DNA from: Marinitoga piezophila KA3
GTDB taxonomy: Bacteria; Thermotogota; Thermotogae; Petrotogales; Petrotogaceae
DNA: 64,000 bases
Assembly: GCF_000255135.1 (NCBI RefSeq)
Contig: NC_016751.1
Location: 372,001 to 436,000, forward strand
Reading direction: 5' to 3'
Shown here: one piece after another, positions 1 to 64,000 of the stretch
Layout of the letters: every line of letters starts with the position of its first letter
Position numbering within the stretch: the stretch's first letter is position 1
Program-made: the position numbers and the translations under genes
Notes under the pieces: model-generated
What the model saw: only the letters and a program-made list of their open reading frames with translations
Told to the model about the DNA's origin: nothing
Databases searched by the model: none

Positions 1-516
1 GAGGGAATTCCAACACAATTCGTAAAAGATTTAGATGAAAATTCTTTTATCGCTAAAAAGGTTGAAATTATTCCTCTTGAAGTTATTGTAAGAAATTATA
101 CCGCGGGTAGTTTTTGCAAAAGGTATGGAGTAGAAAAAGGAATAAAACTGGAAAATCCTATAGTTGAATTTTCATTAAAAGACGACTCTTTAGGTGATCC
201 CATGATATGTGAAAATGTCATTTTATCCTTAAACCTTGTGGAAAAAGACGTTCTTGAAAAACTTAAAGAATATGCTTTAAAAATAAACGAAATACTTTCA
301 AAATTCCTTACAGAAAAAAATATAATACTTGTTGACTATAAGCTGGAATTTGGAAAATACAATGATAAAATATTATTAGCCGATGAAATTTCTCCTGATA
401 CTTGTAGATTCTGGGATAAAGATACAATGGATTCACTTGATAAAGATGTATATAGAGAAGAAAAAGGTGATTTAATTGACAAATACACAGAATTTTTAAG
501 GAGGATTGACATATGA
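1..516 (+). CDS. purC: Phosphoribosylaminoimidazole-succinocarboxamide synthase (SAICAR synthetase), 3' part
   Basis: The reading frame is open from the first base of the window, so the 5' end lies outside. PurC condenses CAIR with aspartate in de novo purine synthesis. Visible family signatures are the LEVIVRNYTAGSFCKRYG block (about codons 27-44) and the C-terminal DEISPDTCRFWD block that binds nucleotide and aspartate. The ATG at 202 is internal, since the homologous sequence continues upstream in the same frame. Its stop overlaps the purS start by 4 bases, so it belongs to the operon that follows. Confidence 0.95.
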   Translation, partial: EGIPTQFVKDLDENSFIAKKVEIIPLEVIVRNYTAGSFCKRYGVEKGIKLENPIVEFSLKDDSLGDPMICENVILSLNLVEKDVLEKLKEYALKINEILSKFLTEKNIILVDYKLEFGKYNDKILLADEISPDTCRFWDKDTMDSLDKDVYREEKGDLIDKYTEFLRRIDI

Positions 517-779
517 AAATATATAGATTTGAAGCTTTAATTACATTAAAAAACGGAATTTTAGACCCTCAAGGTGCAGCTACTCAAAAAGTATTGAAAA
601 GATTGAATTATAAAATCGATAATGTAAGATTTGGTAAATTAATTACTTTTGATCTTGAAGCCGAGAATGAAGAAGATGCTAAAAAAATCGCCGAAGAAAT
701 AACATATAACTCTTTAATCAATCCAGTTTTGGAAAATTATGAATTAAAATTACTCGAAACAAGGGAGTTAGAAAAATGA
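513..779 (+). CDS. purS: FGAM synthase subunit PurS
   Basis: This 88-residue protein has the PurS fold signature: an N-terminal strand, then LDPQGAATQKVLKRL, a conserved turn where the chain bridges PurQ and PurL. PurS is the small structural subunit that helps move ammonia from the PurQ glutaminase to PurL in formylglycinamidine ribonucleotide synthesis. A GGAGG site sits 7 bases upstream of the ATG. It overlaps purC upstream and purQ downstream (ATGA), so translational coupling is likely. A separate PurS goes with the small-type PurL found here. Confidence 0.96.
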   Translation: MKIYRFEALITLKNGILDPQGAATQKVLKRLNYKIDNVRFGKLITFDLEAENEEDAKKIAEEITYNSLINPVLENYELKLLETRELEK

Positions 780-1450
780 TAAATGCAGGAATAATAGTAT
801 TTCCAGGATCTAATTGTGATAGAGATGCGGAGTTTGCATTAAGAAAAGCTGGATTTAATACAGAATATGTATGGCATGATTTTAAAGAAATTGGAAAATA
901 CGATTTAATATTTATTCCAGGTGGATTTTCATATGGAGATTATTTAAGAGCAGGAGCTTTAGCAAAGTTTTCTCCTGTAATGAATGAAATAGAAAAATAC
1001 GTTTCAAAAAAACAGGGATTTGTTCTTGGAATATGCAATGGATTTCAGATATTAACTGAATCTGGAATATTACCAGGTGCTTTAACTAAAAACACATCAT
1101 TAAAGTTTATATGTAAAGATGTAGATGTAAAGGTAATTAACAAAACATGTTCATTTACAAAATTCGTTTCAAAAGAAGTTTTAAGAATACCAATTGCTCA
1201 TGCTGAAGGAAATTATTATATAAGCGAATCAGAATACATAAAGTTAAAACAAGAACACAGAATAGCCTTTGAATATGTGGAAAATCCAAATGGTTCTGTT
1301 GGAAATATTGCAGGAGTTTATAATGAAAATTTTGCTGTGCTTGGAATGATGCCACACCCTGAAAGAAATTCTGTAAGAACACTTGGAAATGGTGATGGAC
1401 TTGAAATATTGTTATCTATCAGGAGGTCTATAGAAGATGGAAAAAAATAA
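776..1450 (+). CDS. purQ: FGAM synthase glutaminase subunit PurQ
   Basis: This 224-residue class I glutamine amidotransferase hydrolyses glutamine and supplies ammonia to PurL. The nucleophile elbow is GICNGFQ (Cys near residue 87). The catalytic His/Glu pair is in the C-terminal MMPHPERN motif, and the N-terminal FPGSNCDRD motif is typical of PurQ. An AAGGGAG site precedes the start. The start overlaps the purS stop, and the last 14 bases overlap purL. Size matches the family. Confidence 0.97.
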   Translation: MINAGIIVFPGSNCDRDAEFALRKAGFNTEYVWHDFKEIGKYDLIFIPGGFSYGDYLRAGALAKFSPVMNEIEKYVSKKQGFVLGICNGFQILTESGILPGALTKNTSLKFICKDVDVKVINKTCSFTKFVSKEVLRIPIAHAEGNYYISESEYIKLKQEHRIAFEYVENPNGSVGNIAGVYNENFAVLGMMPHPERNSVRTLGNGDGLEILLSIRRSIEDGKK

Positions 1451-3593
1451 ATTATATCTTGAATTGGGATTAAAGGATTTTGAATATGACAGAATAAAAG
1501 AATTGCTTAATAGAGAGCCAAATGAAGTTGAAACATACATGTTCTCCGCTCAATGGTCTGAACATTGTGGATACAAACATTCAAAAGAATTATTAAAAAA
1601 ACTTCCAAAAAATATAGAAAATGAGAATGCAGGTTATGTATTAATAGACGATTATGCTGTTGTGTTTAAAGTTGAAAGCCATAACCATCCAAGTGCAGTT
1701 GAACCATATCAGGGTGCTGCAACTGGTATTGGTGGAATTGTCAGGGATGTACTCGCAATGGGAGCACGTCCTATTGCTTTGCTTGACTCTTTAAGATTTG
1801 GAGACATTAAAGATCCAAAAGCAAAAAATATATTCGAAGGTGTTGTATCAGGAATTAGCGGGTATGGAAATTCCATAGGCGTTCCAACAGTTGCTGGTGA
1901 AACCTATTTCGACGATAATTACCAGACAAATCCACTTGTAAACGTAATGTGCGTGGGGCTTGTGGAAAAGGATAAAATAGCCTCTTCCAAAGCTCCTGCT
2001 GCAGAAAAATTATATGTGTATATTGGTTCTAAAACAGGAAGAGATGGAATACATGGTGCTTCATTTGCTTCAAAAGAATTATCTGGAAAGGACGAAAGGC
2101 CTTCAGTACAGGTTGGAGACCCATTCTCAGAAAAAAATCTCATTGAAGCAACACTTGAAATACTTGATATTCCTGGTGTTCTTGCATGTCAGGATATGGG
2201 AGCTGCTGGAATATTGAGCTCTTCATCAGAAATGTCTTTTAAAGGCGGATTCGGCTGCGAATTACACCTTGATAAAGTACCTTTAAGAGAAGAAGGAATG
2301 TCAGCATGGGAAATATTATTATCTGAGTCTCAGGAAAGAATGTTATTTCTTGTAGAACCAGGAGTTGAAGAAAAATTAGCCGAAATTGCAAAAAAATACT
2401 TCCTTGATTATGCAGTTATAGGCAAAACAATTGAAGGTAAAAATATGAAAATATACATGAATGGCAAATTAATGTCAGATATGCCTATAAATGCTCTTGT
2501 CGATGCCCCCTCCTTTTACAGAAAAACATCAACACCTTCATATATCCAAGAACTAAAGAAAGAAATTCCAAAAAGCGATATACCTTTAAAAAACGCCTTA
2601 TTTAAAATATTAAAAGATCCTAATATTGCCAATAAATCCTGGATTTTCGAACAATATGATTATAAAGTAGGAACAAACACTGTAATAATTCCTGGCAAAG
2701 CCGATGCTTCTATACTCTGGATTAAAGAAACAAATAAAGGTATTGGTGTAACCATAGATGGCAACGGATTATACACATATATTAATCCATTCGAAGGAAG
2801 CAGAAATGTTGTATATGAAGCAGCAAGAAATCTTGTTGCTACGGGTGTAAAACCTCTCGGTGTAACAGATAATATGAATTTTGGAAATCCTGAAAATGAC
2901 ATGGTAATGTGGCAATTTGAACAGAGTATAGAAGGTATTACACAGGCATGTAAGGAATTATCTGTTCCTGTTACCGGAGGAAATGTTAGCTTTTATAATG
3001 AATCAGGTGAAAAAGCCATATTACCAACACCTGTAATTGGCATGGTTGGTGAAGCTGACTTAAATCATATTATGGATATGCAATTTAAAATGGCCTCAGA
3101 TAAAGTATATTTAATTGGAAAAACTGAATTAGATAAAAATAAGCTTGGTGGAAGTCTTTACTTAAAAATCCTTTTTGATTTTATAGGAGGAGAATTGGAT
3201 ACAATAAACTCAGAATTTGAATTAAATTTACAAAACACAGTGCTTGAATTAATCAAAAATCATCTTGTAAATTCTGTTCATGATGTTTCAAAAGGCGGTC
3301 TTGCAATTGCAATAATAGAATCTGCGTTAAATGGCAAAAAAGGATTTAAAGGTAATATTGGCAATTCACTTGAAGAACTCTTTGGTGAAAATCAATCAAG
3401 ATTTATTATTTCCGTTTCTCCGGAAAAAACAGAACTCTTTGAAACATTTATGAAGAAAACAGGAATACCATATAAAGCTATTGGTGAAGTAATGCCTATG
3501 AATTACGGTATAGACTTTGGATTTGGACAGATATATTATAAAAATTTATACGATGCATATTTCAATTCCATCAAGGAATATATGGAGGACTAA
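1437..3593 (+). CDS. purL: FGAM synthase subunit PurL (small type)
   Basis: At 718 residues this is the small PurL of the PurSQL complex, not the roughly 1300-residue fused enzyme of gammaproteobacteria. It is an AIRS/GARS-like ATPase that turns FGAR into FGAM with ammonia from PurQ. Recognisable motifs are QWSEHCGYKHS near residue 38, KVESHNHPSAVEPYQGAATG for ATP binding, and DMGAAGILSSSSEM. A GGAGG lies 11 bases before the ATG, inside the purQ coding sequence. Confidence 0.97.
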   Translation: MEKNKLYLELGLKDFEYDRIKELLNREPNEVETYMFSAQWSEHCGYKHSKELLKKLPKNIENENAGYVLIDDYAVVFKVESHNHPSAVEPYQGAATGIGGIVRDVLAMGARPIALLDSLRFGDIKDPKAKNIFEGVVSGISGYGNSIGVPTVAGETYFDDNYQTNPLVNVMCVGLVEKDKIASSKAPAAEKLYVYIGSKTGRDGIHGASFASKELSGKDERPSVQVGDPFSEKNLIEATLEILDIPGVLACQDMGAAGILSSSSEMSFKGGFGCELHLDKVPLREEGMSAWEILLSESQERMLFLVEPGVEEKLAEIAKKYFLDYAVIGKTIEGKNMKIYMNGKLMSDMPINALVDAPSFYRKTSTPSYIQELKKEIPKSDIPLKNALFKILKDPNIANKSWIFEQYDYKVGTNTVIIPGKADASILWIKETNKGIGVTIDGNGLYTYINPFEGSRNVVYEAARNLVATGVKPLGVTDNMNFGNPENDMVMWQFEQSIEGITQACKELSVPVTGGNVSFYNESGEKAILPTPVIGMVGEADLNHIMDMQFKMASDKVYLIGKTELDKNKLGGSLYLKILFDFIGGELDTINSEFELNLQNTVLELIKNHLVNSVHDVSKGGLAIAIIESALNGKKGFKGNIGNSLEELFGENQSRFIISVSPEKTELFETFMKKTGIPYKAIGEVMPMNYGIDFGFGQIYYKNLYDAYFNSIKEYMED

Positions 3594-3595
3594 AT

Positions 3596-4951
3596 ATGTT
3601 AATGGAAGAATGCGGAATTTTCGGAACATTATTAAAAAACAATAATAACGCTGTGCCATATGTTGTTGAAGGGTTAATAGCCCTTCAACATCGCGGCCAG
3701 GAATCAGCAGGAATAGCATATGTCACAGAAGATGAATTAAAAGTATTTAAAAAAATGGGAATGGTAATGGATGTATTCCATAATGGAACAATGAAAAAAC
3801 TAAATAGCCATATGGTTATAGGCCATGTAAGATATTCCACAAAAGGACGTTCTGAAATTCAAAATTCACAACCATTCCACGTTAGATTCAAAAATGAACA
3901 TTTTGCTATAGCACATAATGGACAAATTGAGAACGCTGAACAGTTAAGAAAAGAACTTGAAGAACAGGGAACAATATTTTTGACAGAAACGGACACTGAA
4001 TTAATATTACATATACTAATAAAAAAACTAAATAAAAAAATATCAGAATGGACATTCGAAGAAATAGCAAAAACAATATTTGAAAACATCTCACCTTCAT
4101 ATTCATTATTATTGTTATTTAAAGATAAGATAATAGCATTAAGAGATAAATATGGATATAGGCCTTTATATTACTATACAGACGAAAATGGAATATACAT
4201 ATCTTCTGAAGATAGCGGATTTTATTTTCTGGGACCAGATAAAAAAAATATCCAGGAAATAAAGCCTGGTGAAGCATATGAGTTTTCATTAAATGGAATT
4301 AAAAAATTTTCTGTAAATTCACAGGAAAAAAGATATTGTTTCTTTGAACATATATATTTTGCAAGACCAGATTCCAATCTCTTTGGGAAAAACGTTCATA
4401 TGATGCGTGAAGAGCTTGGAAAAATGTGTGCAAAGGAAAATCCCGTAGAAGCCGATATTGTTGTCCCGGTACTTGATAGTGGTCTTTCCGCTGCATTAGG
4501 ATATTCAAAAGAGAGTTGCATTCCCATAGACCTTGGTTTAATGAGAAATAGATATGTTGGAAGAACCTTTATTTCACCAAATCAAAGCGATAGAGAAATA
4601 GGTGTAAGAAGAAAATTACCTCCAATAGAAGGAGTTATAAAAGGCAAAAGAATAATACTTGTTGATGATTCCATAGTAAGAGGGACAACAATGAGAAAAA
4701 TAGTGGATATGCTAAAAAAAGCCGGAGCAAAAGAGGTTCATGTTAGAATAGCCAGTCCAAAAGTAGTAAATATATGTAAATGGGGAGTGGATATTCCTGA
4801 AAAAGATGAATTAATTGCTGCAAATAAAAGCATAGAAGAAATGAAAAAAGCTTTTAATGCCGACTCTCTTGGATATGTCTCTCTTGAAGGAATTAAAAAA
4901 ATACTAAAAGACGAATATAATAACTATTGTTTTCATTGTTTCATGAAATAA
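3596..4951 (+). CDS. purF: Amidophosphoribosyltransferase PurF
   Basis: This 451-residue enzyme does the first committed step of purine synthesis, PRPP plus glutamine to phosphoribosylamine. The N-terminal Ntn-hydrolase domain starts MLMEECGIFG. Cys6 would be the nucleophile after removal of a 5-residue propeptide. ALQHRGQESAG and GHVRYSTKG follow. The C-terminal phosphoribosyltransferase domain carries the PRPP loop ILVDDSIVRGTT. Two bases separate it from purL, with GGAGG before the start. The C-terminal residues lack the multi-Cys Fe-S pattern of the Bacillus type (only scattered Cys are seen). Confidence 0.97.
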   Translation: MLMEECGIFGTLLKNNNNAVPYVVEGLIALQHRGQESAGIAYVTEDELKVFKKMGMVMDVFHNGTMKKLNSHMVIGHVRYSTKGRSEIQNSQPFHVRFKNEHFAIAHNGQIENAEQLRKELEEQGTIFLTETDTELILHILIKKLNKKISEWTFEEIAKTIFENISPSYSLLLLFKDKIIALRDKYGYRPLYYYTDENGIYISSEDSGFYFLGPDKKNIQEIKPGEAYEFSLNGIKKFSVNSQEKRYCFFEHIYFARPDSNLFGKNVHMMREELGKMCAKENPVEADIVVPVLDSGLSAALGYSKESCIPIDLGLMRNRYVGRTFISPNQSDREIGVRRKLPPIEGVIKGKRIILVDDSIVRGTTMRKIVDMLKKAGAKEVHVRIASPKVVNICKWGVDIPEKDELIAANKSIEEMKKAFNADSLGYVSLEGIKKILKDEYNNYCFHCFMK

Positions 4952-4968
4952 AAGCGAGAGGTGAAATT

Positions 4969-5934
4969 ATGGATTATAAATCAAGCGGTGTAAATATAGA
5001 TGAAGCAAATAGCATGATTTCAAAAGTTAAAGATAAATTAAAAGAAAATGCCGGGCTATATGCTGGACTTTTTCCATTAAAAAATATAATTAACGAATAT
5101 GAAAATCCTGTACTCGTTTCAAGTACAGATGGTGTTGGAACAAAAATGATACTCCTTGAAGAAAGAAACAGATGGGATATAGTAGCTAATGATCTTGTTG
5201 GAATGGTATTAAATGATCTTGTATGTATGGGTGCAAAACCTTTATTCTTTTTAGATTATTATGCTACAGGAAAACTCGATGGAGAAAAAGGTGCTGCATT
5301 TTTAAACGAATTAATAAAAGTGCTTGAAAAAGTAAACTGCGAATTATTGGGCGGCGAAACTGCAGAATTGCCAGGAATGCTTGTAAAAGACAGAGTGGAT
5401 GTTGCTGGATTTGCTGTTGGAATAGTAGATAAAGATAAAATTCCAGGAAAAGAAAAGGTAAAAGAAGGAGATATCGTTATAGGGCTTCCTTCTTCCGGGT
5501 TTCATTCAAATGGATATTCACTTGTTAGAAAATTATTGGACGAAAATAGAATGAAATTTGATGAAAAAATCATAGCTCCTACAAAATTATATGTAAATGA
5601 AACACTTAAAATAAAAGATTATATACATGCTGCTGCACACATAACCGGTGGCGGAATTGGAGAAAATCTTTCAAGGGTTATTCCTGAAGGATATCTGGCA
5701 AATATTCATATTAACTGGAAAATACCTGAAGTATTCGAAAGAGCTCTAAACGCAGGTGTGAAAATAGAAGAGGCTTTTAGAGTATTTAATATGGGAATAG
5801 GAATGATTTATATATTACCTCAAGAAAATTTGCAAAAAGTAAAAGAAATACTCGAAGAAATGGATATTTCTATATATGAAATTGGAAAAATAATAAAAAC
5901 AGATGAAGATGAAAAAGTTCGCATAAACCTTTAA
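4969..5934 (+). CDS. purM: Phosphoribosylformylglycinamidine cyclo-ligase (AIR synthetase)
   Basis: PurM closes the imidazole ring, FGAM plus ATP to AIR. It is the structural relative of PurL. Motifs seen are SSTDGVGTKM, LLGGETAELPGM, GLPSSGFHSNGYSL and AAHITGGGIGENL. The start used here is the ATG at 4969, 321 residues, because AGAGGTG lies directly upstream. The in-frame ATG at 4927 sits inside the end of purF and would add a 14-residue tail unlike the family. Confidence 0.96.
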   Translation: MDYKSSGVNIDEANSMISKVKDKLKENAGLYAGLFPLKNIINEYENPVLVSSTDGVGTKMILLEERNRWDIVANDLVGMVLNDLVCMGAKPLFFLDYYATGKLDGEKGAAFLNELIKVLEKVNCELLGGETAELPGMLVKDRVDVAGFAVGIVDKDKIPGKEKVKEGDIVIGLPSSGFHSNGYSLVRKLLDENRMKFDEKIIAPTKLYVNETLKIKDYIHAAAHITGGGIGENLSRVIPEGYLANIHINWKIPEVFERALNAGVKIEEAFRVFNMGIGMIYILPQENLQKVKEILEEMDISIYEIGKIIKTDEDEKVRINL

Positions 5935-5948
5935 AAGAGGTGAATTCA

Positions 5949-6536
5949 ATGAAAAAAAGAATAATTGTACTTGCATCAGGAAATGGTTCCAATTTTGAAG
6001 CTATAGTAAAAAAGCTAAGAAACAAATATAAAATCAAACTAATAAGCGAAAATAAAAACGCTTATGTTTTACAAAGAGCCATAAAACTTGATATTGATTA
6101 TGAATTAATAAACTACAAACTATATAAATCAAGAGAAGAATACAATCAAAAATTATTCGAATATCTAAAACGCGAAGAACCTGATTTAATAGTTCTTGCC
6201 GGATATATGAAAATACTCCCTGAATATATAGTTGAACATTTTGAAAATCAAATTATCAATATTCACCCCTCGTTATTGCCTGCATTCAAAGGCCTGAACG
6301 CTATAAAACAGGCCTTTGAATATGGCGTAAAATACACCGGTATAACCATACATTATGTTAATAATGAACTCGACGGAGGAAAAATAATAACACAGGAAGT
6401 TGTCAAAATAGAAAGAGAAGATACATTGGAAACACTTGAAGAGAAAATACATAAACTCGAACATAAATTATATCCAAAGGTAATAGATAAAATATTAAGA
6501 CTTCAGGAGGTTGCATATGAAAAGAGCCTTAATTAG
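5949..6536 (+). CDS. purN: Phosphoribosylglycinamide formyltransferase PurN
   Basis: This 195-residue GAR transformylase uses 10-formyl-tetrahydrofolate to make FGAR. Family signatures are VLASGNGSNFEA at the N-terminus, LAGYMKILP and the catalytic INIHPSLLPAFKG (Asn and His). The usual GATVHFV block appears as TGITIHYVNNELDGG. The ATG at 5949 is preferred over the GTG at 5940, because AGAGGTG at 5935-5942 is then correctly spaced. The 3' end overlaps purH by 20 bases. Confidence 0.95.
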   Translation: MKKRIIVLASGNGSNFEAIVKKLRNKYKIKLISENKNAYVLQRAIKLDIDYELINYKLYKSREEYNQKLFEYLKREEPDLIVLAGYMKILPEYIVEHFENQIINIHPSLLPAFKGLNAIKQAFEYGVKYTGITIHYVNNELDGGKIITQEVVKIEREDTLETLEEKIHKLEHKLYPKVIDKILRLQEVAYEKSLN

Positions 6537-8016
6537 TGCTTATGATAAAAAAGATATAGAAATATTGGCAAAGAACCTTGTTGAAAATGGCTATGAAATA
6601 ATATCAACAGGAAATACTGCAAAATATCTTGAAAAAAATGGAATAAATGTAATTCCCGTAGAAAACATTACAGAATTCCCAGAAATACTTAATGGAAGAG
6701 TAAAAACATTACATCCCAAAATTCATGGAGGCGTTCTTGCAAGAAATATTGAAAAAGATTTAGAAGTTTTAAAAAAACATAACATAGAAAAAATAGATCT
6801 CGTATATGTAAACCTCTATCCATTTGAAGAAAAATTGAAAGAAGAACTTACAATACAGGAAAGGATAGAATTTATCGACATAGGTGGTCCAACATTAATA
6901 AGGGCTGCAGCTAAAAACTTCGAACACACAATAGTTATTGTTGATCCTGAGGATATTCCAATGGTTATAGAAAAAATTAAAGAAAATAATATTGACTTTG
7001 AAACAAGATTATACCTTGCCTCAAAAGCTTTTAATCTTACAGCATATTATGATTCATTAATATCAAATTATTTAAACAAATTAATCAATAAAAAATTCCC
7101 CAAATATTATACCCCTTCATTAAAACTAAAAAACAAATTAAGATACGGAGAAAACCCTCATCAGGATGCAGTATTCTATGAAAACACATTTGAAGAAGGA
7201 TTTTTCAACACCTTCGAACAATTAAATGGTAAAGAATTATCCTACAATAATTTAAAAGATATAGACGTTGCCTGGAAAGTGGTTAATGAATTTGATAATG
7301 AAAATGCATGTTGCGCTGTAAAACATCAAACCCCATGTGGTGTTGCAATAGGAAAAGATAATTTAGAAGCATATAAAAAAGCGTATGAATGTGATCCAAT
7401 CTCCATATTCGGTGGAATTGTTGCCTTTAATCATACAGTAACTAAAGAAACGGCACTTGAAATGAAAAAACTCTTCTTAGAAGTAATAATTGCACCAGAA
7501 TTTGAAGAAGAAGCATTAGAAACCTTAAAAAAGAAAAAAAATCTAAGAATTATAAAAGCTCATAAAAAACCATCAGAAAAAAGGGAATTTTCTACAATTG
7601 ATGGTGGAGTTCTTGTTCAGGATAGAGATACAGAACTATTTAATAAATTTGAAGTGGTAACTGAAAAAGATATAGATGAAGAGCTAAAAAAAGAATTAAT
7701 TTTTGCCTTTAAAGTAGTAAAACATGCTAAATCAAATGCAATTGTCGTTGCAGGTAATCAAATGGCAACAATAGGTTCAGGGCAACCAAATAGAATATGG
7801 GCAGCAATAGATGCATTAAAAAGGGCAAAACACCCAATAGTATTAGCTTCTGATGCATTCTTCCCATTTGATGATGTTGTTAGAGAGGCTGGAAAATACA
7901 ATATAAAAGCTATTATACAGCCAGGCGGTTCAATACGCGATGAAGATTCAATAAAAGCTGCAAATGAACTGGGAATAGCCATGATATTTACAAAAATGAG
8001 ACACTTTAAGCATTGA
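6517..8016 (+). CDS. purH: Bifunctional AICAR transformylase / IMP cyclohydrolase PurH
   Basis: This 499-residue enzyme does the last two steps to IMP. The N-terminal MGS-like cyclohydrolase domain starts ALISAYDKKDIEILAKNL and has STGNTAKYL and GRVKTLHPKIHGG. The C-terminal transformylase domain contains LRYGENPHQ, AVKHQTPCG and the closing SDAFFPFDD / QPGGSIRDE. The ATG at 6517 sits 6 bases after AGGAGG at 6505-6510. An upstream in-frame TTG is less likely. The start lies inside purN. Confidence 0.97.
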   Translation: MKRALISAYDKKDIEILAKNLVENGYEIISTGNTAKYLEKNGINVIPVENITEFPEILNGRVKTLHPKIHGGVLARNIEKDLEVLKKHNIEKIDLVYVNLYPFEEKLKEELTIQERIEFIDIGGPTLIRAAAKNFEHTIVIVDPEDIPMVIEKIKENNIDFETRLYLASKAFNLTAYYDSLISNYLNKLINKKFPKYYTPSLKLKNKLRYGENPHQDAVFYENTFEEGFFNTFEQLNGKELSYNNLKDIDVAWKVVNEFDNENACCAVKHQTPCGVAIGKDNLEAYKKAYECDPISIFGGIVAFNHTVTKETALEMKKLFLEVIIAPEFEEEALETLKKKKNLRIIKAHKKPSEKREFSTIDGGVLVQDRDTELFNKFEVVTEKDIDEELKKELIFAFKVVKHAKSNAIVVAGNQMATIGSGQPNRIWAAIDALKRAKHPIVLASDAFFPFDDVVREAGKYNIKAIIQPGGSIRDEDSIKAANELGIAMIFTKMRHFKH

Positions 8017-8025
8017 GGTGATAAG

Positions 8026-9267
8026 ATGAAAGTAATGATTATTGGCAACGGCGGGAGAGAACATGCATTAGCCTGGAAAATATCTCAAAGTCCATTAGTC
8101 GAAAAAATATACTGTATCCCCGGAAATGGTGGCACATTTAATGAAAACAAATGCGAAAATGTCTATATAGACAATATTCATGACATAAAAGAATTCGCTA
8201 AAAATAATAATATAGCCCTTACAATAGTTGGACCGGAAAAATATCTTGTTGAAGGAATAGTCGATGAATTTGAAAAAGACAGCTTAAAAATTTTTGGTCC
8301 AGACAAACGCGCTTCAATGCTTGAAGGAAGTAAATCATATGCAAAAAACTTCGCTAAAAAATATAACGTTCAAACTCCAGAATATTCAGTATTTAATAAA
8401 TTAGACGATGCAATAGAAAAGATAAAGGAAGTAAAATATCCAGTGGTAATAAAAGCCGATGGCTTAGCTGCTGGAAAAGGGGTAATAATCGCCAAAAATT
8501 ACGAAGAAGCAGAAAAAGCTCTTTATGATTTTATGGAAAACAAAATATTTGAAGAGGCTGGAAAAACAGTTGTTATAGAAGAATATATTGAAGGTTATGA
8601 AATGTCTGTGTTTGTGCTTGTTGATGGAGAAAATTATAAGATATTCCAGACAGCAAAAGACCATAAAAAAATATTTGAAGGTGAAAAAGGACCTAATACA
8701 GGTGGTATGGGAGCAATTTCTCCACATCCCTTATTAAACGAAACATTATTTGAAAACATTAAACAAAAAATAATAAAACCAACAATAAAAGGTATAAAAG
8801 AAGAAAAATCAAATTACAAAGGTATTTTATTTATTGGATTAATGATAAAAAATAATGAGCCATATCTCCTTGAATATAATGTAAGATTTGGCGATCCAGA
8901 AACACAGGCTATGCTCCCATTATTGGAAAATGATATTGCAAAAATCTTTTTAAAAACAGTAGAAGGAAAATTAAATGAAGTAGAATTAAAATGGAAAAAC
9001 AAAGTTTCATGCTGTGTTGTCGCAGCCTCAAATGGATATCCGGGAAAATATGAAAAAGGCTATGAAATAAATATCAATACAGAAGAAATTGTTTTTCATG
9101 CAGGAACAGCAATAAAAGATAATAAACTTATTACAAACGGTGGAAGAGTTTTATCATTAGTAACTATGGAAGATACACTTGAAAAAGCACAAGAAAAAGC
9201 GTATGAGGAAATCTCAAAGATTTCTTTTAAAGGAATATATTATAGAAAAGATATAGGAAAGTTATAG
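8026..9267 (+). CDS. purD: Phosphoribosylamine-glycine ligase PurD
   Basis: This 413-residue ATP-grasp enzyme joins phosphoribosylamine and glycine to make GAR. Motifs are VMIIGNGGREHALAW at the N-terminus, VIKADGLAAGKGV, GPNTGGMGAISPHP and EYNVRFGDPETQ. It is the last gene of the operon; a strong terminator follows 15 bases later. Gene order C-S-Q-L-F-M-N-H-D accounts for nearly all de novo steps, and purE and purK would be expected upstream of the window. Confidence 0.97.
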   Translation: MKVMIIGNGGREHALAWKISQSPLVEKIYCIPGNGGTFNENKCENVYIDNIHDIKEFAKNNNIALTIVGPEKYLVEGIVDEFEKDSLKIFGPDKRASMLEGSKSYAKNFAKKYNVQTPEYSVFNKLDDAIEKIKEVKYPVVIKADGLAAGKGVIIAKNYEEAEKALYDFMENKIFEEAGKTVVIEEYIEGYEMSVFVLVDGENYKIFQTAKDHKKIFEGEKGPNTGGMGAISPHPLLNETLFENIKQKIIKPTIKGIKEEKSNYKGILFIGLMIKNNEPYLLEYNVRFGDPETQAMLPLLENDIAKIFLKTVEGKLNEVELKWKNKVSCCVVAASNGYPGKYEKGYEININTEEIVFHAGTAIKDNKLITNGGRVLSLVTMEDTLEKAQEKAYEEISKISFKGIYYRKDIGKL

Positions 9268-9282
9268 CTACAATATAACTAA

Positions 9283-9325
9283 AACCCCGGGAACTCTTAA
9301 ATTCGGGTTCTCGGGGTTATTTTTT
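9283..9325. terminator. Rho-independent terminator after purD
   Basis: AACCCCGGGAAC pairs with GTTCTCGGGGTT (one mismatch) across a short loop, followed by TATTTTTT. It ends the purine operon. Its reverse complement also has a short T run, so it may serve the convergent lysO-like genes too. Confidence 0.9.
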
Positions 9326-9896
9326 AAAAAATCAAAGTGATTATTATAGGAATTGATATTGAAAGCAAAACTCCATGACCAAAACTTATTAAAATCTTAT
9401 CCTTATCAACACTTTTTGAAACAACTCCCAGAAGCGTATCCATAGACGGAGCACCTGCTATACCAATAGCTCCTAATTGAGAAACTCTTGCATATAATGG
9501 TATTAATAAAATTCCAAGAACTTCTCTAAATACATTGGACAAAAATGCCACAGCACCTAAAAACGGCGAATATAATGAGCTAATCATAACTCCAGATAAA
9601 GAATACCATCCCATTCCAGCAGCAGCACCCATTGCTTCTTTAAAAGTTAATTGAGTAAAAAACGAAACAAAACCACCAAAAACAAGACTTCCAAAAATTG
9701 TTAAAGATGTCTGGATTAATATTACCTTTAAACTACTCTTTAACTTTGATAATATACGTTCTTCAGATCCAATATCAACTCCAACTGAAAAAACCAATAG
9801 CATAAGCAAAACAGTAATTAAATTCGATGGAAGATTAATATCTATAAAAAATCCACTTATTATTCCTAATACAACAGCAGAAAGCAATAATATCAT
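9324..9896 (-). CDS. LysO-family transporter, C-terminal half
   Basis: This 190-residue membrane protein matches the C-terminal part of LysO (DUF340), the lysine exporter of E. coli. It has about five hydrophobic segments and GMGWYSLSGVMI, a glycine-rich block conserved in the family, near residue 95, plus GIAGAPSMDTLLGV. In E. coli LysO is a single protein of about 300 residues; here the N-terminal part is a separate upstream gene whose stop overlaps this start by 4 bases. Lysine as substrate is inferred from family only. Confidence 0.8.
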   Translation of the reverse strand: MILLLSAVVLGIISGFFIDINLPSNLITVLLMLLVFSVGVDIGSEERILSKLKSSLKVILIQTSLTIFGSLVFGGFVSFFTQLTFKEAMGAAAGMGWYSLSGVMISSLYSPFLGAVAFLSNVFREVLGILLIPLYARVSQLGAIGIAGAPSMDTLLGVVSKSVDKDKILISFGHGVLLSISIPIIITLIF

Positions 9897-10168
9897 TTCA
9901 CATCATTCCTTTTAAAAAAGAACTTTTCATATATTGTGGCCAGTAACGCACTTCCTAAAATTGCAAAAACAGCAATTATAAATGAAAGATATCCTATTTC
10001 AGAAAGTTGTTGTATTAAATCCTTATCAGAACCAAGTTCAAACCCCATAAAAAAAAGCAATAATACAGTGACAATAGTAACAACATTCCATTTTCTCAAA
10101 AATTGAAATTTATTCTTAATACCAAGAACAAACCCTAAAATAAATGCTGCCAGGATTAAATACAACAT
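9893..10168 (-). CDS. LysO-family transporter, N-terminal half
   Basis: This 91-residue, three-helix membrane protein corresponds to the N-terminal part of LysO. The motif LFFMGFELGSDKDLI is the counterpart of the conserved FxxGxxxG segment. The ATG at 10168 follows GGGGTGATAGG. An in-frame ATG at 10252 would lie in the promoter and is rejected. It is translationally coupled to the C-terminal half (ATGA overlap). The pair would sum to 281 residues, about full LysO length. Confidence 0.75.
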   Translation of the reverse strand: MLYLILAAFILGFVLGIKNKFQFLRKWNVVTIVTVLLLFFMGFELGSDKDLIQQLSEIGYLSFIIAVFAILGSALLATIYEKFFFKRNDVK

Positions 10169-10186
10169 CCTATCACCCCTATATAT

Positions 10187-10217
10187 AAAAAAATTGGCAA
10201 CTGGAATTTCAGTTGCC
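10187..10217 (-). promoter_or_regulatory. Terminator-like hairpin at the extreme 5' end of the lysO-like transcript
   Basis: On the minus strand GGCAACTG and CAGTTGCC form a perfect 8-bp stem with a 6-nt loop, followed by AA and seven T. It lies between the promoter (10224-10252) and the ribosome binding site, so the transcript would start almost at the stem. It could be an attenuator or a 5' stabiliser. It is much too short for a lysine riboswitch. Confidence 0.55.
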
Positions 10218-10223
10218 ATATAT

Positions 10224-10252
10224 ATTATATCACAAAAATCACTTTTTGTCAA
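10224..10252 (-). promoter_or_regulatory. Sigma-A promoter of the lysO-like genes
   Basis: On the minus strand TTGACA (10252-10247) is followed by a 17-base spacer and TATAAT (10229-10224). Both hexamers match consensus perfectly. Confidence 0.85.
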
Positions 10253-10317
10253 GCAGATGGTTTATTAAAAGACTTTAATGTTTTGTTTGTTATTATTGTC
10301 ACTTATATTACAGGGTA

Positions 10318-10346
10318 TTGACAACAAAAAATTTTTATGGTATTAT
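10318..10346 (+). promoter_or_regulatory. Sigma-A promoter of the NSS symporter gene
   Basis: TTGACA at 10318-10323, 17-base spacer, TATTAT at 10341-10346, with TGG just before the -10. It would give a leader of roughly 135 bases. That leader holds the inverted repeat ATGAAA...TTTCAT at about 10365-10380 and ATGTAAA...TTTACAT just before the ribosome binding site. Confidence 0.8.
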
Positions 10347-10487
10347 AGGATATGATTTACATGTATGAAATATTTTTCATGGAAATTTGTTATATTTTTG
10401 TACTAATTTTAATAAAGTAATTAAAATCGAAAACTTAAGATGTAAATATTAACATATATTATCTTTACATAGAAAGGGGTGTTAACT

Positions 10488-11999
10488 TTGGCTAGACAAA
10501 AGTGGGGTTCAAGATGGGCGTTTGTTTTAGCAGCCGTAGGTTCTGCCGCAGGTCTTGGGAATGCCTGGAGATTCCCATATATGGCATATTCCAATGGAGG
10601 TGGAGCATTTTATATTCCATATTTCATTGCTCTATTTCTTGCTGGTATACCAATTTTAATGGCAGAATTTGGAATAGGTCAGGGTTTACAAAGTAGTGCT
10701 CCAAAAGCTCTGGGAAAAATTTCGAAAGGTGCTGAATTTATCGGTTGGTGGGCTGTATTAACTGGTTCTATAATCGTATTTTATTATAACGTTATTATGG
10801 CCTGGATTTTTAACTATTTATACTTCTCATTTGGTCCTGCATGGAAAGGTGATCCAAAAGGTTTCTTCTTTGGTGACTTCTTAAAATTAACAGATGGCCC
10901 TGGACAATTAGGTGGATTAAGATGGCCAATAGTTATTGGATTATTAATTGCCTGGTTATGGGTATATTTAATATTAAGAAAAGGTACAGAATCAGTTGGA
11001 AAAACTGTTATGTGGACTGTTCCATTACCAATTATTCTCTTAGTTTTATTAGGAATCAGAGGTGTAACACTTGAAGGTGCAGCCACAGGTTTAAATTTCT
11101 TATTTGAACCAAACTTTGCAAAATTAGCTGAACCAAGAGTATGGGCTAATGCATTTGGACAGATATTCTTCTCATTAAGTGTTGCATTTGGTATTATGAT
11201 TGCATATGGTAGTTATAATGATAAGAAAAATGATGTTGCTAATAATGCTATTATTACTGCTCTTGGTAACTCAGCAACTTCATTCCTTGCTGGTATCGCT
11301 GTATTTTCCGTTTTAGGATATATGGCTACACAAATGCAGGTCCCAGTTGATGAAGTAGTTAGCGGTGGAATTGGATTAGCATTCGTTGTTTATCCACAGG
11401 CTATTTCATTAATCCCTGGCGGTGCTGTAGTTCAGTCAATAATTGGTTTAGCATTCTTTATTATGTTATTAACACTTGGTATTGACTCAGCATTCTCACT
11501 TGTTGAAGCAACAGAAGCTGCAGCTGGAGACAAATTTAAAGTAAATAAGAAAACATTCTTAGTTGGTTTCTCAGTATTAGGATTTATCTTCGGACTCTTA
11601 TTTGCAACACAAGGAGGATTATACTGGTTAGATATTATCGATCACTATATGGGAACATATGCATTATTGGTTGTTGGTATATTAGAATCAATTGTTATTG
11701 GCTGGGTTTTTGGTGCAGAAAAATTAAGAGAATACATCAATTCAGTTTCTGAAGTAAAAATCGGTGCTTGGTTTGACATTTCTTTAAAATACATTATTCC
11801 TATTGTTTTAATCTCCATTTTAGGATTAAATATCTATGATGAAATGAAAAATCCATACGGCGGATATCCAGCATGGGCATTAACAGTTGGTTTTGTTATT
11901 TTCTTAGCTGTTCCAGTAATTGGATATATACTTGCTAAAATGCCTTCAAAAGACGAAAAGTATAATGAAAAGGTTACTGAAATTACAGTAGAGGATTAA
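10488..11999 (+). CDS. Sodium-dependent amino-acid symporter, NSS (SLC6/LeuT) family
   Basis: This 503-residue protein has about twelve transmembrane segments. TM1 carries the Na+-site motif AAVGSAAGLGNAWRFPY with the unwound glycine region, and TM6 carries FFSLSVAFGIMIAYGSY. LeuT-family proteins move amino acids inward with sodium. I start at the TTG at 10488, six bases after GGGGTG, giving MARQKWGSRW, the usual NSS beginning. The small gene downstream resembles MetS, the partner of the methionine/alanine NSS carrier MetP, which hints at a small neutral amino acid. Substrate is otherwise unknown. Confidence 0.9.
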   Translation: MARQKWGSRWAFVLAAVGSAAGLGNAWRFPYMAYSNGGGAFYIPYFIALFLAGIPILMAEFGIGQGLQSSAPKALGKISKGAEFIGWWAVLTGSIIVFYYNVIMAWIFNYLYFSFGPAWKGDPKGFFFGDFLKLTDGPGQLGGLRWPIVIGLLIAWLWVYLILRKGTESVGKTVMWTVPLPIILLVLLGIRGVTLEGAATGLNFLFEPNFAKLAEPRVWANAFGQIFFSLSVAFGIMIAYGSYNDKKNDVANNAIITALGNSATSFLAGIAVFSVLGYMATQMQVPVDEVVSGGIGLAFVVYPQAISLIPGGAVVQSIIGLAFFIMLLTLGIDSAFSLVEATEAAAGDKFKVNKKTFLVGFSVLGFIFGLLFATQGGLYWLDIIDHYMGTYALLVVGILESIVIGWVFGAEKLREYINSVSEVKIGAWFDISLKYIIPIVLISILGLNIYDEMKNPYGGYPAWALTVGFVIFLAVPVIGYILAKMPSKDEKYNEKVTEITVED

Positions 12000-12011
12000 G
12001 GGGGCGAAAAT

Positions 12012-12110
12012 ATGTCAGGAAGCGCAATAGCATTCATGATTTTTGCAGGTGTTGTATTATTTGGAGGATTAGCCTGGTCATTAAATATAGCAGCAAAACA
12101 CAATAAATAA
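12012..12110 (+). CDS. MetS-like small subunit of NSS transporter (32 residues)
   Basis: A short open frame of 32 codons starts 12 bases after the symporter stop and 6 bases after GGGGCGAAA. It encodes one hydrophobic helix (about residues 5-24) with a short basic tail AAKHNK. Tiny single-span proteins with this layout (MetS type) accompany NSS transporters and were shown in Corynebacterium to be needed for MetP activity. The position, the ribosome binding site and the following terminator support a real gene. Confidence 0.8.
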   Translation: MSGSAIAFMIFAGVVLFGGLAWSLNIAAKHNK

Positions 12111-12120
12111 TTATATAAAA

Positions 12121-12154
12121 TAAACAGGCGCGTAAATTCGCGCCTGTTTATTTT
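12121..12154. terminator. Bidirectional terminator between convergent genes
   Basis: TAAACAGGCGCG and CGCGCCTGTTTA form a perfect 12-bp stem with a 6-base loop, with T-rich sequence after it and A-rich sequence before it. It serves the symporter operon (+) and the ArsB-like gene (-), whose stop lies inside it. Confidence 0.92.
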
Positions 12155-13257
12155 ATTATTAATGATATTAATAACAATGAAATTAAAAAATATGGTATTG
12201 CATATTTATGATATGTTTTCATTCCATTTTCAATCTTAGAAATTCTCAATCCTATAATATTTGCAAGAGAACCTATTATAAATCCTGTTCCAGCCAAATT
12301 AACTCCATAACTTAAATAATACCAGTTATCTGTGTAGTTAGATAAAAATATAGTTGCAGGAACATTACTTATTATCTGCGACAATCCTGTACTAAACAAA
12401 AACAAATTTTTTCCATTATTCAAACCAAAATGTTCAATAAAATATTTTATTTCAGGTATCATGGATAATATATTAAAATTAATAAAAAACAGAATAAAAA
12501 GAAGAATTATATTCCAATCACATTTAGATATTACTGATTTTTTAGTAATTAAATAATAAACAAAAATTACTCCTAAAAACAAATAAAAAAAATCTTCGTA
12601 ATTCGAAGAAATTATGTACATTAAAAGGATTATTAACGAATTAAAAAAAGCGTTATTATCGTATTTTTCATCACTAATAACTATTTCCATTTTCTTATTT
12701 TTCACAAGAAATGTTGCATATACAATCAAAAGGAAAAATTCCAAAAGAAAAAAAGGCATCATTTTTAAAATAAAATTAAACACACCTGTGCCATAATTAT
12801 GCCATATAAATATATTTTGAGGATTTCCAATAGGAGTTAATGAAGAACCAATATTTACAGCTATTATTTCAAGAATTATTATTCGAGAAAAATCAAAATT
12901 TACCAGTTTTTTTAGTTTTATTGTTAAAGGAATTACAATAAAAAGCGTTATATCATTGGTCAAAATCATCGCCAGAAAAGTTGAAATTATTATTAAAAAA
13001 TATACAAGATTCCTTTCATAATGCGCCTTTTTAACCATAAATATCGCTATATGGTGAAAATAATTTGATAGTTCAATTGATTTAGTAATTAATAATAATC
13101 CCGAAAGAAAAAATATTGTTTTCCAGTTTATTAATTCTGGATATTGAACTGGTGAAATTTTATACATAAATGAAATTATTATTAAAAAAACAAATAAAAA
13201 TACTATCAGTTTTTCTTCCATTATATACTTTTTTACTCTATCTATTGCAATCACCAT
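12148..13257 (-). CDS. ArsB/NhaD-like ion transporter
   Basis: This 369-residue integral membrane protein has 9-11 hydrophobic segments and the ion-transporter (ArsB/NhaD/CitMHS) signatures LTNDITLFIVIPLTIKL and NIGSSLTPIGNPQNIFIW. The second repeat has QIISNVPATIFLS and ANIIGLRISK. Members exchange arsenite, anions or Na+/H+. Nothing here fixes the substrate. The start at 13257 has no strong ribosome binding site, and a start up to 12 residues later is possible. It is slightly shorter than typical 400-430-residue members. Confidence 0.8.
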   Translation of the reverse strand: MVIAIDRVKKYIMEEKLIVFLFVFLIIISFMYKISPVQYPELINWKTIFFLSGLLLITKSIELSNYFHHIAIFMVKKAHYERNLVYFLIIISTFLAMILTNDITLFIVIPLTIKLKKLVNFDFSRIIILEIIAVNIGSSLTPIGNPQNIFIWHNYGTGVFNFILKMMPFFLLEFFLLIVYATFLVKNKKMEIVISDEKYDNNAFFNSLIILLMYIISSNYEDFFYLFLGVIFVYYLITKKSVISKCDWNIILLFILFFINFNILSMIPEIKYFIEHFGLNNGKNLFLFSTGLSQIISNVPATIFLSNYTDNWYYLSYGVNLAGTGFIIGSLANIIGLRISKIENGMKTYHKYAIPYFLISLLLISLIIK

Positions 13258-13297
13258 CCACTATGTAATTTGCATATATATTATATCATATACTTTT

Positions 13298-14254
13298 TTA
13301 CATATCTGTATTCAAATGGATAATAAACGTAGAACCAACCATCCATTGAGAATTATATTCTATTTTATAACCTGCAAGATTACACAGATATTTTACTATA
13401 GCAAGTCCAAGACCGGAACCACGAGCATATTTTTTCGCATCAACTCCACGATAAAATCTCTCAAACACTCTTTCCTTTTCTTCATCACGTATTCCTATTC
13501 CTTCATCTTTTACTATTATTTTATCTTCAAAAATAGATACATATACCCTGGAGTTTTCATATGAATATTTTACTGCATTTGAAATAAGATTTCTCAATAT
13601 TGTATAAATTACAAAAGGATCTCCTTTAAGCATTTCTACATTTAAATCCAGATCAATACTAACATTCTTTCTTTTAATTTTCTCCTCGAGATCATTTTTT
13701 ACATCTTCAAAAATCTTTTGAGGATCAAAAATTTCGAATTTTAAAACATAATTCTCAAATTCAGCCAACGATAACAAAGTCAATTGATCAAGAATCCTCT
13801 CTATTTTATTAATAGAATCTCTAACCTTCTTTAATGGTTTAATCGCTTCATTATCGTTTAAAATATCCATAGCAAGATATATATTACCTTTTGCAACAGA
13901 CAATGGTGTTCTTATTTCATGGGATAATGAAGTTATAAAATCAGATTTCACCTTTTTTACCAATTCCTTTTCTGTTTGATCCTTTATAATCAACACATTA
14001 TAATTTGATAGATATTTTAAAAAACAATATTTACTTTCTCCCTGAAAAAAATAGACAGTGGTTTCTATTTCAAAATCTTCATTATTAATAATAGCTTTAA
14101 TAAACTCATCTATCTCATTAAACGTAATTATGTTTATTAACTCAATTCCTTTCTTAAATCCAAAATCCATTGCCGATTTATTAATTTCCTTCACTTTTAT
14201 CTTATCGAGTTCAATATACGCTTCTTCTATAAAATCCAGGATTTTCGTATCCAT
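13298..14254 (-). CDS. phoR: Sensor histidine kinase of the phosphate regulon (soluble, PhoR-like)
   Basis: This 318-residue kinase has an H box (SDFITSLSHEIRTPLSV), an N box (NLISNAVKYS), a G1 box (DEGIGI) and a G2 box (RGSGLGLAIVKY). The first 100 residues form a PAS-like region with no transmembrane segment, so it should be cytoplasmic, unlike canonical PhoR. The ATG at 14254 follows GGAGG by 6 bases; an upstream ATG at 14299 lies inside phoB and is not used. As last gene of the pst-pho operon it is the likely phosphodonor of the PhoB-like regulator. Confidence 0.85.
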   Translation of the reverse strand: MDTKILDFIEEAYIELDKIKVKEINKSAMDFGFKKGIELINIITFNEIDEFIKAIINNEDFEIETTVYFFQGESKYCFLKYLSNYNVLIIKDQTEKELVKKVKSDFITSLSHEIRTPLSVAKGNIYLAMDILNDNEAIKPLKKVRDSINKIERILDQLTLLSLAEFENYVLKFEIFDPQKIFEDVKNDLEEKIKRKNVSIDLDLNVEMLKGDPFVIYTILRNLISNAVKYSYENSRVYVSIFEDKIIVKDEGIGIRDEEKERVFERFYRGVDAKKYARGSGLGLAIVKYLCNLAGYKIEYNSQWMVGSTFIIHLNTDM

Positions 14255-14255
14255 A

Positions 14256-14933
14256 TTATTCCTCCACTTCCCATGCCTGAGGATTAAACTTATATCCAAA
14301 ATTCCTTACAGTTTTAATCCATCCTTTTCCTATTTTAGATCTAATCATACTAATATGAACATCTACAACTCTATCTGTTATATAATCACTGTCAAACCAG
14401 ATTCTATCAATAATTTCTTCTCTTGAAAAAATCTTCTTATTATTTTTAGCTAATAACAGCAAAATTTCAAATTCTTTTGCAGTTAAATCTATTACATTAT
14501 TTTTATGTTTAACCACATAATTTCCAGAAAAAATTTCAAGTGGTCCAAATTCCAATTTCTCATCTTCGTTTTTAAGTCTTTTTAGAAGAGCACGCACTCT
14601 TGCAACAACCTCTCGCGGATTAAACGGCTTTGTTACATAATCATCAGCTCCACTTTCTATCCCATATATCTTATCCCTATCTGTATTCTTTGCAGAAACA
14701 ATTATAATCCCGGTATTTCTATTTGCTGAACGAATATAAGGGAGAATTTCCACAGAATCTCCATCAGGAAGCATAATATCAAGAAGAATAATATCCACAT
14801 GATTTTTAGAAAGAAATGCTTTCATTTCCTGAATATTTTCAACCTCAAAAACATCATATTTTTCAATTTCCAGATATGTCCTCAAAATTTCGCGAATATC
14901 ACTATCATCCTCAACAATTAAAATAGATGCCAT
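14256..14933 (-). CDS. phoB: Response regulator PhoB/PhoP-like (OmpR family)
   Basis: This 225-residue regulator has an N-terminal receiver with acidic pocket EDD, phospho-acceptor Asp in DIILLDIMLPDG and conserved Lys in GADDYVTKPFNPRE. The C-terminal winged helix has the OmpR signatures DLTAKEFEILLLL and VVDVHISMIRSKIG. Its place between phoU and the kinase gene in a pst operon makes phosphate control likely. AGGAGGGG precedes the ATG. Confidence 0.92.
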   Translation of the reverse strand: MASILIVEDDSDIREILRTYLEIEKYDVFEVENIQEMKAFLSKNHVDIILLDIMLPDGDSVEILPYIRSANRNTGIIIVSAKNTDRDKIYGIESGADDYVTKPFNPREVVARVRALLKRLKNEDEKLEFGPLEIFSGNYVVKHKNNVIDLTAKEFEILLLLAKNNKKIFSREEIIDRIWFDSDYITDRVVDVHISMIRSKIGKGWIKTVRNFGYKFNPQAWEVEE

Positions 14934-14943
14934 TATTCCCCTC

Positions 14944-15606
14944 CTAAATATATTTCAATATTTCCTCTCCTTTTTCAATATACACAATCTCCTCACAAAG
15001 ATTAGTAACCTGATCAGAAATTCTTTCAATATCTCTTGCTATTAAAACATATGGAATAATAGAACGTTCATCGTATTTCCCATTTTTAAAATCTTCTAAT
15101 ATATTTTTTCTATTTTCTATTTCAAGTTCGTCTATAATGTTATCCTTTTTCCATATTTCTATTGCAAGTTCTATATTCCTTTCATTAAAAGCTTTGAATA
15201 CCTCCTTAAGCATCTCTAAAGATAAACCTATCATTTTCAGCATATTTTCATTTAATTTTGCATGTTCGTTTAACTCTTCAAATTCAAATGTTTTTTGCGC
15301 TATATTACAGGACAAATCTCCTATTCTTTCGAGATTATTGGAAAACTTTATCATTGTGATTATATATCTTAACTCTTTTGCAAGGGGATTATACCTTGCA
15401 ATTAATTGATAAACCTCTTCTTCTATCTTTCTATTTAAATTATCAATTTTATCATCAAGATCTAATACTCTTTTAGCCAGCATTTTATCATTTCCTTCAA
15501 GTGCTTTAATTGACATATTAAAAGACTCAAGAATCAACGATAACATCTTTGATATATCAGCCTTTAAAATCAAAATTTCATTCTCAAAATGATGTATATT
15601 TTTCAT
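14944..15606 (-). CDS. phoU: Phosphate-signalling protein PhoU
   Basis: This 220-residue all-helical protein has two PhoU repeats. Each carries the metal-cluster pattern E-x3-D, seen as RIGDLSCNIA in the first and RISDQVTNLCEEI in the second. PhoU links PstB and PhoR and damps phosphate uptake when phosphate is ample. GGGGGT lies 6 bases before the start. It is 13 bases from pstB. Confidence 0.92.
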   Translation of the reverse strand: MKNIHHFENEILILKADISKMLSLILESFNMSIKALEGNDKMLAKRVLDLDDKIDNLNRKIEEEVYQLIARYNPLAKELRYIITMIKFSNNLERIGDLSCNIAQKTFEFEELNEHAKLNENMLKMIGLSLEMLKEVFKAFNERNIELAIEIWKKDNIIDELEIENRKNILEDFKNGKYDERSIIPYVLIARDIERISDQVTNLCEEIVYIEKGEEILKYI

Positions 15607-15619
15607 TATATAACCCCCA

Positions 15620-16402
15620 TTATCCTATTCTTCCATTTAAATAATCTTCGGTAAGTTGATTTTGTGGATTTTCTATTATCTCAGAAGTTTTTCCGCTTTC
15701 TATTAATTCACCCTGATACATAAAATAAAGATAATCTGAAATTCTAATAGCCTGAGAAAGATTATGCGTTACAATAACAATAGTATATTTTTCTGAAAGT
15801 TCCTCTAAAAGCAACTCTATTCTCTGAGTCGCAATTGGATCTAAAGCAGAAGTAGGTTCATCAAGCAATATAACCTCTGGATCAACAGCAAGCGCTCTTG
15901 CAATAACAAGCCTTTGTTGTTGCCCGCCAGAAAGTGTAAGAGCAGACTTATGTAATTCATCCTTTACCTCTTTCCATAATGCTGCTTTCCTTAATGAAAT
16001 TTCAACTATCTCATCAATCTTTTGCTTATCTTTCACTCCATGAATCTTCAAACCAAAAGCCACATTCTCATATATAGACATGGGAAATGGCACAGGTTTC
16101 TGGAATACCATACCAACCTTTTTCCTATATATTGTAAGATCAATTTTACTATCATATATATTCTTTCCTTCAAAACAAATCTCCCCACTAATTCTATATT
16201 CCGGTATAGTATCATTCATTCTATTAATGCTTCTTAATAACGTAGACTTTCCGCATCCAGATGGCCCTATAATAGCACTTATCTTATTCTCCTTAATAGT
16301 TATATTAATATCTTTAAGAGCCTGTTTATCACCATACCATGCATTAAAATTTCTTACAGTAATTATATCATTACAACTTTTAATTATTGTTTCAGTTGCC
16401 AT
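15620..16402 (-). CDS. pstB: Phosphate ABC transporter ATP-binding protein
   Basis: This 260-residue ATPase has Walker A GPSGCGKSTLL, signature LSGGQQQRL, Walker B VILLDEPTSALDP and switch His in VTHNL. The QKPVPFPMSIYENVAFG stretch is typical of PstB. It energises the PstCA channel. AGGAGG precedes the ATG. The start overlaps the pstA stop by 11 bases. Confidence 0.96.
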   Translation of the reverse strand: MATETIIKSCNDIITVRNFNAWYGDKQALKDINITIKENKISAIIGPSGCGKSTLLRSINRMNDTIPEYRISGEICFEGKNIYDSKIDLTIYRKKVGMVFQKPVPFPMSIYENVAFGLKIHGVKDKQKIDEIVEISLRKAALWKEVKDELHKSALTLSGGQQQRLVIARALAVDPEVILLDEPTSALDPIATQRIELLLEELSEKYTIVIVTHNLSQAIRISDYLYFMYQGELIESGKTSEIIENPQNQLTEDYLNGRIG

Positions 16403-17216
16403 TTATCTTCCTCCTCAATCTAAACGCAAAAGAATATATTATTAATACTACTATCATCAATACAGAAGCTGTTCCCTTTGCCATCCATTGTGCATCAGCT
16501 CCATATGCCATAACAATATTATATATATGTGTAGGCAAAGTCATTACAGGATCTTTTATACTTCCTGGCAATTGCGTTGAATAAAAAACAGCAGCTGTAA
16601 GCAAAACCGGGGCAGTTTCTCCCATAACCCTTCCAGATCCAATTAACACAGCTGTTAAAATTCTCGATTTAGCTGCAGGCAATATTACCTTAAATATCAT
16701 CTCCGTTTTCTTTGCACCAAGTGCATAAGCCGATTCTCTTAATACATCTGGAATAGCCTTTAAAGCTTCTTTAGTTGCAGATGAAATTATTGGCAATGCC
16801 ATAACAGAAAGCGTTAAAGCTCCTGAAATTAAAGATGTTTTTAATCCCATTGTAATAGAAAACAACGCGAGTCCAAAAAGTCCGAAAACAATAGAAGGAA
16901 CTCCAGACAACGATGTTATAGCTATATCAAGTAATCTTCCAATTCTATTATCGCCATACTCTGAAAGAAATATTCCCGTTAAAACTCCAACAGGTATCGA
17001 TATTGCAAGAGTTAAAAATAACAAATAAAAACTTCCCAATATTGCAGGAAAAATACCTCCTTCTGTCATCATATCTTTTGGAAATTGTATAAAAAATCCA
17101 AAAGAAAAAAACCTTATACCATCAAAAATAACAAACGCAAATATTATAAATACTATAACAAAAAGCAAATAACTAATACTTCTAAACACAACAGATACAA
17201 CCTTATCTCTTGCCAT
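16392..17216 (-). CDS. pstA: Phosphate ABC transporter permease PstA
   Basis: This 274-residue permease has six hydrophobic segments. The cytoplasmic EAA loop is visible as RESAYALGAKKTEMIFKVILPAA. PstA pairs with PstC to form the phosphate channel. The ATG at 17216 is favoured because GAGGAG is then 8 bases upstream; an ATG two codons earlier would be only 2 bases from it. The 5' end overlaps pstC. Confidence 0.93.
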   Translation of the reverse strand: MARDKVVSVVFRSISYLLFVIVFIIFAFVIFDGIRFFSFGFFIQFPKDMMTEGGIFPAILGSFYLLFLTLAISIPVGVLTGIFLSEYGDNRIGRLLDIAITSLSGVPSIVFGLFGLALFSITMGLKTSLISGALTLSVMALPIISSATKEALKAIPDVLRESAYALGAKKTEMIFKVILPAAKSRILTAVLIGSGRVMGETAPVLLTAAVFYSTQLPGSIKDPVMTLPTHIYNIVMAYGADAQWMAKGTASVLMIVVLIIYSFAFRLRRKINGN

Positions 17217-18072
17217 TTTCATAACTCCTCACAAAATTTTTTGAAGATATAGTAAGAATAACAGAAATTACCAATAACACAAGCCCTGAAACAAATAGAG
17301 CAGAATAATGAATACTTCCAATTTCCACCTCTCCCATCTCACTTGCTATTGCAGCAGTTAATGGTCTCACAGGATCAAAAATAGATTGTGGAAGCATATT
17401 CGCTCCTCCCGCAGCCATTAATACAACCATTGTCTCCCCAATTACCCTATTGATTGTTAAAATAATGGAATTAACTATTCCAGGCAACGCTGCAAGAGTA
17501 ACAATCTTAAATACCGCTGTAAATCGTGCACTTCCCAATGCCAGCGCTCCTTCCTTTAAACTCTTATCAACAGAACTCAAAGCTTCCTCCATTAATGATG
17601 CTGTATACGGAAAAGACAATAAAACAAGTCCTGACACAGCTAACAACATATTTTCCGGAGACCATGCTCCTATTTCTAACATCAACGGAGAAAGATAAAT
17701 TACAAGAAACATACCAATAATCACAGATGGAACTCCAGAAAGAAGATCTATTGCAGACTTTATTAATCTTTTTTCAAATGGCTTTGCATATTCATACATA
17801 AAAAAAGCTACAATATATCCTAAAGGGATAACTATAAGCGATGTAAAAATCGTCAATAAAATAGAATTAATTAACATAGTTAAAATACCGTATTCAGGCT
17901 CATCATAAGTTGGATACCAGTTAAAACTCGTGAATATTTCTATACCGGCACTTTTCAATGCCGGTATAGACTCATGAATAATAAAAACAAATATCAATAT
18001 CAAAGCCCCTATCCCCAGAAATGCAGTTATATTAATAAGCATAAAATTCAACTTATCTTTTAACTCCCTCAA
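17203..18072 (-). CDS. pstC: Phosphate ABC transporter permease PstC
   Basis: This permease of 289 residues has six membrane segments and the EAA loop KEGALALGSARFTAVFKIVTLAALP. I choose a TTG start at 18072 because GAGGTGA sits 7 bases before it. The longer in-frame ATG at 18096 has no ribosome binding site and lies inside pstS. Start assignment is an inference; the gene itself is certain. Confidence 0.9.
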   Translation of the reverse strand: MRELKDKLNFMLINITAFLGIGALILIFVFIIHESIPALKSAGIEIFTSFNWYPTYDEPEYGILTMLINSILLTIFTSLIVIPLGYIVAFFMYEYAKPFEKRLIKSAIDLLSGVPSVIIGMFLVIYLSPLMLEIGAWSPENMLLAVSGLVLLSFPYTASLMEEALSSVDKSLKEGALALGSARFTAVFKIVTLAALPGIVNSIILTINRVIGETMVVLMAAGGANMLPQSIFDPVRPLTAAIASEMGEVEIGSIHYSALFVSGLVLLVISVILTISSKNFVRSYENGKR

Positions 18073-18085
18073 AAAAATCACCTCA

Positions 18086-18916
18086 TTAAAAACCATATGC
18101 CGCTACATATCCTGCCTTCTCAACAAGTTCCTGTCCTTTTTTCGACAATCCAAACGTGATATATTCCTTAACAGGTCCAGATTCAGGCCATCCATTGGTT
18201 ACATCTATAAACATATATAAAGGTCTTGAAATCGGATATTTAGCAGTTAAAATATTTAATTTTGTTGGTTTTACGCCTTCAACAGTTAACACTTTAACCT
18301 TTTCAGAAACATATCCAACTCCAACATATGCAATTGCATATGGATTTCTCGCAACCTGATCAATTTCAAACTGAGTTGATTCAACCATCTTCACAGTAGG
18401 AAACATCTTTTCTCCATCTAAAACCTTCTTTTCAAACGTCTCAAATGTTCCAGATGCAGTATTTCTCGAATAAATAACAATCCTTTTTTTAGGTAAATTT
18501 GGATCAACCTGATTCCACGTTCTAAGTTTTCCAGTATAAATCCCCTTTAAAGTTTTTAAAGTGATATTATTAATCTTCAATCTTGGATTTACAATTATTG
18601 CAATTCCGTCATATCCCACAACTATTGGCGCAAAATATAATCCTTCTCTATTCATCTTATCTATCTCTTTCTTCTTTAAAAATCTACTTGCATTTGCAAT
18701 ATCCGTAGTCCCATTAAACAAAGCTGCTATTCCTGTTGATGATCCTGCACCTTCAAGTGTAATTTCAATTTCCGGGTTATTCTTTTTTAATTCCTCAATC
18801 CATAATTGAGCAATTGGAAACACCGTATTTGATCCTTTAATAATCAATCTTTCAGCAAAACCTTTACCTAATATAACTAATACTAAAACAAGAAATAACC
18901 CTATACTTTTTTTCAT
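18086..18916 (-). CDS. pstS: Phosphate-binding protein PstS
   Basis: This 276-residue periplasmic binding protein has a signal peptide (KKSIGLFLVLVLVILG). The phosphate site motifs are KGSNTVFPIAQ, GAGSSTGIAAL and SRNTASGTFETFEKK. It delivers phosphate to PstCA and is the first gene of the operon pstSCAB-phoU-phoB-phoR. The ATG at 18916 is 7 bases after GGAGGG. The family is normally 270-350 residues. Confidence 0.95.
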   Translation of the reverse strand: MKKSIGLFLVLVLVILGKGFAERLIIKGSNTVFPIAQLWIEELKKNNPEIEITLEGAGSSTGIAALFNGTTDIANASRFLKKKEIDKMNREGLYFAPIVVGYDGIAIIVNPRLKINNITLKTLKGIYTGKLRTWNQVDPNLPKKRIVIYSRNTASGTFETFEKKVLDGEKMFPTVKMVESTQFEIDQVARNPYAIAYVGVGYVSEKVKVLTVEGVKPTKLNILTAKYPISRPLYMFIDVTNGWPESGPVKEYITFGLSKKGQELVEKAGYVAAYGF

Positions 18917-18951
18917 CTTCATTCCCTCCTATTTTTTATTTTTACATCTGT

Positions 18952-19003
18952 AGTATAGATTAAATTTTTTTAGCATTTTTTTGCTTATATTAAGAAATGT
19001 TAA
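18952..19003 (-). promoter_or_regulatory. Pho-box-like promoter of the pst operon
   Basis: On the minus strand two direct repeats, TTAACA (19003-18998) and TTAATA (18993-18988), are spaced 4 bases apart, close to the TTAACA-type PhoP box of Gram-positive bacteria. TATACT at 18957-18952 is a plausible -10, and no good -35 is seen, as expected for an activated promoter. Assignment to the PhoB in this operon is inference. Confidence 0.55.
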
Positions 19004-19049
19004 GATGAAAAATCTAAATAACATATTACTTTTATCTATCAAAAAGTGG

Positions 19050-19055
19050 TATAAT
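19050..19055 (+). promoter_or_regulatory. Extended -10 promoter of hppA
   Basis: TGG directly precedes TATAAT at 19050-19055, an extended -10. No consensus -35 is seen 17 bases upstream. The leader of about 75 bases has no obvious structure, and GGGGTGGG serves as ribosome binding site. Confidence 0.55.
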
Positions 19056-19137
19056 TAAAATAGAGAAATTTTATTTAAATAGAATTAGTGCAAAATTTCA
19101 TTAAGTAATCACAAATTCTATAAAGTGGGGTGGGACA

Positions 19138-21309
19138 ATGTTGCTGTATTTATTAATAACAGTACCTCTTTTAGCCTTATTATTCGCAATGTATAATTAT
19201 CGTTCTGTATTAAAATTGGATGAAGGTACAGAAAGAATGAGTGAAATAGCCTTAGCAATACGAGAAGGCACCAGAACATTTATTAATCACGAGTACACAA
19301 CAGTTGGAATATACATTGTATTTATTTCTATTATCCTGGCTATAGTAACAGATATAAATACCGGCATTGCATTTGTTATAGGAGCTATAATGAGTGGTAG
19401 TGCTGGTTATGTCGGAATGAAAATGGCCACATATGCAAATGTTCGTGTATCCAACAGCGCAAGAACAACCAAAAATATTGGAAAAACACTAAAAGTTGCT
19501 TTTCAAGGCGGAAGCGTAATGGGATTATCAGTAGCAGGATTTGCATTATTGGGACTAATTATAATATATATAATATTTGGAAAATGGCAGGGATTACTCA
19601 ACATCGAAAATATAAAAGTAATAAGAAATTGGCTGGGGATAAGCTATATTCCATTTGCAATGGTCATCTCTGGTTATGCTTTAGGTTGTTCTGTAATTGC
19701 AATGTTTGATAGAGTCGGTGGTGGAATATATACAAAAGCCGCTGATATGGGAGCTGATCTTGTTGGAAAAACAGAATTGGCCTTACCAGAAGATGATCCA
19801 AGAAATCCTGCAACAATAGCAGACAATGTCGGAGATAATGTTGGTGACGTTGCCGGATTAGGAGCAGATTTGCTTGAAAGTTATATAGGTGCAATTATCT
19901 CTTCAGTAATATTAATACTATATGCCAGCTTTATTCTATCAAAAAACAATTCCATCATATCTTATGAAACCACATATAAATTAATAGTTTATCCTGTTAT
20001 CTTTGCAATCATGGGATTAATAGGCGCAATGTTGGGAATATTCTATGTAATAAAAAAGAAAAGCACAGACAACCCTCACAAAGAACTAAACACTTCACTT
20101 CTATTCTCTGCAACCTTTACAGGAATATTTACTTTAATAGCTGGATATTATTACCTCAAAGACCTTCCTCAAAATGAATTAAAGCTACTTGGATTTAAAT
20201 ATGGCATATTTTCACCATGGCTATCAGCTATGTTAGGAATTATTTCTGGTATTATAATAGGATTATTAGCTGAATATTACACAAGCGACAAATACAAACC
20301 TACACAAGAATTAGCCACATTTGCAAAAGGCGGTCCTGCAATAATCATTTCAAAAGGTATGGCTTTAGGAATGAAAAGTGTATTATATCCCGTCTTTATG
20401 CTAATGTTTGGAATTCTTCTTGCAAATTATTTTTCAGGATTATACGGTGTTGCAATGGCTGCAATGGGAATGCTTTCATTTGTAGCCGCAACTGTCTCCG
20501 TTGATTCATATGGCCCAATTGCTGACAATGCCGGAGGTATTAGTGAAATGGCAGAACTGGACCCAGAAGTAAGAAAAATCACTGATATGCTTGATTCCGT
20601 TGGAAATACAACTGCAGCTATAGGAAAAGGATTTGCAATTGGTTCTGCTGCATTTGCTGCCTTATCCTTATTTGCATCATATGTCTATTCACAAATTAAT
20701 CCGGATATGGCAGTTGATTTAAAAACACTTTTAAATATCAATTTAATAAGTCCAAGAACAATTGCAGGGGCATTATTTGGAGCAGCATTACCTTTTTATT
20801 TTAGTGCATATTTAATTGATGCTGTTGTAAATGCAGCCGAAAAAATGGTGGAAGAAATAAGGAGACAATTTAGAGAAATCCCTGGACTAATGGAAGGAAA
20901 AAACAAGCCTGATTATAATAAATGTATAAAAATAAGTAGTGAAGGAGCTTTAAAAGAAATGAAAACACCTGCTTTAATTGCTGTATTAACTCCTATAATT
21001 TCAGGATTCATTTTTGGTACTGAATTTGTAGGAGGACTCCTTGCAGGAACTACCTTTAGTGGTGTAATGCTTGCAATTTATACAGCAAATGCAGGTGGTG
21101 CATGGGATAATGCAAAAAAATACATTGAAAACAATAATCTTGAAGGTGAAGGAAAAGGAACAGAAGCTCATAAAGCCTCAGTTGTTGGAGATACAGTAGG
21201 TGACCCATTGAAAGACACTGTTGGTCCTTCATTGGATATATTAATAAAAATCATGGCTGTAACTTCCTTAATTACAGTTTCAGTATTCAAAATATATCAT
21301 CTATTTTGA
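19138..21309 (+). CDS. hppA: Membrane-bound ion-pumping pyrophosphatase
   Basis: This 723-residue protein with about 16 membrane helices couples pyrophosphate hydrolysis to Na+ or H+ pumping. Active-site motifs are GGGIYTKAADMGADLVGK, DDPRNPATIADNVGDNVGD and the C-terminal GDTVGDPLKDTVGPSL. GNTTAAIGKGFAIGSAA has Ala where K+-independent enzymes carry Lys, so it should be K+-dependent. The related Thermotoga maritima enzyme pumps Na+; whether this one does cannot be read from sequence by eye. It is transcribed alone. Confidence 0.95.
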   Translation: MLLYLLITVPLLALLFAMYNYRSVLKLDEGTERMSEIALAIREGTRTFINHEYTTVGIYIVFISIILAIVTDINTGIAFVIGAIMSGSAGYVGMKMATYANVRVSNSARTTKNIGKTLKVAFQGGSVMGLSVAGFALLGLIIIYIIFGKWQGLLNIENIKVIRNWLGISYIPFAMVISGYALGCSVIAMFDRVGGGIYTKAADMGADLVGKTELALPEDDPRNPATIADNVGDNVGDVAGLGADLLESYIGAIISSVILILYASFILSKNNSIISYETTYKLIVYPVIFAIMGLIGAMLGIFYVIKKKSTDNPHKELNTSLLFSATFTGIFTLIAGYYYLKDLPQNELKLLGFKYGIFSPWLSAMLGIISGIIIGLLAEYYTSDKYKPTQELATFAKGGPAIIISKGMALGMKSVLYPVFMLMFGILLANYFSGLYGVAMAAMGMLSFVAATVSVDSYGPIADNAGGISEMAELDPEVRKITDMLDSVGNTTAAIGKGFAIGSAAFAALSLFASYVYSQINPDMAVDLKTLLNINLISPRTIAGALFGAALPFYFSAYLIDAVVNAAEKMVEEIRRQFREIPGLMEGKNKPDYNKCIKISSEGALKEMKTPALIAVLTPIISGFIFGTEFVGGLLAGTTFSGVMLAIYTANAGGAWDNAKKYIENNNLEGEGKGTEAHKASVVGDTVGDPLKDTVGPSLDILIKIMAVTSLITVSVFKIYHLF

Positions 21310-21326
21310 TTTAAACCATAACAAAG

Positions 21327-21366
21327 ACTCTCCCGGACATTTTATTATGTTCCGGGAGAGTTGTTA
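21327..21366 (+). terminator. Terminator after hppA
   Basis: ACTCTCCCGGACAT pairs with ATGTTCCGGGAGAGT around a short loop, followed by TGTTATTT. Confidence 0.85.
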
Positions 21367-21605
21367 TTTAAGCATATAGGTGGCTATTTTTAATTTTTTA
21401 TTTTAAAAGCTATAAATAGGATTTTGAGATTGCTATAAAATATTTATTTATAACTAACATTCTACATAAATAGTCACAATTTTTCTGACAATTTATTATA
21501 ATAAATATATTTTTACAAAATAGAAAAGTGTTGATAATATAAACGCAATAATCATTGATTATAATATCAATGTAATTTGGAAGGCTCAAAATCCTGAAGA
21601 AAGGA

Positions 21606-21655
21606 GAGTCTTGTTGTAGCATAAGTGTATTATGTTGCGACAAGACTCTTTTTTT
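21606..21655 (+). ncRNA. Long terminator hairpin; end of a possible small RNA or attenuated leader
   Basis: GAGTCTTGT at 21606 and ACAAGACTC at 21640-21648 begin a continuous 19-bp stem (three G-T wobbles) with loop GTGTA, followed by seven T. No open frame leads into it and hppA has its own terminator about 250 bases earlier. It therefore ends a separate short transcript, perhaps starting near TATAAT at 21560, though no -35 is convincing. The family is not recognised. Confidence 0.5.
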
Positions 21656-22057
21656 ATTATATACACCAAAACCGAAAGGAGATGATATTTTAGAAAATAT
21701 TATTAAATAAAAAATTTAAATCCGGATTTTAAAGGCTCTAACAGCAAAAGATAGCTTTTTATTTTTTCATCTACAATTTTATGAACGAGCCTTGTTATAT
21801 TCCCTCCTCCACAAAGGGAATGGAATTCAAAGAGAAAAATCATTAAAATCCAAAGACTTATACTGCAACAAAATATTCTTGAGCTTATTTTTTTCAACAT
21901 TTCAAATGAATTTTAAAAAAGTCTTGTTTTCAAAAAAACTCAAATATTTTCAAGTCTCGAGCGTTGAGAAGAGACTTTCAACAGCAAATAAAACTACAAT
22001 GTATTTTTAAATCCGGAAAATTAGCTTAATACTAAAAATTGTGGAGGAGGGAATAGT
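21656..22057 (+). promoter_or_regulatory. 400-base non-coding leader with a perfect anti-ribosome-binding-site element
   Basis: No credible gene lies here. The 17 bases at 21798-21814 (TATTCCCTCCTCCACAA) are the exact reverse complement of 22039-22055, the ribosome binding site region of the DUF2828 gene. Other local structure: AAGGCTC (21731-21737) can pair with GAGCCTT (21787-21793), and AAGTCTC/GAGACTT form a hairpin at 21952-21977. AAATCCGGA occurs at both ends (21717 and 22009). It may be a structured 5' leader that hides the ribosome binding site, or a separate RNA acting on it. Confidence 0.5.
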
Positions 22058-23521
22058 ATGAATAAAAATTTCATGGAAGCATTAAAAGAAGAAGGAAACG
22101 TATATTACACAGGAAATGGAGCATTGAGTTTAAAAAATAGCGGAAATAGTTTAGTTGATTTCTTTTACAGATGTGGGATTTTAATGAACCAGCCAAAAAG
22201 ATTTGAAGAATTATTCCTTAATGCATTTGCAGAAGATAAAGAAAAAGCTATAAAAATATTATTTTACTCAAGGGATGTAAGAGGCGGTCAGGGAGTAAGA
22301 AGAACATTTAGACATATATTAAAAAAGTTAGGAAATCTATACCCTGAAATAGCAGTGCAGATAATAAAATATGTACCAGAATATGGAAGATGGGACGATT
22401 TATATGCCTTTGTTGGAACAAAGGTAGAAACAGAAGCATTTGAATTTATGTATAAACAAATAATAGAAGATGTAAAAAACTATAAGGATAACAAGCCAAT
22501 AAGTCTATTGGCAAAATGGTTAAAGTCCGAAAACACAAGTTCTAAACACTCTGTAAAACTTGCCAAAATAACCAGAAAATATTTTAAAATGGACTCAAAA
22601 ACATATAGAAAAATGTTGTCTGAATTAAGAAAATATATAAAAATAGTAGAAAGAGATATGAGCGAAAACAAATGGGATAACATTGAATATGAAATAGTCC
22701 CATCCCGGGCAATGAAAAAATATCACAGAGCATTTTATAAACATGATGCTGAAAGATATGAAAAATATCTTGAAGAAGTAAAAAATAACAAAAAGAAAAT
22801 AAACGCAGGGACATTATATCCCCATGATATAGTAAAAATGGTATTAAAGGAAGAAAATGAAACTGCAGAAATGCTATGGAAAAATCTACCTGACTATGGA
22901 ATTGAAGAAGATGCCATAGCAGTAGTGGATACATCGGGATCAATGTACGGATGTGGCGAAAGTTTGATCCCAATAACAGTAGCAGTTTCATTGGGAATAT
23001 ACTTTGCTGAAAGAAATAAAGGGAAATTTAAAAATTACTTTATAACCTTCTCCGAAAAACCTGAATTACCGGAAATAAAAGGAGAAACATTATACGAAAA
23101 AGTCCAGACATTATCCCAGGCATATTGGGATGCGAATACAAATATAATAAAAGTATTTGAATTAATATTAGAAACTGCCAAAAAAGGCGGATATACTATA
23201 GAAGATATACCTGAAAAAATATACATAATATCTGATATGCAGTTTGATATGGCTGTATCAGACAATAGCAAAACAAACTTTGAAGCAATAAAAGAAATGT
23301 ACGAAAAAGCAGGATACCCAATGCCACAACTAATATTCTGGAATGTAAGTAGTTATGGAAATGATGTTCCTGTTAAATTCGATGAAAATGGAACTGCATT
23401 AATATCAGGATATAATCCAGTAATATTAAAATACATATTGACTGGAAAAGACATAAATCCATACGAAATAATGGAAAATGTAATAAACTCTGAAAGATAT
23501 AAAAATATACATATAAACTAA
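22058..23521 (+). CDS. DUF2828 / vWA-domain protein, Ro60 (TROVE)-like architecture
   Basis: This 487-residue protein resembles the DUF2828 family. The N-terminal helical solenoid contains NSLVDFFYRCG, ILFYSRDVRGGQGVRRTFR, PEYGRWDDLYAF and LLAKWLKSENTSSK. The C-terminal von Willebrand A domain has a complete MIDAS start, VVDTSGSMYG (about residues 291-300), then ITFSEKPEL and YIISDMQFDMA. A helical ring followed by a vWA domain is also the layout of the RNA-binding protein Ro60, so RNA binding is a reasonable but unproven guess. GTGGAGGAGGG precedes the start and is complementary to an upstream leader element. It is a single-gene unit with its own terminator. Confidence 0.7.
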   Translation: MNKNFMEALKEEGNVYYTGNGALSLKNSGNSLVDFFYRCGILMNQPKRFEELFLNAFAEDKEKAIKILFYSRDVRGGQGVRRTFRHILKKLGNLYPEIAVQIIKYVPEYGRWDDLYAFVGTKVETEAFEFMYKQIIEDVKNYKDNKPISLLAKWLKSENTSSKHSVKLAKITRKYFKMDSKTYRKMLSELRKYIKIVERDMSENKWDNIEYEIVPSRAMKKYHRAFYKHDAERYEKYLEEVKNNKKKINAGTLYPHDIVKMVLKEENETAEMLWKNLPDYGIEEDAIAVVDTSGSMYGCGESLIPITVAVSLGIYFAERNKGKFKNYFITFSEKPELPEIKGETLYEKVQTLSQAYWDANTNIIKVFELILETAKKGGYTIEDIPEKIYIISDMQFDMAVSDNSKTNFEAIKEMYEKAGYPMPQLIFWNVSSYGNDVPVKFDENGTALISGYNPVILKYILTGKDINPYEIMENVINSERYKNIHIN

Positions 23522-23526
23522 AATTT

Positions 23527-23560
23527 CCAGCCATCTACTCTTTACGATGGCTGGTTTTTT
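23527..23560 (+). terminator. Terminator after the DUF2828 gene
   Basis: CCAGCCATC pairs with GATGGCTGG around a 10-base loop, followed by six T. Confidence 0.92.
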
Positions 23561-23609
23561 ATATATAAAATAACTGATTTTTTGATATAAGTTGCAATTA
23601 CATTTAATA

Positions 23610-23999
23610 AAAGATTTATAAAAAAACTAAATATAAAAGAAAAACAAAAGAAAGATATTCGCAAAATAGTCAAAATTATAAAATACGCATAAATAAACCA
23701 AAACATATCTACGAGGTTCGCAGAGGTTTATGATTTTGTAACACTTTTCAAAAACCACTTGACAAAAGGATTTTAGAATGTTATAATAAAAATAGTTCGT
23801 ATACGGACCTAAATTCAAAAACACAAAATCTCTGAAAGCAGCTTAAACAAAAGAAAACTGAAAAACAGGTACGAATATAGATGAAAAGCGGATTACAGAG
23901 ATTTTATTCGAAAAAATGCCGAAAATTTCAAAATTAAAAAACAGGTTCGAAAAATCACCTTCTAAAAAACGCTAATAATAACCATTCTAGAAACCAGCT
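23610..23999 (+). promoter_or_regulatory. CRISPR leader 1 (390 bp)
   Basis: This stretch is nearly identical to 41801-42190 and 52927-53316 and ends directly at the first repeat in each case. It holds a perfect promoter: TTGACA 23759-23764, 17-base spacer, TATAAT 23782-23787, reading into the array. TCTCTGAAAG at 23829, identical to repeat positions 17-26, lies exactly 171 bases upstream of the first repeat in all three leaders. CGAATAT at 23872 is a second repeat-like piece. AACAGGT(A/T)CGAA occurs twice. Confidence 0.9.
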
Positions 24000-25721
24000 A
24001 TCCGAATATCACTACTCTCTGAAAGAGATAGAAACAATCCCATTCAACGTTTAATACTTTTTTAAATAACCAATTATATCCGAATATCACTACTCTCTGA
24101 AAGAGATAGAAACAATCTTTTCTATATACTTTGCACCAACCTTTATATTGCCAATCCGAATATCACTACTCTCTGAAAGAGATAGAAACAGCGTAACGCT
24201 GTTTTCTGTAACCCGTCTTGCTTTTTACAAATCCGAATATCACTACTCTCTGAAAGAGATAGAAACTCGTTGCCCTTTCTGAGAATAACCAGAAAAAACC
24301 ACTTTAATCCGAATATCACTACTCTCTGAAAGAGATAGAAACACATTCTTTATCTTGACTGTCTTTACCTTCATCATAACTATCCGAATATCACTACTCT
24401 CTGAAAGAGATAGAAACTCTTTTCAACTTCTGCTAAATTGTGAGCTAAGTTTCGTTCTATCCGAATATCACTACTCTCTGAAAGAGATAGAAACTCTTCT
24501 TCCAATTCTTTTAATTCTTTTTTGTATTGCTTTAAATCCGAATATCACTACTCTCTGAAAGAGATAGAAACAATAAATTCTACACCATATGGTTTTTTCA
24601 TTTTACCTAATAATCCGAATATCACTACTCTCTGAAAGAGATAGAAACAGTATTTATTACCTGTCTTTTATGCGTTTTATTGTACTTTAATCCGAATATC
24701 ACTACTCTCTGAAAGAGATAGAAACTTTGATTTTTAATTGTAATATGTAGAACAATCTTTATTCTGATCCGAATATCACTACTCTCTGAAAGAGATAGAA
24801 ACATATCTAACAACATAACCTTTAATTAAACCACTATTCTTTTATCCGAATATCACTACTCTCTGAAAGAGATAGAAACTTCCAGCTTTTCAATGTGTGG
24901 GAATATTATATACTCCCACTCATCCGAATATCACTACTCTCTGAAAGAGATAGAAACAGTATATAATACTCCCAATCGTAACCGACAAAAATTTTACATC
25001 CGAATATCACTACTCTCTGAAAGAGATAGAAACAAATATTGAAATAACTATAATAAGACTCTTGTAAACACCAATCCGAATATCACTACTCTCTGAAAGA
25101 GATAGAAACAATATTATTCTACCTAACCTTTCACCTTCTATTCTATCTCATCCGAATATCACTACTCTCTGAAAGAGATAGAAACATGAGGTGGAACATG
25201 CCACCTCAAAAAATTATATCATATAAATCCGAATATCACTACTCTCTGAAAGAGATAGAAACAATGCTTGATATGCATCTTCCCAACTATTATATTTAAT
25301 CTATCCGAATATCACTACTCTCTGAAAGAGATAGAAACTGTTGAATCACTAACTCAGCGCCAGTTATGCCGTCGAAGTATCCGAATATCACTACTCTCTG
25401 AAAGAGATAGAAACGAATTACTTCTCCTCTGGCCTTTTTGCGAACCCCATGATGTATCCGAATATCACTACTCTCTGAAAGAGATAGAAACGTTTATCTA
25501 TTTCTTCAACCATTAAATTGATTATTGCATCATCCGAATATCACTACTCTCTGAAAGAGATAGAAACCGTTTTTAAACAACAAACCTCTACCAGTGCGAT
25601 TAAAAACTATCCGAATATCACTACTCTCTGAAAGAGATAGAAACTTTGATAGTGTAGTATAATCAATATCACGTTGAAGATGTTTATTCGAATATCACTA
25701 CTCTCTGAAAGAGATAGAAAG
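24000..25721 (+). CRISPR. CRISPR array 1, 23 repeats and 22 spacers
   Basis: A 36-bp repeat begins ATCCGAATATCAC and ends GAGATAGAAAC. Repeats start at 24000, 24078, 24154, 24231, 24307, 24382, 24459, 24536, 24613, 24690, 24767, 24844, 24922, 24998, 25074, 25150, 25227, 25303, 25379, 25456, 25532, 25609 and 25686. Spacers are 39-42 bases. The last repeat is degenerate (position 3 C to T, position 36 C to G), marking the trailer end. All repeats have C at position 11. The crRNA 5' tag would be AUAGAAAC, a type III-like handle, with Cas6 (34075-34896) as likely processor. Confidence 0.98.
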
Positions 25722-25749
25722 CTCCTGCATTAAAAGCAGGAGCTTTTTT
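25721..25749 (+). terminator. Terminator of array 1
   Basis: GCTCCTGC pairs with GCAGGAGC around ATTAAAA, followed by six T. The stem core CTCCTGC/GCAGGAG is shared with the terminators of arrays 2 and 3. The first G is also the last base of the final repeat. Confidence 0.92.
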
Positions 25750-25793
25750 ATCTTTTAATCACCAAAAACTATTTTAAATTTCTCCTATAAATA

Positions 25794-25822
25794 TTGACAT
25801 AATAATTTCATTATGTTAAAAT
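25794..25822 (+). promoter_or_regulatory. Promoter of the CAPP-cas1-cas2-ago operon
   Basis: TTGACA at 25794-25799, 17-base spacer, TAAAAT at 25817-25822. It lies between the array terminator and the first gene, so the adaptation operon is transcribed separately from the array. Confidence 0.75.
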
Positions 25823-25860
25823 TATAATATATACTTCAAATTTATTTAGTTGGTGATAAT

Positions 25861-27501
25861 ATGAATTTTAAAGAATTAGCTTTTAAGGCTGAAGAAGATT
25901 TTGACTTTGAAAAAGCTATTGAATATTATAAAAAAGCATTTAATGAATTAACAATTAATGATGATTCATTAATTCGCTATGCAAATTTATTATTTGATTT
26001 TCAAAAATTTGAAGAAGCAGAACCAATTTTTGAAAAAATAGTTTCTGAAATTAATGATTCGGAGTATATGAGTAAACTTGCTATTATTTATGAAGAAAAT
26101 AATAAATTTGAAAAAGCATTGAAAATATACAAAGAATTAGGAATAGAATCTAAAGTGAAAGAGCTCTCAGATAAAATCGAATTAAAAGCACCATCTCAAA
26201 ATGCAATAAAACGTTTTATGACGCTTTTTTCAGGAAGAGAAGATGTTTTTTCTATTCAATATGAAGGTGGATACAGACCAATTAGAAGACCTTTGAATTT
26301 TCATGATATAAAAGATCATTTTTCTGGCAAAAAAACTTTAGGAATATATCTTTTAAAAAAGAATGATACTGTTAAATTTGCAGCATATGATATAGATATA
26401 AAAAAGCATTATTTAAATAGAGAAGATAAATTTGTATATGAAGAAAATAGTAAAAAAGTTGCTAAACGATTATCCAGAGAATTGAATTTGGAAAATATAA
26501 TTCATTATTTTGAATTTACTGGCAATAGAGGATATCATATATGGATATTTTTTGATATTCCTGTTTCTGCTTATAAAATAAAATATATTATGGAGAAAAT
26601 TTTGGATAGGATTGAATTAGAAGAAGGTATCGATGTTGAAATATTCCCAAAACAAACATCTTTAAATGGTGGATTAGGGAATTTAATAAAAGTGCCTCTT
26701 GGTGTTCATAAAAAGACAGGTAAAAAATGTTTATTTGTGGATAATGATTTTAATGTCATTGAAAATCAAATTGAATTTCTGAATAATATAAAAGAAAATA
26801 AGGCAACTGAAATTGATAAACTTTTTAGAGAAATATTCAATGAAAATGATTATGATGATTTTAATGTTACATATAAAAAAAGAACAACCAGTTCTAAAAA
26901 TTCTGCATCTAAAAAAATTAAAAGTTCAATTAGAAAAACGCTGCCAAAAAGTAATAAGAATATTTTTACCCAAATGATTGAAGGATGCCATATTTTAAAA
27001 CAAATTAACGAAAAGATAGAAAAAGAGGCATATATTACAGAAGAGGAAGAAATGATTTTTATAAAATCACTTGCTAATCTTGAAAATTCAAAAAAGTTTA
27101 TAGAAATGAAATTATCTCAAACAATTAATTTTTCAAAAAAACGTATTGATATGATTATAAAACAAAGTTTAGGCGTTCCAATAACCTGTGAAGAGATACG
27201 GAAAATTATATTGAATAAAGATATATCGTTGAGTCTTGAAAACTGCACATGTAAATTTCAGGGTAATTATAATTCACCATATGCAATTGTAGAAAATATA
27301 GAAGAAATGTTTCTTGATAAGATTGACATAAATGACATTGCTAAAAAGATTGTTGAAAAAAATGCTGAAAAGTTTGAAATAGAAAAAGAAATTAAAAATT
27401 TAAAAAGAATGATAGCTAAAAAGATGGGCGATTCAAAAGAGTTAAGAACCGAAATAGGTACAATAAAAAGATTTGGCGATGATATAGAAATTATATTATA
27501 A
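25861..27501 (+). CDS. CRISPR-associated primase-polymerase (CAPP): TPR + AEP primase + Cys-rich C-terminal domain
   Basis: This 546-residue protein has TPR-like helix pairs at about 1-110. An archaeo-eukaryotic primase domain follows with the metal-binding pair Asp177/Asp179 (YDIDIKKHY), GNRGYHIWIFFD with His226, and IDVEIFPKQ with Asp258 followed by NLIKVPLGVHKKTG. The C-terminal helical domain has Cys376, Cys443, Cys462 and Cys464, a PriCT/PriL-like set that may hold Zn or Fe-S. Enzymes of this type from Marinitoga were described as CAPPs with DNA and RNA synthesis activity and a proposed role in spacer acquisition. It is first in the operon with cas1, 12 bases away. Confidence 0.9.
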   Translation: MNFKELAFKAEEDFDFEKAIEYYKKAFNELTINDDSLIRYANLLFDFQKFEEAEPIFEKIVSEINDSEYMSKLAIIYEENNKFEKALKIYKELGIESKVKELSDKIELKAPSQNAIKRFMTLFSGREDVFSIQYEGGYRPIRRPLNFHDIKDHFSGKKTLGIYLLKKNDTVKFAAYDIDIKKHYLNREDKFVYEENSKKVAKRLSRELNLENIIHYFEFTGNRGYHIWIFFDIPVSAYKIKYIMEKILDRIELEEGIDVEIFPKQTSLNGGLGNLIKVPLGVHKKTGKKCLFVDNDFNVIENQIEFLNNIKENKATEIDKLFREIFNENDYDDFNVTYKKRTTSSKNSASKKIKSSIRKTLPKSNKNIFTQMIEGCHILKQINEKIEKEAYITEEEEMIFIKSLANLENSKKFIEMKLSQTINFSKKRIDMIIKQSLGVPITCEEIRKIILNKDISLSLENCTCKFQGNYNSPYAIVENIEEMFLDKIDINDIAKKIVEKNAEKFEIEKEIKNLKRMIAKKMGDSKELRTEIGTIKRFGDDIEIIL

Positions 27502-27513
27502 GGAGATTTTTAA

Positions 27514-28518
27514 ATGATTTTGTATATCACAGAACAAGGAGCTGTGCTTTCTAAAAGAGAAGGACGACTTGTTATTTCTAAAGAAAATTCTATTATTTCA
27601 GAGATTCCGTTAAATAAAATTGAAAAGATTAATTTAATGGGGAATATTTCCCTTACTACTCCAATTATTAGCTATTTTCTTGATCATGAAATAGAAGTTA
27701 TTTTTATGACGAAAACTGGAAAATACAGAGGAAAATTATATACCGATGAATACAGAAATGTGTTATTAAGATTAAAACAATACGAACGCTCTTATGATGA
27801 AAAATTCAAACTGAAAATTTCAAAAGCAATAGTTAAAGGAAAACTGAAAAATTCATATGATTTTTTGATTAATAGAAGTAGATATTTACCTAAAGGAACT
27901 TTAAGCAAGGAAATTGCTTCGATTAGAAAGATTATAGAAAAAGTTGATAAAGGAAAAAATATTGATGAAGTAAGAGGATTTGAAGGAATTGGTTCTAAAT
28001 ATTATTTTGAAGGATTTAAAAAATTAATAAAAAACGAAAATTTCAAATTTGAAAAACGCATTATGCACCCACCAAGAGATCCTGTAAATGCCATGCTATC
28101 ATTTGGATACTATCTTTTGTATAACGAAGTTATGGCAGCTATTAATATCGTTGGATTAGATCCATATTTTGGCAATCTTCATACCATAGAAATATCAAAA
28201 AAATCACTTTTATTTGATCTGGTTGAAGAATTTAGAAATATCATAATAGACAACTTTATACTTAAATTAATTAATAGAAATGAAATAAGCAAAGATGATT
28301 TCAATAAAAAAGATGAAAATATTATATATTTTACAGATGAGGGAATGAAGAAATTTATATCCAAATACGAAGAGATGATATCTCAAAAAATGCGATATCA
28401 TTTAGACGAAGAAACAAATTATATTAGAACAATATTTCAAAAGCAGGCAAGGCATTATGCCAGAGTTGTTATTGGAGATGAAGAGGAATATATTCCATTT
28501 TATAGGGTGGGGAATTAA
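27514..28518 (+). CDS. cas1: CRISPR integrase Cas1
   Basis: This 334-residue protein has the N-terminal beta domain (MILYITEQGAVLSKREGRLVI) and C-terminal helical catalytic domain. Metal ligands are Glu157 in FEGIGSKYYF, His223 in GLDPYFGNLHT and Asp235/Glu238 in FDLVEEFR. Cas1 with Cas2 inserts spacers at the leader end. AAGGAG precedes the start. It is not fused to a reverse transcriptase or to Cas6. All catalytic residues are present, so it should be active. Confidence 0.97.
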   Translation: MILYITEQGAVLSKREGRLVISKENSIISEIPLNKIEKINLMGNISLTTPIISYFLDHEIEVIFMTKTGKYRGKLYTDEYRNVLLRLKQYERSYDEKFKLKISKAIVKGKLKNSYDFLINRSRYLPKGTLSKEIASIRKIIEKVDKGKNIDEVRGFEGIGSKYYFEGFKKLIKNENFKFEKRIMHPPRDPVNAMLSFGYYLLYNEVMAAINIVGLDPYFGNLHTIEISKKSLLFDLVEEFRNIIIDNFILKLINRNEISKDDFNKKDENIIYFTDEGMKKFISKYEEMISQKMRYHLDEETNYIRTIFQKQARHYARVVIGDEEEYIPFYRVGN

Positions 28519-28797
28519 ATGTTTTATGTTGTAAGTTATGATATTACAAATGATAAAAGAAGAAGAAAGGTTGTAAAATATCTTGAAAGTTATGGAGTTA
28601 GAGTTCAATACAGTGTTTTTGAAACGGAATTAAACCAGGACCAATTAAAAAAACTTATAAAAGGTTTAAAAAAGCAAATAAAAAAAGATGAGGACACCAT
28701 AAGAATTTATCCCATATCTAAAGAAAGTAGAAGATATATTGTCACAATAGGCATTGATAAAGGAAAGTATTACGACAAGGATTTTTTAATAATATGA
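28519..28797 (+). CDS. cas2: CRISPR-associated Cas2
   Basis: This 92-residue ferredoxin-fold protein has the VSYDITNDKRRRKV motif at the first strand and YGVRVQYSVFETEL at the dimer interface. It forms the Cas1-Cas2 integrase complex. The start directly abuts the cas1 stop, with GGTGGGG as ribosome binding site inside cas1. Confidence 0.97.
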   Translation: MFYVVSYDITNDKRRRKVVKYLESYGVRVQYSVFETELNQDQLKKLIKGLKKQIKKDEDTIRIYPISKESRRYIVTIGIDKGKYYDKDFLII

Positions 28798-28813
28798 GAG
28801 AGGGGGAAGGGGC

Positions 28814-30733
28814 ATGTATTTAAATTTGTATAAAATTGACATTCCTAAAAAAATTAAACGACTTTACTTCTACAACCCTGACATGGAACCTAAATTATTT
28901 GCCAGAAATCTTTCAAGAGTGAATAATTTTAAATTCCAGGATTCAAACGACCTTGTCTGGATTGAAATACCTGATATTGATTTTCAAATTACACCAAAAA
29001 ACGTTTTTCAGTATAAAGTTGAAAAAGAAGAGATAATTAAGGAAGAAGAAGATAAAAAATTATTTGTAAAGACACTATACAAATACATAAAAAAACTTTT
29101 TCTTGACAATGATTTTTATTTTAAAAAAGGAAATAATTTTATTTCAAATTCAGAAGTGTTTTCTTTAGATTCAAATGAAAATGTAAATGCACACTTAACT
29201 TATAAAATAAAAATACATAATATTTCCAATGAGTATTATTTATCAATACTACCTAAGTTTACTTTCCTTTCAAAAGAACCTGCATTAGAATCAGCCATAA
29301 AAAGCGGATATTTATATAATATAAAATCTGGAAAAAGTTTTCCATATATTTCAGGCTTGGATGGAATTTTAAAAATAGATATTGGAAATAACCAAATAGT
29401 AGAAGTTGCTTATCCAGAGAATTACCTTTTTAATTTTACAACTCGTGATGCAGAAAAATACGGTTTTTCAAAAGAAGTACACGAAATATATAAAAATAAA
29501 GTATTTGAAGGATTTAAAAAAATACCAAAAACATTAGGATTCTTAAATAAAATTACTAATCTTAATGAAAATTATCAATTGAAAGATGGATATAAAATAT
29601 TTATAAATGTTATATATAAATTTAAAAATGGCGAATCTCGTTATGCTAAAGATGTTTTCAAATATTCTTTCTATAAAAACGAACAACCTCTTAAGGCAAT
29701 ATTCTTCTTTTCTTCAAAAAAACAGTTTTTTGAAGTTCAAAAATCTTTAAAAGAATTATTCCATAACAAACATTCAGTTTTTTATCGTGCAGCAGCAGAA
29801 CTTGGATTTTCAAAGGTTGAGTTTTTAAGAGATTCTAAAACTAAAAGCTCAGCATTTTTATATAATCCTGAAGAATTTACAGTAAAAAATACAGAGTTTA
29901 TAAATCAAATAGAAGATAATGTAATGGCTATAGTTTTGCTTGATAAATATATAGGAAATATAGATCCACTTGTAAGAAATTTTCCAGATAATCTAATTCT
30001 TCAACCTATATTAAAAGAAAAATTAGAAGATATAAAACCGTTTATCATAAAAAGTTATGTTTATAAAATGGGAAATTTTATTCCAGAATGTAAACCATTT
30101 ATATTGAAGAAAATGGAAGATAAGGAGAAAAATTTATATATAGGAATAGATTTAAGTCACGATACCTATGCAAGAAAAACAAATCTTTGTATTGCGGCAG
30201 TTGATAATACTGGAGATATATTGTATATAGGAAAACATAAAAATCTGGAATTAAATGAAAAAATGAATCTGGATATTTTAGAAAAAGAATATATTAAGGC
30301 ATTTGAAAAATATATTGAAAAATTTAATGTTTCGCCTGAAAATGTATTTATTTTAAGGGACGGAAGATTTATAGAAGATATTGAAATAATCAAGAATTTT
30401 ATTTCTTATAATGATACGAAATATACTCTGGTTGAAGTTAACAAAAATACAAATATTAATTCATATGATGATCTGAAAGAATGGATTATAAAGCTTGACG
30501 AAAATACATATATCTATTATCCTAAAACCTTTTTAAATCAAAAAGGAGTTGAAGTAAAAATTCTTGAAAATAATACGGATTATACAATTGAAGAGATAAT
30601 TGAACAAATATATTTACTAACGAGAGTTGCTCATTCCACACCATATACAAATTATAAGCTTCCATATCCTTTGCATATAGCAAATAAAGTAGCTTTAACT
30701 GATTATGAGTGGAAATTATATATACCTTATTAA
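28814..30733 (+). CDS. ago: Prokaryotic Argonaute (MpAgo type)
   Basis: This 639-residue Argonaute is co-transcribed with cas2 (16-base gap holding GGGGGAAGGGG). The order is N, small PAZ, MID and PIWI domains. The PIWI tetrad is Asp446 (IGIDLSHD), Glu482, Asp516 (ILRDGRF) and Asn624 (HIANKVAL), that is DEDN, so cleavage should be possible. Length and numbering match the M. piezophila Argonaute reported to use 5'-hydroxyl guide RNAs to cut DNA or RNA. Its MID pocket lacks a normal 5'-phosphate site in that work. Its role beside Cas1-Cas2 is unresolved. Confidence 0.96.
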   Translation: MYLNLYKIDIPKKIKRLYFYNPDMEPKLFARNLSRVNNFKFQDSNDLVWIEIPDIDFQITPKNVFQYKVEKEEIIKEEEDKKLFVKTLYKYIKKLFLDNDFYFKKGNNFISNSEVFSLDSNENVNAHLTYKIKIHNISNEYYLSILPKFTFLSKEPALESAIKSGYLYNIKSGKSFPYISGLDGILKIDIGNNQIVEVAYPENYLFNFTTRDAEKYGFSKEVHEIYKNKVFEGFKKIPKTLGFLNKITNLNENYQLKDGYKIFINVIYKFKNGESRYAKDVFKYSFYKNEQPLKAIFFFSSKKQFFEVQKSLKELFHNKHSVFYRAAAELGFSKVEFLRDSKTKSSAFLYNPEEFTVKNTEFINQIEDNVMAIVLLDKYIGNIDPLVRNFPDNLILQPILKEKLEDIKPFIIKSYVYKMGNFIPECKPFILKKMEDKEKNLYIGIDLSHDTYARKTNLCIAAVDNTGDILYIGKHKNLELNEKMNLDILEKEYIKAFEKYIEKFNVSPENVFILRDGRFIEDIEIIKNFISYNDTKYTLVEVNKNTNINSYDDLKEWIIKLDENTYIYYPKTFLNQKGVEVKILENNTDYTIEEIIEQIYLLTRVAHSTPYTNYKLPYPLHIANKVALTDYEWKLYIPY

Positions 30734-30762
30734 AATAACCCCTGATTTTCAGGGGTTATTTT
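30732..30762. terminator. Terminator after ago
   Basis: AAAATAACCCCTGA and TCAGGGGTTATTTT form a perfect 14-bp stem with a 3-base loop. The A/T ends make it usable in both directions. Confidence 0.92.
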
Positions 30763-30827
30763 AATAAGGGTAACGTAATTGGTTTTATTCCGACTTTTGC
30801 TGTATTTCTTCTATACTATCTTTATTT

Positions 30828-30983
30828 TTATAATAGATTCAGGGCTTCTATAAATTTGCCTTTTTTCTTTTCATCTTTTACAATTTCATCTAAAAAATGA
30901 TGAAGAGCTTCTTTTTTAAAGTGAATTTCTCTGAATTTTTCGTCTTCTAAAAGTTCTTGCATTAAATCTTTATAACTTTTCAT
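30828..30983 (-). CDS. Possible small protein or gene remnant (51 residues)
   Basis: An ATG-initiated minus-strand frame of 51 codons starts MKSYKDLMQELLED and ends FIEALNLL. It is charged and probably helical. No ribosome binding site or promoter is clear. It resembles the tail of a longer protein, so it may be a decayed gene. I do not recognise a family. The rest of 30763-31243 holds only terminators and AT-rich sequence. Confidence 0.3.
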   Translation of the reverse strand: MKSYKDLMQELLEDEKFREIHFKKEALHHFLDEIVKDEKKKGKFIEALNLL

Positions 30984-31109
30984 TTTATTGTCTTAATAGA
31001 TTTCTTTAAAGACCATATACTCATTTTATCATACTCTTTATGCTATCATATATGATAACTAATATCAAGCAACTTTTTTGTAAATTTATAATTTGTCGTT
31101 TAATCAAAT

Positions 31110-31150
31110 AAATCCCTATACATTCTAAATCACAGAACATATAGGGATTT
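31110..31150 (-). terminator. Terminator downstream of the cmr operon
   Basis: AAATCCCTATA and TATAGGGATTT form an 11-bp stem around a 19-base loop, about 95 bases beyond the last gene of the minus-strand type III operon. Confidence 0.6.
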
Positions 31151-31243
31151 TGAATAATAAAATTTATTGATAAATTTTGTAGTTTATTTTATATTTCTTT
31201 CCAACCATTCGTATCGTAATTTTCATACACAATTCTCTAATTT

Positions 31244-32935
31244 TTAAAATTTTCTTTTTATATAATAGTATCCAATTAAATTGTTTTCTTCCATATAGTC
31301 CATTTCTTCCTTTGTATAGATTTTTCCTTCTTCAGGCCTTTTTTCTAATTTTATTACAATAGCCTCTTCCCCAGGAGCAAAATAAATTTCTTTTCTTTCC
31401 AGAGGAATATCCAAATCAAACTGTTCTTTTATAAAATGTTTTATTGAATCGTGACCTATTGCAGAGTCCAAAGTCTGTTCATTCAGAGCGTTTTTTAAAA
31501 AATTATAAAACTTTTCTTTTGTAATTTTTTCTATATCAAAGTTTCCTGTTTCACTATCTTTTGAAAGTGGAATTATTATGGAATTTAGTAAGTAAACTTT
31601 TCTCTTTAAGGTAGCTTCTTTTTTCTCAAATAACTCTATATTATTTGATAATTCTTCAATTTCTCTTACATACGACAACAATAATTTTTTTAAGTTCTCT
31701 TTTTTGAAGTCATCAGTGCCTCTTCCGGCATGTGCAATTTTATTTCTTGTGTCTATAATATTTTTAGTTAGTTTATCCAATCTTTCTGCAATTTCATTTC
31801 TTTTTAAAGAATCTTCCCAAAATATTCTTTCTCTTTTTTCTTTATCATCATAGTATAATATTTGCCCTTTTGCTAATAGATGTAAATCAATTAAAAGTTC
31901 TCTAATCTGAATCATTGCTTCTGAATACATTTCCCATTTTAATAATAATTTTATGAAATTTGCCATAAATATAATTTTTTCCCTGGTTAATGTATTATCA
32001 TTTTTTATTGAATCGATATTATAAAATAAATCTTCCACGATAATTTTTCTAAGAGTGGCCAAAAAATAATTAATAGGTTCTATGAAAAATAACTTTTCTG
32101 TGCTTTTTGAACAATTTCTAAATTCTATAATGCTATTATCCAAAATTTCCTTTATTTTTAGTATAGAATTTATAATTTTTTCAGGTGATGCTGGAATTTT
32201 TATAATATTATTAAAATTAGATAACTCAGTAGAAAGAGAAGAAAATTTCAATTTATTCACATTACATAATTTATTTGTTGCAACTAATTTCTGGATATTT
32301 CTTAAAGCTTTTTCTATTCTTTTTGTAATTCCATATTCTTTAAATTCCTCCAAAGCAAGGGTTAAGTTTGAAAGTTCTAATGTCGATGAAATATTAAGAA
32401 TCGGTACTTCTGGAGGTTTGTTTTTAAATTCCTTTCTTATATCATAAGCACCATAATATAATATAATATTTTTTTCTTCAAAATCCTGCTGTAAATTTTT
32501 TAAATAAAAAATTACTCCAGTGGTAAAGGTTGATATATGCCTAAGACCATGAGTTAAATCAAAAATAATTTCTTTTTCCGAAAATTCACTTATTGACTTT
32601 TTTATAATTGAAATTATTTCTTCGAGTTCATTATAATTCCTTCCTTCTGGAATATTTTCAAAGGTTACACTTATTCCTTTTTGATGCAGATTATTTATTT
32701 CATTATTTATATTTTGACCATGTTCGCTATTAGGATTTTCCAGAAAATTTTCTTTAACTTCTTTTGTTATAAAGAATTTTATTTCAACATCATTTCCTCT
32801 TTCTTTTTCTAAATATGCATTAGCTAAAGGGCTTAAATAACTTTTAGCTTTTTTGTTTTCAGCTTCTAATCTATAATATAATGATTCATTATATCTTCCT
32901 TTTCCAAGAAAAGATAATAATAATATTTTTTCCAT
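31244..32935 (-). CDS. Csx1-Crn2 fusion: cOA-activated HEPN ribonuclease with ring nuclease domain
   Basis: This 563-residue fusion has three parts. Residues 1-200 are a CARF domain (LLLSFLGKGRYNE, FDLTHGLRHI), which senses cyclic oligoadenylate. The HEPN ribonuclease motif RNKIAH is at Arg397-His402. Residues 446-563 match the AcrIII-1/Crn2 (DUF1874) ring nuclease: YLLNSIIIPLS, AIGHDS with His495, and RPEEGKIY with Glu535/536. The same protein produces and limits the RNase response, because Crn2 degrades cA4. A self-limiting Csx1-Crn2 from M. piezophila has been published, and this appears to be it. It is last in the cmr operon. Confidence 0.92.
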   Translation of the reverse strand: MEKILLLSFLGKGRYNESLYYRLEAENKKAKSYLSPLANAYLEKERGNDVEIKFFITKEVKENFLENPNSEHGQNINNEINNLHQKGISVTFENIPEGRNYNELEEIISIIKKSISEFSEKEIIFDLTHGLRHISTFTTGVIFYLKNLQQDFEEKNIILYYGAYDIRKEFKNKPPEVPILNISSTLELSNLTLALEEFKEYGITKRIEKALRNIQKLVATNKLCNVNKLKFSSLSTELSNFNNIIKIPASPEKIINSILKIKEILDNSIIEFRNCSKSTEKLFFIEPINYFLATLRKIIVEDLFYNIDSIKNDNTLTREKIIFMANFIKLLLKWEMYSEAMIQIRELLIDLHLLAKGQILYYDDKEKRERIFWEDSLKRNEIAERLDKLTKNIIDTRNKIAHAGRGTDDFKKENLKKLLLSYVREIEELSNNIELFEKKEATLKRKVYLLNSIIIPLSKDSETGNFDIEKITKEKFYNFLKNALNEQTLDSAIGHDSIKHFIKEQFDLDIPLERKEIYFAPGEEAIVIKLEKRPEEGKIYTKEEMDYMEENNLIGYYYIKRKF

Positions 32936-32945
32936 AAATTACCTC

Positions 32946-34082
32946 CTATATAAGTTCTAATAGATTTTTGCATTTATAGTCTTGATATTTTTGCATTATT
33001 TTCTCATATTCTCTTTCATATTTATCATGATCTAACCATATATAGTATAAATTTAATTTATTTTCATCTGTATCCCAAACAGCTCTAAAAATATTTCCGG
33101 TAATTGATTTATATAAATAAGGTTTATTAAATCTTTTTCCTTCCCAGGATTTGTTATGCATTAATTCTCCTTTATAAGAATTGTTATTACTTTTAAATAA
33201 TTTTATTTTTCGTATAAGCTCAAAAATTTGAGTTTTTACAAATTTTCTTTTATCATTATCAAGTTTATCCCACATTTCTTTTAATTCATCTGAAATAAAT
33301 ATTTCAGTTGTAAGAATATTTTTAAATAAAAATAATCCAAAGGCATTTAAAACAACTACTCCATCAATGGTATCAAAAAAGTATGTATGATTATCAATAA
33401 ACTCTTGTTCCATTTTTGATAAAGAATTATATTTAATTTCTGATTCCTGAATTTCTTTTATTAAGTATAAATAATCTATAGATTCTTCAATATCAAACTT
33501 TATAGGGATTGGAGGAACTTCCTGAAATACAGAACCTTCTTCATATAAATATCCCATTTTATAACCATAAAATGAACCAGCTACATATCCTAAATAAGAC
33601 ATAACTTTATATCCAGGTGTTGGCGAGAAAAAGGTGTTATAAATATTTCCTTTTTGTAATTCAGTTACAAGAATATCCATAAATTCACCATATTGTTTAT
33701 TTAATTTTATTCTATCATTTATATCAAAATCTACACCTTTTAAAATCACATTTGCATTAAAATCTTTTCTAAATATATATTCATTTAATTTTGCAGAGAT
33801 AATACCTTCTTTAGTGTTTGTATGAATAATGGATATATCAGGATTATTTGCTAATTTATTCATTTCTTTTAAAGTATGTACTAAAGAATATTCAACACTA
33901 ACTTTTTTAGGATCACTTTTTGAGTTTTGAAAGGCGACTTTTACTTTTTCTATCCATTTTTCAACATCTTCACTTTTTAAATTTTTAACGTGTTCGATAT
34001 TATTATCTTCAATAAATTTTCCTAATAAATTAAATTTGCCTAAAATTGATTTTCCCCCTGTAAGAACAATATTACTATACAT
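32946..34082 (-). CDS. CARF-domain effector, probably CARF-RelE
   Basis: This 378-residue protein begins with a CARF/APE2256-like fold: IVLTGGKSILGKF at the N-terminus and FFSPTPGYKVMSYLGY at about 161-176, where ligand binds in relatives. A helical linker follows. The last 80 residues (HNKSWEGKRF, IFRAVWDTDENKLNLYYIWLDHDKYE) resemble a RelE-type mRNA interferase. CARF-RelE proteins are known to stop translation after type III signalling. The RelE call is by eye. GGAGG lies 9 bases before the ATG, and the start overlaps cas6 by 8 bases. Confidence 0.7.
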   Translation of the reverse strand: MYSNIVLTGGKSILGKFNLLGKFIEDNNIEHVKNLKSEDVEKWIEKVKVAFQNSKSDPKKVSVEYSLVHTLKEMNKLANNPDISIIHTNTKEGIISAKLNEYIFRKDFNANVILKGVDFDINDRIKLNKQYGEFMDILVTELQKGNIYNTFFSPTPGYKVMSYLGYVAGSFYGYKMGYLYEEGSVFQEVPPIPIKFDIEESIDYLYLIKEIQESEIKYNSLSKMEQEFIDNHTYFFDTIDGVVVLNAFGLFLFKNILTTEIFISDELKEMWDKLDNDKRKFVKTQIFELIRKIKLFKSNNNSYKGELMHNKSWEGKRFNKPYLYKSITGNIFRAVWDTDENKLNLYYIWLDHDKYEREYEKIMQKYQDYKCKNLLELI

Positions 34083-34896
34083 TAACTGGTTCCTCCCTTC
34101 GTGTTTGACCTAATCCCATGGTGGTTTTATACCCCACTCCGGCATAAAATGCAAAATCAGATAAAATATTTGCTGTCTTTTTTAATTCATAATTATCTTC
34201 AGGAATTTCAAAAACTACATTACCTGTAAATCCCTGTAAATAAAAATTTGGAAAATATATGTATTTTAAATGAGTTTTTCTTTGAATTATTTTAATAGTA
34301 TTAAATTTTTCTTTTACTTTTTCATTGAGTTTATAAGGACTATATTTATTGAATTTTATTAATAAGCTATTAAATATTTTTTCCGGATCCGGATATCTTA
34401 AATGTTTGTCTCCAGTTTTAAACAGTGTCGGAGTAATAAAAATAAGAGAAATTTTATTATCATAATTTTCTTTTAGCAAATCATCAATAGTTAATAAATT
34501 AGCCCATTTACTGTGTTCCTTATCAAAAATTATCCTGATTATTGAAAATGAAATATCTTCAATATTTATTTTTTCTTTGAAAATTTTATTTTTAAATATT
34601 TTTGTTGTAAATAAGATAAAAATTTTTTCTTCTAAAAATGTCATTCTTATATAATATCTTTTTCCTTTTAAAATAGTTACTGGCTCATCAATTTTTTTCC
34701 CAAGAAAAGAGGAAACTGTAAAAGGTTTATAATTTTTGTCTTCATGGAGTTTATAAGAAATTTCTTTATCAACATCTTTTAATATATTAAAAAAAAGGCC
34801 ATGTATCTTTTTACCAGGAAAAGTGGGGATAACCCCACTTTCTAATGCTTTTAATTCTATGACTATACTATAAAAAATAGTATCACCTTCTATCAA
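34075..34896 (-). CDS. cas6: CRISPR RNA endonuclease Cas6
   Basis: This RAMP protein has IVIELKALESGVIPTFPGKKIHGLFF at the N-terminus (split here only for length) and the C-terminal glycine-rich loop AGVGYKTTMGLGQTRR diagnostic of Cas6. It should cut the repeat RNA 8 nt from its 3' end, leaving AUAGAAAC tags. The start is uncertain. A TTG at 34896 has no good ribosome binding site, while an AGAAGGTG is well placed for a rare ATT start 6 codons later (giving FYSIVIELK). Confidence 0.88.
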   Translation of the reverse strand: MIEGDTIFYSIVIELKALESGVIPTFPGKKIHGLFFNILKDVDKEISYKLHEDKNYKPFTVSSFLGKKIDEPVTILKGKRYYIRMTFLEEKIFILFTTKIFKNKIFKEKINIEDISFSIIRIIFDKEHSKWANLLTIDDLLKENYDNKISLIFITPTLFKTGDKHLRYPDPEKIFNSLLIKFNKYSPYKLNEKVKEKFNTIKIIQRKTHLKYIYFPNFYLQGFTGNVVFEIPEDNYELKKTANILSDFAFYAGVGYKTTMGLGQTRREEPVNV

Positions 34897-35635
34897 AATT
34901 ACTTAATTCTTGAATTTTAAATCTTCCATATCCCATAGAAGTTTTTGCACCAATTCCAAAATATTCTAAAAAGTATTTAAAATGAATGTTTATAATATTT
35001 ATAACTTCATTGGAATCTGCAGAAATTAATAAATCTATTCTAAAAGTTCCATTAGAAACATTTAAATAATTCAATGGAATGGGATTATATACATCATTTG
35101 GAGGTTGATTATTCATATAATATTCCTGAAAATGTGGTGTTTGATAGTCAATATTTAATTTTATAGTATTAATAGGTATTGCATCTAAAAAATCAATATA
35201 TCCTTTTTTCTCAGCATTTCCAAAAACTACATCTATAATACTTTTTAAATCATTATTTGATTCGATATATTTTCTAAAAGCTCCCTTTATTGACGTACCT
35301 GGAATTATTGGAAGTCCATAATTTCTACTCCAATAAAATCCTATTTCATCTATTGAAGGAATTCCTGCTCCTATTAAAAATGGTGTTTTATTTTTTACTA
35401 TATAAGTTTTAACGTTATAATGTTTTTTTATTTTATTTATCATTTGAATTCTTATATTTTTTATAATCTCTATATTCTTTTTTATTATATTTTTATCCAA
35501 ATTTATTAATATATCTTTATAATCATCTTTTATTTTTTTTAGATCTTCTGGATTTGCTTCATGGTATACAAATTTATCATAATACAAACTCGCGTTTTTT
35601 AAATTTTCTGGTTTATAATTGGTATAATACTTCAA
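34883..35635 (-). CDS. cmr6: Type III-B RAMP protein Cmr6
   Basis: This 250-residue RAMP subunit has FLIGAGIPSIDEIGFYWSRNYG, LPIIPGTSIKGAFRKYI and C-terminal FGIGAKTSMGYGRF. Cmr6 caps the target-complementary end of the Cmr backbone with Cmr1. It starts with TTG at 35635, six bases after GGTGGTGA. It lies 2 bases after cmr5, and its end overlaps cas6. Confidence 0.93.
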   Translation of the reverse strand: MKYYTNYKPENLKNASLYYDKFVYHEANPEDLKKIKDDYKDILINLDKNIIKKNIEIIKNIRIQMINKIKKHYNVKTYIVKNKTPFLIGAGIPSIDEIGFYWSRNYGLPIIPGTSIKGAFRKYIESNNDLKSIIDVVFGNAEKKGYIDFLDAIPINTIKLNIDYQTPHFQEYYMNNQPPNDVYNPIPLNYLNVSNGTFRIDLLISADSNEVINIINIHFKYFLEYFGIGAKTSMGYGRFKIQELSNFDRR

Positions 35636-35637
35636 GT

Positions 35638-35991
35638 TTATTCACCACCTGTTTGAATAAATATATCAACATATCTCCTATACCAATTTGTAAATTCTAA
35701 CACTTTTTCCTGTATAGTAGAAAGTTCTTCTGTATTTTCAAGAAATGTAAGCAAATCCTCTCCCTTAAACAACCCTTTTTCTTTAAGATATTGTTCAATA
35801 TCATTAAATACAGCTTTATGATGATCTTTGTTTTTTGCTTTTAAAAATACAAGGGTTCCATATAACCCGTTTTGTATTATCATTGAACCAAGCCCTTTTA
35901 TCAAAGATCTATAATCATCTTTATATTTTTTATTTATTTTCTGAATAACAAATTTTTTTGCTAATAATTTTGTGCTGTTTTCTCTTTTCAC
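35638..35991 (-). CDS. cmr5: Type III-B small subunit Cmr5
   Basis: This 117-residue helical protein has the conserved GSMIIQNGLYGTLVFLKAK segment of Cmr5. Cmr5 subunits form the inner filament next to Cmr4. It starts with GTG at 35991, after GAGGTG. No ATG in this frame fits. Confidence 0.9.
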   Translation of the reverse strand: MKRENSTKLLAKKFVIQKINKKYKDDYRSLIKGLGSMIIQNGLYGTLVFLKAKNKDHHKAVFNDIEQYLKEKGLFKGEDLLTFLENTEELSTIQEKVLEFTNWYRRYVDIFIQTGGE

Positions 35992-36000
35992 ATTTTCACC

Positions 36001-36828
36001 TCACATTAATTTTATATATGAAAAACCTTTTCCAACAGAGGCCTTTCCACCAATATTTATGTATTCTTTATCTAAATTCTTTTCTACTTCGTTAAGCAAT
36101 TCTTCGCTATTTTTTAGCGATTTTATTAAAAAGAACATTACAGTGTCTTGGGGTAAATATTCTTCATACCATAATGCACCTTCTGCTACTGTACCAGTAT
36201 CAGGATTTATTCTAATTCTTGGTAATACTTCTGTAGCGTTTCTAACAAAAAAAGAGAAATCTTCATCTTTTAATACAATAACATTTTCTTCTAATACTTT
36301 TTGTAAATATTCATCAGGAGATACTTTTTTTAATTCTTTCATTAGTTCTTTTAATTCGTTAGATTCTTCGGTTTCTATAGCATATTCTTCCACATTAACA
36401 ACAGTACTTTTAAATGTTGAATATTCTTTTTTATTTTTTATTGTTTTGAGAAATTTATTTATTTTTGACGCCATTTCAGTATTCCCTGAAATTTCAAAAG
36501 CGGTTTTTAATCTGGATAATACCATTGGACATGTTATCCATACTAAACCTCTATTTATACTTCTTAATGGGAAAAATAATATTTTGGCTTCTGAGAAAGT
36601 TATATTACCTGGTTTTGATTCTTTATTGTTATTACCTGGTTTAGAACCAAATATTTCTTCTTCTTTATTGAAAGATAATTCATTTCTTATTGCTCCTTTT
36701 ATTCCTGCTATTATTGGGAATCCAGTATGTACCTCCCTTTGTATTGGTTGATCTACAACTCCAACATCCATTCCTTTACCTGCATGAATTTGTGTTACTG
36801 CATATAAAAATCCAACTTTTCCACTCAA
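36001..36828 (-). CDS. cmr4: Type III-B backbone and target RNase Cmr4
   Basis: This 275-residue RAMP forms the crRNA-binding backbone and cuts target RNA every 6 nt. The catalytic aspartate is Asp26 in GVVDQPIQRE, the same number as in Pyrococcus Cmr4. TGFPIIAGIKGAIRNE and the C-terminal GGKASVGKGFSYIKL glycine loop follow. It starts with TTG at 36828, 7 bases after GGGGGT. The active-site Asp is intact, so target cleavage is expected. Confidence 0.95.
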   Translation of the reverse strand: MSGKVGFLYAVTQIHAGKGMDVGVVDQPIQREVHTGFPIIAGIKGAIRNELSFNKEEEIFGSKPGNNNKESKPGNITFSEAKILFFPLRSINRGLVWITCPMVLSRLKTAFEISGNTEMASKINKFLKTIKNKKEYSTFKSTVVNVEEYAIETEESNELKELMKELKKVSPDEYLQKVLEENVIVLKDEDFSFFVRNATEVLPRIRINPDTGTVAEGALWYEEYLPQDTVMFFLIKSLKNSEELLNEVEKNLDKEYINIGGKASVGKGFSYIKLM

Positions 36829-36841
36829 GTTAATAACCCCC

Positions 36842-37819
36842 TTAAATTTTTATTTCAATATATTTTCCAAAATTATATTCATCATATTTATCAGTAAAAT
36901 TTATTTTATAATTTTCTTTTTCAAAATCACCTTTTATTACATAAACACTTCCCGAAGGAACCACTTTAAATTGTTCACCAGGATGATTATTTTTAAGATC
37001 CCAGTATCCAATTGTTTCAGGTTTATAATTGGCAATAGCTATAATATTACTATCAAATATAGGTTTTACTCCATCTTCAAAGTATGCTGGAGTTAGTAAC
37101 AATAAACCTTTTTGAGTATCAATTATTGGGTCAAAGATAGAAGTTTCTATCTCTTTTATTTCAATTTTTGCCATTTTTCCTTTTGTACCAAGAGTAATTA
37201 TTTCAATTTCATTTAATATATTTAATTCATCTCGCTCTATAAAAAAAGCAAATCCTGCATCGTCTATAAATCTAAAATATGAATATGAATATAGCATACC
37301 CTCCATTGCTTTTCTATTTTCAAGAGCAATTCCTATTTTTTCTTCTTTAAAATATATCTCAGAATTATCATTGGAAATTTTTAAATTTCCTTTTTTTAGT
37401 TCTTCTAATTCATTTAATGAAATATACGTTTTTTCAGGCTCTTTTAAATTTCTCATACTCTTATATTTTATCCCATATAATTCTTTACCGTTTAAATTAA
37501 AAGTAAATGTTTCATCTATTTCGCCTTTATAAAATTCTTTTGTGATATCATTTTGTTTTATTATTGCAGGCATTCTAAAGTATATGTTACTTTCACTATC
37601 GGTTAAAAATGGACCTATAATTTTCAGTTTTTTATCTTTTATTATTTGTTCTATTTCTTCCTGGGTTAAATTTTTCTTTCTCATATATGCTGTCATTATT
37701 GCACCATAAAATGTTTTTGGATTAGGAAATATTGTTTCCTCAGCGTGAGAAAAAGTTTTTGATTTTCTAAAACCAACCCAATCCACTGGTTTAATAAACA
37801 ATGTTTTAATTTTTTTCAT
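36842..37819 (-). CDS. cmr3: Type III-B RAMP protein Cmr3
   Basis: This 325-residue Cmr5/Cas5-like subunit holds the crRNA 5' tag beside Cas10. Family features are FIKPVDWVGFRKSKTFSHAE near the N-terminus, TFYGAIMTAYMRK and a C-terminal VVPSGSVYVIKG. The ATG at 37819 follows AAGGGAG by 7 bases; an in-frame ATG 7 codons earlier lacks one. The start overlaps the end of cas10 by 14 bases. Confidence 0.9.
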   Translation of the reverse strand: MKKIKTLFIKPVDWVGFRKSKTFSHAEETIFPNPKTFYGAIMTAYMRKKNLTQEEIEQIIKDKKLKIIGPFLTDSESNIYFRMPAIIKQNDITKEFYKGEIDETFTFNLNGKELYGIKYKSMRNLKEPEKTYISLNELEELKKGNLKISNDNSEIYFKEEKIGIALENRKAMEGMLYSYSYFRFIDDAGFAFFIERDELNILNEIEIITLGTKGKMAKIEIKEIETSIFDPIIDTQKGLLLLTPAYFEDGVKPIFDSNIIAIANYKPETIGYWDLKNNHPGEQFKVVPSGSVYVIKGDFEKENYKINFTDKYDEYNFGKYIEIKI

Positions 37820-40166
37820 ATATATTCTCCCTTCTTGCATATTCTATATTTTCAAGGGTATTGAAATATTCCATTAATTTATTTCCAGTAAGGAATCTTT
37901 CATTAAGTGTAATTAATTTTACAAATGAATTTTTTAATTTATCTTTTTTTATTTCCATTCTTTTTTCAAGAAATGGTATAATATTATTTTTAAAATCTTC
38001 AATGGTTAAAATTTCGTTTCCAAATTCATCAAAACAATAATTTATATATTCAGATTTTAAACGTAAAATTATATTTTTAATGGATTTTTCTTTTTCAAAA
38101 TCTTTTATAAATTCTAAACCTTTTAAAAGAATATCAAATCTATTCAATTCCCAAAAACTTTTTGATATATTTATTTGTCCGCTTCTTCTTATTGTAGCTA
38201 TTGCAAAACTATCTTTTTTTCTACCACTTTTTTCTTCATTAGATTTAGCAAGTTTTTCCATTTCTCGAGCCTTGTTAAGTGCAAGTTTTAAATTAAAATT
38301 ATGTTTCGATATAACAATTCCAGCACTCATTGTTGCCTGTTTTCCCATCATATTAAATACAGGATATTCCAGATTTTTTTCTTTTTTATAGCACCAGCCA
38401 TTTTTGAATACATATTCTCCAACTTTTTCTTCACCAATTCCAGAATAAACTTTTCTCAATTTATTAGCAGCATCAAAAACTTTATTAGAAGGGAAAAGAG
38501 CTAGCACATCATCTCCGCCAGCATATATTAATAATCCATCAAATTCTTCCACCACTTTTGGTACAAAATTTGAAAAATTATTTAAAGTTCTACTAATCAT
38601 CCTCTGATATGATGGAGTTACAAGATTTATATTTTCCAATAGTTTTGTGTATTCTTTGTCTTCTCTTTCTAATTCTTTTATAACTTTTGAATGTAGTCTT
38701 TTTTTAAATGATGGAGCTAATGTTCCCGATATCCATTTTCCCATATTATCTCCATCCATCAATAATACTGCAAGTTTATATTTTCCTGCTATTTCTTCAG
38801 TTGATTTTACATATTTTAATTTTTCATAAGCTTCTTTGTATCCAATTTCATTTAGATATTCAACAAATAATCTCTTTATTGCTGAAAGTGCCGATAATCT
38901 TTCCTTTTTTTCATCTTTGTCTATGATTTCGATTACTGCTTTATTTGCTCCGCTTAAATCGTCCCCATTTACAACATCATCTTCAAATAGTTGAATAAAA
39001 TCACGTGTAGTTTTTCTTAGAGAACTTTTTATACCCAATAATTCACTATACATTCCATAAAAAGCTATATCTTTCATTTGATATGTTGATTCAAGTTGTT
39101 TCATTTTTTGATATAATTTTTTAATATTTTCATCTTCTGTATAAATATAATGTTTTTCAATATATTTTTCAATGTTATTAATTTCTTGATCAACTGTAAT
39201 TATTATTGGGAATTGAGAAATTTGTTTATCCCAGTTTTTGAATGCTTCAAGTTTTTGAAAAATTGTTTCTTTATATTTTTTTTCTGATTGAATTAAATCT
39301 TCAATATATATTTTTATAAATTGACTTATATTTGACATTTCATCTTTTATTGCTTTTTTGATTTTGCTCTTTATTTTTTCTAGATCTTTTGTTGGAACAA
39401 TGGCAGTGAAAATATTAGGAAGTGAAGCAACGCCAGGATCAGCAGATGTTTCAACGAATATACCGATTTTTTCGAATTCTTTTTTCACAAAATAATTGCC
39501 TCTCATGTATGGGAATATTACATTGTCATATCCATACTCTTCACCTATTACTTTTATTCCTTGGAAGGTTAAATAGGATAACATATAACTTCCAACTTTT
39601 AAATCTATAGTTTTTCTTGCAGCCGCTATGAACTCTTGAACAGGTCCTATAGATACTAATAATAAAGACATTTTATTGCTAACACTCATTGCAGAAGCAC
39701 TATCAAGATGATCAATTATCGAATGACTTGGGATTCTTGTATCTCCAGGTAACATAAATGATAATTCAGTTTGTTCTGGAAGTTCCCACCATGTTTTATA
39801 ATATGTTTTTTTGAAATCTTCTAATTTTTCTAATTTATCAGTTATTTTTTCCGAATTAAGTTTATCAATTTTTTGTTTAAAATCATTTTTAAAATAATCT
39901 TCTAATTTTTCACCATTTAATGGATGTAAATATTCTGGATAATGGTATATATTTATGCTGATTCTTTTACTGAAATGTTCTTTTTCTTTTGGAAATAATA
40001 TTCTATCTGCAGCACTTGAAAGATAATCGGGATTTTTATAATCATCTTTTAAATATGTTCCCAATTTATTTAATCTTCTATTTGCAATATTTTCATGTTT
40101 TTCAAGATTTAACGCTTTTTCTATCGGATCATGCAAAAGCGCTATAATTTTTTTCTCCCAATTCAC
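37806..40166 (-). CDS. cas10: Cas10 (Cmr2), cyclic oligoadenylate synthase of type III-B
   Basis: This 786-residue protein has an N-terminal HD domain (LLHDPIEKAL, His12-Asp13, and SHSIIDHLDSA near 147). It has two palm domains, the second with an intact GGDD at 550-553 (IYAGGDDVLALF), and LMDGDNMGKW near 469. GGDD makes cyclic oligoadenylates when target RNA binds, which fits the two CARF effectors downstream. The start overlaps the cmr1 stop (ATGA). Confidence 0.96.
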   Translation of the reverse strand: MNWEKKIIALLHDPIEKALNLEKHENIANRRLNKLGTYLKDDYKNPDYLSSAADRILFPKEKEHFSKRISINIYHYPEYLHPLNGEKLEDYFKNDFKQKIDKLNSEKITDKLEKLEDFKKTYYKTWWELPEQTELSFMLPGDTRIPSHSIIDHLDSASAMSVSNKMSLLLVSIGPVQEFIAAARKTIDLKVGSYMLSYLTFQGIKVIGEEYGYDNVIFPYMRGNYFVKKEFEKIGIFVETSADPGVASLPNIFTAIVPTKDLEKIKSKIKKAIKDEMSNISQFIKIYIEDLIQSEKKYKETIFQKLEAFKNWDKQISQFPIIITVDQEINNIEKYIEKHYIYTEDENIKKLYQKMKQLESTYQMKDIAFYGMYSELLGIKSSLRKTTRDFIQLFEDDVVNGDDLSGANKAVIEIIDKDEKKERLSALSAIKRLFVEYLNEIGYKEAYEKLKYVKSTEEIAGKYKLAVLLMDGDNMGKWISGTLAPSFKKRLHSKVIKELEREDKEYTKLLENINLVTPSYQRMISRTLNNFSNFVPKVVEEFDGLLIYAGGDDVLALFPSNKVFDAANKLRKVYSGIGEEKVGEYVFKNGWCYKKEKNLEYPVFNMMGKQATMSAGIVISKHNFNLKLALNKAREMEKLAKSNEEKSGRKKDSFAIATIRRSGQINISKSFWELNRFDILLKGLEFIKDFEKEKSIKNIILRLKSEYINYCFDEFGNEILTIEDFKNNIIPFLEKRMEIKKDKLKNSFVKLITLNERFLTGNKLMEYFNTLENIEYARRENIYEKN

Positions 40167-41416
40167 TTTTTCTCCCCCTTATTCGTTAATTTTTTTTCAA
40201 CTTCCTTTTTAAATATATCCATTGCTTGATTATATATTTCAAAACTTTCTGGACTCTCAGTTATTAATTTATTTCTTCTTCCTTCGAAATATATTTTGTT
40301 ATTTAAAGAAATTTTACTTGTTATCATTAATATTCTTACATAATATTCATTTTTTTCATTTAAATGAAACGAGAAGAAAAATGGTGAAGCTTTTCTTTCA
40401 CCGTTTGTTAAAGTGTATTCATTACCTTTATAATTACGCAATTTTTTAGAGGTAATATTATATTTATAATTTATAGGTAATCCCATTAATGCCTGATAAA
40501 AAATAATATTACTTTCAATTGTATTTTTTGAAGATGCTTCAACTTCTCTTAAAGCATTTGTAAAAGAATCAGTGTTATTCAAAGTTCTTAGTTTCTTTTT
40601 AACTTTTATATAAACTCCTTTTTTAGATTCTTGCATTTCAGTTGCATAGAGTTTTTTATAGATATCAGAAAAATTCTTGATTGGAGATTTTTTTGTCGAA
40701 ACGACTCTATAAGTTTTGGGATCTGATAATAATACAGGAAATTCAGGTATATCTAAAAATTCTGTTTGAGAATACTTGAAATGAGTATCGGATATAGAGC
40801 TAAAATATCGTTTCAAATTTTCATCTAATTCATTTAAAATATTTTTTACACTGTTTTTAATTTCTGATGAATTTTCTTTATTCGTTTTTATTAACTCTAT
40901 TTTAAAGCTTCCAAAACCTTTTCTTGTTTTTGCACCAAACCCGCTTACTAAAGAAATTAAGTTCATTAAATTTATTATGATATTTAATAATTTATCTGGT
41001 TGCTTTTTTATGATAAAAGTTATATTTAATTTTGATTTTTCTTTTAAAAATTCTCTCTCTTCTACACCATAAATTCCATAAATGTAATTTATTTTTCTGT
41101 TTCTTTTATTTATTCTTGCAAAAGTAAAATAATCGTGATTGTTTGTAATATTAGTAGGCGATATTAAATCAACTATCACATCAAAACTTGATTTTCTTTC
41201 TGTTGAACCAAATATTAATTCTTCTGCTTTTTTTAATCCTATATATGGTTTTCTTTCACCGTTATAATAATGAATATCTATTACTCTTGGAACAACAGCT
41301 CTAAACCAGAATCTCATTACTCCTCTTACGCTTTGCGGAGTTAAAGAAAATGTTTTTCCGTCTCTACTTGCAAACATGGGCGATGTTGTAAGTAACTCAA
41401 ATTCTAGAATGTTCAT
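40163..41416 (-). CDS. cmr1: Type III-B RAMP protein Cmr1
   Basis: This 417-residue protein is first in the operon. It has FELLTTSPMFASRDG, LTPQSVRGVMRFWFRAVV and SGFGAKTRKGFGSF, typical of the two-RAMP Cmr1. It sits at the crRNA 3' end of the complex. GGAGGG precedes the ATG. Gene order cmr1-cas10-cmr3-4-5-6-cas6-CARF-CARF, with overlaps or short gaps, indicates one transcript converging on the ago operon. Confidence 0.93.
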   Translation of the reverse strand: MNILEFELLTTSPMFASRDGKTFSLTPQSVRGVMRFWFRAVVPRVIDIHYYNGERKPYIGLKKAEELIFGSTERKSSFDVIVDLISPTNITNNHDYFTFARINKRNRKINYIYGIYGVEEREFLKEKSKLNITFIIKKQPDKLLNIIINLMNLISLVSGFGAKTRKGFGSFKIELIKTNKENSSEIKNSVKNILNELDENLKRYFSSISDTHFKYSQTEFLDIPEFPVLLSDPKTYRVVSTKKSPIKNFSDIYKKLYATEMQESKKGVYIKVKKKLRTLNNTDSFTNALREVEASSKNTIESNIIFYQALMGLPINYKYNITSKKLRNYKGNEYTLTNGERKASPFFFSFHLNEKNEYYVRILMITSKISLNNKIYFEGRRNKLITESPESFEIYNQAMDIFKKEVEKKLTNKGEKK

Positions 41417-41506
41417 TTTTTCCCTCCTATTTATTAAAAATTAACATCTTCAACCAATCAATGATATATTAATAATATAAATATATTCTAATTAATCTTG
41501 AATTAA

Positions 41507-41536
41507 ATTATACATTTCTATTTTAACACATCACAA
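41507..41536 (-). promoter_or_regulatory. Likely promoter of the cmr operon
   Basis: On the minus strand TTGTGA (41536-41531), an 18-base spacer and TATAAT (41512-41507). It lies about 90 bases before cmr1. The -35 is only a partial match. Confidence 0.5.
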
Positions 41537-41701
41537 AATTAATTTCAAGAAAATATAAGACCCCTGAAATTAATTGTAAAGGTTAAAGTAGAAAAGAATA
41601 AAAAGTGTGTATATGGTAAAACAAATTGACCCCTCTAAGGAAGAAAAAGCTTATGATGAGTAGTAAAATAGAAATATAACTCGTCGAAAGGAGAATGGGG
41701 G

Positions 41702-41755
41702 ATGAAAATAATAATGGAAGCATATGAGATTATTACAATGCACAAGGAAATATAA
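41702..41755 (+). pseudogene. Short conserved ORF remnant upstream of leader 2 (possible transposase start)
   Basis: Behind a good AAAGGAG site, a frame of 17 codons (MKIIMEAYEIITMHKE...) stops at once. The same remnant lies at 52828-52881 with three amino-acid changes. MEAYEIITMHKE resembles the N-terminus of IS21-type IstA transposases, but the match is short, so this is a guess. The surrounding 41614-41800 is part of the duplicated segment and has no gene. 41417-41613 holds only the cmr1 promoter region and AT-rich DNA. Confidence 0.3.
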
Positions 41756-41800
41756 GCAATAATAAAGAATGGATAAAAAAAACAGCAATACTCGGAAATA

Positions 41801-42190
41801 AGAAATTTATAAATAAACTAAATATAAAAGAAAAACAAAAGAAAGATATTCGCAAAAATAACAAAACTATAAAATACGCATAAATAAACTAAAACATATC
41901 TATGAGGTTCGCAGAGGTTTATAATTTTGTAACACTTTTCAAAAATCACTTGACAAAAGGATTTTAGAATGTTATAATAGAAATAGTTCGTATACGGACC
42001 TAAATCCAAAAACACAAAATCTCTGAAAGCGGCTTAAACAAAGGAAAACTGAAAAACAGGTACGAATATAGATAAAAAGCAGATTATAGAGATTTTATTC
42101 GAAAAAATGCTGAAAATTTCAAAATTAAAAAACAGGTTCGAAAAATCACCTTCTAAAAAACGCTAATAATAACCATTCTAGAAACCAGCT
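41801..42190 (+). promoter_or_regulatory. CRISPR leader 2 (390 bp)
   Basis: It is nearly identical to leaders 1 and 3 and has the same length. Promoter: TTGACA 41950-41955, 17-base spacer, TATAAT 41973-41978. The repeat-core copy TCTCTGAAAG is at 42020, again 171 bases before the first repeat. Confidence 0.9.
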
Positions 42191-42612
42191 ATCCGAATAT
42201 CACTACTCTCTGAAAGAGATAGAAACTTTTTCGTCAAAACTCCCATCATATAAACTATTAATTGATTCATCCGAATATCACTACTCTCTGAAAGAGATAG
42301 AAACTGGTAATCTTCTGGGATGACAACGTCATCCCATATAAAAATATCCGAATATCACTACTCTCTGAAAGAGATAGAAACACCTCACTGATTTGAAACT
42401 TTTTATCAAAACTTCCATCGTAATCCGAATATCACTACTCTCTGAAAGAGATAGAAACGGACGTGTAATCCCCTCGTTAAAATACTTTTCTACTTCTTTA
42501 TCCGAATATCACTACTCTCTGAAAGAGATAGAAACTCCGATAAATCTTTTCTAATTGTATTCTGTAATTTTTTATTATCCGAATATCACCACTCTCTAAA
42601 AGAGACAAAAAA
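42191..42612 (+). CRISPR. CRISPR array 2, 6 repeats and 5 spacers
   Basis: Repeats start at 42191, 42269, 42346, 42423, 42500 and 42577. The first five are identical to the array 1 repeat (C at position 11). The last is degenerate (CACCACTCTCTAAAAGAGAC) and is the same degenerate form that ends array 3. Spacers 1 and 3 are antisense to the same peptide motif (see findings), and spacer 2 holds a 9-bp hairpin. Confidence 0.97.
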
Positions 42613-42641
42613 CTCCTGCATTGAAAAATGCAGGAGTTTTT
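42608..42641 (+). terminator. Terminator of array 2
   Basis: AAAAACTCCTGCATT and AATGCAGGAGTTTTT form a 15-bp stem around GAAA. It starts inside the degenerate last repeat. Confidence 0.92.
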
Positions 42642-42675
42642 GTATATGGTATAATAACACCATGGGGGTGAAAAA

Positions 42676-44343
42676 ATGAAGGAATTAAAAAGTCTTCCTC
42701 TGGGAGAAAGCAACTTTAAAACCATAATGGAAAACAATATGTATTTCATAGATAAAAGTATGCTCATAAAGGATATATTATCAGCTGGAAGAGTAATATT
42801 AATCACTCGACCAAGGAGATTTGGAAAAACATTAAATATGAGCATGTTAGAACATTTCTTTTCAATGAAAAAAAACAGTGAGAGTTTATTTAAAGATTTA
42901 AAAATCTGGAATGAAAAGAAAATAATAGAAAAGTATTTAAACAAGTATCCTGTTATATTTATTAGTTTTAAAGGCTTAAAAAAGAAAAAATATGAAGATA
43001 TGAAAAACGGAATAAGAGAGTTAATATCAAAATTATACACAAAGTATGTATATCTACTTAATACTGATAAAATAACACAATGGGATAAAAAAAGAATTAT
43101 AGGTATATTAGATAAAACTGCAGAAGACGCTGTTTTCGAAGATGGAATAAAAAATCTAACAGAATATTTATATATATATCATGGTAAAAAGGTAATATTA
43201 TTAATAGACGAATACGATACACCGATACAACAATCATATCTAAATGGATATTATGATGAGCTAATAGATTTTATAGGAAATATACTTGGAAATGCATTAA
43301 AAGATAATGAGTATTTAGAAAAAGCTGTATTAACAGGAATAACAAGAGTGGCAAAAGAGAGTATATTTACAGGAGTAAATAACCTCCAAATTTCAACTGT
43401 ATTAAGCAGATTATTTAATGACAAATTCGGAATGACAAAAGAAGAATTACATGAAGCTTTGAAATATTATGGAATGGAATACGAAGAAGAAAAGATAATA
43501 GAATGGTATAATGGATTTAATTTTGGAGGATTTGAAATATACAATCCATATTCAATAATGAATTTAATCTTTGAAAAGGAAATAAAGAATTACTGGATAA
43601 ACACCAGCGGGAATAAGTTAATAAAAGATTTAATAGCCAAAGGAAGTGCAGAAATAAAATCAAAGATTTATGATTTAATAGAAGGTGAAACAGTAACAAC
43701 AACAATAAATGAAAATTTGGTATATGGAGATTTAAATGTCAATGTAGAAGAAAGCGTATGGACACTCTTTTTATTTACAGGATACTTAACCTGGATAGAC
43801 AAAATAGGGGAAGGAAACAGTGCAGAATACAGACTAAAAATAACAAACAAAGAAGCTCTTGATTTCTTTAAAAAAACAGTGGTTAACATATTAGAGGATT
43901 CAGGTTTTAAATACAAAACACTGTTAAAAGATTTAATAGAGGAAAATTATGAAGAATTCAAAGAAAATTTTAAAGAATTAGTAGAAAATACAATAAGTTA
44001 TTTTGATGTAAGTGGAAAAGAACCAGAAAGGTTTTATCATGGACTTATATTGGGACTGAGTGTGGGATTACAAAAGGAATATATAATAAAAAGCAATAGA
44101 GAATCAGGATATGGAAGAGCGGATTTAATATTAATTCCAAAAAAGAGAAGCAATCCAGGGATAATATTTGAATTTAAAAAATACTATAAAAAAGATGGAG
44201 ATTTAAAAAGTAGCGCAGAAAAAGGAATGAAACAAATAGAAGAAAAGAATTATGAAACGGAAATAAAAAGCCATGGAATAGAAAGAATAATAAAAGTTGC
44301 TATTGCTTTTGATAAAAAAGAGGTTGAGATTGTAATTAAATAA
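42676..44343 (+). CDS. AAA-ATPase-like / PD-(D/E)XK nuclease protein
   Basis: This 555-residue protein has an N-terminal AAA-ATPase-like domain (PF09820 type): LPLGESNFKTIMENN, Walker A TRPRRFGKTLNMSML near residue 45 and Walker B VILLIDEYDTP near 175. The C-terminal PD-(D/E)XK nuclease-like domain (PF08011 type) has GYGRADLILIP and IIFEFKKY, giving the D...ExK set. Such proteins are abundant and often multicopy, with unknown function. A TGG-TATAAT extended -10 lies directly after the array 2 terminator (about 42648). A truncated relative lies after array 3. Confidence 0.88.
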   Translation: MKELKSLPLGESNFKTIMENNMYFIDKSMLIKDILSAGRVILITRPRRFGKTLNMSMLEHFFSMKKNSESLFKDLKIWNEKKIIEKYLNKYPVIFISFKGLKKKKYEDMKNGIRELISKLYTKYVYLLNTDKITQWDKKRIIGILDKTAEDAVFEDGIKNLTEYLYIYHGKKVILLIDEYDTPIQQSYLNGYYDELIDFIGNILGNALKDNEYLEKAVLTGITRVAKESIFTGVNNLQISTVLSRLFNDKFGMTKEELHEALKYYGMEYEEEKIIEWYNGFNFGGFEIYNPYSIMNLIFEKEIKNYWINTSGNKLIKDLIAKGSAEIKSKIYDLIEGETVTTTINENLVYGDLNVNVEESVWTLFLFTGYLTWIDKIGEGNSAEYRLKITNKEALDFFKKTVVNILEDSGFKYKTLLKDLIEENYEEFKENFKELVENTISYFDVSGKEPERFYHGLILGLSVGLQKEYIIKSNRESGYGRADLILIPKKRSNPGIIFEFKKYYKKDGDLKSSAEKGMKQIEEKNYETEIKSHGIERIIKVAIAFDKKEVEIVIK

Positions 44344-44375
44344 AAAAGGCTCCTCGTTTTGAAGAGCCTTTTTGT
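44343..44375. terminator. Bidirectional terminator between convergent genes
   Basis: AAAAAGGCTC and GAGCCTTTTT form a stem of about 10 bp, with A and T runs on both sides. It separates the ATPase gene from the minus-strand operon. Confidence 0.88.
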
Positions 44376-46568
44376 TTATAATACAAACACATTAACCTTA
44401 TTTCTGAGAATAAATCGAATAAGATACTTGAGATTTTCGCATATTTCTTCTGTTAGATTGTTTGATTCAGTATCATTTAAAACATCCAATATAGCTTTAA
44501 TAGAAGCGTTTTTATGTTCCAATTTTTCTGGTAATTCAGAATATTCAATAAATTTCTGATATTTTAGTTTAAATCCATCTCCAAATATTTTCTTTGATGT
44601 TTCAAAAAGAAGCAAACCATTTTTTCCAAATACAAATACTGTATATACTTTAAATGCATTTTTTGGAAGGTTAAAAGCATTTCGAGTTAATACAATAATA
44701 AAGTTATTCTTAAAGAATTTTTTGGAATTTACATCACTAAAAAAGTAATATTCATCATCAAAATTATCTTTAATTAAAGATTTGAAATTTTCCTTTTCTT
44801 TTTCAGAAAACTTTTCATACATTTCAACAAAGGCATTTGCTAATGAATCTGAATCAAGAATAATGTTATTATATTTATCCTTAACCTGAAAATCATAATA
44901 AATGTCAGAAAGATAAAAGTCTGGATCGTTAAAATCCTTAATTCTAACTAATTTCTTATCTTTATCATAATAGAGATAATGCTCTAATTTCTGATTTTTT
45001 ACAATATTAAGATAAATTCTTTTTAGATATTCTTTTCGTTCTATATCGGAATTAATAATATTATTCCATACATTTGAATAATAAATTCCTTCATTGATTA
45101 TTTCTCTTTTATATTTTTCTATTTCATCATTTTTTAGATAGTTTTTATAGTTAATCATCAAATAAGTCATCACTTTATCTTTTAATAAACTTATTTTTTC
45201 ATTTATATTCCAATTATAATATTCCTGCATAAGATAAGGCTCAAAAGCATTTTCTATATTTTCATTTTTTTCAAACCATGTTTTTAAATCATCTATTAAT
45301 TCAATTATACGTTTATCCTTATTATTTATGTAATAATATGCTTTGGCTAATAATTTCAAATTATAATCGTTTATATTTTCTGAAGTATCTATATTTTTCT
45401 CTATCAATTTTTCAAGGTTAATAAATAAATTTCCATATTCACTATAAACATCTCTTTGCAAGGAAAGAATATTTTCTCCTAAGTTTTCGAGCGTATTTAT
45501 TTTTTCTTCATCTATCGCAATCTGACTTTTGTATAAATAATTTATAAAATCCTTATATTTTCCAACTTCTGTATAATTTTTATTTTGACTATTTCTATAT
45601 GCAAACATGTAATAAATAAAATCTGATGTATACTTTTTAAAATCCTCTTCATTCTGAGTATTAAATTTGAAATTTATTAAATCTCCACCATTTAATATGA
45701 ATCCAATTAAGGTATTTTTATTTCGATTGATTTTAAAGGAATAATTATAATCAAAAGGATTATCTGGGTTTACCAGTTTATAACATAATTCCCCTTTAAA
45801 CTTAGATTCCACATCATTAAAAAATGTTTTATGATCCTTTTTATATTCTTGTGAAAAATTAAAAGTAAATTTAATTTCTGGATCTTCTTTATTTAAAAAC
45901 TCTGCAAAATATTTGCCATTTTCATCAGAAAACTTGTATTTTCTATATAACTCATTAGTTAATTTAAAATACGCTTGAAAACGTTCGGCATTAATTTTTG
46001 TAAAGTTATTATCAGGTTCGGAAAATTTCAAATCATATTCTTCAGGAACAAACTTTTTCAAATATTCTTTTAACGCTTTTTCTGTTTTTTCATAAATTCC
46101 TTTATTTATTGCAATATCCCTTGAATACATCTTAAATCCTTCTTTTATATTGTCTTTATAATAAGAAGAATCTATTTTTATTTGATCAGTTACAATAATA
46201 GGTTTTTTATCAAAAGATTCACCATAATAGAAAATTTCAGGACTTGGAAAATAAATTACTCCTTTTGAATAAACTTTTTCTTCTGATTTTATCTTATTCA
46301 AATCTATCCCTGCTTCAACAGTATATGGATATATAGCGACATAATAATTATTATTTTCATCCTTTGCTATAAACAGAAAATCCATATTATATGAGAATAC
46401 TCTTAATTGGGCTAAATCTCTTATAGCTTCAATATTCAGACTTGGAATTTGTACTGAAACTTCTTTAGATTTAGCAAAAAAATTAGAAATTATATTATAT
46501 CTCGAAACCAAAAAGGCTATTCCTATTATTAATGCTAGAGTTAGTATTCTAATTATCATTTTCTTCAT
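44376..46568 (-). CDS. Membrane-anchored exported protein with DUF4230-like N-terminal region
   Basis: This 730-residue protein has one N-terminal transmembrane helix (about residues 5-22), so the rest is likely outside the membrane. The next 150 residues resemble DUF4230: IPSLNIEAIRDLAQLRVFSY, then TVEAGIDLNKI and VIYFPSPEIFYYG. The remainder is charged, Asn/Lys-rich and mostly helical with no known domain. It is the last gene of a three-gene operon; its start overlaps the upstream stop by 4 bases. Function unknown. Confidence 0.65.
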   Translation of the reverse strand: MKKMIIRILTLALIIGIAFLVSRYNIISNFFAKSKEVSVQIPSLNIEAIRDLAQLRVFSYNMDFLFIAKDENNNYYVAIYPYTVEAGIDLNKIKSEEKVYSKGVIYFPSPEIFYYGESFDKKPIIVTDQIKIDSSYYKDNIKEGFKMYSRDIAINKGIYEKTEKALKEYLKKFVPEEYDLKFSEPDNNFTKINAERFQAYFKLTNELYRKYKFSDENGKYFAEFLNKEDPEIKFTFNFSQEYKKDHKTFFNDVESKFKGELCYKLVNPDNPFDYNYSFKINRNKNTLIGFILNGGDLINFKFNTQNEEDFKKYTSDFIYYMFAYRNSQNKNYTEVGKYKDFINYLYKSQIAIDEEKINTLENLGENILSLQRDVYSEYGNLFINLEKLIEKNIDTSENINDYNLKLLAKAYYYINNKDKRIIELIDDLKTWFEKNENIENAFEPYLMQEYYNWNINEKISLLKDKVMTYLMINYKNYLKNDEIEKYKREIINEGIYYSNVWNNIINSDIERKEYLKRIYLNIVKNQKLEHYLYYDKDKKLVRIKDFNDPDFYLSDIYYDFQVKDKYNNIILDSDSLANAFVEMYEKFSEKEKENFKSLIKDNFDDEYYFFSDVNSKKFFKNNFIIVLTRNAFNLPKNAFKVYTVFVFGKNGLLLFETSKKIFGDGFKLKYQKFIEYSELPEKLEHKNASIKAILDVLNDTESNNLTEEICENLKYLIRFILRNKVNVFVL

Positions 46569-47431
46569 TGTATCACTTCCAATAAACTATTATCCCATAC
46601 AACCTCAACATTTTCATCTTGAATTGAATATAGTGGTTTTACAGCTTTTAAGAATTCCGATTTATAGTATTCTATAATATCTTTTTTAAATTCATTATCA
46701 TTCCCGTATAAAAACTCAAGAGCTATTAAATCCTTTGCTTTTGCTTTTATCTCTTCGTCTAATCCAAGTGAAAGATCATTAACTGTATTTGAGCTTTGAG
46801 AAGAAGATTTTTCTAATTTTCTAACAAAATGCTTCGTTAAAAGATATCCTCCAACAGCTCCACCTAATGTTCCAACAATATTTATAGCTTTAAAATTCTT
46901 TAAAATAGAAATATTTGTTAATTTGCTACCAATCCAGGCTCCCAAAACTGTTCCTACTACTGGTGAAAATTTTTCTGTAATATCCATCAAATTACTATTA
47001 TTACTTTTTACTTCAATTGGAAATGTATCAATTTCTTTTGAATTTTCTATTTCAACATCAATTTTCAACATATCTTTTTGTGGAATAGAAATATACACTA
47101 TTTCCTTACCTGTTACCGAATCACTTTCGATTCTCTTTTTTAAATCTTCTACATTAAACTTTATTTCTGCTCTACCTTTAATATAATAAACTCTTGCCTT
47201 GTTTTGATTATTGTCTTTATACACAATATAATTATTAAATTGAATTTCTTTAAACACAATATATTCTATATTGTCAAAATAACTTTTCTTGGGAGCTGAC
47301 ACTTCATTTTCAACGGGAAAGAAATAATTAAAAATAAAAACAAATAATATAAAAATCCCTATATAAAACAGGATTACAGCAAATCTTTTTAACATTCCAT
47401 TTTTCTTTTTAACTTTGTCCTGCTCGTCCAT
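46565..47431 (-). CDS. Membrane protein with DUF4230-like region and glycine-zipper segment
   Basis: This 288-residue protein has an N-terminal transmembrane helix (about 15-36), then an exported domain with YYIKGRAEIKFNVEDLKKR and IVYISIPQKDML. That pattern resembles DUF4230 and its larger neighbour. A glycine-rich segment (VVGTVLGAWIGSKL ... GTLGGAVGGYLLTK) may insert in or contact a membrane, and a helical C-terminus follows. The ATG at 47431 follows GGAGGG; an upstream in-frame ATG at 47455 overlaps the protease stop and lacks one. Role unknown. Confidence 0.6.
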   Translation of the reverse strand: MDEQDKVKKKNGMLKRFAVILFYIGIFILFVFIFNYFFPVENEVSAPKKSYFDNIEYIVFKEIQFNNYIVYKDNNQNKARVYYIKGRAEIKFNVEDLKKRIESDSVTGKEIVYISIPQKDMLKIDVEIENSKEIDTFPIEVKSNNSNLMDITEKFSPVVGTVLGAWIGSKLTNISILKNFKAINIVGTLGGAVGGYLLTKHFVRKLEKSSSQSSNTVNDLSLGLDEEIKAKAKDLIALEFLYGNDNEFKKDIIEYYKSEFLKAVKPLYSIQDENVEVVWDNSLLEVIQ

Positions 47432-47451
47432 AAAATCCCTCCTGTTTTTTA

Positions 47452-49776
47452 TCAATAATTATAATATTTACTAAATTTATTCTTTAACGTTTTAAAAAGC
47501 CAATCATTTGGTAATCTGGAATCATAAAATAATTTAATAAAATTATCTTTTTTTATTTCATAATATAGATCATTTGCAGAAATAGCAAAATTTAAGCCTT
47601 CGGTAATATTTTTATCCCCCCCCAAAGAATTGATTCCTATTACATTTCCATACTTATCAATAAGAGGACCTCCAGAATTCCCATGATTTATTGCAGCATC
47701 TGTTTGAATTAATTCAAAAAATTTGTTATTGTTTATATTATAAAATTCATTAATCCTTGCAAATCTTAGTGCTGATATAATACCTTGAGTAAATGTAAAA
47801 TCTAATCCTTCTGGATTTCCTAAAGCATAAACCTTTGTTCCAATAGTATGAGAATATAATCCTAAAGGCAATACCGGATATGTGTTATCAAGATAAAATT
47901 TAGATATGCTTAAAATCGCTATATCTTTAAATGTAGTATTTATAAAAACTTCTTCTGGAGAAACAGTTTCGCCATTAAAAAAAGTTATGGAAAGTCCGTA
48001 ATAAGATATATCTTTCGTTATATCTTCACCTATTGTGGAAACAACATGTGCATTTGTTGCAATATAATAGTAAAAATCATCTTCAGCAATTATAAAACCG
48101 CTACCTGAACCTTCCAATTCTTCATAAGAAGAATAAACATAATTATTTATTCTTACAACACTCTCCATTTTCTTTGCAATCTCTTCTGGAGAAATAATTT
48201 CTTCTCCTCTTTCTGCTATTAATAATTTATTTTTTAAATCATGTTTTTTAAAAGTTTGTATATAGTCAATAAAATTATTGTTGTTTGACATATATGTTTT
48301 GTATGCCTCAAAAATCTCAGTTCCATCTTTTTCTATATATTGTAAAATAGTATTTTCAGAACTACATAATAAAGCATAAATGTTATCATTATAAGGTATA
48401 TAACCTTCCAATAAATAAAAACCATTATATTCATATGTATCAATTATTTCAAACTTCTCATCTTTATATTTTAATTTAGTTAAAAATGTTTTTTCATTGT
48501 CAAAATCATATTGTGTTAAAACAATAAACCAACCATTTTTCCAATAAATATATGGTCTTGAAATAATTGGAAATTTTAAAATCTTTTTTGAAATTATTTT
48601 TTCATCAGACGACAGCATATATATTTCCTTATTATATGTAATTAACGTCAATAAATCTCCAGTAAAATTAAAGTCATAAACAACATTCCCTGAAACTAAC
48701 GGATACTTATAATTACCTTTATTGGGAAGTTCACTATAAGATATATAATAAGACTTTGTTGTAGGATCATATTCTATATAATTGATAGTAAAATTTTTAT
48801 CTACAAAAACGCCTTCTGGATAATAATCATTATCTACATCTGCGTAATAAACTGTTGAAATTGGTGCAAAAATATCCTCTTCATCTTGATACCAATAATC
48901 AAAATCTATTTTTATCAAATTACCATTATCCAATATTTTAATATAATTATCTTCAAAAAACACCACTTCAATTTTCCCATCCTGATTAAGGTCTGAAAAT
49001 GTAGGAGGGAGTTTATGAGACTTTTTTTCAGCATAATATCTATTTATTATATTTCCTTCATAATCCAATTGGTATATATATTTTTCAGTTTGGATAAACA
49101 AATTATCAGAAAAATCAAATTCATCCCTATAAATAACACCTGAAATTATATAATCAGGTTTTGTAACAATATTGGTTTTATAAACATAAGAAATATTACT
49201 ATTATTCCTTAAGAGATGTAATGTAGCTACATCCTCAGAATAATTTTCAAGATATTTTGCCATATCGGAATAATTATATAGATATTCATCGTTAATTTTT
49301 ATGATAATATCGTTCTTTCTTGCATTTAATTTATTCTCTTTAATAATAAAATCATTGTCAAAATCATTGGTTATCTCAATATCTTTATATTCAAATGACT
49401 TTTTCCATTCAACACTGATTTTTTCAGAATCTGATACATAAAAAGAAATTAATGTATTATCATAATATGCATAATATGTACTAAAATATCCTGGATAAAA
49501 ACACTCACCAGAAACTATTGAAACGGGAGAATACGTCTTAAAAACATCAAGAATTTCCAAATTTTCTTTATCTAATAAATATATTCCCGCATCATTATAA
49601 TCTTTATCCGGAGTTCCTGGAGAAGCTAAAATAATATAATTATTTGTAACTATAGGCGCATAATAAAAAAGTTCATCTCTATCTTCCATTGAAATATTAA
49701 GTATTTTTATATCCCCAAAAGAAAAAATACTAAAAATTAATAATACTATAAAAAGTAGAAAAAATGATTTTTTCAT
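47452..49776 (-). CDS. Exported HtrA/trypsin-like serine protease with N-terminal propeller-like domain
   Basis: This 774-residue protein has a signal peptide (about residues 3-21). A long beta-rich region contains FG-GAP/VCBS-like DLNQDGKIEVVF and DVDNDYYPEGVF repeats, and a PDZ-like stretch (NDIIIKINDEYLYNYSDM) lies near 160. The C-terminal trypsin fold has catalytic His577 (ATNAHVV), Asp618 (KDIAIL) and Ser701 (HGNSGGPLI). All three are present. Having the protease C-terminal to a propeller-like region is unusual for HtrA, where PDZ domains follow the protease. It is first in the operon with two DUF4230-like proteins, suggesting envelope surveillance. Confidence 0.8.
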   Translation of the reverse strand: MKKSFFLLFIVLLIFSIFSFGDIKILNISMEDRDELFYYAPIVTNNYIILASPGTPDKDYNDAGIYLLDKENLEILDVFKTYSPVSIVSGECFYPGYFSTYYAYYDNTLISFYVSDSEKISVEWKKSFEYKDIEITNDFDNDFIIKENKLNARKNDIIIKINDEYLYNYSDMAKYLENYSEDVATLHLLRNNSNISYVYKTNIVTKPDYIISGVIYRDEFDFSDNLFIQTEKYIYQLDYEGNIINRYYAEKKSHKLPPTFSDLNQDGKIEVVFFEDNYIKILDNGNLIKIDFDYWYQDEEDIFAPISTVYYADVDNDYYPEGVFVDKNFTINYIEYDPTTKSYYISYSELPNKGNYKYPLVSGNVVYDFNFTGDLLTLITYNKEIYMLSSDEKIISKKILKFPIISRPYIYWKNGWFIVLTQYDFDNEKTFLTKLKYKDEKFEIIDTYEYNGFYLLEGYIPYNDNIYALLCSSENTILQYIEKDGTEIFEAYKTYMSNNNNFIDYIQTFKKHDLKNKLLIAERGEEIISPEEIAKKMESVVRINNYVYSSYEELEGSGSGFIIAEDDFYYYIATNAHVVSTIGEDITKDISYYGLSITFFNGETVSPEEVFINTTFKDIAILSISKFYLDNTYPVLPLGLYSHTIGTKVYALGNPEGLDFTFTQGIISALRFARINEFYNINNNKFFELIQTDAAINHGNSGGPLIDKYGNVIGINSLGGDKNITEGLNFAISANDLYYEIKKDNFIKLFYDSRLPNDWLFKTLKNKFSKYYNY

Positions 49777-49813
49777 AAAACCAGCTCCTTTTTAATGAAT
49801 TTTGAAATAATAA

Positions 49814-49842
49814 TTGATTTTTCAAAATATTCTTGTTATAAT
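49814..49842 (+). promoter_or_regulatory. Promoter of the ankyrin gene operon
   Basis: TTGATT at 49814-49819, 17-base spacer, TATAAT at 49837-49842, in the divergent region between the protease and ankyrin genes. Confidence 0.65.
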
Positions 49843-49907
49843 TATAATACAAAAACTTTAATTATAATAACAAAAAGAGTTTCGATTAAATAAATTGAGG
49901 GGAAAAT

Positions 49908-51257
49908 ATGGATGAAAAAATTATATTTAGTATATTAAATCACGAAAATGATATAATATATAAAAAGTATTTAAATAATGAATTTTTATTTGGAGAAAGT
50001 ATAGAAACAACTATTACTCCTCTTCATGCAGCAATTATTTCAGATAACATAGAAGTTATAAAACTCATGGAAAAAAGCGGATATAATATAGTTTATGCTC
50101 TTTTAAACAATAATGATATTTTAAATCCATATATTTTAGCTAAACGCTTAGACCGAGAAGAAATAGTAGAATATTTTGATGAAATATTAGAACAAAATTT
50201 AAATACGGATTTAAAAAATACAGAAAATTTTAAATATATAGAAATTGAAAAAGTATTTGAAGATATATTAAAAGATGCTGAGAATAAACAGAAAATACAG
50301 GAATTCTTAGAAAAATTTTTAAAACATCCCAAAAATTTATTATTAGAAACAAATATAGCAAAAAGAATTTTTTGTGAAATACCTAATGAAGAACTAGTTT
50401 TTTTTATAAAAAAAATTATAGATGTTTTAACCGATGAGTATTGCTCTATGTTTTTATATGAATTTTTGGATCCAAAATGTAAATTAGCTTCTGTATATGC
50501 ATTAATAAGGATTAAAGAGAGCCAGAATATAGCTGTTTATTATAATGAAAAATATATAAACAGATTAATAGACATTTATGATATTTTTATGCTGAATGAT
50601 GACGAAGATAAAATTACATATCTTGAAACTATAAACAGATTTTATATTGAAGAATTATCTGAAGATATAAAAGATTTATTTTTTGAAACACAAAATGATA
50701 AATTAAAATATATTACATACAAAATATTATTAAAATATGAATTAGAAGAATTATTTGAAATAACAAAGGAAGCAATGAAATCAAATTATTTACCTTTAAA
50801 AGAACTGGCAACACTAATATGTATATTAAAATATGAAAATAATTGTAAAAAACAGGACAATATTAAATTTGAAAATTTAAGGGAAGAAGATTATATTGCT
50901 ATTTCATTATTTGATACTCCATATGTGGAGGATATAATATATAAAAAATTTTCAACTTTTTCATATGATACAAAATTAAATATAATTCATAATCTGATCA
51001 TTATAAGCTCAAAAAGAAGATATAACATGTTATTGGATATATATAAATTTGAAAAAAATCCTGAGATAAAAGCTGAAATCATTTATCAATTCATTATCAG
51101 AGAAATATACACACCTGAAATATTAAAAGTATTTATAGAAGATTTTATAAAGAATCTAGATGAATATAATTCGTATGATGATAATGAAGATTTTAATATA
51201 TTTAGTGCCTTAGGGCATTATTTTGCAAATATTTTGATGAAAAAAGAATTGTTTTAG
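49908..51257 (+). CDS. Ankyrin-repeat protein
   Basis: This 449-residue cytoplasmic protein has ankyrin-like repeats at the N-terminus: TPLHAAIISDNIEVIKLMEKSGYN (positions about 37-60), then NPYILAKRLDREEIVEYF. The remaining 330 residues are helical and HEAT-like with no domain I recognise. GAGGGG precedes the ATG. It is followed 11 bases later by an exported protein gene, suggesting an operon. Binding partner unknown. Confidence 0.65.
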   Translation: MDEKIIFSILNHENDIIYKKYLNNEFLFGESIETTITPLHAAIISDNIEVIKLMEKSGYNIVYALLNNNDILNPYILAKRLDREEIVEYFDEILEQNLNTDLKNTENFKYIEIEKVFEDILKDAENKQKIQEFLEKFLKHPKNLLLETNIAKRIFCEIPNEELVFFIKKIIDVLTDEYCSMFLYEFLDPKCKLASVYALIRIKESQNIAVYYNEKYINRLIDIYDIFMLNDDEDKITYLETINRFYIEELSEDIKDLFFETQNDKLKYITYKILLKYELEELFEITKEAMKSNYLPLKELATLICILKYENNCKKQDNIKFENLREEDYIAISLFDTPYVEDIIYKKFSTFSYDTKLNIIHNLIIISSKRRYNMLLDIYKFEKNPEIKAEIIYQFIIREIYTPEILKVFIEDFIKNLDEYNSYDDNEDFNIFSALGHYFANILMKKELF

Positions 51258-51268
51258 GAGGATAATGT

Positions 51269-52153
51269 ATGAAAAAAATTCTTTTATTTTTTTTGTTATC
51301 ATTTTTAACTGTTTTTGTTTATGCGCAAATTCTTCTTTCAACAGAAGGTAAAAAAATTCTTGAAGAAGAATTAAATCGTTTTAATATAGAAGTTATTAAT
51401 GAAATAGATAATACAACTGAGAAAATATACAATAAAATTGCAGATTATGAAAAATATTCAAAAATTTTTGTGGAGGATATTACCGATCTCGGAAGCACTT
51501 CAAAATCTATTTATTATATGTCAAAAGATTCTCTTCTAAAACTAATAAAAAGAAATTCTAATAGCTATGAAAATTATATAAAAAAAATGTTTGAACATCA
51601 TTTTTTCAATGAAGAAAAAATTAAAAAAATAATAGTAGACGAGATAAATATTTTCAACATAAAAATCAATGAAAAATTATATACTTTTATAGAAAATTTA
51701 GATAAAAAACTAAGTATGGAAGATAAAAAAATACTTGAAAATGATGATGATTTTAAATCTTTTGTAAATGCTTTTGATGTAAATGGAATTTTCAAAAACA
51801 ATAATGAAATTTTTTCTGAACAAATAATAAATCTAGTTTCAACTCATCAAAATTCCATATTAAAAAAAAAGTTATTCTCTGCAACATTAAAATCAGGAAG
51901 TATTGTTGGCTCATTCTGGATTAGTCTTAGTACCCAAAACCCTATCTTTGTAGCAACAAGTATATTTTACACTATTATCCTCACTTTAAACAGTGAAAAA
52001 AACAATATTAAAAAGGAAGAGTTAGCTGTAGAAATTTCTTCGCAAATAGAAAAATATGCAGATAATATTTCAAATATTGTCAAAAAATTATTAAGCCAAA
52101 CAATAGATACTGAAATAAATAAAATTAAAAAATCCTTTAATCTTCTATACTGA
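51269..52153 (+). CDS. Exported coiled-coil protein with a C-terminal membrane helix
   Basis: This 294-residue protein has a signal peptide (KKILLFFLLSFLTVFVYAQ) and a long charged helical body. A hydrophobic stretch near 215-238 (GSIVGSFWISLSTQNPIF..SIFYTIILTL) and a further helix follow. I do not recognise a family. GGAGG lies 7 bases before the start. It is in the same operon as the ankyrin gene. Confidence 0.55.
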   Translation: MKKILLFFLLSFLTVFVYAQILLSTEGKKILEEELNRFNIEVINEIDNTTEKIYNKIADYEKYSKIFVEDITDLGSTSKSIYYMSKDSLLKLIKRNSNSYENYIKKMFEHHFFNEEKIKKIIVDEINIFNIKINEKLYTFIENLDKKLSMEDKKILENDDDFKSFVNAFDVNGIFKNNNEIFSEQIINLVSTHQNSILKKKLFSATLKSGSIVGSFWISLSTQNPIFVATSIFYTIILTLNSEKNNIKKEELAVEISSQIEKYADNISNIVKKLLSQTIDTEINKIKKSFNLLY

Positions 52154-52180
52154 AATAAAAAATTTAAAAGGAGTGTACTT

Positions 52181-52693
52181 ATGCCAAATAATAATTTCAA
52201 AGACTTTGAAAATGAAGTAAATAGTTATGAAAATAAAGTTGAAATAGAGTCTGATTCATTTTACAAAAAATTAAGAAATAAAATTAAAAAATGGGCTGGG
52301 AAGAATAAAGATAATAAAATCCTTGAATATATATTGCTTGCGCCAGATTTATTTTATTTTTTTCTTACCGTTTTAAAAGATAAAGATGTATATGTTGACT
52401 ATAAGCTAAAAATTACTGGATATCTTGCATATTTTATTTCTCCAATAGATATTATGCCTGAAATGGTTTTGGGACCAGCTGGATATTTAGATGATGTATT
52501 AATGGGATTATTATTCCTCAGAACTCTTTTAAAGGAATTGCCATATGAGTATGTAGAAGAAAAATGGCCGGGTGATAAAGAAGTTTTAAAAAATGTCTCG
52601 GTAATGATTGATAATATTCAAGCTATTATTGATAGTAAAATTTTTAGAAGTGTGATGTCATATTTTTCCAAAAATATAGAGAAGAAAAAATAA
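52181..52693 (+). CDS. YkvA-like DUF1232 protein
   Basis: This 170-residue protein carries the DUF1232 core LKITGYLAYFISPIDIMPE followed by GYLDDVLMGLLFLRTLL, a short membrane-associated helical hairpin with a DD motif. The function of the family is unknown. An AAGGAG site precedes the ATG. The gene ends the ankyrin operon; the hairpin ATACTCTCC/GGAGAGTAT at 52704-52733 may terminate it. Confidence 0.75.
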   Translation: MPNNNFKDFENEVNSYENKVEIESDSFYKKLRNKIKKWAGKNKDNKILEYILLAPDLFYFFLTVLKDKDVYVDYKLKITGYLAYFISPIDIMPEMVLGPAGYLDDVLMGLLFLRTLLKELPYEYVEEKWPGDKEVLKNVSVMIDNIQAIIDSKIFRSVMSYFSKNIEKKK

Positions 52694-52827
52694 GACTTTT
52701 TGTATACTCTCCTTCAAAATAGAGGGAGAGTATTGTATATGGTAAAATAAATCGCCCCCTCTAAGGAAGAAAAAGCTTATGATGAGTAGTAAAATAGAAA
52801 TATAACTCGTCGAAAGGAGAATGGGGG

Positions 52828-52881
52828 ATGAAAACAATAATGGAAGCATATGAGATTATTACAATGTACAAGGGAATATAA
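52828..52881 (+). pseudogene. Short conserved ORF remnant upstream of leader 3
   Basis: This is the counterpart of the remnant at 41702-41755, with three amino-acid differences in 17 codons. The shared segment starts near 52737 and runs into leader 3. Confidence 0.3.
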
Positions 52882-52926
52882 GCAATAATAAAGAATGGAT
52901 AAAAAAAACAGCAATATTCGGAAATA

Positions 52927-53316
52927 AGAAATTTATAAATAAACTAAATATAAAAGAAAAACAAAAGAAAGATATCCGCAAAAATAACAAAACCATAAAA
53001 TACGCATAAATAAACTAAAACATATCTATGAGGTTCGCAGAGGTTTATGATTTTGTAATACTTTTCAAAAATCACTTGACAAAAGGATTTTAGAATGTTA
53101 TAATAAAAATAGTTCGTATACGGACCTAAATCCAAAAACACAAAATCTCTGAAAGCGGCTTAAACAAAGAAAAACTGAAAAACAGGTACGAATATAGATA
53201 AAAAGCCGATTATAGAGATTTTATTCGAAAAAATGCTGAAAATTTCAAAATTAAAAAACAGGTTCGAAAAATCACCTTCTAAAAAACGCTAATAATAACC
53301 ATTCTAGAAACCAGCT
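52927..53316 (+). promoter_or_regulatory. CRISPR leader 3 (390 bp)
   Basis: Promoter: TTGACA 53076-53081, 17-base spacer, TATAAT 53099-53104. The repeat-core copy TCTCTGAAAG is at 53146. It is closer in sequence to leader 2 than to leader 1 (for example CTATGAGG rather than CTACGAGG). Confidence 0.9.
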
Positions 53317-54809
53317 ATCCGAATATAACTACTCTCTGAAAGAGATAGAAACATAAATAAACTATCTCGTAATTTTTATTGTCTGAAAGTATATCCGAAT
53401 ATAACTACTCTCTGAAAGAGATAGAAACTTTAGCTGAATAATAATAATTCTTTTCAATGTTGCAAATCCGAATATAACTACTCTCTGAAAGAGATAGAAA
53501 CACAAATAGAAAATTTTTCATCGAATGAACCATCGTAGAGGCTATCCGAATATAACTACTCTCTGAAAGAGATAGAAACAAATACCTCTAAAACCTTTTT
53601 TATTTACTTTTTTTATTAAATCCGAATATAACTACTCTCTGAAAGAGATAGAAACGAGGTCATCGAAATACTCGGACTCTATGTCTCCAATAGAGGAATC
53701 CGAATATAACTACTCTCTGAAAGAGATAGAAACTCTTCTTCTTTTTCTACCCACCCGAATATTCTAAGGTGGGCATCCGAATATAACTACTCTCTGAAAG
53801 AGATAGAAACTTCACCTCCTCTGGAGTTGGCTTTCTATATTCAATGATTCCATCCGAATATAACTACTCTCTGAAAGAGATAGAAACTTCGATCCACCAT
53901 CTAAGCTGTCATCTCCTTTCTCTAAGGAAATCCGAATATAACTACTCTCTGAAAGAGATAGAAACGCAACTTTTTTAATCATTGTTCTGGGTTTTGTTTT
54001 CCATAATCCGAATATAACTACTCTCTGAAAGAGATAGAAACAATTTTTCAATCAATTTTTTTACTCTTTCTCTTTCTAACAATCCGAATATAACTACTCT
54101 CTGAAAGAGATAGAAACGGGTATCATACATCCCCAATCTGAGAAGAATTGGGGATATAATCCGAATATAACTACTCTCTGAAAGAGATAGAAACATTGTT
54201 ACAACATCAGCAATAGTGAAATGATACTCTTCTTATCCGAATATAACTACTCTCTGAAAGAGATAGAAACACTTTTTTCATTATATTTAAAAATTTTCTA
54301 ATTTTTTTCAATCCGAATATAACTACTCTCTGAAAGAGATAGAAACTAATAATGGTTGGAAAATCGAGGAATGACAATTCATCATAATCCGAATATAACT
54401 GCTCTCTGAAAGAGATAGAAACTGCGGTTTAAACTCTCTCCAATTTCCAATAGGAACTACCTCATCCGAATATAACTGCTCTCTGAAAGAGATAGAAACA
54501 AAATAATCAAATGCTCCTTCTGCAATCAAAAAATATTCTTATCCGAATATCACTACTCTCTGAAAGAGATAGAAACCAAGTTCGTCTGCTTCTGGTGATA
54601 AATCGATTCTGTCTATAATCCGAATATCACTACTCTCTGAAAGAGATAGAAACTTCATTTCCTCGATTTTTTCTTCCTTCATTGATTCAGGTATTCCGAA
54701 TATAACTGCTCTCTGAAAGAGATAGAAACGAAACTATGATTGTTTGAAAACATAGTGTTTAAACTTTTCATCATCTAATTTACAACCACTCTCTAAAAGA
54801 GACAAAAAA
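53317..54809 (+). CRISPR. CRISPR array 3, 20 repeats and 19 spacers, mosaic repeat variants
   Basis: Repeats start at 53317, 53393, 53466, 53544, 53620, 53698, 53775, 53852, 53930, 54006, 54082, 54159, 54235, 54311, 54387, 54464, 54541, 54618, 54694 and about 54773. The main variant has A at position 11 (ATATAACTACTC). Repeats 15, 16 and 19 also have G at position 15. Repeats 17 and 18 carry the C11 form of arrays 1 and 2. Repeat 19 has T at position 1. The last is degenerate (CAACCACTCTCTAAAAGAGAC). The tag AUAGAAAC is unchanged, so the same Cas6 and Cmr complex should serve it. Confidence 0.97.
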
Positions 54810-54838
54810 CTCCTGCATTTTTCAATGCAGGAGTTTTT
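54805..54838 (+). terminator. Terminator of array 3
   Basis: AAAAACTCCTGCATT and AATGCAGGAGTTTTT form a 15-bp stem with loop TTTC, the same stem as after array 2. Confidence 0.92.
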
Positions 54839-54871
54839 GTATATGGTATAATAACACCGTGAGGTGAAAGT

Positions 54872-55167
54872 ATGGAAGAATTAAAAAATCTTCCTCTGGG
54901 AGAAAGCAACTTTAAAACCATAATAGAAAACAATATGTTTTTCATAAATAAAAGTATGCTTATAAAAGATATTTCGGAAGGTGGAGATGTAATATTAATT
55001 ACAAGACCAAGAAGATTTGAAAAAACATTAAATATAAGCATGTTAGAACATTTTTTCAATGAAAGAAAACAGTGTGAATTTATTTAAAGATTTAAAAATC
55101 TGGAATGAAAAGGAAATATTAGAAAAGTATTTAAATAAATATCCTGTTATATTTATTAGTTTTCAGG
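54872..55167 (+). pseudogene. Truncated, inactivated copy of the AAA-ATPase/PD-(D/E)XK gene
   Basis: The first 66 codons match the gene at 42676 closely (LPLGESNFKTII, MLIKDI, LNISMLEHFF). Walker A is mutated: TRPRRFEKT instead of TRPRRFGKT. A 2-base deletion near 55054 shifts the frame and gives a stop at 55085. Homology continues at DNA level to about 55167 (equivalent to residue 100 of 555) and then ends. The promoter-like TGG-TATAAT after the array terminator is also copied. Confidence 0.88.
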
Positions 55168-55313
55168 GATCAGGTCGAAAATTGCAATTACCCCCCTAAA
55201 AATTCGTAAAACTAATTATTTATATTATATTAAATTATCAGTGTCGAGAATAAATTTTATTATGATATAATTCAATTGATAATCTAGAGCGTCTGAAATA
55301 AAGGTGGGAAATT

Positions 55314-55985
55314 ATGCAACAAATTTTTGAGCAAATATCGAAAACTCCTATTTTTAAATCATTAAAAATAACTGAAATAGAAGAGTTAATTTCTTCAGAA
55401 AAGATGATTATAAAATCTTATGAAAAGGATGAAATTATTAGATTTCGTGGAGAAAAGGTTAATGAAGTAATGATTTTGTTATCAGGACAGGTTAAGGCTG
55501 AAATGTCTGATACTCAGGGAAAGATTATAGAAATAGAAGAAATAAAGGCTCCAAACCTTCTTGCTGTTGGAGCCACATTTTCTAAAAATTCTATAATTCC
55601 TGTTGATATAATTGCAATTGAGAAATCTACAGTAGCATTTATAAATAAAGATGAAGTTTTAAATTTATGTATGCATAATAAAGACTTTCTGCAGGAATTG
55701 ATCGAATATCTGGGTACAAAATTTGTTTTTATTTCACAAAGATTATGGTTTATCACTCTTAACAATATTAAAGATAAAATCTTATTTCATATAAAAGGAA
55801 AATTAAAAGATTCTTCTGATGATTATGTAATACTCGAATATTCTGTTGAGCAATTATCTCATTTATTTGGCGTTACAAGACCATCTCTTTCAAGAGCGTT
55901 TTCTAAACTCGAAGAGGAAGGTATTATAAAAAAGGAAGGAAATAAAATTTATATTTTGAATAAAAATATCTTTAAAGATTTTTAA
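55314..55985 (+). CDS. Crp/Fnr-family transcription regulator
   Basis: This 223-residue protein has an N-terminal cyclic-nucleotide-binding-like beta barrel (VMILLSGQVKAEM) and a C-terminal winged helix with SVEQLSHLFGVTRPSLSRAFSKLEEEG, the Crp HTH. There is no N-terminal Cys cluster as in Fnr, and the cAMP-binding Arg/Ser pair is not evident, so the signal is unknown. GGTGGG precedes the ATG. The 3' end overlaps the convergent LacI gene by 4 bases. Confidence 0.88.
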   Translation: MQQIFEQISKTPIFKSLKITEIEELISSEKMIIKSYEKDEIIRFRGEKVNEVMILLSGQVKAEMSDTQGKIIEIEEIKAPNLLAVGATFSKNSIIPVDIIAIEKSTVAFINKDEVLNLCMHNKDFLQELIEYLGTKFVFISQRLWFITLNNIKDKILFHIKGKLKDSSDDYVILEYSVEQLSHLFGVTRPSLSRAFSKLEEEGIIKKEGNKIYILNKNIFKDF

Positions 55986-56980
55986 TCTCTTCTTCTGGTT
56001 GAATTCCTTACTATTAATTCAGTTTTCAGAACTATGCCTTTGAATACCGGGCCATCTGAATTAATTATTTGAATAATAAGATTAGCTGCTGTATATCCCA
56101 TTTTATATATTGGCTGTCTTACTGTAGTTAAAGAAGGTTTATAATGTCTGCTAAATGGAATGTCATTAAATCCTGTAATGCTAACATCATCAGGTATTTT
56201 CACACCTCTTTCATCAAGCGCATCCATTAAACCATAGGCTATAAGATCATTACCACCCATTATAACATCTGGAAGTTTTTTTAAATCTATTTCTTTTCCA
56301 TACTGATACCCTGCATCATATGAAAAACAGGAATATATATGTTTATATGATTTAATATTATTTTTCTCCATAAATTCAGCAAAAGCTTCGTAACGCACCT
56401 GAGCACTAAATGTATTTTCATTGCCATTTACAAAGTGAAAACTTCTATGATTTGTATCGTATAAATATTGGAGCAAATCATGCATTCCCTGTTTATTATC
56501 ACTTACTACATAAGAAACATCTATCCCTTTTAATATTCTGTCGAGATATACAACTTTTATCCCACGTTCTTTTAAATGCTTTAAATAAGGATTGGTAAGA
56601 CCACTACCTATAAAAATAACTCCATCTATATGATTTGATTCAAATGTTTCTATGATTTTTGTTTCTTGTTCTAAATCCTGACCGGAATTACTTAATAGCA
56701 ATGTATAATCTTCTTTTTTTAAATAATCTTCTATGCCTTTAACTATATGTGGAAAATAAGGGTCTGTAATATCTGGAATAACAAGTCCTATTGTTTTCGC
56801 TTTCCCTTTTCTAAGACTTCTTGCAACTATACTGGGTTTATATTCTAATTTTTTTATTGCCTCTTCTACTTTTTTTCTCAATTCTTCTTTTACAGGAGCA
56901 CTTTTGTTTATTACTCTTGAAACTGTTGAGATCGAGACTCCAGCTTCCTTTGCTACATCTTTGATATTTATTCTTTTCAT
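55982..56980 (-). CDS. LacI/GalR-family transcription regulator
   Basis: This 332-residue repressor has an N-terminal HTH (INIKDVAKEAGVSISTVSRVINK) with hinge helix YKPSIVARSLRKGK. The periplasmic-binding-like sugar domain starts TIGLVIPDITDPYFPHIV and has DDVSITGFNDIPFSRH. A sugar effector is usual for the family. A perfect palindrome in its own promoter suggests autoregulation. Target genes are not evident in the window. Confidence 0.92.
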   Translation of the reverse strand: MKRINIKDVAKEAGVSISTVSRVINKSAPVKEELRKKVEEAIKKLEYKPSIVARSLRKGKAKTIGLVIPDITDPYFPHIVKGIEDYLKKEDYTLLLSNSGQDLEQETKIIETFESNHIDGVIFIGSGLTNPYLKHLKERGIKVVYLDRILKGIDVSYVVSDNKQGMHDLLQYLYDTNHRSFHFVNGNENTFSAQVRYEAFAEFMEKNNIKSYKHIYSCFSYDAGYQYGKEIDLKKLPDVIMGGNDLIAYGLMDALDERGVKIPDDVSITGFNDIPFSRHYKPSLTTVRQPIYKMGYTAANLIIQIINSDGPVFKGIVLKTELIVRNSTRRRD

Positions 56981-57014
56981 ATTGAATCCCTTCCCATTGT
57001 TTTATTTGTAGTTT

Positions 57015-57028
57015 CGAAAACGTTTTCG
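57015..57028. promoter_or_regulatory. LacI-type operator in the regulator's promoter
   Basis: CGAAAACGTTTTCG is a perfect 14-bp palindrome with the central CG typical of LacI-family operators. It lies directly after the minus-strand -10 TATAAT (57036-57031), where a bound repressor would block transcription. Confidence 0.8.
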
Positions 57029-57151
57029 TAATTATAGGATATCACAAATTTAAAATAAAGTGAAATTCAATCTTTTATAATGTTTATAGGATATAATTAA
57101 ATATGAGCAAAAATTTCTTTTAAGCTATTGTATGCATAATATTAATACTGT

Positions 57152-58282
57152 TTATTTATCAATTTCAAAAAAATCTAAAACCATATCTAAAGATTTTACA
57201 TTATTCATCTTATAATTATCCGATTTTCCAACTGCTTTTGTTATGACTGTGATTTTACCAGCTTTTACTTTTAAAAGAACATATTCAAGATATCCATAAT
57301 GTATCTTTTGAGTGTATGGATTTAATTTTTCTTTATGCCCCGGATCAAACGGCGCACCGCCACCACCAGTGGTGATATATGTAATATCATTTAATTTAAA
57401 TCGTTCATATGCATGAACATGTCCATTAAAAACAAGTTTAACGTTATATTTTTCAAATATTGGACGCCATTTTTTTTCAAGTATTTTATTATCTCTTCTC
57501 CATGCATAAATTGAATTGTTCCAAAACGGATAATGGAAAATTATTATATTTATATAGTTCTTATTGTTTTTCAAAGTTTGTTCAAGCCATATTGTTTCCT
57601 GTTTAAATAGTTCTGAATTATTGATAATAATTGAGTCAAGAAGAATAAAATTTAAATTCCCATATTTAAATGAATACCATTGTTTGTTTTGAAATCCTCC
57701 GCCCTCTGGCAATATAAAGGCATCATAATAATATTTTGAATTTTTTTCATGATTACCAGGAATAGGGAAATATGGAATGTTTAGTCCTTTTATTGTATTG
57801 AAAAAATTGGTCCAATAATTGATATTTTCTCCGTTTTCAACCATATCTCCAACATTAATTACAAAATCTGGTTTTTCTTCTATTATTTTATCTACTATCA
57901 TTCTATGAAGTTTATCATAATATCTGGTGTCTCCATATACAACAAATGTAAAATCCTTTTTTAACGGATTAAATTCGTTGAATGTATTTTTGTATATAAC
58001 TTTTGAATTTTGTTTTATAATATATTCAAAATTTTCATTAACATAATCAATATTTATTGGTATATGATAAAGTTCATTTTCCTGTAATTTAATAGAATAT
58101 ACTTCGTTTAGATTTTTATCTATAATATGAATGGAAAGTCCTTTAATTATTCCATTTGTTTTGAAATTTAAAAATAAATCTTTACCATTATATGTAATGT
58201 ATGGTGGCCATAAAAATAGTGATTTTGAAAAGAGATATAAAGCTGAAAATAATAATATGAATAATAGAATATATTTTTTCAT
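57152..58282 (-). CDS. Exported metallophosphoesterase (purple acid phosphatase-like)
   Basis: This 376-residue protein has a signal peptide (KKYILLFILLFSALYLF) and the full calcineurin-like metal set: YGDTR, NVGDMVENG, PGNHE, FHYP and NGHVHAYERF. The last form, GHxHxYER, is typical of purple acid phosphatase relatives. The substrate is unknown. GAGGTGAAAG precedes the ATG. It is transcribed divergently from the ABC permease, with 56 bases between starts. Confidence 0.88.
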   Translation of the reverse strand: MKKYILLFILLFSALYLFSKSLFLWPPYITYNGKDLFLNFKTNGIIKGLSIHIIDKNLNEVYSIKLQENELYHIPINIDYVNENFEYIIKQNSKVIYKNTFNEFNPLKKDFTFVVYGDTRYYDKLHRMIVDKIIEEKPDFVINVGDMVENGENINYWTNFFNTIKGLNIPYFPIPGNHEKNSKYYYDAFILPEGGGFQNKQWYSFKYGNLNFILLDSIIINNSELFKQETIWLEQTLKNNKNYINIIIFHYPFWNNSIYAWRRDNKILEKKWRPIFEKYNVKLVFNGHVHAYERFKLNDITYITTGGGGAPFDPGHKEKLNPYTQKIHYGYLEYVLLKVKAGKITVITKAVGKSDNYKMNNVKSLDMVLDFFEIDK

Positions 58283-58338
58283 TCTTTCACCTCAAATATA
58301 CAATTATTTGGTTTATAACTTTTTTTCAGGAGGACATT

Positions 58339-59880
58339 ATGAGAAGAATACATTTATATATAATAATATTTGCTATATTGTGGGTTTTTCCAGTATCCAT
58401 CTTAATGATTAACTACTTTGATTTTCATACTTTTTTAAATGTATTTTTTAGAGCAAGAACATTAAGGATACTAAAAAACACTGTTTATCAAGCCTCATTA
58501 TCAACTGTATTTTCATTTATTATCTCGATATTACCTGCAATATATGTTGCTAATAATAAAAATACATTAAGTAAAATCCTTGAAAATTCATTTTTTATTC
58601 CATTTTTCTTTCCACCAATCTCAACGATAATTTCATTTTCGATTTTATATGGAAATAATGGAATTATAAATAAAATTTTTGGTTTGAATATATTATACAC
58701 CTTAACAGCTATTATAATAGCTCATTCGTTTTATAATTCTCCAATATTTGTAAAATACATTTCAGACGCATTAAGGAATATACCTAAAAATTATATTGAA
58801 AATGCAATAATAGACGGTGCTTCCAAAAAGGATATAATAAGATTTATAAAGGTTCCGCTTATTATCCCTTCTGTTTTAAAAGGTGGATTTCTTGTTTTTA
58901 TGTATTCATTTGTTAGTTTTGCAATTGTTCTTTCACTTGGTGGAATAAAATATTCCACATTTGAGGTTGCGATTTTCACTACTTTAAGAAGTTCTTTGAA
59001 TTTTTCAAAAGCTTTGTCTTACGCATTGATTCAATTTTTAATTCTAATTATTCTTAATTTTATAATTTCACTTCCAAAGATCCATGAAATTCCATCAGAA
59101 GAGCTATATGTTTCTAAAACTTCTATGATAACCTTTTTTATTTCTATATTTTATGTATTATTTGAATATAGTATTGTATTTGTGGGAATTTTTTCAGGAT
59201 TTTATGATTTTATAAATAATAGATTTACAATAAAAGGATTATATAATCTGTTTTCTAAAAGTTTGAACAAATATTATCCTGTCATAAAAAGTATTTATAA
59301 TACAACACTTATCGCGTTAATAGTAGGAATAATTTCTATTTTTTTATCTTATATCATTTTAAGGAATATTAAGAATCATAAAGATATGAGATTTGCAAAT
59401 ATTTTTATTATCTCTTCTCTGGGAGTGTCTTCAACATTTATTGCTATGAGTTTGCTTATTCTAAATATTGAATTTTCAATTCCTTATGCTATTTTATTGA
59501 TTATTGGATATCTTGTAATTTCAATACCTCTTGGATACACATTTTTACAACAAAGAGTTTTATCCTTTGATAACTCAATTATTGAAGCTGCTAAAATTGA
59601 CGGAGCAAATAAATTCCAAACATTTCTTTTTATTGAAATGCCTATACTAAAAAATTCCCTGATAAGTTCTTTTTTACAGATATTTGCCATAGTTTTTGGT
59701 GAATTTACAATTTCTTATACAATGCAAGTTTCAAATTATTTCCCCATAGTATCCAATATTAATTACACTCTATCAAACGCACGATATTATCTGGAAAGTC
59801 AGGCAATGTCCTCAATAACTGTAATAATAATATTTTTAATATTCTATATTTCCACATCTTTATTAAAAGAAGAAGTTTAA
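58339..59880 (+). CDS. Two-domain ABC transporter permease (ThiP/FbpB-like)
   Basis: This 513-residue protein has about 12 membrane helices and two permease units, each with an EAA loop: ENAIIDGASKKDIIRFIKVPLI and IIEAAKIDGANKFQTFLFIEMPIL. Such duplicated permeases belong to thiamine, iron or related importers. No binding protein or ATPase gene is adjacent, so the partners must lie elsewhere. CAGGAGG lies before the ATG. The substrate cannot be read here. Confidence 0.85.
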   Translation: MRRIHLYIIIFAILWVFPVSILMINYFDFHTFLNVFFRARTLRILKNTVYQASLSTVFSFIISILPAIYVANNKNTLSKILENSFFIPFFFPPISTIISFSILYGNNGIINKIFGLNILYTLTAIIIAHSFYNSPIFVKYISDALRNIPKNYIENAIIDGASKKDIIRFIKVPLIIPSVLKGGFLVFMYSFVSFAIVLSLGGIKYSTFEVAIFTTLRSSLNFSKALSYALIQFLILIILNFIISLPKIHEIPSEELYVSKTSMITFFISIFYVLFEYSIVFVGIFSGFYDFINNRFTIKGLYNLFSKSLNKYYPVIKSIYNTTLIALIVGIISIFLSYIILRNIKNHKDMRFANIFIISSLGVSSTFIAMSLLILNIEFSIPYAILLIIGYLVISIPLGYTFLQQRVLSFDNSIIEAAKIDGANKFQTFLFIEMPILKNSLISSFLQIFAIVFGEFTISYTMQVSNYFPIVSNINYTLSNARYYLESQAMSSITVIIIFLIFYISTSLLKEEV

Positions 59881-59885
59881 AGGTA

Positions 59886-59914
59886 TTCAAGAATATATAA
59901 AAATATGATATAAT
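59886..59914 (+). promoter_or_regulatory. Promoter of prfA
   Basis: TTCAAG (59886-59891), 17-base spacer and TATAAT (59909-59914) preceded by TGA, an extended -10. Confidence 0.6.
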
Positions 59915-59942
59915 AGCAAAAAAGGGTATAAGGAGTGTGCAT

Positions 59943-61013
59943 ATGGAAATACTATCTTTTAAAGAAAAGGTTTTAGAAAAATTAAAAGAGGTTGAAGAGA
60001 AACTTGCAGATCCTGATGTAACCTCTAACCTCGATTTATTACAATCTCTTGGAAAAGAACATAACAGACTTTCAACATTAAAGGAATTATTTGAAAAATA
60101 TGAAGGAATCACAGAAGACATAAAAGCACTTGAAGAATTAAAACATGCCGAAGAAATAGATGAAGAAGAATATAATTCCATGGTTGAAGAATCTGAAAAA
60201 AATCTGAAAAGTTGTTACCTTGAAATTCTAAGTCTTTTAATACCTGGAAATGAAATAAATGAAAGAAATATAATTATGGAAATCCGTGCTGGTACAGGCG
60301 GAGAAGAAGCTGCATTATTTGCTTCCGATTTAATGAGAATGTATTTAAGATATGCGGAAAATAAGGGTTGGAAACATGAAATAATGGAATTAAGCGATAC
60401 AGGTATTGGCGGAACAAAAAACGCAGTTATAAAAATAAAAGGTAAAGGTGTTTTTGGTAGATTGAAATATGAAAGTGGTGTTCATAGGGTTCAAAGAGTT
60501 CCTGTTACAGAATCAGGAGGAAGAATACATACTTCAACAGCAACTGTTGCAGTATTGCCTGAAGCAACAGATGTTGATGTTAAAATAGAGGATAAAGATT
60601 TAAGGATTGATACCTATAGAGCGGGAGGTGCTGGTGGACAACACGTCAATAAAACAGAGTCTGCCGTGAGAATTGTCCACTTACCGACAGGGATTGTTGT
60701 TACATGTCAAAATGAAAGATCACAACATCAAAATAAAGAAGCTGCTATGAGTATTTTAAGGGCAAAGTTGTATGAAGAAGCATTAAGAAAACAACATGAA
60801 GAATTAACCTCTCAAAGAAGATCGCAAATTGGAACCGGGGAAAGAAGTGAAAAAATTAGAACATATAATTTCCCTCAGAATAGAGTTACAGATCATAGAA
60901 TAGGTTATACATCATATAGATTAGGATTTATACTCGACGGGGATTTAGATGAAATAATCGATAAATTAATGGAATGGGATTTAACAGAAAAATTGGAAAA
61001 TCTGGAAATCTAA
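59943..61013 (+). CDS. prfA: Peptide chain release factor 1
   Basis: This 356-residue RF1 has the tripeptide anticodon PVT ([12 protein letters not shown]) for UAA/UAG and the catalytic GGQ in [34 protein letters not shown] is the usual domain 2 motif. The ATG at 59943 follows AAGGAG by 7 bases; the in-frame GTG at 59937 is too close. It heads a likely prfA, TM-RidA, thrS unit. Confidence 0.96.
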
Positions 61014-61026
61014 GGGGGATGAGAGT

Positions 61027-61827
61027 ATGAAGTTTTATATTGATGTTGCTTATAAACTGTCCTGGATTTTGACATTTATAATTGGATTCTCTGGTGTTAG
61101 CACATCATCTGGGGTTACAGGATTTTTCTTATTCTTTTTTACTTTAACTACTTTAATATTATTGACAGGAACATATTTATTTTCAAGAACAAAAGATGGA
61201 TTACATACAATAATACATTATTTTAGTATGATAGTAATTGCTTCTGCGTATATGATTTCTATGTCATTAATAAAATTAAATGTATATACTTTTACTGTAT
61301 ATTATATGCTCTATAATGTTTTATACGCATTTATATTAAATAATTACTTTAAGTATTTTGAGGAAAAAGACCATTTGAAGGATTTATTAAAAACTCTAAA
61401 TTTAAGCTATTTCGATTATTTTGATGGTCATCAAATGAGATTAAAACTCTTTAATAATAAAAAGAGTGTAACACCAAAGAATTTTTCTGCTGTTGGTCCA
61501 TACTCTCATGCAATATTAAAAGATGATGAGTTATTTATATCAGGTCAATTGCCTATTAATTATGAAACTGGTGAAATACCTGAAAGTTTTGTTGAACAGA
61601 CAAAACAAGTTATGGAGAATATTAAAACTATCTTGAAATCTTCCGGTTTTTCATTAAAAGATGTTGTTCAGGTGCAGGTTTTTCTTACTGATATGTCTAA
61701 GTTTAATGAATTTAATGTTGTATATGAAAATTACTTTAAAAAAATTTATCCTGCAAGATTTGTTATAGAAGTTTCTAAATTACCAAAAGATGCAATGGTT
61801 GAAATTGCATGTATTGCTAAAAAGTAA
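61027..61827 (+). CDS. Membrane-anchored RidA (YjgF) fusion protein
   Basis: Residues 1-115 contain about four transmembrane helices. Residues 145-266 form a complete RidA domain with VGPYSHAIL, LFISGQLPIN, VVQVQVFLTDMSKFNEFN, the substrate Arg in YPARFVIEV, and closing MVEIACIAKK. RidA deaminates reactive enamine/imine intermediates and is normally a soluble protein of about 125 residues. A membrane-tethered form is unusual. The gene sits between prfA and thrS, close to the translation genes. The role of the anchor is unknown. Confidence 0.85.
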   Translation: MKFYIDVAYKLSWILTFIIGFSGVSTSSGVTGFFLFFFTLTTLILLTGTYLFSRTKDGLHTIIHYFSMIVIASAYMISMSLIKLNVYTFTVYYMLYNVLYAFILNNYFKYFEEKDHLKDLLKTLNLSYFDYFDGHQMRLKLFNNKKSVTPKNFSAVGPYSHAILKDDELFISGQLPINYETGEIPESFVEQTKQVMENIKTILKSSGFSLKDVVQVQVFLTDMSKFNEFNVVYENYFKKIYPARFVIEVSKLPKDAMVEIACIAKK

Positions 61828-61857
61828 TAAATAATAATAAAGAAGGGGTGATTATAT

Positions 61858-63786
61858 ATGGAAATGATAAAGATTGTATTGCCTGATGGTTCAGAAAAGG
61901 AATATAAAAAAGGAATTACTGCAGCAGAAATTGCAAAAGGAATTTCTGAAGGATTATACAGACAATCAGTAGGTGCATTGGTAAACGGAGAATTATATGA
62001 TTTAACAAGACCTATTGAAGTTGATGCAACAGTAAAATTAATTACAGATAAAGATCCTGAAGCACCTGTAATTTTCAGACATACAATGGCTCATATTATG
62101 GCACAGGCAGTAATGAGAATATATGGAAAAGATGTAAAACTTGCAATTGGTCCTGTAATAGAAAATGGATTTTATTATGATTTTGATATGGAAGAAAAGA
62201 TTTCCGAAGAAGACCTCGAAAAAATAGAAGCAGAGATGAAGAAAATAATAAAAGAAGATTTAAAAATCGAAAGATTTGAAATTTCAAAAGAAGAAGCAAA
62301 GAAAATGTTTGAAGAAATGAATCAACCATATAAGGTTGAATTGCTTGAAGATATAGAAGATGATACAGTTACATACTATAAACAAGGAGAATTTATTGAT
62401 CTTTGTAGAGGGCCTCATCTTCCTTCAACAGGGAAAATTAAACAATTTAAATTATTATCTGTATCAGGAGCATATTGGAGAGGCGATGAAAGAAATAAAA
62501 TGCTTCAAAGAATCTATGGTACAGCATTTGCTAAAAAGGCACAATTAGATGAATATTTAAAAATGCTTGAAGAAGCAAAGAAAAGGGATCATAGAAAATT
62601 AGGTCCAAAACTCGAATTATTTATGTTTGATAGCGAATTGGCACCTGCAATGCCTTTCTTCTTACCAAGAGGAGCTAAAGTTATTAATCAGCTTATAGAA
62701 TTCTCAAGAGAATTACATAAAAAATATGGATATGAAGAAATACTCACACCATTAATGATGAATGTAAAGCTCTGGCATCAGTCAGGTCACTGGGATCATT
62801 ATAAAGAAAATATGTATTTCACAGAAAAAGATGAGATGGAATATGCAATTAAACCTATGAACTGTCCTGGACATATTTTAATCTATAAATCAAAGGTTGT
62901 AAGTTATAGAGACCTTCCAATAAGATATTCTGAATTTGGTAAGGTTCATAGATATGAAAGAAGCGGTGTTGTTCATGGGTTGTTCAGGGTAAGAGCATTC
63001 ACTCAGGATGATGCACATATTTTCTGTACAAAAGATCAAATTGAAGAAGAAGTAATCAAGGTTATGGACTTTACAAATGAATTATACAACGCTTTTGGTT
63101 TTGAATATGAAGCAAATTTAAGTACAATGCCTGAAGACCATATGGGTGATGAAAAAACCTGGGAAATCGCTACAAATGCATTAAAGGCTGCACTTGAAAA
63201 ATCAGGAATAAATTATAATATTAACGAGGGTGATGGTGCATTTTATGGTCCAAAGATCGACTTCCAAATTAAGGATTCATTAGGAAGAAAATGGCAATGT
63301 GCTACAATTCAGCTTGATTTCCAGATGCCAGAAAGATTTGATATTCACTATGTAGACCACAATAATGAACTTCAAAGACCTGTTATGATACACAGGGCAA
63401 TATATGGTTCTATTGAAAGGTTCTTTGGAATTTTAATTGAAAACTTTGCAGGTGCATTCCCAACATGGCTTGCACCAGAACAGGTTGCAGTAATTCCTGT
63501 TTCTGATAAATATGTTGAATTCAGTAAAGAAATTGCAGCAAAATTAGACAAAGAAGGAATAAGAGTAAAACTTGATGATTCAAATGCAACAGTAGGATAC
63601 AAAATTAGAAATGCACAATTATTAAAGATTCCATATATGATTGTTATTGGTGAAAAAGAGGTTGAATCAAATAAATTTAATGTAAGAACAAGAGAAGGTA
63701 ATACTGTAGAAGATATTTCTCTTGAAGATATTATTAAAACTATACATGAAGAAGTGAAAAATAGAAGCTTAAAGTTAAGCTATTAA
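61858..63786 (+). CDS. thrS: Threonyl-tRNA synthetase
   Basis: This 642-residue class II synthetase has an N-terminal TGS domain and an editing domain with [11 protein letters not shown] (HxxxH) and YYDFDME. The catalytic core has [12 protein letters not shown] (zinc Cys), [22 protein letters not shown] and [13 protein letters not shown], followed by the anticodon-binding domain. AAGGGGTG lies 7 bases before the ATG. The 30-base gap upstream leaves no room for a T-box. Confidence 0.97.
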
Positions 63787-63797
63787 AATTAATTAAG

Positions 63798-63836
63798 TAC
63801 AGTTGCGGTTTAAAAAATAAACCGCAACTGTATTTT
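63798..63836 (+). terminator. Terminator after thrS
   Basis: TACAGTTGCGGTTTA and TAAACCGCAACTGTA form a perfect 15-bp stem, followed by a T-rich tail. Confidence 0.93.
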
Positions 63837-63921
63837 TATTTTCAAAAAATGGAAATTCCCTTATTTGATTTTTAAATCTATAAAGAGTATAATTATAATG
63901 GAGAGTATTGGGGGAATATTT

Positions 63922-64000
63922 ATGATAAAAAAATATAAAAATGACGAAATATTACAATTAGAAAACGAGGACCCAATAGCTTTGGTTGTTTTAAAAAACG
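63922..64000 (+). CDS. Start of a truncated gene, possibly a cyclic-nucleotide-binding protein
   Basis: An ATG preceded by GGGGGAA opens a frame that runs off the window end (26 codons seen, MIKKYKNDEILQLENEDP...). The pattern loosely recalls the first strand of Crp-type nucleotide-binding domains, but too little is present to assign it. Confidence 0.45.
   Translation, partial: MIKKYKNDEILQLENEDPIALVVLKN

What the first reader, a model, noticed from the sequence alone, without database searches (positions are those of the whole stretch)
21798..22055. 17-nt perfect anti-Shine-Dalgarno element in the leader of a Ro60-like gene
TATTCCCTCCTCCACAA at 21798-21814 is an exact complement of the ribosome binding site region 22039-22055, 225 bases downstream. 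A 17-base exact inverted match inside 400 bases, hitting precisely the ribosome binding site, is unlikely by chance. It may be a cis switch (long-range pairing with other hairpins inside) or a small RNA that silences the gene. The protein is an RNA-binding-type architecture (solenoid plus vWA), and Ro60 relatives work with small RNAs, so the leader could also encode its RNA partner or an autoregulatory ligand.
Basis: partly seen in the sequence, partly recalled or inferred. Interest (0 to 1): 0.75.

Follow-up and report, generated by a model that had tools for sequence, protein, structure and literature searches.

The report
Y-RNA-like modules clamp Ro60-like gene
The leader of a bacterial Ro60-like gene carries RNA hairpins of the kind that Ro proteins bind, followed by a segment that pairs with and hides the gene's ribosome-binding site, so the gene probably controls its own translation through its RNA partner.

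Summary
No shuffle in 2000 and none of 64 control genes matches it. The two genus relatives that keep the gene have an anti-SD at the same place with different letters; four consecutive base pairs differ on both sides and still pair. The protein is a Ro60 fold (DUF2828/DUF7788; Z 24 to Ro60-RNA). Beyond the finding, the anti-SD directly follows the 3' arm of a hairpin module, 5'-AAGRCNC-n-ACAGCA...GNGYCTTG-3'. It occurs twice in this leader (21730-21798, 21851-21930), in both relatives' leaders, and nowhere else convincing in seven genus genomes. The same module, often in tandem arrays, sits next to DUF2828 genes in Bacillota, Akkermansia, phages and other genomes: in 62 such loci all 76 model hits lie on the gene's strand. 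Some longer copies enclose the tRNA-mimic core of bacterial Y RNA (YrlA). Best reading: these are Y-RNA-type partners of the Ro60-like protein, embedded in its own mRNA leader, with a conserved cis anti-SD that keeps translation off until the leader is remodelled. Protein binding and regulation are inferred, not shown.

The parts
21512..21540 (+). candidate promoter (TTTACA-17-TAATAT); relatives have a perfect TTGACA-17-TATAAT at the equivalent place
   Evidence: consensus match only
21581..21612 (+). short stem AAGGCTC/GAGTCTT whose 3' arm overlaps the 5' arm of the following terminator (possible antiterminator); same layout in both relatives
   Evidence: sequence; inference
21604..21650 (+). 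intrinsic terminator-like hairpin with T tail (possible attenuator)
   Evidence: equivalents in relatives
21730..21798 (+). Y-RNA-like module M2: stem AAGGCTC/GAGCCTT, motif ACAGCA
   Evidence: 40.4 bits, E 2.4e-6 with a model that holds no Marinitoga sequence; top hit of the whole genome, E 3.7e-5
21798..21814 (+). anti-Shine-Dalgarno strand, immediately after the 3' arm of M2
21851..21930 (+). second Y-RNA-like module M3 (motif ACTGCA), inside the loop between anti-SD and SD
   Evidence: 24.6 bits, E 0.0076
22039..22055 (+). Shine-Dalgarno strand of the clamp
22058..23521 (+). Ro60-like gene, 487 aa, DUF2828 + DUF7788 (vWA)

Best explanation
The leader is a Ro60/Y-RNA-type regulatory leader. 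It carries Y-RNA-like modules, the likely RNA partners of the Ro60-like protein made from the same transcript. Directly behind the module that precedes it, an anti-SD strand folds back on the SD and keeps translation off by default. The likely logic is autoregulation: the protein, or processing of the modules, decides whether the clamp stays closed. Shown at sequence level: the clamp, its covariation, the modules, their exclusive link to this gene family, and the Ro60 fold. Inferred: protein binding to the modules, release as separate RNAs, the direction of control, and the role of the upstream terminator.
For: Clamp: exact 17-nt match, 0/2000 shuffles; the two relatives have a 10-nt match at the same place relative to the module, about 1% each by shuffles, with four adjacent double-sided changes that keep pairing; the SD is predicted paired with the anti-SD at 37-75 C; the clamp is compatible with folded modules. 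Modules: 5 of 5 pattern matches in seven genus genomes lie in this gene's leader, 0 in the control pattern; the model without Marinitoga finds M2, M3 and the relatives' copies and nothing else below E 0.6 genome-wide. Family link: 160 modules upstream of 83 DUF2828 genes against 2 on the antisense strand and 0-3 in shuffles; all 76 model hits in 62 loci are on the gene strand. Stem pairs vary with compensation. YrlA cores sit inside long modules. Ro60 fold: Z 24.0 over 412 residues.
Against: The two relatives are close to each other (their AAA genes are 91% identical), so the clamp's covariation rests on essentially one independent comparison, and the relatives' helix is shorter. The anti-SD is not found in other DUF2828 genes. 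The covariation count on A5 is partly by construction, because the finder demanded a stem. There is no expression or binding data. The Marinitoga modules lack the tRNA-mimic domain of YrlA. In the window, M3 costs about 5 kcal/mol against the MFE at 37 C. The two Thermotogota relatives in another family (L011, L012) show no module.
Confidence: 0.62

Rival explanations
1. Plain cis translational clamp. The anti-SD works as a switch, and the modules are simply Y-RNA genes that share the transcript and play no part in control.
For: The clamp is conserved. Most DUF2828 loci have modules but no anti-SD, so the two features can come apart.
Against: The anti-SD follows a module's 3' arm by a few bases in all three genomes. 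In about a third of loci elsewhere (18 of 55) the last module ends within 20 bases of the start codon, next to the SD, which suggests coupling.
Confidence: 0.2
2. Cis-acting riboswitch or thermometer that senses a small molecule or heat.
For: Long-range SD sequestration and an upstream terminator; a host from a thermophilic group (own knowledge).
Against: The module is confined to this one gene family, unlike a metabolite riboswitch. No Rfam riboswitch. The clamp is predicted to hold at 75 C.
Confidence: 0.08
3. Trans-acting antisense small RNA from the 21798-21814 region that silences the gene.
For: Exact complementarity; a promoter candidate and terminator lie upstream.
Against: The scan shows no terminator directly after the anti-SD strand. 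It lies on the same strand and probably in the same transcript, so it would pair in cis first. In the relatives it is also on the same strand and only about 83 bases away.
Confidence: 0.05
4. Chance or a recent inverted duplication of the RBS region, without function.
For: AT-rich leader; only three genomes in the genus carry the gene.
Against: 0/2000 shuffles and a paired but different sequence in the relatives.
Confidence: 0.05

Closest known systems
Bacterial Y RNA, YrlA (Rfam RF02553), partner of Rsr/Ro60
   Same: RNA closed by a stem of its 5' and 3' ends, encoded beside a Ro-family gene; some long modules of DUF2828 loci hold the YrlA tRNA-mimic core.
   Different: The stem motif is ACAGCA instead of the YrlA consensus AAUGC. 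The Marinitoga modules lack the tRNA mimic. Copies are in tandem inside the gene's leader. Scores are below Rfam's gathering threshold; none matches in the window.
Ro60 / Rsr (TROVE + vWA), e.g. PDB 2i91 and 2nvo
   Same: Same two-part fold over 412 residues, Z 24.0.
   Different: 10-18% identity in the structural alignments; matches Pfam DUF2828/DUF7788 and not TROVE.
Phage Ro-like RNA-binding proteins (PHROG 850) of mycobacteriophages and Listeria phages
   Same: Same protein family with modules beside the gene.
   Different: In mycobacteriophages the modules lie downstream of the gene; no anti-SD was looked for there.
Autoregulatory leaders with SD sequestration, such as ribosomal-protein operons (own knowledge)
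   Same: A protein's likely RNA ligand sits in its own mRNA, next to a sequestered SD.
   Different: The ligand here is a Y-RNA-like module rather than an rRNA mimic; binding is untested.

Membership tests
Ro60/TROVE fold | alpha-solenoid ring plus vWA domain | tested here: met
   AF2 pLDDT 88.9, pTM 0.88; Foldseek E 5e-9 and VIA Z 24.0 to Ro60
Ro60/TROVE fold | match to the Pfam TROVE family by sequence | tested here: not met
   Only DUF7788 and DUF2828 reported; no Ro60 chain found by sequence
Bacterial Y RNA (YrlA, RF02553) | Rfam model above gathering score | tested here: not met
   None in window or leader at E<=5; phage long modules 28-48 bits against 69
Bacterial Y RNA in the wide sense | end-closing stem with a conserved internal-loop motif, encoded next to a Ro-family gene | tested here: met
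Bacterial Y RNA in the wide sense | tRNA-mimic effector domain | tested here: not met
   Not in the Marinitoga modules; present in long modules of other loci
Bacterial Y RNA in the wide sense | bound by the Ro protein in the cell | not testable with these tools
   needs pull-down or gel shift
cis anti-SD regulatory leader | conserved complementarity to the SD with compensatory change | tested here: met
   one independent comparison
cis anti-SD regulatory leader | measured effect on translation | not testable with these tools
   needs a reporter assay

The most novel reading that the evidence does not exclude
A widespread branch of Ro60 proteins (DUF2828) is encoded together with tandem arrays of a previously unclassified Y-RNA type, and in Marinitoga these partner RNAs double as the protein's own translational switch: binding or processing of the modules in the leader opens or closes an anti-SD clamp. 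This would be feedback control of a Ro RNP through its Y RNA.
Probability: 0.4. Interest if true: 0.82.

Novelty: new variant of a known kind. Interest (0 to 1): 0.72.

Why it matters
How bacterial Ro proteins are regulated, and what RNAs they use outside the few TROVE model systems, is largely open. The module gives a sequence signature for the RNA partners of a large, poorly annotated Ro60 branch found in hundreds of phages and many gut bacteria. The Marinitoga leader gives a compact case in which control of a Ro protein by its own RNA partner could be tested directly.

Tried and rejected
Rfam on the window, leader and relatives: no riboswitch or Y RNA match in the window; SpF01_sRNA in L010 (40 bits, below its cut-off of 55) overlaps the promoter-terminator hairpin and is taken as chance. 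ARAGORN on the window: no tRNA. First genome-contig scan with one protein found nothing. Anti-SD in all DUF2828 loci: not general. RNA thermometer: the clamp is predicted stable at 75 C. Second clamp over the start codon in the relatives (TCTCTACTCA with TGAGTAGAGA): 10 nt, but 7% of shuffles reach it and it is absent in the window, so only suggestive. Listeria phage CKA15 transcriptome (PMC12282133): its authors proposed Y RNAs near the Rsr-like CKA15_055, but the abundant region with printed coordinates (26,236-26,727) lies about 0.7 kb upstream of the modules (about 25,285-25,555), so it is not direct evidence. PDB search by sequence: no Ro60. Chen et al. 2014 on bacterial Y RNAs was not held, so overlap with its mycobacteriophage Y RNAs could not be checked.

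Full report
What was checked. The 17-base element at 21798-21814 is the exact reverse complement of 22039-22055, and the match stops at both ends. Its target holds the SD of the gene at 22058. In 2000 dinucleotide shuffles of the upstream 400 bases the longest complement to the SD region was 12. Across 65 genes with an SD in the window and five other loci of the same family, this gene ranks first with 17; the next is 13. The folded leader pairs the SD with this element with probability 1.0 at 37-75 C, so the resting state is predicted to be closed.

Conservation. The gene is present in 3 of 7 genus genomes. In the two relatives (G008, G005; protein 65-66% identical) the leader reads ...GAGTCTTGTC-TATACTCCTCTGTG and ...GAGTCTTGTTTATACTCCTCTGTG, and the SD region reads CACAGAGGAGG. 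The pairing is 10 bases, about 1% by shuffles in each, and lies at the same place relative to the hairpin before it. Against the window, four consecutive base pairs differ on both sides and still pair.

The hairpin before it. The anti-SD directly follows the 3' arm of a hairpin: AAGGCTC-TA-ACAGCA...GAGCCTT-GTT in the window, AAGACTC-AT-CAGCA...GAGTCTT-GT in the relatives. A pattern for it matches five times in seven genus genomes, always in this gene's leader (twice in the window, twice in G005, once in G008), and never in the reversed control.

A wider family. With three Marinitoga proteins as query, 80 further loci came from the genome collection and 3 from viral contigs; phage and plasmid records gave more. 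In 450 bases upstream of 83 such genes a simple finder (a stem flanking ACAGCA or a close variant) found 160 modules in 56 loci, against 2 on the antisense strand and 0-3 in shuffles. Many loci, Ruminococcus above all, have 3-5 copies in a row. The consensus is 5'-AAGRCRY-n-ACAGCA ... GYGYCTTG-3'. A covariance model from 33 short modules without any Marinitoga sequence (pairs counted, partly by construction) finds window 21730-21798 at 40.4 bits (E 2.4e-6) and 21851-21930 at 24.6 bits, plus the copies of the relatives, and nothing else below E 0.6 in the seven genomes. Over 62 other DUF2828 loci (405 kb, both strands) all 76 hits at E up to 0.5 lie on the gene strand, in 40 loci, most just upstream and some just downstream of the gene. 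Some of these 62 loci supplied modules to the model, so they are not all independent; the phage, plasmid and Marinitoga hits are.

What the modules are. Several long modules enclose a tRNA-like domain. In Ruminococcus a T-arm GCAGGTTCGAATCCTGC sits inside AAGTCAGC...GCTGACTTG. In an Oscillospiraceae array a module scores as a tRNA. In mycobacteriophages and an Enterococcus phage the Rfam YrlA model matches inside long modules at 36-48 bits, below its cut-off of 69. YrlA is the bacterial Y RNA, whose basal stem binds the Ro protein Rsr and whose tRNA-like part binds PNPase (PMC8394870). The YrlA consensus has AAUGC where these have ACAGCA. So the modules look like a Y-RNA type specific to this Ro branch, in a long form (with tRNA mimic) and a short form (without). 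Marinitoga has only the short form.

The protein. It matches Pfam DUF2828 and DUF7788 and PHROG 850, RNA-binding protein. Its predicted structure (pLDDT 88.9) matches Ro60 with RNA at Z 24.0 over 412 residues, and D. radiodurans Rsr at Z 13.8. Ro60-like is therefore supported by fold, although not by membership of the TROVE sequence family.

How it most likely works. The leader probably makes or presents Y-RNA-type modules for the protein encoded behind them, and the anti-SD keeps the gene off by default. Because the clamp strand is joined to a module, binding of the protein to the module, or its processing, could set the balance. In about a third of loci with modules (18 of 55) the last one ends within 20 bases of the start codon, which fits a general link between module occupancy and translation. 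The direction of control is not known. Upstream, all three leaders have a short stem whose 3' arm overlaps an intrinsic terminator, which suggests a second, transcriptional checkpoint; this is inference. The relatives have perfect promoters before it; the window has only a weaker candidate.

What is known. No held paper ties DUF2828 to Y RNAs. The Listeria phage CKA15 study proposed Y RNAs near its Rsr-like gene CKA15_055. That gene is a DUF2828 relative; its close relative LP-048 has three modules in the gap before the gene, and this stretch is 97.5% identical in CKA15. But the abundant region whose coordinates the paper prints is a different stretch. Chen et al. 2014, which is cited for mycobacteriophage Y RNAs, could not be read, so part of the long form may already be described.

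Limits. There are no transcript or binding data. The covariation of the clamp rests on one independent comparison. The stem counts of the module set lean towards the structure because the finder required a stem; the strand bias, the blind hits in Marinitoga and the shuffles do not share that weakness.

Noticed in passing
L026 8313-15684 (minus strand); also L023 433-6709, L024 8581-13803, L025 1673-8011: Operon with a fused beta/beta' RNA polymerase homologue (over 1000 aa, NADFDGDTMAVYFP motif), an unknown protein and an RtcR-like AAA protein (GAFTDA in place of GAFTGA in G008); in G008 also a Cas_APE2256-type CRISPR-associated protein. In G008 and G005 the DUF2828 gene follows it; the window's genome lacks the close AAA relative.
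   Followed up: partly
window 24010-28518: CRISPR array followed by a CRISPR-associated primase-polymerase (NF040561) and cas1, downstream of the Ro60-like gene.
   Followed up: partly
L122 1430-1800, L117 3520-3650: Long modules in phages enclose a permuted tRNA-like (YrlA-type) core.
   Followed up: partly
L029 1897-2948: Array of at least seven modules in about 1 kb before a DUF2828 gene, one with a tRNA-like domain that Rfam calls tRNA.
   Followed up: partly
Ruminococcus loci among L033-L104, last 20 bases before the start codon: In many of them the final module's 3' arm (GCTGACTTG) runs straight into the SD (AAAGGAG), a possible overlap of protein-binding site and ribosome-binding site.
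   Followed up: partly
L064, L066, L109, L127, L128: DUF2828 genes and modules lie inside or beside dense tRNA gene arrays, mostly of phages or phage-like elements.
   Followed up: no
L132 2637-3128 (OR088597 26,236-26,727): Very abundant non-coding transcript of Listeria phage CKA15 near the DUF2828 gene; the module model has no hit in the equivalent stretch of LP-048 (L116). Rfam was not run on it.
   Followed up: no

Follow-up and report, generated by a model that had tools for sequence, protein, structure and literature searches.

Three spacers in two CRISPR arrays of Marinitoga piezophila KA3 are antisense to one conserved peptide and probably derive from diverged homologs of a foreign gene

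Carrying several spacers against one foreign gene is ordinary and already known behaviour of CRISPR arrays. In the vent bacterium Nitratiruptor, several spacers are directed against one conserved phage gene, that of the tape measure protein, and there the phages are known and the matches are found at the DNA level (PMC9723563). Type III interference requires crRNAs that are antisense to the transcript, as reported for the III-B system of Marinomonas mediterranea, which has an RT-Cas1 fusion (PMC5576922). For Marinitoga piezophila, a III-B locus with a CRISPR-associated primase-polymerase, Cas1 and Argonaute has been described, in passages that do not take up the targets of its spacers (PMC8211822).

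We analyzed a window of 64,000 nucleotides, positions 372001-436000 of the 2,231,407-base chromosome of M. piezophila KA3, a deep-sea thermophile; the chromosome has a companion replicon of 13,386 bases. Gene order and proteins of the III-B locus were the same as in the published description, with nothing different (PMC8211822). Compared with Marinomonas mediterranea, Cas1 is a separate protein here and the primase-polymerase adjoins it; compared with Nitratiruptor, no target gene has come to light here, and the relation among the spacers shows at the codon level only. The III-B assignment rests on Cas10/Cmr2 together with Cmr1, Cmr3, Cmr4 and Cmr6 (TIGR02577, TIGR01894, TIGR01888, TIGR02580 and TIGR01898, all above cut-off), and family matches at the locus also include NF040561 and NF048006. 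The gap at 35636-36000 could hold a putative gene for the Cmr5 small subunit. A 563-residue protein encoded at 31244-32935 gave a CRISPR DxTHG/CARF-type match (TIGR02221, TIGR02549), and it may correspond to a fusion of Csx1 and a ring nuclease that is reported from Marinitoga.

Table 1 Features of the CRISPR locus, in coordinates of the window
Feature	Position	Strand	Remarks
Spacer A1_s2	24114-24153	+	Probably antisense to bet/recT, second site; KGWCKVYRKD vs GGWAKVYRKD (genome G010)
CRISPR array 1	24000-25721	+	23 repeats (last degenerate), 22 spacers; repeat common to arrays 1-3
Adaptation and Argonaute block	25861-30733	+	
CRISPR-associated primase-polymerase	25861-27501	+	
cas1	27514-28518	+	
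Marinitoga Argonaute	28814-30733	+	
cas6	34075-34896	-	TIGR01877
Type III-B effector genes	34883-41416	-	cmr1, cas10/cmr2, cmr3, cmr4, cmr6
cmr6	34883-35635	-	
cmr4	36001-36828	-	
cmr3	36842-37840	-	
cas10/cmr2	37806-40166	-	
cmr1	40163-41416	-	
Leader region of array 2	41608-42226	+	Duplicated as array 3 leader (52734-53352); 97% over first 300 nt
CRISPR array 2	42191-42612	+	6 repeats (last degenerate), 5 spacers; low-coordinate leader
Spacer A2_s1 (spacer 1, array 2)	42227-42268	+	42 nt; leader-proximal in array 2; antisense peptide ESINSLYDGSFDEK
Spacer A2_s3 (spacer 3, array 2)	42382-42422	+	41 nt; antisense peptide YDGSFDKKFQISE(V)
CRISPR array 3	53317-54729	+	19 repeats, 18 spacers; low-coordinate leader
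Spacer A3_s3 (spacer 3, array 3)	53502-53543	+	42 nt; antisense peptide SLYDGSFDEKFSIC
Spacer A3_s9	53966-54005	+	Antisense to phage bet/recT; WKTKPRTMIKKV vs WKSKPRTMIKKV of Nitratiruptor phage NrS-2 Bet

One 36-nt repeat, ATCCGAATAT(C/A)ACT(A/G)CTCTCTGAAAGAGATAGAAAC, occurs in all three arrays and separates spacers of 37-42 nt. All full repeats end in ATAGAAAC, so that the locus combines a Cas6 with arrays carrying a repeat-derived 5' tag. A shared region just upstream of the first repeat and the degenerate last repeats of arrays 1 and 2 place the leader on the low-coordinate side, which makes the plus strand the crRNA strand. The surroundings of arrays 2 and 3 are duplicated (41608-44343 and 52734-55168): both modules have the same leader and, downstream of the array, an AAA-ATPase/PD-(D/E)XK_9 gene, which is intact past array 2 and truncated past array 3. 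Repeat variants are mixed in array 3, with AACTAC near the leader and AACTGC and CACTAC toward the far end, which suggests that this array was assembled from different repeat lineages.

The reverse complements of A2_s1, A2_s3 and A3_s3 read, in one frame, overlapping segments of ESINSLYDGSFD(E/K)KF(S/Q)I. The initial annotation had reported three spacers antisense to a common peptide, YDGSF-D-(E/K); its coordinates were those of the exact spacers and the peptide itself stood, but its reading of A2_s1 was one residue short, since this spacer continues to ...FDEK. The codon for the tyrosine starts at nt 19 of the reverse complement in A2_s1, at nt 1 in A2_s3 and at nt 7 in A3_s3. The three spacers thus start and stop at different codons and represent three separate acquisitions. 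Each of them is among the three spacers closest to the leader in array 2 or array 3; such positions are held by 9 of the 45 spacers, and the probability that all three would fall there by chance is 0.6%, a feature that was noted post hoc.

Codon comparison gave the strongest evidence. Between A2_s1 and A3_s3, which have SLYDGSFDEK in common, there were 10 differences over 30 nt, every one synonymous and including AGT/TCA for serine, and the peptide was kept in none of 400,000 simulated sets of 10 random substitutions. A2_s1 and A2_s3 differed at 5 of 24 nt, four of these being third positions (equally good in 552 of 200,000 simulations), and in A2_s3 and A3_s3 the 12 differences, spread over 12 codons, altered no more than 3 residues (10 of 200,000). 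These results confirm the earlier observation of a conserved peptide with mostly synonymous third-base changes. In a six-frame comparison of all 45 spacers against each other, the three pairs ranked first to third (scores 53, 51 and 41; the next pair 34). When 45 spacers are read in six frames, some short peptides will be shared by accident, and the best pair among 12 shuffled spacer sets also attained 41; yet with peptides cut at 13 residues the trio scored 36, which 300 sets of randomly drawn phage 41-mers, 45 in each, never reached (best random score 34), and all three spacers read on the same strand, so a coincidental peptide is hardly credible. Frame sharing and synonymous divergence are what spacers from homologous genes would show, and the trio is well explained only by homologous coding DNA on which selection acts at the protein level. 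Synonymous-only divergence also fixes the strand and frame of the target.

Derivation of the three from one copied spacer that diverged inside the arrays is equally hard to believe. The duplicated leaders and flanks of arrays 2 and 3 mean that exchange between arrays happens, but the end points of the spacers differ, the repeats beside them are intact, and drift within an array would not be confined to synonymous sites. Third-position divergence with a conserved peptide thus bears out the view that the spacers stem from diverged homologous coding sequences and not from a copied spacer. A single infection or plasmid might have supplied all three if one element contained the coding segment several times, as paralogs or as internal repeats. 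We regard this as unlikely. The spacers are all leader-proximal and perhaps of similar age, and no homolog was found that could tell separate elements apart; against it, synonymous sites are close to saturation between A2_s1 and A3_s3, beyond what is usual for recent repeats, in a comparison limited to the motif. We favour, with a probability of about 0.8, three separate acquisitions from diverged homologs of one foreign protein-coding gene, with crRNAs antisense to its mRNA.

Antisense targeting was array-wide, because the crRNA strand was pyrimidine-rich in 36 of 44 spacers, against 8 with the opposite bias (one tie excluded; p = 2.5e-5). In such genomes the purine-rich strand is expected to be the coding strand. 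A count of open frames gave no such bias (12 to 15), as may be expected with stretches of 13 codons. The arrays as a whole are thus directed at the purine-rich strand, and one of them, A3_s9, is antisense to bet, as a III-B system with guides against transcripts would have it. The crRNA strand of the trio is antisense to the coding frame and the Cmr (III-B) operon adjoins the arrays, in line with the earlier proposal that all three crRNAs would pair with the mRNA.

A search with the spacers and the peptide, along the lines proposed in the initial annotation, returned no protospacer and no motif-bearing gene in the host genome outside the arrays, Thermotogota, more distant genomes, IMG/VR, species genomes, phages or plasmids. 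The refuting case named there, with protospacers in unrelated genes or in a different frame, did not arise in these collections. The earlier interpretation is therefore partly supported: homologous coding DNA and antisense orientation held, but the protospacers were not found. In the host genome (assembly completeness 99.95%) the motif was confined to the arrays. Since RNA is what type III crRNAs recognise, the spacers could conceivably serve as regulatory guides against a host gene, but this confinement makes such a role very improbable. Across 103 Thermotogota genomes the motif had no match by pattern or by a 14-position profile, and only the arrays stood out; the best non-array matches of the profile had E values of 0.03-0.07 per genome, which fits chance. 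One of these matches, SLREGSFDEKYS in a 474-residue open frame of genome G009, was not accepted as the target because that frame resembles a radical-SAM/SPASM protein. The motif was also absent from 287 further, more distant genomes.

IMG/VR was scanned with degenerate-codon patterns for YDGSFD(E/K)KF, YDGxFDxKF, DGSFDxKFxI, LYDGSFD(E/K)K, NSLYDGSFD and YDGxF(D/E)xKFxI and by an alignment-based search. The pattern scans were either empty or hit unrelated proteins, with matches such as YDGIFDIKF and DGTFDVKF, and the alignment-based search did not find the motif. One strict motif had six matches in 84,980 species genomes, all unrelated. Composite 20-residue peptides had no tblastn match among phages and plasmids and none in PHROGs or Pfam, where the HMMER filters are harsh at this length, and a single match in the PDB was due to chance. 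Neither the three known Marinitoga viruses, MPV1, MCV1 (first 50 of 53.4 kb) and MCV2, nor plasmid pMP1 contained the motif. Because a motif gene was found in none of these collections, the source is an element outside them, or its motif has changed beyond the patterns used. We predict the conserved motif SLYDGSFD(E/K)KF in a Marinitoga element absent from the searched collections.

MCV1 (L110 48034-48054, minus strand) and MCV2 (L111 2675-2695, minus strand) carry the same solitary CRISPR-repeat-like unit, TTCTCTGAAAAAGATAGAAAC, which is identical to the host repeat at 19 of 21 positions. The unit follows a regulator gene and has a TATACT box upstream of it. It is a candidate for a solitary repeat unit or an RNA anti-CRISPR.

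An independent case of repeated targeting came from the remaining spacers. When all 45 spacers were compared by blastn with phages, plasmids and 61 relatives, A3_s9 alone was confirmable. In NrS-2 and NrS-3, two vent phages of Nitratiruptor, it matched the strand opposite to bet, with agreement at 33 of 38 nt and 11 of 12 residues. It is also antisense to recT of a Marinitoga genome, with which it overlaps (G004:C5:22743-22768, within 22344-22847; 92% of 25-26 nt). At the protein level, a scan against MPV1, MCV1 (again the first 50 of 53.4 kb), MCV2, NrS-2, pMP1 and prophage regions brought out only the Bet/RecT spacers; A3_s18 scored 48 but was discounted because of its repetitive sequence. 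The A1_s2 peptide fits a conserved Bet/RecT site, G....(V/I).RKD, upstream of the A3_s9 site. Taken alone, A1_s2 is only a probable Bet/RecT spacer because its score of 49 barely exceeds the maximum of 47 among 387 shuffled peptides. A3_s9 and A1_s2, which belong to different arrays, thus seem to match two sites of one conserved recombinase family, which suggests repeated targeting of conserved phage genes in M. piezophila KA3. The proposal of repeated immunisation against one conserved mobile-element protein gains this second case, but a "mobile-element family" and "the same codon position in different genes" stay at the level of what we infer.

Under the favoured reading of separate acquisitions from diverged homologs, the homologs would be located in different elements, most likely phages. 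Their crRNAs would be processed by Cas6 and loaded on the Cmr (III-B) complex, which would bind the transcript by base pairing, cut it and trigger Cas10 signalling. A single guide would miss the next homolog because the homologs would differ at most synonymous sites, and the locus may have gained several guides for this reason. Three overlaps at the motif suggest a hot spot, a suggestion weakened because overlap is recognisable only where the protein is conserved, and two spacers taken from elsewhere in the gene would go unnoticed. A more far-reaching idea, which we consider doubtful, is that a conserved, codon-degenerate motif of an unsampled vent-element family is the common object of guides that the arrays collect one by one. 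If true, the type III system would cover a protein that can change only synonymously by gathering its synonymous variants successively. As the trio shows, spacers without a database match can still be linked to each other, and to a reading frame, by mutual codon-level comparison.

Strong hairpins were seen in five spacers (42305-42345, 25186-25226, 54118-54158, 53734-53774 and 24880-24921; e.g. TGGGATGAC-AAC-GTCATCCCA). Three stems scored at least 20, where the expected number from DNA of phages, plasmids and prophages was 0.03-0.6, and the total spacer stem score was 4 SD above dinucleotide shuffles, although the numbers are small. These hairpins could hint at how prespacers are made.
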